From assembly GCA_015066845.1 (NCBI GenBank), contig SVNO01000022.1, positions 1-32,094 on the forward strand: DNA of 32,094 bases, in the 5' to 3' direction. Both the position numbers and the translations under genes were made by a program. Of the stretch, positions 1-32,094 are shown one piece after another (within the stretch, counting starts at the first letter, position 1; each line of letters starts with the position of its first letter). The notes beneath the pieces were generated by a model, which saw only the letters and a program-made list of their open reading frames with translations, was not told where the DNA came from and did not search any database. The DNA is from Ruminococcus sp. GTDB lineage: Bacteria > Bacillota > Clostridia > Oscillospirales > Ruminococcaceae.

Positions 1-47
1 GATGTGTTTGGGAGAAACGTGTATTTCGGAAATAGTATAAAAACGAG

Positions 48-74
48 GGTCTGCTGTACTTATGACAGCAGACC
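48..74. terminator. Stem-loop GGTCTGCTGT-acttatg-ACAGCAGACC; on the minus strand it is followed by ctcGTTTTTAT, so a likely intrinsic terminator for the minus-strand dockerin genes
   Basis: Perfect 10-bp inverted repeat with a T-tract on the minus strand. Confidence 0.65.
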
Positions 75-240
75 TCAGCTTGTCGAAAAAGTCTTTTTCT
101 GGGGTTAGCACCCCAAGGCTGCCCCCACCCCAACCCCTCCCCCAAAGGGGGAGGGGCTATTTTTCGGGGACTTCGTCCCCGAACCCCATGTGCGGAGCTA
201 TCGCTCCGCGTTTGTTTTTAGGTTTTTTGACAGACTGGAA
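75..240. repeat. Hairpin-rich intergenic element (possible MITE/REP-like repeat)
   Basis: Four consecutive perfect hairpins (GGGGT/ACCCC at 101-114; CCCCTCCCCC/GGGGGAGGGG at 134-156; TTCGGGGAC/GTCCCCGAA at 163-183; GCGGAGC/GCTCCGC at 192-209), no credible ORF, flanked by two copies of the same stem-loop. Confidence 0.5.
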
Positions 241-268
241 GGTCTGCTGTACAATATGACAGCAGACC
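241..268. terminator. Second copy of the GGTCTGCTGT...ACAGCAGACC stem-loop, followed by ttTCTTTT on the plus strand
   Basis: Same 10-bp stem as 48-74 with a slightly different loop (acaatatg). Confidence 0.55.
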
Positions 269-274
269 TTTCTT

Positions 275-1726
275 TTATGTATATTTCTTGAGATACTCCT
301 CCAGCATCAGACTGCCGCCGGTGCCGGTATATGCTGCATACTGAAGAATCAGCGCGGCATCCGCTGCGTTAAAAGCACCATCCATATTGACATCCGCAGC
401 GTTCTCCTGCGTTTTGCTCAGCCCCGAATTGCCGCCGGAACCCATGAAGGAAGCCGCTTTCAGTACCAATGCAGCGTCCGCTGCGTTGACCTGCCCGTTT
501 TCGTCCACATCCCCATAGAGAATGCTCTCTCCGATGATGATATCCACATACTGCACATCCTCCGCATTTCTGACAGTAAAGGGATAGGGCTTCGGTTCAG
601 CGGATTCATCCATGATATCACTCAGATACAAGGTGTAGTTTCCTGCCGGCATATGGGCGAGATTGTAGCCCGTTTCAGGGAGTGCGGGCACTGTCACCGT
701 GATGGCATCCCGATTGCCGCCGTAGCAGCTGCCGCTGAGAACGTCACAGCCCATGAGGTTCGTGTCCCTGAAGTTGTAGGTCAGCTCCGCGGAAATATCG
801 TTGGCCTTGCGCGAAACATAGCAATTGACAAAGCCATTTGCATCGGGGATGGCAGCCGTCACGGCACTGCCGCTGCGCAGAAGGAGCAATGCAGCGCGTT
901 CCCTCGTATCGTTGCGCAGGTCGTAGGTTCTCCCCTCAACGACCACCTTTCCATCCGTCGTCGCTTCCCTGAAAAGATCCTGCATATGGACGCGGCGCAG
1001 GTCGTAGCCCACTGCTTCTTCTGCAAGGATGGGGGAGACACCATGGGACATGAACGATGACGTTTTGTCAGGATAAGTGGCATAGAGCATGTCATCGCTG
1101 CTTGCTGCAGATTTCGGATAGGTGGCAACTGTTCCGAACTGTGTATAGCCATGCTCGTTTGCGGAATCTGCCGGATAATTGACATTGATACTGCCGCAAA
1201 GGGTTTCCATGGTAAAACCAATGGGCTTGTTCTTCCATGCTGCGTCCGCATAGAAAGCCACAGTATTGGCAGGCAGTGTGAATGCAGGAGCAGCGGTGGA
1301 GGAATAGCTCTGAATTTCAAAGGTTTCACTTTCTCCGAAGTGGATATACGGATGATTCTTGCCGTAGGTGTAGAGCGTGGAATGGCCGATGCCCGGTATG
1401 GTCAGCTGTTCGATGGTATCGCCCGATGCATGAGGCTCGAACACCGACCACGGAATAGGCGTAAAGCATTTCTGACCGCCGCGTGCACCGAGAATGTCAC
1501 TGTCCGTTTCGTTTTCGAAAAAACTGCCGTCCAGTGCTAAGTATGCCAGAACGTCATTTTCATTGCAAAGCTGCCCATAATAGGAAGTGATTTCTCTGCC
1601 GCTTTTGTCCGTCACCCGTAAATTTACAATATTCAGCGGCGTATATGTCACATCGGCAGCATATGCCGACAGAGGCGTTTGCAGGAACACGCCTGCACAG
1701 AGCAGTGCAGCGATATGGTTCTTCAT
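275..1726 (-). CDS. Secreted dockerin-domain protein, paralog 1 of 3, unknown function
   Basis: Signal peptide MKNHIAALLCAGVFLQTPLSAYAA; C-terminal type I dockerin (GDVDENGQVNAADAALVLK...ADVNMDGAFNAADAALILQYAAY); AAGGAGG RBS upstream. Confidence 0.88.
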   Translation of the reverse strand: MKNHIAALLCAGVFLQTPLSAYAADVTYTPLNIVNLRVTDKSGREITSYYGQLCNENDVLAYLALDGSFFENETDSDILGARGGQKCFTPIPWSVFEPHASGDTIEQLTIPGIGHSTLYTYGKNHPYIHFGESETFEIQSYSSTAAPAFTLPANTVAFYADAAWKNKPIGFTMETLCGSINVNYPADSANEHGYTQFGTVATYPKSAASSDDMLYATYPDKTSSFMSHGVSPILAEEAVGYDLRRVHMQDLFREATTDGKVVVEGRTYDLRNDTRERAALLLLRSGSAVTAAIPDANGFVNCYVSRKANDISAELTYNFRDTNLMGCDVLSGSCYGGNRDAITVTVPALPETGYNLAHMPAGNYTLYLSDIMDESAEPKPYPFTVRNAEDVQYVDIIIGESILYGDVDENGQVNAADAALVLKAASFMGSGGNSGLSKTQENAADVNMDGAFNAADAALILQYAAYTGTGGSLMLEEYLKKYT

Positions 1727-1740
1727 GATGGTATTCCTCC

Positions 1741-3225
1741 TTATTTGAGCGTTTGTTGCAGAAAATAATCAATCTCCCATTTTCCGCCTGAACCTATGTA
1801 TGCAGCATATTGCAGGATCAGCGCGGCATCCACAGCGTTAAATGTACCATTCTTATCAAGATCGGCGGCAGTGGTCTGTTCCGTATTCAGACCGGAGGGA
1901 TTGCCGGAACCAATGGCAGAAGCCGCTTTCAGGAGCAGTGCAGCGTCCGTGGCATTGATCAGCCTGTCAGAATTGACATCACCCAGCAACGGTGCCTCCT
2001 CCAGCATAAGCTGGAGATATTGTACTTTCTGCGAATTGGTTACGGTGAGCGTTGTGGTTTTTGGGGCAGCGTAGCCTTTTGGAATATCTTCATAGGTCAG
2101 AGTGTAGGTTCCTGCTGGAACCTGCGTCAGAACGATTTCATCCAGAGGAGGCTGCAGTGCCTCAAGGAAATGCTCCGTGAGATTGGCAGCGATGCCGCTG
2201 TCGCTAAACCCGCTGCCGCCGTAGCTGTGACCATTGCCGGTCGGAACATCTCTGTAATTGTAGCAGAAATCCAATGTGTATTCTCTGGTTGTCTTGTCCA
2301 CATAGAATTCCACATAGCCATTTGCATCCGGAATCACGACATTGATGACCGCACCACTCTGGATGGTGAGCATGGCACTGGTATATTGGGTATCCTGCTG
2401 CAAATCATAGAGCAGACCGTCTCTTTCATACTTTCCGTCCTGACGGAATTGGGAGCTGAGCTGCTGAAGCGGCAGACGGCAGAGGACATACTGTGTTGCA
2501 GCATTGCTGATTTCGATGGAATTGGAGCTGACAGAACCGCCGCAATCTCCATATTCCAGCCCGATATATGCGTCATAATCGGTATGAAAGGCACTGAACA
2601 TGGAAACCTCACCAATCGGAATATTGCTGAGGGACTCCAGCAAACTGGGGGAATTTTTCCGGTTAAAGTAATATGTGAAGGTAGGTGTTGTTACATGTCC
2701 GACAGCTTTACGTTTTGCCCATTTCGGATCAACATAGATGCTGAACTGGTTAGCAGGAACTGTCAGTGCGGTTGCCTGCGATGCGTCATAGCTGTACAGC
2801 TGTATTTTATAAGGAATGCCGCCGTTGATGAAGAACGGCTCATTCTGAGTGATTTGATAGCTTCCCGTCTCCCAGTCTGCACGGCAGGTTTTGATGGCGT
2901 GCAGTGTCTGCGGTGCAACATAGGGCGTGAATGTGCTCCACGGAACATCGTAGCAATAGCGGTCATCTCCCAGCTCCGTGCCGTCAATTCCGGAATTATT
3001 GCGTACAAAAAAGTTCTCATCATTGACAATACCGCCGATCTCCGTGCCGGCTGCATTGTGCAGAGTGACTCGCACGCCTTCAGCAGAACTGCCGTCGGGA
3101 TACTGTACGTCCAGAAATACCATATTGCCCGGTGCGACTTCGATCAGACCTGCTGATGCAGAGAGTGGTACGGACTGCAGCAGCAGGATGCCTGCCGCAA
3201 GCAGTGCAGTGATATGGTTCTTCAT
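1741..3225 (-). CDS. Secreted dockerin-domain protein, paralog 2 of 3, unknown function
   Basis: Signal peptide MKNHITALLAAGILLLQSVPLSASA; dockerin GDVNSDRLINATDAALLLK...ADLDKNGTFNAVDAALILQYAAY; RBS AAGGAGG. Confidence 0.88.
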   Translation of the reverse strand: MKNHITALLAAGILLLQSVPLSASAGLIEVAPGNMVFLDVQYPDGSSAEGVRVTLHNAAGTEIGGIVNDENFFVRNNSGIDGTELGDDRYCYDVPWSTFTPYVAPQTLHAIKTCRADWETGSYQITQNEPFFINGGIPYKIQLYSYDASQATALTVPANQFSIYVDPKWAKRKAVGHVTTPTFTYYFNRKNSPSLLESLSNIPIGEVSMFSAFHTDYDAYIGLEYGDCGGSVSSNSIEISNAATQYVLCRLPLQQLSSQFRQDGKYERDGLLYDLQQDTQYTSAMLTIQSGAVINVVIPDANGYVEFYVDKTTREYTLDFCYNYRDVPTGNGHSYGGSGFSDSGIAANLTEHFLEALQPPLDEIVLTQVPAGTYTLTYEDIPKGYAAPKTTTLTVTNSQKVQYLQLMLEEAPLLGDVNSDRLINATDAALLLKAASAIGSGNPSGLNTEQTTAADLDKNGTFNAVDAALILQYAAYIGSGGKWEIDYFLQQTLK

Positions 3226-3239
3226 GATGGTATTCCTCC

Positions 3240-4751
3240 TTATTTGAGCGTTTGATACAGAAAATAATCAATCTCCCATTTTCCGCCTGAACCTGTGTAT
3301 GCGGCATATTGCAGAATCAGCGCGGCATCCACAGCGTTAATTGTACCGTTCTTATCAAGGTCGGCGGCAGTGGTCTGTTCCGTGTTCAGACCGGAGGGAT
3401 TGCCGGAACCAATGGCAGAAGCCGCTTTCAGGAGCAGTGCAGCGTCCGCGGCATTGATATCAATATCAAGGTTGACATCACCGAGGAGCAGTTTGCGTTC
3501 CAGTGTGAGCTTCAGATATTGGTAATCCTTGGAATCCTTGACCGTGACAGAGGTGATTTTGGGTTCTGCGTAGCCTTTGGGAAGGTCACTGCAGCTCACT
3601 GTATAAGTGCCTGCCGGAACACTTGCCATGTTGACTCCGGTATCGGGGAGATTTGCGGCTTTGACAATCATTCTTTTGGTCGGACTTGTATAACTGTAAT
3701 ATTGTGAAGTCCATGAACCGCCGATGCCATAGCTGCCGTACAGATAATGGTAGCTGAGCACGGCATTGATATGCCGTGAACTCTCTTTGGTGTAGAATTC
3801 CACATAACCGTCCTTGTCGGGAATGACCACCGAGGACATTGCGCCACTCTGGAGGGAGAGGATTGCAGCGGTCTGGGGATTGGGCTTGGCAAGGTCGTAG
3901 GATTTTCCATCTATGGTGAAGGTCGTCTTTCCGGTGAAAATGCATGTATCGTGGCCCTTGAAAATGTCCGGCAGATACATACGGCATTTCACATATTCCG
4001 TTGCCTCGTCATAGCATTCCAGATAATTCAGGGAATGCTTACTGCCAAGACGACCTTCAAGCGTATCGTAATGGAAAAAATTGTCCGAGCCGACAGCTGC
4101 GTTTTTCACCGAGCCGGCAGGTGCAGAGAATCGGAGAAGCTTGCCGTAAAGATTATTGCCTGTATCGCTCAGATTCAGGTATTGTTTGCTCTCGTCCACC
4201 TCCAGATAGGCGCGGTACGGATTATCCTTCCATTTCGGGTCAATATAGACACCCCATTGATTCGGCTCAATGCGAATGCTTTCCTCTGCAGCAGGATGAT
4301 AGCCGAGCTGGATATAGTTGCTTGTCTCCTCTTCAAAATAGAACGAACCCGGAGAATGTGTGAGCGATCCGCTGCTGAACGTATCGTCAGATGCTTCATA
4401 AACTTCGTGCAGGACATAGCCACTCGGAATCATTGCTTCAAATTCACTCCACGGAATGTAGAAATAGTCGGGATACTCCGTACTTGTGGATGTGCAGTTG
4501 TAGATGTTGCTTGTATAGGAGCTGTAGAATCTCTCACCGGTGATCGCACGACCGATATACTCGCCCGTGGAATCCTTGAAGCTCACAGAAACACCGTTCA
4601 CAGGATTTCCCTTTTCATCCACCACCTGTACATTGAGGAGATTGGTGGGCTGTACGGTGACGGACGGGAGGCTGCCGCTGGCATATGCCGTAGGGGATGT
4701 CTGCAAAAATGCAAGCGCAGCAGCAATTGTAAATGCAGTTAATTTTTTCAT
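3240..4751 (-). CDS. Secreted dockerin-domain protein, paralog 3 of 3, unknown function; N-terminal CnaB/Ig-like segment
   Basis: Start at MKKLTAFTIAAALAFLQTSPTAYA rather than the ORF-track start at 4790; VVDEKGNPVNGVSVSFKD motif; dockerin GDVNLDIDINAADAALLLK...ADLDKNGTINAVDAALILQYAAY. Confidence 0.86.
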   Translation of the reverse strand: MKKLTAFTIAAALAFLQTSPTAYASGSLPSVTVQPTNLLNVQVVDEKGNPVNGVSVSFKDSTGEYIGRAITGERFYSSYTSNIYNCTSTSTEYPDYFYIPWSEFEAMIPSGYVLHEVYEASDDTFSSGSLTHSPGSFYFEEETSNYIQLGYHPAAEESIRIEPNQWGVYIDPKWKDNPYRAYLEVDESKQYLNLSDTGNNLYGKLLRFSAPAGSVKNAAVGSDNFFHYDTLEGRLGSKHSLNYLECYDEATEYVKCRMYLPDIFKGHDTCIFTGKTTFTIDGKSYDLAKPNPQTAAILSLQSGAMSSVVIPDKDGYVEFYTKESSRHINAVLSYHYLYGSYGIGGSWTSQYYSYTSPTKRMIVKAANLPDTGVNMASVPAGTYTVSCSDLPKGYAEPKITSVTVKDSKDYQYLKLTLERKLLLGDVNLDIDINAADAALLLKAASAIGSGNPSGLNTEQTTAADLDKNGTINAVDAALILQYAAYTGSGGKWEIDYFLYQTLK

Positions 4752-4768
4752 TGTATATCCTTTCTGAA

Positions 4769-4797
4769 AATCCCCCGTGTAGGAATACACAGGGGAT
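4769..4797 (-). terminator. Stem-loop downstream of thrS, likely terminator
   Basis: AATCCCC(C)GTGTA-ggaa-TACAC(A)GGGGATT immediately after the thrS stop; minus-strand T-run is short. Confidence 0.5.
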
Positions 4798-4805
4798 TGT
4801 GTTGT

Positions 4806-6752
4806 TTATCTTGCCTTGGCTGCAATCTCTGTCAGAAGCTTGCCAAGCAGCGCGTCCATATCCATTGCACCCAGATTGTCGCCCTTTCTGGAACGAACGG
4901 AAACGGTCTTGTTCTCCACTTCCTGATCGCCCACAGTGAGCATGTAGGGAGTCTTTGCAAGGGTAGCCTCGCGGATCTTCTTGCCCATCTTTTCTGCTCT
5001 GTCGTCAATGGAGCAGCGAATACCGGCAGCTTCCAGCTTTGCCTGTACTTCGCCTGCCCAGTCAAGGTGACGGTCAGCAATCGGGATGATCTTGACCTGT
5101 TCCGGAGCCAGCCACAGCGGGAATGCACCTGCATACTTTTCAATCAGGTAAGCAAGTGTTCTCTCATAACAGCCCAGAGAGGTTCTGTGGATGATATAGG
5201 GCTTTCTCTTGGAGCCGTCCACGTCCACATATTCCATGCCGAACTTTTCAGCTAGCAGCATGTCGATCTGGATGGTAACGATGGTATCTTCCTTGCCGAA
5301 TACATTCTTGTACTGAATGTCGAGCTTCGGGCCGTAGAATGCAGCCTCGTCAATGCCGATCTCATAGTCAACGCCCAGATTGTCCAGAATCTTGCCCATG
5401 ATGGTCTGTGCTTCTTCCCACTGCTCCGCAGTGCCCTCGTACTTGTTCTTCGGATTTGCCGGATCCCACTGGGAGAAGCGGAATGTGCAGTCCTCCAGCA
5501 TACCAACAGTATCCAGACAGTGCTTTGCAAGCTCCAGACAGCCCTTGAATTCTTCTTCGAGCTGTTCAGGGCGGAGAATCAGGTGTCCCTCAGAGATGGT
5601 GAACTGACGGACACGAATCAGACCGTGCATTTCGCCGCTGTCCTCGTTGCGGAACAGTGTGGAGGTTTCGCCCAGTCGCATCGGCAGGTCACGGTAGGAA
5701 CGCTGACGGTTCAGGAATACCTGATACTGGAACGGGCAGGTCATCGGACGCAGTGCAAAGCATTCCTTTGTTTCATCGGTCGGGTCACCCAGAACGAACA
5801 TGCCGTCCAGATAGTGGTCCCAGTGACCGGAAATCTTGTACAGGTCGGATTTTGCCATCAGGGGAGTCTTTGTCAGCAGGTAGCCGCGCTTCTGCTCCTC
5901 ATCCTCGATCCATCTCTGGAGGAGCTGAATGACTCTTGCACCCTTGGGCAGGAGAACGGGAAGTCCCTGACCGATGCAATCCACAGTGGTGAACAGCTCC
6001 AGCTCTCTGCCGAGCTTGTTGTGGTCGCGCATTTTTGCTTCTTCACGACGCTGGATTTCCTCGTCAAGCTGTGCAGCCTTGGGGAATGCAGTACCGTATA
6101 CACGGGAGAGCATCTTGTTCTTTTCAGAGCCTCTCCAGTACGCGCCCGTGCAGGACAGGAGCTTGAATGCCTTGACTGCGCCCGTGCTCATCAGGTGCGG
6201 ACCTGCGCACAGGTCAACAAATTCTTCCTGCTTGTAGAAGGAAATCGGCTCACCCTTGGCAGCGTGTTCCTCGCACAGCTCCACCTTGTACGGCTCATCC
6301 ATTTCCTTGAGCTTTGCAATTGCCTCGTCAGGGGAGAGGGTGAAGGCTTCGAGTGCCTGATTCTCCTTGACGATCTTCTTCATTTCCGCTTCAATTTTCA
6401 GCAGTTCTTCGGGGCTGAACGGATGGGGAGCATCGAAATCGTAGTAGAAACCATTGTCAATTGCCGGACCGATGGCAAGCTTGGTTTCGGGATACAAACG
6501 CTTGACAGCCTGTGCCAGAATGTGGGATGCAGTGTGCCAGAATGTCTTTTTGCCCTCTGCATCGTCAAAGGTCAGCACTTCAAATGTGCAGTCCTCTGTC
6601 AGAACGGTACGCAGGTCGCAGACCTCGCCATTGATCTTCACGCAGCAAGCGGACTTGTACAGTCCCATGCCAATGCCCTTGACAACCTCCGCAGCGGAAA
6701 CCGGTGCTTCCACTTCACGAATGCTGCCGTCTTTGAGTGTGAGTTTTAACAT
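4806..6752 (-). CDS. thrS: Threonyl-tRNA synthetase
   Basis: Full-length 648-aa ORF with TGS domain, HTASHILAQAVKRLYP, class II core (RPMTCPFQYQVF, GLIRVRQFTISEGHL, HRTSLGCYERTLAYLIEKYAGAFPLWLAPEQV). Confidence 0.97.
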   Translation of the reverse strand: MLKLTLKDGSIREVEAPVSAAEVVKGIGMGLYKSACCVKINGEVCDLRTVLTEDCTFEVLTFDDAEGKKTFWHTASHILAQAVKRLYPETKLAIGPAIDNGFYYDFDAPHPFSPEELLKIEAEMKKIVKENQALEAFTLSPDEAIAKLKEMDEPYKVELCEEHAAKGEPISFYKQEEFVDLCAGPHLMSTGAVKAFKLLSCTGAYWRGSEKNKMLSRVYGTAFPKAAQLDEEIQRREEAKMRDHNKLGRELELFTTVDCIGQGLPVLLPKGARVIQLLQRWIEDEEQKRGYLLTKTPLMAKSDLYKISGHWDHYLDGMFVLGDPTDETKECFALRPMTCPFQYQVFLNRQRSYRDLPMRLGETSTLFRNEDSGEMHGLIRVRQFTISEGHLILRPEQLEEEFKGCLELAKHCLDTVGMLEDCTFRFSQWDPANPKNKYEGTAEQWEEAQTIMGKILDNLGVDYEIGIDEAAFYGPKLDIQYKNVFGKEDTIVTIQIDMLLAEKFGMEYVDVDGSKRKPYIIHRTSLGCYERTLAYLIEKYAGAFPLWLAPEQVKIIPIADRHLDWAGEVQAKLEAAGIRCSIDDRAEKMGKKIREATLAKTPYMLTVGDQEVENKTVSVRSRKGDNLGAMDMDALLGKLLTEIAAKAR

Positions 6753-6799
6753 TGTGAATCTCTCCTCTATCTGAATTTTGATTGGATTTGTCCGGGGAA

Positions 6800-7279
6800 T
6801 CAGACCGATGTGGTTTTATCGGGATGATCCGCCTGAAACAGCTGTTCCATCTGATCACGCTGGTTGGACATCATTTTCTTGATCAGGTGATCCGGAATGA
6901 CTTCCCCAAGCACTGCGAGTATGAACAGCAGTGCAGCAAGCACGACCAGCAGAAAGTTATTTTCATTCTCATGAAACGCACAGATCAGACAGAAAACTGA
7001 TGCCGTCAAAAGCAGGAATTCCCACAGGGAAATGAGAATCCGCCAGAGTCTGCCCATGACAAATCTGATGGTAATGGTGCAACCATTTTTCTTTGGGTTG
7101 AACTGGTACTGCAAACCGCCTAAAACGGAAAATGCAGGCGGTACATGCTGGACATGCACACATTTGCTGACGATTTTTTCATCAAGACAGTCATTGAGCA
7201 TTGTCTGAAGCCTTGCAGCTGTTTCCTCTGCGGAAAGCGGCGAATGCAGTCTGATCCGGCAATATTGTTCCCAGAACAT
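6800..7279 (-). CDS. Small membrane protein, unknown function, upstream of thrS
   Basis: ATG at 7279 preceded by GGGAGGG; about 159 aa with a soluble N-terminal part and two hydrophobic segments (ILISLWEFLLLTASVFCLICAF, NNFLLVVLAALLFILAVLGEVI). The longer ORF-track start at 7387 overlaps the T-box terminator. Confidence 0.7.
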   Translation of the reverse strand: MFWEQYCRIRLHSPLSAEETAARLQTMLNDCLDEKIVSKCVHVQHVPPAFSVLGGLQYQFNPKKNGCTITIRFVMGRLWRILISLWEFLLLTASVFCLICAFHENENNFLLVVLAALLFILAVLGEVIPDHLIKKMMSNQRDQMEQLFQADHPDKTTSV

Positions 7280-7293
7280 CCAATCCCTCCCAA

Positions 7294-7335
7294 AACAAAA
7301 ACGCCCCGAAGTCACAGTTTTCCTGTAACTTCGGG
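7294..7335 (-). terminator. T-box-associated intrinsic terminator
   Basis: Minus strand CCCGAAGTTACAG-gaaaa-CTGTGACTTCGGGGCGTTTTTG. Confidence 0.85.
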
Positions 7336-7554
7336 ACGATGACAATACCGTGGTTCCACCCGAATTTGCGCATAGAATGCGCCTCATTGCGCACCCGATA
7401 ACGGTGGTGAGCCGCCGTGGATTAGCACGGACTCCGAGGTGGTATACACTGCTGACACATCCTGCCCTGAGTTTCAGCCCAATTGCTCACGGCTCTCTGT
7501 AGGATGGTGGAATCTTCCTGTCTGCATTGTCTTCCTCATCTGCGTTTTTGATTG
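7294..7554 (-). promoter_or_regulatory. T-box leader upstream of the membrane-protein gene and thrS
   Basis: Minus strand has the T-box consensus GGGTGGAACCACGG (7348-7361) followed by a terminator; AGAGAGCCGTGAG stem I-like element; candidate Thr specifier ACC at 7438-7443. Confidence 0.88.
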
Positions 7555-7561
7555 TAATCTT

Positions 7562-7590
7562 ATGATAGCACATTTTCGGAGGTTTGTCAA
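7562..7590 (-). promoter_or_regulatory. Sigma-A-type promoter for the T-box/thrS transcript
   Basis: Minus strand TTGACA (7585-7590), 17-nt spacer, TATCAT (7562-7567). Confidence 0.75.
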
Positions 7591-7606
7591 GGGGGAAATG
7601 ATGAAA

Positions 7607-8401
7607 TTATGTATCCTTAGTAATTTCAATTAAGCCCAAGTCAAGCAGTGCAATGCCAATCAGACTTAGGGCATTGTAGAGATTGGTTTTTTGTTTTTGT
7701 GCCTCTTCGTATGTAAATACATCACGATTGCACTTACCAAAGTTATCCAGCTCATATTTGCAACCATTAATGATGTCCAATGACAGAAGGAGCTCATTTA
7801 TTGCGTGAATTAGTGTGTCCTCCGTCATGTTGCTCTGGTTAATTTTTTCCGAGTGCAGGTAATTCTTGATTTTTACCCCATCACTTTCCTTTGTTGAAAA
7901 CTGCAATTGAAATGTATTGGTTCTGAAATTACTGAGTGTGAAGCTTTCTACAGCCGGATAGCTGAGCAGGAGCATTCCATGTCCATCCTCAGCATCAGGA
8001 TTGTCGTAGGCATTGACTAATCTGTTCATCAGATCTTGTATTAATGCGGCATCGGTATTGGATTCATCATCCCTGTCAAACAGATAGTAAATAGCCGCGT
8101 TGTCCACATCAAAAGCATAATCCTCTAACAATTTGGAGAAGAGCTGATTTAAAAATTCGTTATCTTTTTTGATATATTTAATATTGCTTTCTTCCGTGTT
8201 AATAACAAAAACTCTTGCATTCGGATTGTCTTTGGGATTATAGCATTTGTATTCAAAATTTTGGGAACGCTTGATAGTTTCGTATTGGTAATCGAAAATT
8301 TTTTCAAATATTTTATTTAAAATATAGAATTCCGTTTTAGCTCCTTCTACAACAAACAAAACCTCGCCGATATTTTTGTTTTTATTCAATGTGATTTTCA
8401 T
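7607..8401 (-). CDS. TOPRIM-like/RloB-like protein, second gene of a putative defence module
   Basis: Start MKITLNKNKN at 8401 with GGAG upstream; TOPRIM-like VLFVVEGAKTEFYIL and IYYLFDRDDES; overlaps the 3' end of the upstream ATPase gene by about 20 nt. Confidence 0.7.
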   Translation of the reverse strand: MKITLNKNKNIGEVLFVVEGAKTEFYILNKIFEKIFDYQYETIKRSQNFEYKCYNPKDNPNARVFVINTEESNIKYIKKDNEFLNQLFSKLLEDYAFDVDNAAIYYLFDRDDESNTDAALIQDLMNRLVNAYDNPDAEDGHGMLLLSYPAVESFTLSNFRTNTFQLQFSTKESDGVKIKNYLHSEKINQSNMTEDTLIHAINELLLSLDIINGCKYELDNFGKCNRDVFTYEEAQKQKTNLYNALSLIGIALLDLGLIEITKDT

Positions 8402-9539
8402 AATTCGGTACTCCATTGAATCTTCCGGAAAGGTACATCTTTTCCATATTCTGAGACGGTCTTGGATTCTCATCCGAAACACGATTCAGCCGGCTGCCGT
8501 CATCATCAAAATCCACTGTATAAATCTGATCGGGACGAAGCAGCCCCATGGAAAGAAGGTTAGTAGAGTGGGATACAAAAATCAGCTGTGCCCCCTTGGA
8601 TTCCTGCATGAAATACCGCACTAACAGTCTTTCCAGATCATTGTGAAAACCGCTGGAAAACTCGTCGATCAACAAAATGCCGTTGTTGTCAAGACAGTGG
8701 AAAATGGCTGGGAGAAGGCGGAGGAGGTTCTGGTTGCCGAGGGATTCCATGTCATAAGGTATTGGTTCATTAATGGAATGACGCTTGAAAAAAATGTATT
8801 TTTCATCCGATTCTGTGCTGAATGTAAAGTGCGTACCCACAACTTTCTTTGCATATTCAACACTCTGATCAAAACGATACATCTGAAAAAAGGTATTGAT
8901 TCTGTCCGCACCATTCTTTTTTAAATACTCAGGCAGTTCAAGATCTGCATTAATATATCTCCTACCCTCTGGTTTATACAAATCAAAATATACAGAATTC
9001 CGAAGCTCCTCAAACCACAGTTGAAGTGTAGAATTGCCACGAAATTTAGTACTAAAATAGATTTCTCTAAGAAAAAGAATCTCCTCAGGCAGATTATTAT
9101 GTTCAGTCGGCGTATCGATCGTTACTTTCGCATAGCTGCCCTCTCGTTCTAAAAGAACCTGACCGTCTGACGAAAGCCTTTCGTAGGTACAGCCTCTTTC
9201 TAAATCAAACCCGATTGCATAAATAATTTCGGATTCGCCCACAGAAAATGTATATCTAAGTTGGATGACTGAATCATCACAAAACAAACATTGATAAGCA
9301 CCAATGTTGATTTCCTCATTTTTGAATAACAAATCTAACAAAAATCTCATCGCAATAATTGCATTCGACTTACCGGAAGCATTTGCACCAACAAACAACA
9401 ATCCCTTCAAAATGCCGTCCTTCGTGTTGCGGTCGGTGAGCAGTTCGTAGGATGTAGTTGTCAGGTCAATGGTTGTCGGATTTTTGAATGATTTGAAATT
9501 GGTGATTTCATAGCTTTTGAGCATACTATTCCCCTCCAT
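8382..9539 (-). CDS. AAA/ABC-type ATPase (AAA_15/AAA_21, RloA/AbiLi/AriA-like)
   Basis: Walker A GANASGKSN, Walker B GILLIDEFSSGFH, QLIFVSHSTNLL; N-terminal SYEITNFKSFKNPTTIDL typical of AAA_15 ATPases. Confidence 0.85.
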   Translation of the reverse strand: MEGNSMLKSYEITNFKSFKNPTTIDLTTTSYELLTDRNTKDGILKGLLFVGANASGKSNAIIAMRFLLDLLFKNEEINIGAYQCLFCDDSVIQLRYTFSVGESEIIYAIGFDLERGCTYERLSSDGQVLLEREGSYAKVTIDTPTEHNNLPEEILFLREIYFSTKFRGNSTLQLWFEELRNSVYFDLYKPEGRRYINADLELPEYLKKNGADRINTFFQMYRFDQSVEYAKKVVGTHFTFSTESDEKYIFFKRHSINEPIPYDMESLGNQNLLRLLPAIFHCLDNNGILLIDEFSSGFHNDLERLLVRYFMQESKGAQLIFVSHSTNLLSMGLLRPDQIYTVDFDDDGSRLNRVSDENPRPSQNMEKMYLSGRFNGVPNYENHIE

Positions 9540-9572
9540 TTCTGCTTTGATAGTATGACTTTTTCTGAATTA

Positions 9573-9601
9573 AGTATACCATAGATACCGGATTTTGTCA
9601 A
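9573..9601 (-). promoter_or_regulatory. Promoter for the ATPase/TOPRIM operon
   Basis: Minus strand TTGACA (9596-9601), 17-nt spacer, TATACT (9573-9578). Confidence 0.7.
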
Positions 9602-9703
9602 GAAACTGCGGTTTCATTTTTATCAAAATACATCCAATATTTCCCCCTCTCAGTTGTTATATAAATAAAGGGCTTGTGCCTCACACAGAATGGAGGAATA
9701 CAC

Positions 9704-11119
9704 ATGAAAAAACAACTGACCGCAGCTCTGACTGCGTTCCTGCTCTGTGCCAATACGCTGCCGCTTGGTGCGTGGGCTGCGACAAATACAAGCGGTGAAT
9801 ATGAGGGACTGCACTGGTCGCTTGCCGATGGTGTGCTGACCATTGGCGGAGAGGGGCGTATTGTCTATGATACGGGCTTTCCCGATGGAGATTCTGCAAA
9901 ATATCCGGATTGGGGACAGTACGCCGATGAAATCACCGGAATCATCATTGAACAGGGCGTGACAGGTGCGGATGCGGACTGCTTTCGGGAATATTCCGCG
10001 CTGGAATCCGTCATCCTGCCAGAGGGCTTTGCAAGCCTGAGCGCGCGGGTGTTTCAGGATTGCCCGAAGCTGCGCGAAATCGAAGGGCTGGAGCATGTGA
10101 CGCAGTTCCATCAGCATTGCCTGAACGGCACTGCTATGACTGCCGAAAATCCCTTTGTCATTGTCGGCGGCAGGCTGCAATACTGCGACTACACCGAGGT
10201 GACGGACATCGTTGTCCCCGATGGCGTGACCTCCATCGGCGCGAATGCGTTCGGCAATCTGATGGAGGAATCGAGTGAATCCATTCTGACCGATCCCTTT
10301 GATAAGAGAACAGTGGAGGATCTGTATTTTACGATCACACTGCCCGATTCTGTCGAAATCATCGACGATTACGCCTTTGCAAATCTTACCACGCTGACTT
10401 CCGTCAACATCCCTGAAGCTGTCACCACAATCGGAGCATATGCCTTCCTTGACTGCGTACGGCTTGACGCGCTCACGCTCGGACAGAATGTGCAGTCTGT
10501 CGGGGATTATGCCTTCTTCAACTGCAAGGAGCTGGACACCCTGACGGTGCTTTCCGGTGATACCCGGTTCGGTACAATGGCATACGGTACACTGTGCGAT
10601 ATGGTCGGCTGTTTGATGGAAGCAAACCCCGACAATTTCACAGCGGAGTACATGGCGGAGTATCTGGAGTTTGACCCTTACTTTTATGATGCTGTGGCTT
10701 ACTACAACGTGGACTGGTTCGGAACGGGGGATTATCTGTGGTTTGACCAGTACCTTATGATGGAAAAGATCTCCCATCATCTCTATACCACCCCCGATGC
10801 CTTTGTACGCGGTATTGCCAATTCTTCGGCAAAATCCCTTGCCTATGACACAGGCGTGGGCTTTCTGGAGCTGGAGCAGCTCGGCGACTGCAATGGAGAT
10901 ACGGCTGTCAACAGCAGTGACGCTGCCATCCTGCTCTATGCCGCCGCGCAGGAGGGCGTGACGGGGGAGAGTGGATGCTCCGCTTTGCAGGAATGCGCAA
11001 TGGATGTGGACGGCAGCGGTACCATGAATGCCGTGGACGCTGCGTGGATGCTCAAATATGCTGCTTATAAAGGCAGCGGAGGAACAATGGGATTGTACGG
11101 ATATGTGAACAGTCTCTGA
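9704..11119 (+). CDS. Secreted BspA-like leucine-rich-repeat protein with C-terminal dockerin
   Basis: Signal peptide MKKQLTAALTAFLLCANTLPLGAWA; LRR_5 repeats (VTSIGANAFGNL, VEIIDDYAFANLTTLTSVNIPEAVTTIGAYAFLDC); dockerin GDCNGDTAVNSSDAAILLYAAA...MDVDGSGTMNAVDAAWMLKYAAY. Confidence 0.9.
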   Translation: MKKQLTAALTAFLLCANTLPLGAWAATNTSGEYEGLHWSLADGVLTIGGEGRIVYDTGFPDGDSAKYPDWGQYADEITGIIIEQGVTGADADCFREYSALESVILPEGFASLSARVFQDCPKLREIEGLEHVTQFHQHCLNGTAMTAENPFVIVGGRLQYCDYTEVTDIVVPDGVTSIGANAFGNLMEESSESILTDPFDKRTVEDLYFTITLPDSVEIIDDYAFANLTTLTSVNIPEAVTTIGAYAFLDCVRLDALTLGQNVQSVGDYAFFNCKELDTLTVLSGDTRFGTMAYGTLCDMVGCLMEANPDNFTAEYMAEYLEFDPYFYDAVAYYNVDWFGTGDYLWFDQYLMMEKISHHLYTTPDAFVRGIANSSAKSLAYDTGVGFLELEQLGDCNGDTAVNSSDAAILLYAAAQEGVTGESGCSALQECAMDVDGSGTMNAVDAAWMLKYAAYKGSGGTMGLYGYVNSL

Positions 11120-11182
11120 CGCATAAAGAGCGCATTATCTTTTCCATGAAGAACGATTTTCCGTGGTTTGCTCACCTATGAA

Positions 11183-11220
11183 AACATCCCCGATGCATCG
11201 CGTATCGGGGATGTTTTTGT
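11183..11220. terminator. Bidirectional terminator between the convergent LRR-dockerin and coaBC genes
   Basis: AACATCCCCGAT...ATCGGGGATGTTTTTGTT, A/T tracts on both sides. Confidence 0.75.
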
Positions 11221-11232
11221 TCTGTTCGGGGC

Positions 11233-12432
11233 TTATTCCCCCATCCTCTCCAGAATCTTTGCAAAAATCCGGTCGGCAGCTTCTTCCTTGGACATGCACG
11301 GCAGCTCCAGTGCACCGTCCGCTGTGATGAGCGTCAGGATGTTGGTGTCCGTGCCGAAGCCTGCACCTTCCTGCCGCAGGGAATTGGCACAAATCATGTC
11401 CGCATTCTTTTTCAAAAGCTTTTTCTGCGAATTTTCAAGCATATTCTCCGTTTCCATCGAGAATCCGCAAACGAACTGCCCCTCGCGCTTGTGTGCGCCC
11501 AGATGGGCAAGAATGTCCTGCGTTCTTGTCAGCGGAATGGACATTTCCCCATCGGATTTCTTGATTTTCTCCTGCGCCGTGACCGCTGGACGATAGTCCG
11601 CAACCGCTGCTGCCATGACGAAAATATCCTGCTCCTGCGCGTGTTCCGTTGCTGCCGCGAACATTTCCGCCGCGCTCTCCACCTGCACGACCTTGACAAA
11701 GGGCGGTGGTGTCAGTGCGCTTGCACCGGTGACAAGTGTTACCTGCGCACCGCGGAGCATTGCCATTTTTGCCAGTGCATAGCCCATTTTTCCGGTGGAA
11801 TGGTTGGTGATGAAGCGTACAGGGTCAATGCGCTCACGCGTTGCGCCTGCCGTGATGAGGACTTTTTTTCCGGCAAGCGTCTTTTCACAGGCAATCGCCT
11901 TTTCAATATATGACAGCAGTACTGCCTCCGAGGGCAGCTTGCCGTCCCCGATGTCACCGCAGGCAAGATAGCCGCAGTCGGGGGCAATGACCTCGAAGCC
12001 GTAGCCGGCAAGGGTTTTCAGGTTGTCCTGCACGATCGGGTTGCGGTACATGTTCGTGTTCATCGCCGGTGCAATAATTTTGTGGCACGGGCAGGCAAGG
12101 AGCGTGGTGGTGAGCATATCGTCCGCAATGCCGTGCGCTGCCTTGGCAATGACATTTGCTGTGGCAGGTGCAACCAGTACCACGTCCGCTCGCTTAGCAA
12201 TTGCCACATGCTCCACGCTGTACTGGAAATTCCGGTCGAACGTGTCAATCAGGCATTTGTTGCCTGTGAGCGTTTCAAAGGTCACAGGGCTGATGAACTG
12301 TGTAGCGTTCTCCGTCATGGTGACAATGACATCCGCGCCGGTTTTCTTCAATGTGCTCGCAAGTCCGGCAATCTTGTACGCGGCAATGCCGCCGGTTACG
12401 GCAAGGACAATGCATTTTCCTGTCAGATCCAT
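11233..12432 (-). CDS. coaBC: Bifunctional phosphopantothenoylcysteine decarboxylase/phosphopantothenate-cysteine ligase
   Basis: N-terminal flavoprotein VTGGIAAYK, PAMNTNMY; C-terminal ITAGATRERIDPVRFITNHSTGKMGYALA. Confidence 0.96.
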   Translation of the reverse strand: MDLTGKCIVLAVTGGIAAYKIAGLASTLKKTGADVIVTMTENATQFISPVTFETLTGNKCLIDTFDRNFQYSVEHVAIAKRADVVLVAPATANVIAKAAHGIADDMLTTTLLACPCHKIIAPAMNTNMYRNPIVQDNLKTLAGYGFEVIAPDCGYLACGDIGDGKLPSEAVLLSYIEKAIACEKTLAGKKVLITAGATRERIDPVRFITNHSTGKMGYALAKMAMLRGAQVTLVTGASALTPPPFVKVVQVESAAEMFAAATEHAQEQDIFVMAAAVADYRPAVTAQEKIKKSDGEMSIPLTRTQDILAHLGAHKREGQFVCGFSMETENMLENSQKKLLKKNADMICANSLRQEGAGFGTDTNILTLITADGALELPCMSKEEAADRIFAKILERMGE

Positions 12433-12434
12433 GG

Positions 12435-13205
12435 TCAGTTCCTCCTGTTTCGTTCGTAAATCATTCGCAATCCCTGTAAGAGCAAATCATCATCGCAGGT
12501 GATGGCATGGGTGCAGTGCGGTACAACGATATGGGAAAGTCCCCCCGTTGCCACGACCTGCGTTTCGTAGCCAAGCTCCTCCCAGATGCGGTCGATCATC
12601 CCATCCAGTGACGCTGCCGTACCATAGAGAATACCGCTGCGCAGACAGTCAGCAGTATTCCGGCCGACGACCTTTTCCGGCACAGTCAGCCCGATTTTCG
12701 GGAGCTTTGCTGCATGGGAAGTCAGCGAATCCAGAGAAATCCGTGCACCCGGCTGGATAATCGTACCCACATAATCTCCTTGCTTGTCGAGTACGGAAAA
12801 GGTGGTTGCCGTGCCCATGTCAATGACGATCACGGGCGTACCATAGAGCGCGGAAGCAGCAACGGCATCCACGATCAGGTCACTGCCGACTGCCGCCGGA
12901 TTGTCCATGCGCAGGCGCAGCCCCGTGTCCAGTTCCAGTCCCACCACCATGACGGCAGTTTCCGTGAGCTTGCCCAGTGCCGCACGGAGTACCGGAATCA
13001 GGGGCGGTACGACCGAGGAAATGATGATGCCGTCAAGTGATTGCGGCGAAATGCCGTAAAGCTCCAGAACCGACTGGAACATCACCGCATATTCAAGTTC
13101 CGTCTGGCGCAGGGACGTTGCCATGCGTTCTGTGAACAGGACACGTTCTCCCTCCAGACAGCCAAGGACAATGTTTGTGTTGCCCATGTCAATGGTCAGC
13201 AGCAT
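12435..13205 (-). CDS. coaX: Type III pantothenate kinase (copy 1)
   Basis: LLTIDMGNTNIVLGC, VIDMGTATTFSV, GRNTADCLRSGILYG. Confidence 0.9.
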   Translation of the reverse strand: MLLTIDMGNTNIVLGCLEGERVLFTERMATSLRQTELEYAVMFQSVLELYGISPQSLDGIIISSVVPPLIPVLRAALGKLTETAVMVVGLELDTGLRLRMDNPAAVGSDLIVDAVAASALYGTPVIVIDMGTATTFSVLDKQGDYVGTIIQPGARISLDSLTSHAAKLPKIGLTVPEKVVGRNTADCLRSGILYGTAASLDGMIDRIWEELGYETQVVATGGLSHIVVPHCTHAITCDDDLLLQGLRMIYERNRRN

Positions 13206-13987
13206 GGCGCATCCTCCTCCCTTAAAAAATCGTAGATAATCCGCAGACCGAGCAGCGGCAGCTCTGTATCCACAATAATATTGTGCCGACAGCAGGGAAT
13301 GACCGTCTGCGCAAGGTCGCCCGTGGCAACCAGTGCCGTGGATGCATAGCCGCGTTCTTTCCAGATGCGGTCGATCATTCCGTCGATTGCCGCAGCATTG
13401 CCGAAAATCACACCGCTGCGCATGGAATCGACCGTGTTCGTGCCGAGGACATGCGCCGGTCTTTGCAGGCTGATGCCCGGCAGCTGGGATGTACCCGATA
13501 CCAGAGAATGCAGTGACAATTCCACACCCGGCAGAATCGCACCGCCCAGATAGCAGCCGTACACATCCACAAGGGAGAGTGTCGTTGCTGTGCCAAATTG
13601 GATGACAATGACCGGTGCACCGTATTTTTCGTGCGCTGCCGTTGCGGTAATCACAAGGTCGCTTCCGGCTTGTTCGGGATTGTCAATGAGCAGCGGCACA
13701 TTGGCAGGCGTTGAACTGTCCGCCTTGAAAATGGGGATATCCGGTGCAATTTTTGCAAGTGCATCACGCAGCACCGTGGTCATTGACGGCACAACCGTGG
13801 AAATCACTGCGCCCTCAAGGGCGGACAGCGGTACATGGTGCAGGCGGAACACTGCCTTGAAAATGACAGCATATTCCAGTCCCGTCCTGTGTGTGTCCGT
13901 GGAAATGCGCTCGGTCAGCGCAAGACGTTCCCCATCATAGCATCCCAGAACCAGATGGGAATTGCCGACATCAATTGTGAGAATCAT
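13196..13987 (-). CDS. coaX: Type III pantothenate kinase paralog (copy 2), divergent in conserved motifs
   Basis: MILTIDVGNSHLVLGCYDG, VIQFGTATTLSLV, GTNTVDSMRSGVIFG; ATG at 13987 with AGGAAAGGGTG upstream; overlaps the start of copy 1. Confidence 0.83.
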   Translation of the reverse strand: MILTIDVGNSHLVLGCYDGERLALTERISTDTHRTGLEYAVIFKAVFRLHHVPLSALEGAVISTVVPSMTTVLRDALAKIAPDIPIFKADSSTPANVPLLIDNPEQAGSDLVITATAAHEKYGAPVIVIQFGTATTLSLVDVYGCYLGGAILPGVELSLHSLVSGTSQLPGISLQRPAHVLGTNTVDSMRSGVIFGNAAAIDGMIDRIWKERGYASTALVATGDLAQTVIPCCRHNIIVDTELPLLGLRIIYDFLREEDAPCC

Positions 13988-14006
13988 CAGAATCACCCTT
14001 TCCTGT

Positions 14007-14036
14007 AAACAAAACGGACTGCATCGTGCAGTCCGT
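14007..14036 (-). terminator. Terminator/attenuator between the ECF S-component gene and coaX
   Basis: Minus strand ACGGACTGCA-cga-TGCAGTCCGTTTTGTTT. Confidence 0.65.
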
Positions 14037-14045
14037 CAGTTTGCA

Positions 14046-14702
14046 TTATTCGCTTTTCAGCTCGATATGCAGCGGACGCAGCTTGCGCAGAATCGGGCAG
14101 ATCGCCGCTGTAATCAGGCAGGCTACAATTGCCTCCGGTACACCGTTTGCACCGATAACGCCCATAATCACGCCGTACAATGCTTCAAATTCGATCTCCT
14201 TTGCCGCAGCGTATGCTTCACCAAACAGCACATAGATGCCGCCCATGACAAGGATGGTATTGGTCAGAGAGCCGGCAAGACCGCCGATGATGTAGGAAAT
14301 TGCCTTCTTGTTCTTTGTCAGCTTATACACCAATGTGAATGCATAATATGCAGTCACGCCGATGAGGATACGCGGCAGGAAGCAGATGGCAAGGCTCTTG
14401 ATGGCAGCGAGGAAACCGTTTCCCTCCAGACCTGCGGACAGGAACGGGGAAAAGACGAAGGACACGACACTCGGTTTCAGCGTATTGTTCATCAGACTTG
14501 TCACGCCGAACATTGCTCCCAGAAACGCGCCTTTTTTCGGGCCGAGAAAGATCGCGCCGACAATCACCGGAATGTGGATGGTGGTTGCATTGATCACGCC
14601 AAGCGGAATGTAGCCGAGGTACGGAACAAACGCCAGCAAAAAGATGATTGCCGTAAACATGGCGGTCAATACAAAGCTTTGGGTTTTTTCTGTTGTGTTC
14701 AT
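14046..14702 (-). CDS. panT: ECF transporter S component, probably pantothenate-specific
   Basis: Multi-TM protein with ATTIHIPVIVGAIFLGPKKGAFLGAMFGVTSLMNN typical of the ECF S-component family; context with coaX/coaBC suggests pantothenate. Confidence 0.8.
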   Translation of the reverse strand: MNTTEKTQSFVLTAMFTAIIFLLAFVPYLGYIPLGVINATTIHIPVIVGAIFLGPKKGAFLGAMFGVTSLMNNTLKPSVVSFVFSPFLSAGLEGNGFLAAIKSLAICFLPRILIGVTAYYAFTLVYKLTKNKKAISYIIGGLAGSLTNTILVMGGIYVLFGEAYAAAKEIEFEALYGVIMGVIGANGVPEAIVACLITAAICPILRKLRPLHIELKSE

Positions 14703-14846
14703 AAATCCATCTCCTATTCAGAATTTTCAGAGTATGCAGAATACTCTGTATGACAAACCGTTGGAACGGCATTGTCTGAATGTTAGTGCACTGAAAGGAT
14801 AAAATGTTACAGCATTAAATCAAATTTTCTGTACTATCCTGGATTT

Positions 14847-14875
14847 ATTATACCACAATTCTTTTCGCTTGTCAA
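14847..14875 (-). promoter_or_regulatory. Promoter for the panT/coaX/coaBC cluster
   Basis: Minus strand TTGACA (14870-14875), 17-nt spacer, TATAAT (14847-14852). Confidence 0.8.
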
Positions 14876-15336
14876 TTTCTACCGGAGAAAAAAGGGGTGA
14901 CAGCATGGTTTTCCGGCATCTTTCCCATTGAAGCCGAATCGGGTGCAAGGCCGCAAGCTCCAAAGAAAAGCAGGTGGAGGGTGTGCTGCATCCTCTCGAT
15001 AACGCCGCTATACCTATTATAATAGGGAAACGCTGCAAAACCAGTATATACAACAAAATGTGAATTTTTTTCTATTTTTTTGTATCCATCCCTCCTGAAC
15101 CCCCCGCATATCACAGAGTATTACACAAAGCTAATTAGTGATTGAATTCTTATTTGTTTAAGATGTACAAAGAAATAGAGCTAACTTTCTTCTAATTGAT
15201 TAACTGATTTAACTTACATAATATTACGGGGCATGAGCAGGATTAAATTCACTCCACTTTCTACCAAAAGTATAAAAAATATGAACGTTTAGTGATTATT
15301 TCTAAAAATTTTCTCTTGTTTTATGTAAAAAAGCAG

Positions 15337-15365
15337 TTGCAATTTTAAAAATCAAATGGTATAAT
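15337..15365 (+). promoter_or_regulatory. Promoter for the type IV pilus operon
   Basis: TTGCAA (15337-15342), 17-nt spacer, TATAAT (15360-15365). Confidence 0.72.
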
Positions 15366-15433
15366 TATGATACTGGAGTATTATGCTGTATTGTACTCAC
15401 TACTTTTACAGAAAAATTATTGGAGGTGGTCGA

Positions 15434-16630
15434 ATGAAGAGTTTTTCCTACGTTGCAAAAACCCCTGCAAACAAGCAGATAAAGGGTACAATCAACGCGG
15501 AGGATGAGAGAGAATTCAGTGCGAAGCTCAGAGAAAAGGGCTATACTCTCATCAGCTATGAGGAAAAAGAAATCGGCGCAAAGAAAACTGTGAAGAAGTT
15601 CAAGACCAAGGAGCTGGCATTTAACTGCCGTCAGCTTGCAGCAATGCTGACATCCGGTCTGACGCTGGTCAAAGCACTGGACATTTTGAGTAAGGAGCAG
15701 CCCAATGAGGCATCCAAGGCAGTCTGGCAGAGCGTGTATGAGAACGTGCAGAAGGGTGAATCCTTCTCCTCGTCCCTGGAAGCGTTCAAGGGCGTATTCC
15801 CTGACTTCCTGATCTCAATGGTATCCGCAGGTGAGTCCAGTGGTTCGCTTGATATTATTATGCAGCGAATGAGTGACCATTATGCAAAGGAAAACAAGAT
15901 GAACAATACCGTCAAGGGTGCGATGACCTATCCTATCATCCTCTTGATACTCTGTATTGCCATCGTTATCGGTATGTTTACCTTTATCATGCCGACGTTC
16001 GCAAATCTGTTTGAAAGCGAAGAAGATATGCCGCCTCTGACACGCGTCATGATGGGCTTCAGTGATTCGCTGGTAAACTACTGGTTCGTTTATCTTGGTG
16101 TCATTGTTGTAGTTGTATTTGCAATTATCTATGCATTGAAGCTCCCGAACACTCGTCTGAAATGGGACAAATTCATCATCAAGGGTCCGGCATTCGGCCC
16201 TCTGGTTGTCAAGATTTATACAGCACGTTTTGCAAGAACACTGGCTTCTCTGTACTCCAGCGGTATCCCGATGGTAGAGTGCCTGCAGCGTTCTTCTGCG
16301 ATTCTCGGCAACCGTTACATCAGCCAGTGCTTTGAAAATGTAGTCGATGAAGTAAAACAGGGTGAAACCTTGTCTGCGTCCATTACCAGAACGGAAATCT
16401 TCGACTCCATGTTCTGCTCCATTATCTACGTCGGTGAGGAAGCCGGTGCGCTGGATACCATCCTGCAAAAGACTTCCGACTACTACGATGAAGAAGCGGA
16501 CTCCGCAGTTGGACGACTCGTCAGCCTGCTCGAACCGGTTATGATTATCATCATGGGTATCGCTGTAGCTCTGGTCGTTGCATCTGTACTGCCTGCAATG
16601 TATGGCTCTTTCGAGGCTATCGCAGCATAA
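15434..16630 (+). CDS. pilC: Type II secretion/type IV pilus inner-membrane platform protein PilC
   Basis: GspF/PilC domains (FCRQLAAMLTSGLTLVKALDIL...ARFARTLASLYSSGIPMVECLQ...LLEPVMIIIMGIAVALVVASVLPAMY); GGAGGTGG RBS upstream of 15434. Confidence 0.94.
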   Translation: MKSFSYVAKTPANKQIKGTINAEDEREFSAKLREKGYTLISYEEKEIGAKKTVKKFKTKELAFNCRQLAAMLTSGLTLVKALDILSKEQPNEASKAVWQSVYENVQKGESFSSSLEAFKGVFPDFLISMVSAGESSGSLDIIMQRMSDHYAKENKMNNTVKGAMTYPIILLILCIAIVIGMFTFIMPTFANLFESEEDMPPLTRVMMGFSDSLVNYWFVYLGVIVVVVFAIIYALKLPNTRLKWDKFIIKGPAFGPLVVKIYTARFARTLASLYSSGIPMVECLQRSSAILGNRYISQCFENVVDEVKQGETLSASITRTEIFDSMFCSIIYVGEEAGALDTILQKTSDYYDEEADSAVGRLVSLLEPVMIIIMGIAVALVVASVLPAMYGSFEAIAA

Positions 16631-16663
16631 AACCAATTCAATTAACGAGAGGTGGAAAAGTAA

Positions 16664-18313
16664 ATGCTTTCATTTGATATTACCGATAGAAATATACGCA
16701 TTATCAGAGGTACTGAAAACGGCGGCAAGATTAGAATCAGTGCAGCCGCTAACCTCGACCTGGAGGAAGCAGTAATCGTCAATGGCCATGTTAACGATAT
16801 TAACCGCGTGGCTATGATGATCAATCAGGTATGTAAGCAGAACGGCATGACCGATAAAGAGGCCATCGTCTGCATCTCCTCCAACCAGACCGTGTTCAAG
16901 GAGCTTCTGATTCCTCCGAATCCGAAGGAGAGCGAGTTCCTCAAGAACGTTCGTCATGAGCTGCAGATGCAGATCAACGTCGATGACTCCTATGCAGTGG
17001 GCTACCTGAGTGTGGGCGAACTGGAAGAAAATGAGCATGGCGAAAAGGTACAGCGCATCCTTGCAACAGCATGTCCGTATGATGTGGTTGACTGCTACAA
17101 GCGTATCTTCAGTATGCTGGGCATCACCCTGAAGACCATCATGATTGGCTGTAACGCGATCACCAAGGTACTGCTTGCTGATGTAAAGGTAAAGAGCCTG
17201 ATGCCGCTGCTGGCTGTACAGATTGACAAGAACTTCATCTCTCTCAACCTGTACGAGAATAACCAGCTGTCCTTCTCCCGTTTCGCGTCCATCGATCCTG
17301 AGGACTACGAGAATCCGGACGACTATGTATTCGAGGCTGTGAACGAGAACATCTTCCGTATGATTCAGTTCGCAAGAAGCCGTGGCTCTGAAGCAATTTC
17401 CAACGTTGTATTCTATGGTGACATTAACGCATCTCCGAACCTCTACAACCGTCTGGTTGATGAGATGGAGAACAACGAAATCAGCGTAAGCCAGCTGAAC
17501 GTACCGCCGCAGATTCATGGTTATCAGAACCTCGAATTCTCCCTGTATGCTAACGCGATCGGTGCGATGTTCAAGCGTAACAAGATTACTGAACACGTTA
17601 ACCTGCTCGATGGCGATATCAGCAATGCATTGACCAATGCAATGAAGGCACGTCAGTCCGAGGGCGGCGTTCCGGTAGTACCGCTTATCTGTGCAGTACT
17701 GAGTGCAGTAGTTGTTCTGGGTTCATGGGGTTTCCTGACACTCAAGAATAACAGTGTAAAGAATGAAACCAAGAGATTGCAGGCAGAAATTGACAGCCCT
17801 GAAACAGCTGCAAAGCTGCAGCAGTATGAGGACCTGAAGGTACTCCGAGAGGAAGTCAAGAATTACCACACTCTCATTACAAACTCCAGCGAAGCATACA
17901 AGAGCCGTCCGGTTCTGGTTGAAGAGGCTTTTGTAGCAGTGGATGAGACACTCAAGCTGATGATGGAGCAGAATCCGGGTACACGCGAGGCGGCAGTTGT
18001 TGAACGCTGCGACTATGATAAGGGTGTTCTTGCTGTACCGATTGAAATTCTGACAGTGGATGAATTCTCCCAGAAGTATCCGACAATGGTTGTAGATCAT
18101 CTCTATAATGAGTATGGCGATCTGTTTGGCGAAGTAGAATATGTTGGTTATACTGTAGATGAAGTAACAGTGATTGAAGGTGAAACTGCAGCACCGGGTG
18201 CGCGTGATGGTAAGGAAATTCATTTCTCACTGCTTCTGAACTTGCAGCAGAATGAAAAGCCGGATCTCGACAGAGATGCAGTGGAGGAATCCACTGAGGA
18301 AGCAGCAAGCTAA
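16664..18313 (+). CDS. pilM: PilM-like actin-fold protein with C-terminal PilN-like TM/coiled-coil segment (apparent fusion)
   Basis: N-terminal LSFDITDRNIRIIRG, LLIPPNPKESEFLKNVRHEL; C-terminal TM VPLICAVLSAVVVLGSWGFLTL followed by coiled coil and periplasmic-type domain. Confidence 0.82.
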   Translation: MLSFDITDRNIRIIRGTENGGKIRISAAANLDLEEAVIVNGHVNDINRVAMMINQVCKQNGMTDKEAIVCISSNQTVFKELLIPPNPKESEFLKNVRHELQMQINVDDSYAVGYLSVGELEENEHGEKVQRILATACPYDVVDCYKRIFSMLGITLKTIMIGCNAITKVLLADVKVKSLMPLLAVQIDKNFISLNLYENNQLSFSRFASIDPEDYENPDDYVFEAVNENIFRMIQFARSRGSEAISNVVFYGDINASPNLYNRLVDEMENNEISVSQLNVPPQIHGYQNLEFSLYANAIGAMFKRNKITEHVNLLDGDISNALTNAMKARQSEGGVPVVPLICAVLSAVVVLGSWGFLTLKNNSVKNETKRLQAEIDSPETAAKLQQYEDLKVLREEVKNYHTLITNSSEAYKSRPVLVEEAFVAVDETLKLMMEQNPGTREAAVVERCDYDKGVLAVPIEILTVDEFSQKYPTMVVDHLYNEYGDLFGEVEYVGYTVDEVTVIEGETAAPGARDGKEIHFSLLLNLQQNEKPDLDRDAVEESTEEAAS

Positions 18314-18328
18314 AGGAGGGTGAACACA

Positions 18329-19141
18329 ATGAAAATGGAAATGAGTTATCGCGATAAAATCATTCTTATCGTACTGTTTATTATTCTGATTCTGGTAGGC
18401 GGCTTCTTTGCACTGATCAGACCGAAGTACAAGGAACTCAAGGTAAGTAAAGAGGCACTGGAAGTTGTAAGAACAGAGTGGGAAGGCATCGAGAAGAAGT
18501 TCGAACAGATCCCGATTATCCAGAAGGCTATCACAAAGAATTACGAGGAAGCAAAAAAAGAAGCAAAGGTATTTGAGAATACTGCATTTGTTTCTGCAAA
18601 CGAATCCTGGACACATGAAAAGTCCAGCTATGAGATTGACGAATATCTCCAGTCAGCCATTGATGAGTGTGAACTGAAGGTAGAAGCATTCACGCTTGAT
18701 GAGGTTGACTCTGAGGAAATGTCCTACTACTTCATCGAACCCGATGTTGTAACACATTCTCTGCTGGAAGCTGCGGATGTGAACGGCAACCATGCTGAAA
18801 AGGTTGCAAAAATCATGAAGGAAAATACAGTACTGAACGAGCGTCAGGTTGCAGAGGTAATGGTTCAGAATCTTCAGCTGACTGTAAACTGCAAGAGAGA
18901 AAACCTGATGAAGTTCCTCGCGAAGATTGACGAAGACAATAATGCGGTTCTGGTAACTACAGTGAACATTGAGAACTATCAGTTCGACGAGAGTGAATCT
19001 CCTTCCGCAGGTGGTGCAGGTGATGAGGCAGCTGTGATTCAGAAGGTTGAACCGAACACTGGCACATCCAGAGTAATCATCAATATCAGCTTCTATAGCG
19101 CAGTTCCGATTGACGAGCCTGATCTTGGTGAAATCGCATAA
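18329..19141 (+). CDS. pilO: PilO-like type IV pilus assembly protein
   Basis: N-terminal TM (IILIVLFIILILVGGFFALIRPKYKEL), coiled coil, position after pilM/N; AGGAGGG RBS. Confidence 0.72.
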   Translation: MKMEMSYRDKIILIVLFIILILVGGFFALIRPKYKELKVSKEALEVVRTEWEGIEKKFEQIPIIQKAITKNYEEAKKEAKVFENTAFVSANESWTHEKSSYEIDEYLQSAIDECELKVEAFTLDEVDSEEMSYYFIEPDVVTHSLLEAADVNGNHAEKVAKIMKENTVLNERQVAEVMVQNLQLTVNCKRENLMKFLAKIDEDNNAVLVTTVNIENYQFDESESPSAGGAGDEAAVIQKVEPNTGTSRVIINISFYSAVPIDEPDLGEIA

Positions 19142-19191
19142 GTACAAGAAAAAATGAAATCGCAACAGACTTCATCGGAAAGGTGGTAAGG

Positions 19192-21948
19192 ATGATGAAG
19201 GATAACAAAAGTACTCCGAAGGTAAAGGGTACCGTTTTGTACACTGTTGTTTCCGTGCTCATGGTGCTCATCGTTTTTCTGATGGGCACGCTGGCACTTG
19301 CAGCAACAGCAAACAGACGGTCTTACACCAATTACCAAAAAGAACAGACCGAGTACACCGCAAGACTGCTGCTTGATTCCGTTGTTAAGACAATTGAAGA
19401 TGACACCACCACGACAGGTATCCGTCAACAGATGGTAAATGGACTGACCTCCGTAGGCAGTTCCATGACGGTAACGGTTACACTGGAGGGTGTGGACCAC
19501 GATGTAGAAATCACCAATGTCGGCGAAAAGACATTGTATGATGAAGCAAGAACACAGTGGGTAACCGGTGATGTCTATGAAGTTGCTGCGGTCAACAGCA
19601 AGCTGTTGGCAGATACAACATTCTGTGCATACATCGTAGGTGAGCACGAAGTTACCAGAAGAAGCAATGGCGGCGGCGGTGCGTTCGTCTCCATGGGTGA
19701 CCTCGGCGGAAGCGAAATCGGTACCGGTGGTTACATCACTGGCGGTACTTATGTCGGTGTAGGCGAGGCAGAGCATGACTATGAGCTCGGTTACATGGGT
19801 GAAACCATTATGGATGCGCCGTTCTTTGCAAAGGGCAATGTTAATGCAGAAAACGAAGTGTTCTTCCACTTCACAAAGCCCGGCGACTCCTTTATTGTAA
19901 CAGGCAATTACACAGCAAATAACGCAGGTGGTCTGATTCCGGTTTTTGACGGATTCCAGTGGGATCCCACACTCACAGACCAGTCCTACGAACAGCTGCC
20001 GTACATTTTTATCGGCGGCACATTCAAGGTGGATTCTCAGTACAAGAGAGTCAACAATTTCAACCCCTTCGGTGAACCCGATTATGCAGTAAACCTCTAC
20101 TGCGGCAACATTGATGTTCACAGCGATGTCGGCTTGAACCTCTATGGTGACCTGTATACCTTTGAGTCAGGTACAGAAAACAAACTCGGCAGTAACGGTG
20201 CAGACAGTAAACTGTATAAGTGGACTGCAAAGACACTGCAGAAGAAGGATTCTACTACCACTGAGCTTGGTAACTGGTACTCCATGGGTGCTGTCAGACT
20301 CAGCGGCAACAGAGATATTGTTATTGAAGGCGACCTTCGCGTAGACAATGACATTTATATTGAAGGCAATTGCAAGCTCAATGTACAGGGCAACATCGTA
20401 TGCGGTGGTACACTGTATAACAGCAGCAATAATGTCATTGCAACAGGAATTTATGCAAGCGACATCAGTAATAGCGGCAAAATCGAGTGCAGACGTTCTG
20501 TCCATTCCTTTGCAGCGGATATCGGAAATGTTGTATGCGCTACTCCCTATGTGCCGCACACACCGAGTGCTGCCGACATTGTCGGTGCGAAGAGAGTGTG
20601 GTATGATGATTTTGTAATTCGTACTGATGCGGCAGCGCAGAATTGTGAGTATTCCTATAATGAGTATGTAGACCTTCTTGGTGCTATTACTACCATACCC
20701 AAAACTGGTATGATTTACACCGGTGGTTATGATCCGGCATCCGGTCAGACATTTGAGGAGTTCTTCGAGGCAACTGTGCCGGAATTCCATGAAGTCATGG
20801 AAAAGAGTCGCAACAGCGGCGAAGCAAATGCAACAGTGGAAAACCTCTACAGCATTGCTGGAGTGTATGGCGACATTTATCCGCCTGACTTCACAAGACA
20901 GAAGCTGCTCGACCCCGCAAACGGCATTGTAAAACAGCCGGAAGCAGCGGATTATGAGAATGTATACCCGACCAAGATTTCTGAGCTTGGCCCGAACGTT
21001 TACGATTCGACAACCGGTACACTGAAGATCCCGACGTACAACGAAGCTAATCTGGCAAGCATGAAGAAGAATATTCCGGGCGGCAACACACAGGATGAAT
21101 GGTTTGAAATTACTACCTCCTGCGAGCTGACTGGTACGTTCAACGACAACATCTACATTAAGCCCAACGGCAACCCGATTACCGTTATCCTGAACAATGT
21201 AAGAATGAGTCAGGACGGCGGCGGCGGTAAGACGCAGATCATCATTGACGATGAGAGCCAGGTAACACTCTTTATCAGAGGTACTACCAAGATTGACAGT
21301 GGTTTCATCGTTACCGCAGATTGGATGGACGCTATCTATGGCGATACCCATACATTGGCACCCAGACCCGGCAGACCGGGTAACCCCGGACATGGCAGAG
21401 GCGGCGGATGGTTTGCAGGTACAAGAGCATCCAGCACACTTCCCATGGCAGCTGATGTGACAACTGTCAGACAGAATGCATCCGTAACAGACTGGTTCTA
21501 TCCGAACGTTATCATTTATGGTGAAGAAAATTCTGTTCTCGATATGTCCACGAACAACTCTCTGGTAACTGCACATGTCCGTGCACCTGAGATGAAGTTC
21601 CTGCAGAAGATGGGTATGCAGCTCGGTAATAAGATTGAGTACATCGGTACCGGCACCATGATTTATGGACCGGGCGGCAGCTATTCCGCAGACGCAAATT
21701 CGCTGGGCGTTGTTGGTCAGCTTATCGCTGGTCAGATCGTAATGGACAACAACCAGAAGTGGGGTATGCTTTACGTTACCGATGGCGGTGCAGGCGCATC
21801 TTGCAGCTGTGGTTGTCCGCGTTGTAACGTGACAAGTCCGAGTACTTGTGCATGTAATTGTGGCACTCCGGGCTGTATCTGTACCGGTGCTACGCCTTCC
21901 GGTTCTATTCCGGCAAGATTCACCACATTGTATTATAACTACTACTAA
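19192..21948 (+). CDS. Very large pilus-associated protein, PilX-like N-terminus, Gly-rich segments and Cys-rich C-terminal tail
   Basis: N-terminal TM VLYTVVSVLMVLIVFLMGTLALAATANRRSYTNYQKEQTEYTARLLLDSVV; beta-repeat-like middle; tail GASCSCGCPRCNVTSPSTCACNCGTPGCICTG; sits inside the pil operon. Confidence 0.78.
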   Translation: MMKDNKSTPKVKGTVLYTVVSVLMVLIVFLMGTLALAATANRRSYTNYQKEQTEYTARLLLDSVVKTIEDDTTTTGIRQQMVNGLTSVGSSMTVTVTLEGVDHDVEITNVGEKTLYDEARTQWVTGDVYEVAAVNSKLLADTTFCAYIVGEHEVTRRSNGGGGAFVSMGDLGGSEIGTGGYITGGTYVGVGEAEHDYELGYMGETIMDAPFFAKGNVNAENEVFFHFTKPGDSFIVTGNYTANNAGGLIPVFDGFQWDPTLTDQSYEQLPYIFIGGTFKVDSQYKRVNNFNPFGEPDYAVNLYCGNIDVHSDVGLNLYGDLYTFESGTENKLGSNGADSKLYKWTAKTLQKKDSTTTELGNWYSMGAVRLSGNRDIVIEGDLRVDNDIYIEGNCKLNVQGNIVCGGTLYNSSNNVIATGIYASDISNSGKIECRRSVHSFAADIGNVVCATPYVPHTPSAADIVGAKRVWYDDFVIRTDAAAQNCEYSYNEYVDLLGAITTIPKTGMIYTGGYDPASGQTFEEFFEATVPEFHEVMEKSRNSGEANATVENLYSIAGVYGDIYPPDFTRQKLLDPANGIVKQPEAADYENVYPTKISELGPNVYDSTTGTLKIPTYNEANLASMKKNIPGGNTQDEWFEITTSCELTGTFNDNIYIKPNGNPITVILNNVRMSQDGGGGKTQIIIDDESQVTLFIRGTTKIDSGFIVTADWMDAIYGDTHTLAPRPGRPGNPGHGRGGGWFAGTRASSTLPMAADVTTVRQNASVTDWFYPNVIIYGEENSVLDMSTNNSLVTAHVRAPEMKFLQKMGMQLGNKIEYIGTGTMIYGPGGSYSADANSLGVVGQLIAGQIVMDNNQKWGMLYVTDGGAGASCSCGCPRCNVTSPSTCACNCGTPGCICTGATPSGSIPARFTTLYYNYY

Positions 21949-21965
21949 TGAGAGGAGTGCTGTTT

Positions 21966-22397
21966 ATGAAAAAACTGAAGAAAAAACGCGTAAAGGGCAT
22001 GACTCTGATTGAGGTCATCATTTCTCTGGCGATTTTCACCGTTCTCACTGCCATGATGGTAGAAGTAGGTTCGGTGACAAAATCCCTGATGATGTCCACC
22101 AATCACCTGACAAACAAAACAACAGCAGAATCTCCCATCGGTGCTGTGCGCGATGTTACAGGATTGCAGGATGCTGCGAAAACTGTTGTTGTTGACCCCG
22201 CTGATGCTGCGCAGGTGGACGCTGCAATGGGTAAGACGGACCTTACGGTTACTGTCACATCCCGCGGCTACACGAATGATGTTGCAGTAACACGCTATTC
22301 CACAGGTGCGGCTGCACAAATGGCAACAGCAAACGGCACAAATTGTGATACCTCCAAGCATATGAACGGCGATCTCGTGTTCTATGATATCCACTAA
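21966..22397 (+). CDS. Type IV prepilin (PilV/GspI-like minor pilin)
   Basis: Prepilin motif KKKRVKG/MTLIEVIISLAIFTVLTAMMVEV; GAGGAG RBS. Confidence 0.85.
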   Translation: MKKLKKKRVKGMTLIEVIISLAIFTVLTAMMVEVGSVTKSLMMSTNHLTNKTTAESPIGAVRDVTGLQDAAKTVVVDPADAAQVDAAMGKTDLTVTVTSRGYTNDVAVTRYSTGAAAQMATANGTNCDTSKHMNGDLVFYDIH

Positions 22398-22412
22398 GTA
22401 AGGAGGATTCAC

Positions 22413-23378
22413 ATGAAAAAAAGAGTTAAGGGTTTTACCCTGATTGAATTGATTGTTGTAATGGCAGTCTTTGCTATCATCATGTTCGGCGCACTGCAAT
22501 TGATCCCGTCAGTGCTGAAAATGATGGTGCAGGCGGATGTCCATGAGGGAGGAAATGCTGCTGTCAGCAGTATTTCCAACTACCTCGAAAGTGAGCTGTC
22601 CACGGCTGAATACCTGTATGCGACTGATACAATGCCTGTAATCAATGACAAGGGCGGCAATGAGCTTGAGCTTGCTGACAAGAGCATGGTAAAGGAATTT
22701 GTTGAACGCTTCTATGAGGGTGTTCTGAAGGATGGCGCAAGACCGGCATCTCCGCAGTACGGTAACGGTAAGGTGCATGTCCTTCTCATTGACAACAATA
22801 ACAATGGTAGAATCAGCGAGATCGTATACAGAGTCAGTGACTTTGGCATTGGTGTTACCGATGCAGATATTGTATATGAATCTTCCTCCATGTACGCAGT
22901 GAACAAGGCATATTATGATACCTATCAGTTTGAAATTCTTTGCGGAACTTATGACGAGAGTGGTTTTGATTTGACAGACCCTGTTGATTATCAGAATTTC
23001 GTGAACAGTCTTTCCAATAAGAACACTGCATTCAGCATTCGTGCAACAACAAACAGAAACAATACAGACTATTCCTTTGTAACAAATTCCACAATGTCAC
23101 TCGTTAACCTCTATAACAACCGTGCGTCTGGCGGCGTTCCCACTGGCACATACTATGTTGTGACTGAGGAAACAGAGGGCGGTTCAATTGTACCGTATAT
23201 TGTAGATATCAGCAAAGGTTATGGTGTAGCCCAGACCGTTACCAGCTATGACACTGTACATACCAATTCCCGTAAGTACGGTAAGCTGACGGAGGGCAAA
23301 ATCATCAACTATGTGGGCGGTACAAATGACGGCTACTGCTTCATCTATAGTTATGGTTCTGAAATCGAAACAGACTAA
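22413..23378 (+). CDS. Type IV prepilin-like protein (PilW/GspJ-like)
   Basis: MKKRVKG/FTLIELIVVMAVFAIIMFGALQL class III signal peptide. Confidence 0.87.
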   Translation: MKKRVKGFTLIELIVVMAVFAIIMFGALQLIPSVLKMMVQADVHEGGNAAVSSISNYLESELSTAEYLYATDTMPVINDKGGNELELADKSMVKEFVERFYEGVLKDGARPASPQYGNGKVHVLLIDNNNNGRISEIVYRVSDFGIGVTDADIVYESSSMYAVNKAYYDTYQFEILCGTYDESGFDLTDPVDYQNFVNSLSNKNTAFSIRATTNRNNTDYSFVTNSTMSLVNLYNNRASGGVPTGTYYVVTEETEGGSIVPYIVDISKGYGVAQTVTSYDTVHTNSRKYGKLTEGKIINYVGGTNDGYCFIYSYGSEIETD

Positions 23379-23388
23379 GTAAAAAAAT

Positions 23389-23421
23389 CGGCAGTCGGAA
23401 GGATTGCTCCCGACTGCCGGA
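23389..23421. terminator. Bidirectional terminator between the prepilin gene and pilD
   Basis: AAAAAAATCGGCAGTCGG...CCGACTGCCGGATTTT. Confidence 0.8.
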
Positions 23422-23430
23422 TTTTACAAG

Positions 23431-24270
23431 CTATTCCATGACAACTACTGCGTAGGGGTCATATGTCAGCAGTTCTATGTACCACTCCATGACTGCCTCT
23501 CCGAACAGTGTTCCGAGGAACAGTCCCATTGCAAGATACGGGCCGAATGCGAAGATGGATTCGCCGCTGCGGTACTTGCTGATGACACCGCCGACTGCTG
23601 CGAGCAGGATGCCGAAGAATGCGGAAATGCAAACCGCCTTCCATCCGATCAACGCACCGCTGACAGCCATCAGAATGGTATCGCCCAGCTCAATGCCACG
23701 AATGCGTTCACCGGTTTTCGCCTTCTTGTAGACGGCAACGATCTCACCAATGAGGAAGAACGGTACACTGATGCAGACAAGCCCAATCAGACGATCCGGC
23801 AGGCTGACAGCTTCCGTGAAAATTGCATCCGGTACAGCAAGTACCAGAATGAGTGCGAGCATCCCAAGGTCCATCCACTGCTTGTCGTAGTCGATAAACC
23901 CGACGCAGATGAGAATGGAAAAGAAGATGCAGCAGAGAATGGAATGCAGATTGAAGTCGAGCACGGCAAAGGTGACCACATAAATGATACCGTTGAGTGC
24001 CTCAACGATGGGGTAACGCGGCGAGATTTTCTGACCGCAGCTGTGACACTTTCCTCTGAGAAAGAGCCAGCTGAAAATCGGTACCAGGTCGCGGAACCGG
24101 ATTTTTGCACCGCAGCTCATACAGTGCGATGACCGTTTGATCAGGGATTCATTTTCGGGCAGTCTGTAAATGACAACATTTAAAAAACTGCCGATACAAA
24201 TACCATAGAAAAAAACGATCGGGTAGAACATCAGGTAAAAACCAATGTCCATGAATTCATTGTGCAGCAT
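23431..24270 (-). CDS. pilD: Prepilin peptidase / N-methyltransferase (A24)
   Basis: GSFLNVVIYRLP, two CxxC pairs (CMSCGAKIRFRDLVPIFSWLFLRGKCHSCG), GFIDYD, GIELGDTILM. Confidence 0.94.
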   Translation of the reverse strand: MLHNEFMDIGFYLMFYPIVFFYGICIGSFLNVVIYRLPENESLIKRSSHCMSCGAKIRFRDLVPIFSWLFLRGKCHSCGQKISPRYPIVEALNGIIYVVTFAVLDFNLHSILCCIFFSILICVGFIDYDKQWMDLGMLALILVLAVPDAIFTEAVSLPDRLIGLVCISVPFFLIGEIVAVYKKAKTGERIRGIELGDTILMAVSGALIGWKAVCISAFFGILLAAVGGVISKYRSGESIFAFGPYLAMGLFLGTLFGEAVMEWYIELLTYDPYAVVVME

Positions 24271-24305
24271 GATGTTTGTCCTCCTTTAAGGTCGATGATA
24301 TATAT

Positions 24306-24334
24306 ATTATAGCATAATGTAAGACATTTTACAA
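24306..24334 (-). promoter_or_regulatory. Promoter for pilD
   Basis: Minus strand TTGTAA (24329-24334), 17-nt spacer, TATAAT (24306-24311). Confidence 0.6.
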
Positions 24335-24364
24335 GTAGAATTTTTATGTATGGAGGTTATCATA

Positions 24365-26035
24365 ATGAGAAACATTCGAATCGGTGATTATCTTGTAGAA
24401 CAGAAGTTAATCACACCTGAGCAGCTCGACAAGGTTCTGGCAGCGCAGAAGGAATCACAGGGCTCCAAGCGTTTCGGCGACATGGTTGTGGAGATGGGCT
24501 TCATTTCTGAAGTACGTCTGGCACAGGCACTTGCCGGCAAGCTGAGAGTACCCTATGTGGACCTTGGCAACATTGAAATTGATGAAGAAGCAGTTCGTAA
24601 GATTCCGGAAAATCTTGCGAAGAAGTACACTGTTATCGCCATCAATATTCAGGGCAGAAGACTGACAGTTGCAACGGATGACCCGATCAACTTCAACATT
24701 CTTGAGGATATCAAGATGCAGACCGGTATGGACACCATTCCGGTACTGGCGACCAAGACTGCCATCAACAAGGCAATTGGTCAGCTGTATTCCATGGAGA
24801 ATGTTGACAGCGTACTTGAGAGTGTATCGCAGTACGGTTCTGTAGAAGCAGAGGATGAAGAATCCCGTGACCGTGTTGAGAGTGCGCCGATCGTAAAGCT
24901 GGCTACAACCATCATCGAAAACTCCTACCGTGCAGAGGCAACCGATATTCATATCGAGCCGTTCAAGACCTATACCAGAATCCGTATCCGTGTAAACGGC
25001 GACCTGGTAGAGCTGATGAATGTCTCGAATGTTGTACATAACGCACTGACCACACGTCTGAAGCTGATTTCCGGCATGAACATCGCTGAAAAGCGTATCC
25101 CGCAGGACGGTCGTTTCACACAGGTTGTAGATGGTACAACACTTGACGTCCGTGTATCCTCCCTGCCGACAGTAAACGGCGAAAAGATCGTAATTCGTAT
25201 TCTGTCCACCGGTCAGATCGCACTGCGTAAGATTACTGACCTGGGTATGTCCGATTATAACTACCAGCTCTTTGAATCCATGATTAAGTGCCCGCATGGC
25301 GTTATTCTGGTAACTGGTCCTACCGGTTCCGGTAAAACGACCACACTGTATGCGGCTCTTGGTGAAATTGCAAAGCCCCATGTAAACGTTATCACCGTTG
25401 AAGACCCTGTCGAAAAAGCAATCGACGGCATCAATCAGGTACAGGTTAACTCCAAGGCAGGTATGACCTTCGCAGCTGCTCTGCGTTCCATCCTCCGTCA
25501 GGACCCTGATATCGTAATGATCGGTGAGATGCGTGACTCTGAGACTGCGGATATCGGTATCCGTGCCGCTATCACAGGTCACTTGGTACTCTCCACACTG
25601 CATACAAACGACGCAGCTTCCACCATCGTCCGTCTGGTTGACATGGGCGTTGCTCCTTACATGGTAGCAACTTCTCTGATCGGCGTTATCGCACAGCGAC
25701 TCGTTAAGGTACTGTGCCCGAAGTGCAAGAAGCAGCGTATGTCCAATGAAGAAGAAAATGGTCTGATGAAGATCGCAACCTCTGTTCCGGTATGCGAAGC
25801 TGTTGGCTGCTCCGAGTGCAACAACACCGGCTACCGCGGCAGAACTGCGATTCATGAAATCATCCACTGTACATCCGGTATTTCCACCATCGTTGCAAGA
25901 AACGGCAGCAAGGAGGAAATCGAGGAGCAGGCAAAGAAGAACGGCACAAAGCTTCTGCGTGACAACGTTTCCGAGCTGGTACAGAAGGGTGTTACTTCCA
26001 TGGATGAGCTGGTTCGTGTAACCTACGCTGTATAA
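24365..26035 (+). CDS. pilB: Type IV pilus assembly ATPase PilB
   Basis: N-terminal T2SSE domain, Walker A GPTGSGKTTTLYAAL, VEDPVEKAIDGINQVQVN, tetracysteine CPKCKKQ...CSECNNTGYRGR; GGAGG RBS. Confidence 0.95.
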   Translation: MRNIRIGDYLVEQKLITPEQLDKVLAAQKESQGSKRFGDMVVEMGFISEVRLAQALAGKLRVPYVDLGNIEIDEEAVRKIPENLAKKYTVIAINIQGRRLTVATDDPINFNILEDIKMQTGMDTIPVLATKTAINKAIGQLYSMENVDSVLESVSQYGSVEAEDEESRDRVESAPIVKLATTIIENSYRAEATDIHIEPFKTYTRIRIRVNGDLVELMNVSNVVHNALTTRLKLISGMNIAEKRIPQDGRFTQVVDGTTLDVRVSSLPTVNGEKIVIRILSTGQIALRKITDLGMSDYNYQLFESMIKCPHGVILVTGPTGSGKTTTLYAALGEIAKPHVNVITVEDPVEKAIDGINQVQVNSKAGMTFAAALRSILRQDPDIVMIGEMRDSETADIGIRAAITGHLVLSTLHTNDAASTIVRLVDMGVAPYMVATSLIGVIAQRLVKVLCPKCKKQRMSNEEENGLMKIATSVPVCEAVGCSECNNTGYRGRTAIHEIIHCTSGISTIVARNGSKEEIEEQAKKNGTKLLRDNVSELVQKGVTSMDELVRVTYAV

Positions 26036-26097
26036 GAAAAGGTATCGCATTCCTGCGTAAGGAAGCGACAATATAGATTTGACAGGAGGAACTATCA

Positions 26098-27165
26098 ATG
26101 ACAATTGATATTAATCGTATTCTGAACGAAGCGCGTGTAATCGGCTGTTCGGACTTGCATTTCACATACGGCATCACCCCCATTGTCCGTCTGAACGGTA
26201 TGCTGCGTAAGATGAGCAAATATCCGGAAATGGATGAAGAAACCATCATGGATATTGCCAATCAGATGACAAGCGAGCAGCAGATGGCAAGCATTCGTAT
26301 GCACAAGGACACAGACTTTTCTTTCCAAAGCTCCTCTGGCTATCGTCACCGTGTTAACGTGTACTTCCAGAGAGGCAAGACGGCGATTGCGATCCGTCTG
26401 CTCCGTAACGATATCCCGACACTGGAAGACCTGAGCCTGCCGCCGGTTCTCGCGGATTTCGCAATGCGTCCTCGTGGTCTGGTGCTCATCACTGGCCCTA
26501 CCGGTTCTGGTAAGTCCACCACACTGGCTGGTATGCTGGACTTCATCAACGTAAACAGAAGTGCGCACATCATCACCATCGAAGACCCGATTGAGTATGT
26601 GCACCAGCATAAGCTCTGTATGATCAACCAGAGAGAAGTTGGCGACGACGTTCCGGACTTTGCGTCCGCACTTCGTGCCGCACTTCGTGAAGACCCCGAC
26701 GTAATCCTCGTAGGTGAAATGCGTGACTTTGAAACCATCACCGCTGCGGTAACTGCCGCTGAAACCGGTCACTTGGTTCTTTCCACCCTGCATACCACCT
26801 CCGCAGCTGATACCATCAACCGTATCATCGACGTATATCCGGAGCATCAGCAGGGTCAGATTCGTACACAGCTGGCAAATACACTGGTTGGTGTCGTATC
26901 CCAGACACTGCTTCCGAAGCGTGACGGCAGCGGACGAATTGCCGCAATGGAAATTCTCTCTGTAACTGACGCTTGTGCAGCGATGATTCGTGATGATAAG
27001 GTACACCTCCTGCTGTCTGCAATCCAGTCCGGTAAGCAGCACGGCATGATGTGTCTTGACCAGGAGCTTGCGCGTATGGTAAAGCGCGGTATCGTTTCCG
27101 AACCGGATGCCATCGACAAGTGCCAGAGCAAGCAGGAATTCTACCGCTATCTCAATGGTCAGTAA
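26098..27165 (+). CDS. pilT: Type IV pilus retraction ATPase PilT
   Basis: GPTGSGKSTTLAGMLDFIN, EDPIEYVHQHKLCMINQREVG, GEMRDFETI, AAETGHLVLSTLHTTSAADTINRIIDVYP. Confidence 0.95.
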   Translation: MTIDINRILNEARVIGCSDLHFTYGITPIVRLNGMLRKMSKYPEMDEETIMDIANQMTSEQQMASIRMHKDTDFSFQSSSGYRHRVNVYFQRGKTAIAIRLLRNDIPTLEDLSLPPVLADFAMRPRGLVLITGPTGSGKSTTLAGMLDFINVNRSAHIITIEDPIEYVHQHKLCMINQREVGDDVPDFASALRAALREDPDVILVGEMRDFETITAAVTAAETGHLVLSTLHTTSAADTINRIIDVYPEHQQGQIRTQLANTLVGVVSQTLLPKRDGSGRIAAMEILSVTDACAAMIRDDKVHLLLSAIQSGKQHGMMCLDQELARMVKRGIVSEPDAIDKCQSKQEFYRYLNGQ

Positions 27166-27184
27166 TTTATTCAATTGCAAATGG

Positions 27185-27215
27185 AAGGACGATACTGCGC
27201 GTGTCGTCCTTTTTT
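27185..27215 (+). terminator. Intrinsic terminator after pilT
   Basis: AAGGACGA...TCGTCCTTTTTTG. Confidence 0.8.
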
Positions 27216-27312
27216 GTACGCAAAGATTCCCAAAATCGGGGGAATGCACAAAAATCAAGGGATTTGTAAACAGAAATTTTTGCGTAATTTTCTGCCAAAC
27301 ATAGGGGAAAAC

Positions 27313-27341
27313 TTGACAAAACAGGAGAAATGTGGTATAAT
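27313..27341 (+). promoter_or_regulatory. Consensus sigma-A promoter for the SH3-repeat protein
   Basis: TTGACA (27313-27318), 17-nt spacer, TATAAT (27336-27341). Confidence 0.85.
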
Positions 27342-27424
27342 AAGGTATAAAATTGCGGGCAGCACAGGGCTTGTCCGGATTTTGCTATATTTTTTTGATG
27401 TGATAATTAAAGGAGGAGTATCGA

Positions 27425-29386
27425 ATGAAACACATGACGAACAAACACCTGAAGCGCAAAATCAGTGCTGCATTGGCAGCTTGCTGCATGACCGTATCTG
27501 CTGTAATCCCGACGACTGCTATGCTGTCTGCAAACGCAGCATACAGCACCGGCACTTATACCGTTTCTGGACAGAGTGCGAACATCCGTGAAACTCCCGG
27601 TGATAGTATTCTGGGCTACGCAGTGAAAGGCTCTACCTTCACCGTATCGAAAATTGACGATAGCTGGGGTTATTCCGACAGTATTCCGGCAACCAACGGC
27701 AAAAAGATCGCAGGCTGGATTTTCCTTGAAAACTGTGCACTGACCTCCACACCGTCCGATACCGGTACAAGTGCATCCTATGCTGTGGGCAGCAAAGTGC
27801 AGATCGCAAACACAAGCGAAGTTAACTTCCGTACAGGCGCGTCCACAAGCTACAGCAAAATCGGCACAATTCCGCGCGGCACAGTTCTGACCGTTATGGA
27901 AGTTTCCGGCGCATGGCTGCGTGTGAACTACAACGGCAAGGACGGCTGGTTCAAGTCCACATACTGCAAGGCATATGTGGAAACAACTGTGACCACGACC
28001 GTTGCCAAGGTGGGCGATAAGGTAGAGGTTGCCAATACCGACAATGTGAACTTCCGCACCGGCGCAGGCACGGGCTATGCACTGCTCGGCACGATTCCGC
28101 GCGGCACAGTTTTGACCGTTTCCGAGGTATCCGGCAAGTGGTTCCGCGTCAACTACAATGGCAAGGACGGCTGGTTCTCCTCCGATTATGCGAAGAAGTA
28201 CACAGAACCCGTACAGCCGAACGTTCCGAACACCAACAATGTTGCCGCAGTCGGCGATAAGGTGGAAATTACCAACACCGATGTGGTAAACTTCCGCAGC
28301 GGCGCAGGTACGACCTACAGCAAAATCGGCACGATTCCGCGCGGTACAGTCCTGACTGTACTGGAAATTTCCGGCAACTGGTTCCGCGTAACCTATAACA
28401 ACCAGAATGGTTGGTTCAGTTCCGGTTACTGTAAGAAGTATGTGGAACAGACGCAGGAACCGACCACCAACTATGCAAAGGTTGGTGAAAAGGTAAAGGT
28501 AACTGCTCCGAATGCAGTCAATATGCGCAGCGGCGCAGGCACGGGACATGCACTGCTCGGCACTATCCCGCGTGATGCAGTGCTGACAGTTGAGGAAGTG
28601 ACAGCAGATGGCTGGTACAGAGTGACCTATGAGGGCACAACTGGTTGGTTCACTTCCCGTTATGCAGAGAAGTACACCGAAACCACACCTGCTCCCTCAC
28701 AGCCCTCCACTCCCTCCGGTACAATTGCAGCCGGCACAAAAGTGAAAATCAATGCAGCCGTAGCAGTCAACCTGCGTACAGGTGCGTCTACATCCTACAA
28801 GGTACTGGGCACTATTCCGAGAGGCGCAGTTGTTACCGTTCTCGAAGCTTCCAACGGCTGGTTCAGAACCGAGTACAACGGCAAAACTGGTTGGTTTGTA
28901 TCCCAGTATTGCGAGAAATATGAGGAACAGTCCCCCACACCGTCCACTCCCTCCACAGAGCAGGGCTTCAAGGTGAATGACAAGGTGAAGATCGTTGCTC
29001 CCAGCTCCGTAAACCTCCGTTCCGGCGTAGGTACGGAATTTGTACCGGTTGACGTTATCCCCAATGGTACATCTCTGGTTGTTGAGGAAGTCGTAACTGA
29101 CTGGGTACGCGTGACCTATGCAGGCAAGACTGGTTGGATTATGTCCCGTTATGTGGTAAAGCAGGATACCGAAATCAATGAATCCGTTCCTGCTGCCGGT
29201 AAGGTCACTGTCAGCGCGGCAGTATCCGTTACCCTGCGTAAGGAACCGACCGCTTCTTCCGCAGCCATCGGATGGATCAAGGGCGGCACAGTATTGCAGT
29301 ATTCCGAAATTTCCAATGGTTGGTACAAGGTTGTGTACAATGGCAAGACCGGTTGGATTTCCGGACGCTATGCAAAAGTAAACTGA
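27425..29386 (+). CDS. Secreted protein of about eight bacterial SH3 domains
   Basis: Signal peptide then repeats of the type VNFRTGASTSYSKIGTIPRGTVLTVMEVSGAWLRVNYNGKDGWFKSTYC. Confidence 0.92.
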   Translation: MKHMTNKHLKRKISAALAACCMTVSAVIPTTAMLSANAAYSTGTYTVSGQSANIRETPGDSILGYAVKGSTFTVSKIDDSWGYSDSIPATNGKKIAGWIFLENCALTSTPSDTGTSASYAVGSKVQIANTSEVNFRTGASTSYSKIGTIPRGTVLTVMEVSGAWLRVNYNGKDGWFKSTYCKAYVETTVTTTVAKVGDKVEVANTDNVNFRTGAGTGYALLGTIPRGTVLTVSEVSGKWFRVNYNGKDGWFSSDYAKKYTEPVQPNVPNTNNVAAVGDKVEITNTDVVNFRSGAGTTYSKIGTIPRGTVLTVLEISGNWFRVTYNNQNGWFSSGYCKKYVEQTQEPTTNYAKVGEKVKVTAPNAVNMRSGAGTGHALLGTIPRDAVLTVEEVTADGWYRVTYEGTTGWFTSRYAEKYTETTPAPSQPSTPSGTIAAGTKVKINAAVAVNLRTGASTSYKVLGTIPRGAVVTVLEASNGWFRTEYNGKTGWFVSQYCEKYEEQSPTPSTPSTEQGFKVNDKVKIVAPSSVNLRSGVGTEFVPVDVIPNGTSLVVEEVVTDWVRVTYAGKTGWIMSRYVVKQDTEINESVPAAGKVTVSAAVSVTLRKEPTASSAAIGWIKGGTVLQYSEISNGWYKVVYNGKTGWISGRYAKVN

Positions 29387-29394
29387 TTTTTCCA

Positions 29395-29426
29395 ACGCTC
29401 CGCAGATTGCTGCGGAGCGTTTTTTT
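29395..29426 (+). terminator. Intrinsic terminator
   Basis: ACGCTCCGCAG-attg-CTGCGGAGCGTTTTTTT. Confidence 0.9.
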
Positions 29427-29596
29427 CGCTGTATTCCTGCGAAAATTTGTCCTATTAAGAAAGATGCGTTAACAGAATTGTAATAGATTACTACGGTAAA
29501 GTGCACAAATTTCAAGAACGGAATTGTATAATATTTCCAATTTTAGTGCATTTGGAGGGTGAAAATGCCACGAAACGTAGAAAATATGAATACTCC

Positions 29597-29625
29597 TTGA
29601 CAAAATGATTGCGGAGGTGTATAAT
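29597..29625 (+). promoter_or_regulatory. Consensus promoter for the SH3/amidase-like protein
   Basis: TTGACA (29597-29602), 17-nt spacer, TATAAT (29620-29625). Confidence 0.83.
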
Positions 29626-29790
29626 AAACTTAAGGCAATATTGTACAGACATTGTACTATATGTCGAAAAATAGTTGTACAAACCCATGGACATTTTTTG
29701 TGCAGCTTGCTAAGATACTGTAATGAAGAGGCAGATTAAGTGGGGAACGCAGTGTCTGAAAAGAAACTTTACAAGAGGGAGAATACCAAG

Positions 29791-30852
29791 ATGAACAAGA
29801 CACTGACGATGCGTTACGCATTGGCAGCTTTTTTTGCTGCCGCCATTTTTCTGTTGGGTTTCTGCGCACCTGTGCGCGCGTCTGCTTATAGCACGGCGAC
29901 CTATGTTGTGGACTGCTGCAGTCTTGTAGTCCGTGACAGTGCCGGCGGCGATGCGGTCGGGTATGCGTGTGAGGGAACGGACTTCTATGCTTCAAAGGTC
30001 AGCGGCGACTGGCTGTACACAGAGAGTATTGCAGGTACAAGCGGCAAGACCATTTCCGGCTGGATTTATGCACCGCTTTGCGCAAGCTCCAACGGTTCTG
30101 CATCCACAGGTTCAACGTCTGCAAGCAGTTCCACAGCAGCCTACACGGCATCCACAGGCAGCCGTGTGACGGTGACTGCGCCGGTTTCCGTGACCATGCG
30201 CAAGAGTGCGACAGCGGAATCCGATGCGATCGACTGGATCAACAATGGCGTAACACTGAACGTTCTGGCAAGCTCCAACGGTTTTTATCAGGTAAGCTAT
30301 GACGGAAAAACCGGCTGGATTTCCTCGAAATATGCTGCGGCATCCGGCAGCACATCCAAGCCTGTACTGAATGCCTCAGTCAGCACACCCAAGCCGAATG
30401 CAGGTGCAGCTGCAAGCTCCTCCGAGGTCAAGGGAACGCTGAATTTCTGGGCAGCCTACAATTATGCAGAGAAGTACTGCTATACGTCGAATCCGGCGTA
30501 TCGTTATTACGAGGACAACAACTGCATGACTTACATCAGCCAGATTCTGGTAGCCGGTGGTCTGCCGGAAACGGAAGAATTCCGTGACGAGAGCTTTCCT
30601 TTTGTACGCGTTGCAGAATTTGGACCGTACATGAAGCGTACCTACGGCATTGACCGTCTGGAGTATCCGTCCATCAGCTGGATCGAACCGGGTGATTGTG
30701 TTCTGACAAATGACTGCGGACATATCATGTGGGTAACGAGTGTGGAAAACGGCAGGGTATATACCTGCGCGAATACCAACGACCGCTGGGCTTATAACCT
30801 GAGCGTTGATGCGATCGACGCAGTGATCAAGACTTCCGATTTGTTTGCCTGA
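29791..30852 (+). CDS. Secreted protein with two SH3 domains and a C-terminal Amidase_6-like (Cys/His/Asn) domain
   Basis: Start MNKTLTMRYALAAFFAAAIFLLGF with GAGGGAG RBS; SH3 modules; NYAEKYCYTSNPAYRYYEDNNCMTYISQILVAGGLPE...CGHIMWVTSVENGRVYTCANTNDRW. Confidence 0.83.
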   Translation: MNKTLTMRYALAAFFAAAIFLLGFCAPVRASAYSTATYVVDCCSLVVRDSAGGDAVGYACEGTDFYASKVSGDWLYTESIAGTSGKTISGWIYAPLCASSNGSASTGSTSASSSTAAYTASTGSRVTVTAPVSVTMRKSATAESDAIDWINNGVTLNVLASSNGFYQVSYDGKTGWISSKYAAASGSTSKPVLNASVSTPKPNAGAAASSSEVKGTLNFWAAYNYAEKYCYTSNPAYRYYEDNNCMTYISQILVAGGLPETEEFRDESFPFVRVAEFGPYMKRTYGIDRLEYPSISWIEPGDCVLTNDCGHIMWVTSVENGRVYTCANTNDRWAYNLSVDAIDAVIKTSDLFA

Positions 30853-30937
30853 GATGTTGCATCAAAACGTGCAACTTTCCCCTGCATATCCCCCCTGTTT
30901 TGAGGGACATCCTCAGAAAGCGCAAAGGGGGAATACC

Positions 30938-31159
30938 ATGGGATGGCATATTGAGTCCGGCAGTTATCCGCGGCTTTTGCAGGAAGAACCTGCGAAAATC
31001 GGCTGCTTTGCCAATGCACAGCAACTCACACAGCTGCGCTTTCGCGGCACAGTTCCGCAATGGGAACAGGTGGAGTGCGGTGCGGACTGGACGGCGGCTG
31101 CGCCGCTTGCACGGATTGTCTGCGATAACGGGACAATTCTCAAAAAAACCGAAAAATAG
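30938..31159 (+). CDS. Small hypothetical protein (about 73 aa)
   Basis: ATG at 30938 preceded by AAAGGGGGAATACC; followed by a terminator hairpin. Confidence 0.55.
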   Translation: MGWHIESGSYPRLLQEEPAKIGCFANAQQLTQLRFRGTVPQWEQVECGADWTAAAPLARIVCDNGTILKKTEK

Positions 31160-31161
31160 CC

Positions 31162-31192
31162 ATTTCAGCCCTGCTTGATGCAGGGCTGAAAT
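31162..31192 (+). terminator. Stem-loop, likely terminator
   Basis: ATTTCAGCCCTGC-ttgat-GCAGGGCTGAAAT. Confidence 0.65.
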
Positions 31193-31198
31193 TTATAC

Positions 31199-31227
31199 TT
31201 GACATTTGTGCAATTTTGTGGTATCAT
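31199..31227 (+). promoter_or_regulatory. Promoter for pspA
   Basis: TTGACA (31199-31204), 17-nt spacer, TATCAT (31222-31227). Confidence 0.78.
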
Positions 31228-31407
31228 ACATATATAGCGTATAGGGATTTGTCGAAAATGCTTACCAGGTCGTGCTGACACTAAGCCTGACAACACATTT
31301 TTTCAGCAAAGTTTCACGCATTCTGCATGAAATTTCTGCTCGAAAATCTGCGCAGTATTTAGCGTCATCACTTCCAAATTGCAAAACACAGAACGGAGGA
31401 ACACATT

Positions 31408-32094
31408 ATGGGAATTTTTCAGAGAATCAGTGACATTTTTAAGTCCAATGTCAACGACCTCATCGACCGCGCAGAAGATCCGGAGAAGATGGTAAAGCAG
31501 ATTATTGCAGACATGCAGAAAGAACTGAGCAAGTCCACACAGGCTCTGGGCAAGGCTGTAGCAAGTGAGCGTATGGCTGAGCGTCAGTACACAGAAGCTG
31601 CTCGTAAGGCTGCTGATTGGGAAGCAAAGGCAAAGGCTGCACTGGCTGCCGGCAATACTGACCTTGCAAAGCGCGCATTGCAGGAAAAGGTGAAGGCTGA
31701 CGAGGAAACTGCAAACTACAAGCAGATGTTTGAGACAATTTCCGAGCAGACGGATGCGATCCGTACACAGGTGGAAACACTCAAGTCCAAGCTGGAGGAG
31801 GCAAAGAGCCGTCAGGCAATGCTGATCGCACGTTCCCAGATGGCAGATACCCAGAAGAATCTGGCGCAGTCCATTGGTGGTATCGACACCAGCAGTTCTT
31901 TTGATAAATTCGCGCGTATGGAAGAAAAGGTAGCGCGTAAGGAAGCAGAAGCTGAGGCATTTGCAGAAATCGCAGGCGCAAACGGCGTAAGCTCCTCTGA
32001 AATGGAAACATTTGAACAGATTCAGACCAATGCAAAGGTAGATTCCGAGCTGCAGCGTCTGATGGCAGAGATGGGACAGGCTGCCCCCACAGCG
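31408..32094 (+). CDS. pspA: PspA/IM30 family protein (incomplete, runs off the window)
   Basis: MGIFQRISDIFKSNVNDLIDRAEDPEKMVKQIIADMQKEL...KQMFETISEQTDAIRTQVETLKSKLEEAKSRQAMLIARSQ; CGGAGGA RBS. Confidence 0.93.
   Translation, partial: MGIFQRISDIFKSNVNDLIDRAEDPEKMVKQIIADMQKELSKSTQALGKAVASERMAERQYTEAARKAADWEAKAKAALAAGNTDLAKRALQEKVKADEETANYKQMFETISEQTDAIRTQVETLKSKLEEAKSRQAMLIARSQMADTQKNLAQSIGGIDTSSSFDKFARMEEKVARKEAEAEAFAEIAGANGVSSSEMETFEQIQTNAKVDSELQRLMAEMGQAAPTA

Follow-up and report, generated by a model that had tools for sequence, protein, structure and literature searches.

How do Gram-positive gut bacteria attach to plant fibre with their type IV pili? Pili have been linked to cellulose adhesion in Ruminococcus albus and Ruminococcus flavefaciens (PMC3672088), and the binding component of monoderm type IV pili is not established (PMC6916266). 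The locus described here encodes a giant, cysteine-bearing protein among pilus genes. Here, we analyzed the window, a 32,094-nucleotide stretch of DNA from Ruminococcus sp. that forms part of a 2.2 Mb draft assembly.

Pilus operon and class of the giant protein

The type IV pilus operon in the window is complete. It runs in the order pilC, pilM/N, a pilO-like gene (18320-19141), the giant pilX-like gene, two N_methyl prepilin genes, convergent pilD, pilB, and pilT, with coordinates listed in Table 1. An earlier note on this DNA had put a protein of ~919 amino acids between pilO and the prepilins; the place is correct, and translation gives 918 amino acids. An in-frame GTG lies at 19183, but the MMK start is common to most relatives. 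Within the genus (Ruminococcus, herbivore gut), the protein was found in 34 of 37 genomes. At the level of the family, 32 of 149 genomes, in 25 of the 124 genera sampled, encode PilX-like relatives. The named relatives were assembled from metagenomes and bear the labels Ruminococcus, Oscillospiraceae, or Clostridia; their sources include rumen, caecum, and the gut of rabbits or sheep.

Table 1. Position and supporting evidence for features of the pilus locus
Feature	Position	Strand	Basis
pilC, pilM/N, pilO-like upstream machinery	15383..19141	+	Pfam and synteny
PilX-like giant protein, candidate minor pilin, 918 aa	19192..21948	+	Orthologues in 34/37 genus genomes, same operon position; AF2 model
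Prepilin-type start K-G|TVLYT and alpha1 helix, residues 12-70; conserved 5' edge of putatively exchanged cassette	19225..19401	+	Alignment, model, sister pairs
Putatively exchanged tip-pilin cassette, approximate edges	19310..23430	+	Position transferred from sister-pair comparisons
Pilin-like beta-sheet, residues 91-151	19462..19644	+	Four modelled strands 91-98, 101-117, 122-137, 140-151
Bactofilin-like beta-solenoid stretch, residues 374-433	20311..20490	+	PF04519 E=0.0019, under curated cut-off
Variable linker site, residues 863-910	21778..21921	+	Cysteine cluster in the window, low-complexity sequence in most relatives; disordered in model
Cys module CSCGCPRCNVTSPSTCACNCGTPGCIC, residues 871-897, 9 Cys	21802..21882	+	Alignable in 7 species
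Conserved C-terminal aromatic strand TTLYYNYY, residues 911-918	21922..21945	+	Modelled strand 910-917
pilin1, GspI/ComGE-like prepilin with GMTLIE, second cassette member	21948..22397	+	N_methyl PF07963; partial gspI/ComGE matches
pilin2, GspJ-like prepilin with GFTLIE, third cassette member	22413..23378	+	N_methyl PF07963; partial gspJ match
pilD prepilin peptidase, convergent, conserved 3' cassette edge	23431..24270	-	PF06750 and PF01478; synteny; sister-pair breakpoints
pilB and pilT ATPases	24350..27165	+	T2SSE; 82-97% identity across most of genus

Several other genes of the window were also annotated. On the 3' side of pilT, positions 27425-30852 (plus strand) encode one protein with seven SH3_3 repeats and one with SH3 and Amidase_6 domains; the part of this downstream region that was examined contained no recognisable major pilin gene. 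Near the operon, three successive genes (275-4790, minus strand) encode secreted proteins bearing type I dockerin domains, which fits a fibre-degrading, cellulosome-type lifestyle. Positions 11233-14702 (minus strand) carry a coenzyme A gene cluster in which the kinase is duplicated, with CoaBC, an ECF transporter S component, and two adjoining type III pantothenate kinases (12435-13205 and 13196-13996). An AAA_21 ATPase with an AbiEii-type annotation (8382-9539, minus strand) adjoins an unmatched open reading frame (7607-8482), and the two are perhaps a defence or toxin-antitoxin pair.

The PilX-like N-terminus that the earlier note had recognised in this operon is clearly present. Pilins of the PilX/GspK/ComGG type lack Glu5, and position 5 of the mature giant pilin is likewise Thr, not Glu. 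Across 35 sequences, K12, G13, T14, V15, L16, and T18 are invariant, and Glu5 is absent from all 35. The prepilin peptidase start leads into a hydrophobic alpha1 helix that spans residues 14-70 in the AF2 model, and the gene adjoins two Glu5-bearing minor prepilins as well as pilC/M/O/D/B/T machinery. No curated PilX/GspK-type family model matched above its cut-off, sub-threshold matches being the only ones, and nine relatives gave partial N-terminal matches to ComGG (ComGG_2). The protein is best read as a non-canonical PilX/GspK-like modular minor pilin, one that would work like this class rather than a curated member of it. It differs from PilX/GspK/ComGG-type minor pilins in being several times larger, with a predicted beta-solenoid ectodomain and a variable linker before the C-terminal strand.

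The N-terminus also resembles that of the tapirins, a family of cellulose-binding proteins. The NCBIfam tapirin model matches residues 9-58 with E=3e-4, and 9 of 35 relatives have partial N-terminal matches (best 3.4e-6). The tapirins of Caldicellulosiruptor, a fibre-degrading clostridial relative, are likewise large secreted proteins with a similar N-terminal helix. However, the window's match to NF051896 is confined to the N-terminal helix and scores 19.2 bits, where a full-length match would exceed the 600-bit cut-off. No similarity was seen past the N-terminus, and no tapirin structure appeared in the portion of the Foldseek PDB list shown. We consider membership of this family highly improbable and rejected it.

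Predicted ectodomain fold and variable linker site

The AF2 model of the giant protein, built on an alignment of 35 sequences, has a pLDDT of 79 and a pTM of 0.69. It predicts a long beta-rich body after the pilin-like sheet. A match to Bactofilin (PF04519) scored 18.8 bits, under the gathering threshold of 27.9, and served only as a sign of a beta-solenoid; similar sub-threshold matches occur in 9 of 35 relatives (best 2.7e-6). Relatives also gave single matches to DUF7305, FapA, and Hexapep, and from these families together we read the body as a beta-solenoid. A Foldseek search of the PDB with the model returned nothing at E <= 0.001, and its three best weak matches, to a PL6 lyase, an autotransporter passenger, and a tailspike, are all with known beta-helix proteins. 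The model and the solenoid-family matches thus agree with the beta-rich middle described in the earlier note. The Gly/Pro/Arg stretch RPGRPGNPGHGRGGG that it mentioned is present as well, roughly at residues 730-748, which are modelled as disordered. A phage origin of the protein was considered and rejected, as there was no match among phage records.

Near the C-terminus, the earlier note had counted ten cysteines in about 30 residues. The dense cluster is real, and the count is nine in 27 residues, with every Cys in CxC or CxxC spacing. When the 17 cysteines were shuffled over the protein in 200,000 trials, the maximum was 8 per 27-residue stretch; the analytic bound for at least 9 is 7e-8. 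A cluster lies at the same site in seven species, including that of the window, with the alignable order CxC(G)CxxC...CxC. Because it is alignable in six congeneric orthologues, and given the outcome of the shuffling, we exclude chance and the frameshift-type artefact, absent from orthologues, that the earlier note had raised as a concern. Assembly artefact is rejected on the same alignments. A tandem DNA repeat as the source was rejected since none was found in the underlying DNA. The cluster also has no Pfam or PDB match, which rejects a known Cys-rich family; the earlier note knew of no described pilus protein with this tail.

The cluster is not the C-terminal tail it was taken for. It lies between WGMLYV, the last solenoid strand, and LYYNYY in the conserved C-terminal strand. 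Among orthologues read to their ends, most carry polyQ, PT, NP, EG, polyD, GS, or PGGT repeats at this site, one divergent clade has a short spacer, and the length of the site ranges from ~19 to 61 residues. From these alignments, the cluster is one of several alternative fillings of a length-variable linker. Since most orthologues have low-complexity sequence here, the cysteines are not required for pilus assembly in general. The presence of the cluster takes 5 changes to explain on the pilX tree and 6 on the machinery tree. A profile search of 38 genus genomes found no second copy of the module, a search of 394 genomes of the order found none besides the window itself, and the strongest family matches, read through to the C-terminus, showed none beyond the genus.

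In the AF2 model, residues 867-904 have pLDDT below 50 and are disordered, and the Cys segment stays unordered when the C-terminal part (555-918) is modelled alone. The last strand, residues 910-917, has a pLDDT of about 83 in the full model and of 30-40 with residues 555-918 alone. This loss of confidence suggests a partner for the strand within residues 1-554, and we infer that it docks on the pilin-like sheet of the N-terminal half.

Incongruence of the putative tip-pilin cassette

Compared with the window across most of the genus, PilB and PilT are 82-97% identical, and the giant protein is 25-36% identical. In four pairs of sister genomes, DNA identity collapses just past the alpha1 helix, at about +76 to +158 bp counted from the KGTV codon, and returns next to pilD at about +3880 to +4440 bp. 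A fifth sister pair keeps its similarity almost throughout. One pair comprises a genome with the Cys cluster (L031) and one without (L037); between them, pilB and pilT are 100% identical, pilC 99%, pilO 93%, and pilD 95%, and identity is 90% over pilX residues 1-60, 34% in the ectodomain, 47% in pilin1, and 46% in pilin2. Over 378 pairs, ectodomain identity correlated with that of pilin1 (rho 0.58) and pilin2 (rho 0.67) but not with that of pilM/N (rho -0.09). Furthermore, six members that form one divergent pilX clade are dispersed over the machinery tree, where the AU test rejects them as a clade (p = 6.6e-6); the trees come from quick searches and carry SH-aLRT support only.

The genus genomes compared all appear to be metagenome-assembled, and the breakpoints could in principle be assembly chimeras, but four independent pairs agree. 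No obvious GC shift marks the cassette, whose edges in the window itself are placed by position only. In five genomes (G008, G011, G025, G032, and G033), pilX matches are spread over two contigs or stop inside pilX at contig ends, a pattern that would be compatible with a population carrying several cassette alleles.

The incongruence indicates that the ectodomain and the next two prepilin genes form a ~4 kb cassette that would be exchanged between close relatives while the assembly machinery stays. Co-exchange suggests that the three minor pilins belong to one complex. GspI-GspJ-GspK is a known complex, and by analogy the giant pilin, pilin1, and pilin2 would probably sit at the pilus tip as a complex of this type. 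An outer part swapped together with two partners, with the machinery fixed, points to the specificity-determining part of the pilus. The large beta-solenoid ectodomain would probably be displayed there as an adhesin, perhaps towards plant fibre in gut Ruminococcus.

Possible role of the cysteines and comparison with known systems

Of the metal, disulfide, and adhesin-element options that the earlier note offered, we prefer metal binding to a disulfide knot, since a search of the genus turned up no dedicated thiol-oxidising enzymes. VKOR, Thioredoxin_4, DsbA, and DsbB (PF07884, PF13462, PF01323, and PF02600) were each absent from all 38 genus genomes, where controls were found, so that the host has no recognisable oxidative folding pathway of the Dsb type. 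The CxC/CxxC spacing adds to the preference for a reduced linker, as does the tendency of obligate anaerobes to exclude Cys from exported proteins (PMC12453122). Against the metal reading, no metal-binding homologue was found, and the module is disordered in the model. Metallothioneins share a short segment dense in CxC/CxxC, but here the segment is an extracellular linker within a pilin, and none of the seven tails had any Pfam match at E up to 1. Overall, neither the metal nor the disulfide reading is backed by a sequence family. That the linker stays reduced and binds metal is a tentative proposal, to which we give slightly less than an even chance.

A disulfide-bonded knot could stiffen the linker or proof it against proteases. 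The segment is extracellular and Cys-dense, its spacing aligns across seven species, and Cys-rich disulfide proteins such as CdeC are known in clostridia (PMC12453122). Disulfides are also possible without the enzymes we searched for, for example through small thiols or SdbA-like enzymes (PMC12453122). Set against this are the missing enzymes, the scarcity of exported Cys, and the odd number of cysteines (nine) in the window's cluster, which we counted in favor of metal. CxC spacing is, moreover, unusual in native disulfides. We regard a knot as unlikely.

Neutral low-complexity drift, leaving a functionless Cys-rich linker, would agree with a site that tolerates nearly any composition and a length of about 19-61 residues, and cysteines that alternate with inert linkers may lack a specific function. 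However, the order of the cysteines aligns across seven divergent proteins, no tandem repeat lies beneath the cluster, and Cys elsewhere makes up 0.6-1.5% of most exported window proteins checked. Drift is improbable as well. It is quite unlikely that the Cys segment is itself adhesive, using its thiols or a bound metal to contact substrate or host protein. The segment, flexible and exposed to solvent in the model, lies on a fast-diversifying ectodomain, but most orthologues have polyQ, PT, EG, or polyD in its place, and a module that is on or off between sister species cannot be a general adhesive principle. Modification to thiazoles (TOMM-like) before export is extremely improbable: one member matches heterocycloanthracin (TIGR03601, E=0.008), but YcaO is absent from the 38 genus genomes, where controls were found.

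In the picture we propose, the chain would run from alpha1 through the pilin-like sheet into the solenoid and back through the flexible linker to the C-terminal aromatic strand docked on the N-terminal half. The Cys cluster would be an interchangeable linker filling, most likely reduced and folding round Zn or Fe as a compact clasp. For the whole picture of a modular tip minor pilin acting as an adhesin, with a metal-clasp linker and an exchanged cassette, we estimate a probability of roughly 0.5. Allelic exchange of a whole tip complex between fixed alpha1 and pilD edges, combined with a metallothionein-like extracellular metal clasp in one allele class and no recognisable disulfide pathway, is possible rather than probable. 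A Cys-rich linker would be an unusual surface element in anaerobes, which tend to keep cysteines out of exported proteins (PMC12453122).

The R. flavefaciens 007 pil cluster (PMC3672088) likewise has pilF(C), pilM, two pseudopilin genes, pilD, pilB, and pilT together. Its pil3 and pil4, given there at the position downstream of pilT that matches 27425-30852, are absent from the window; the pilin Pil3 was up 19-fold on cellulose. That cluster also contains OrfX, and our guess is that this is the counterpart of the giant pilX-like gene. Myxococcota PilY1, diverse at its N-terminus (PMC13190605), is similarly a tip protein with a conserved anchor, a diversified outer part, and lineage-specific Cys enrichment, but it belongs to another family and its cysteines are proposed to form disulfides. 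Streptococcus sanguinis PilB and PilC (PMC6916266) are also minor pilins over 50 kDa with a bulky domain suspected of adhesion; theirs consist of vWA and lectin modules, whereas here a solenoid seems to be inserted before the last strand.
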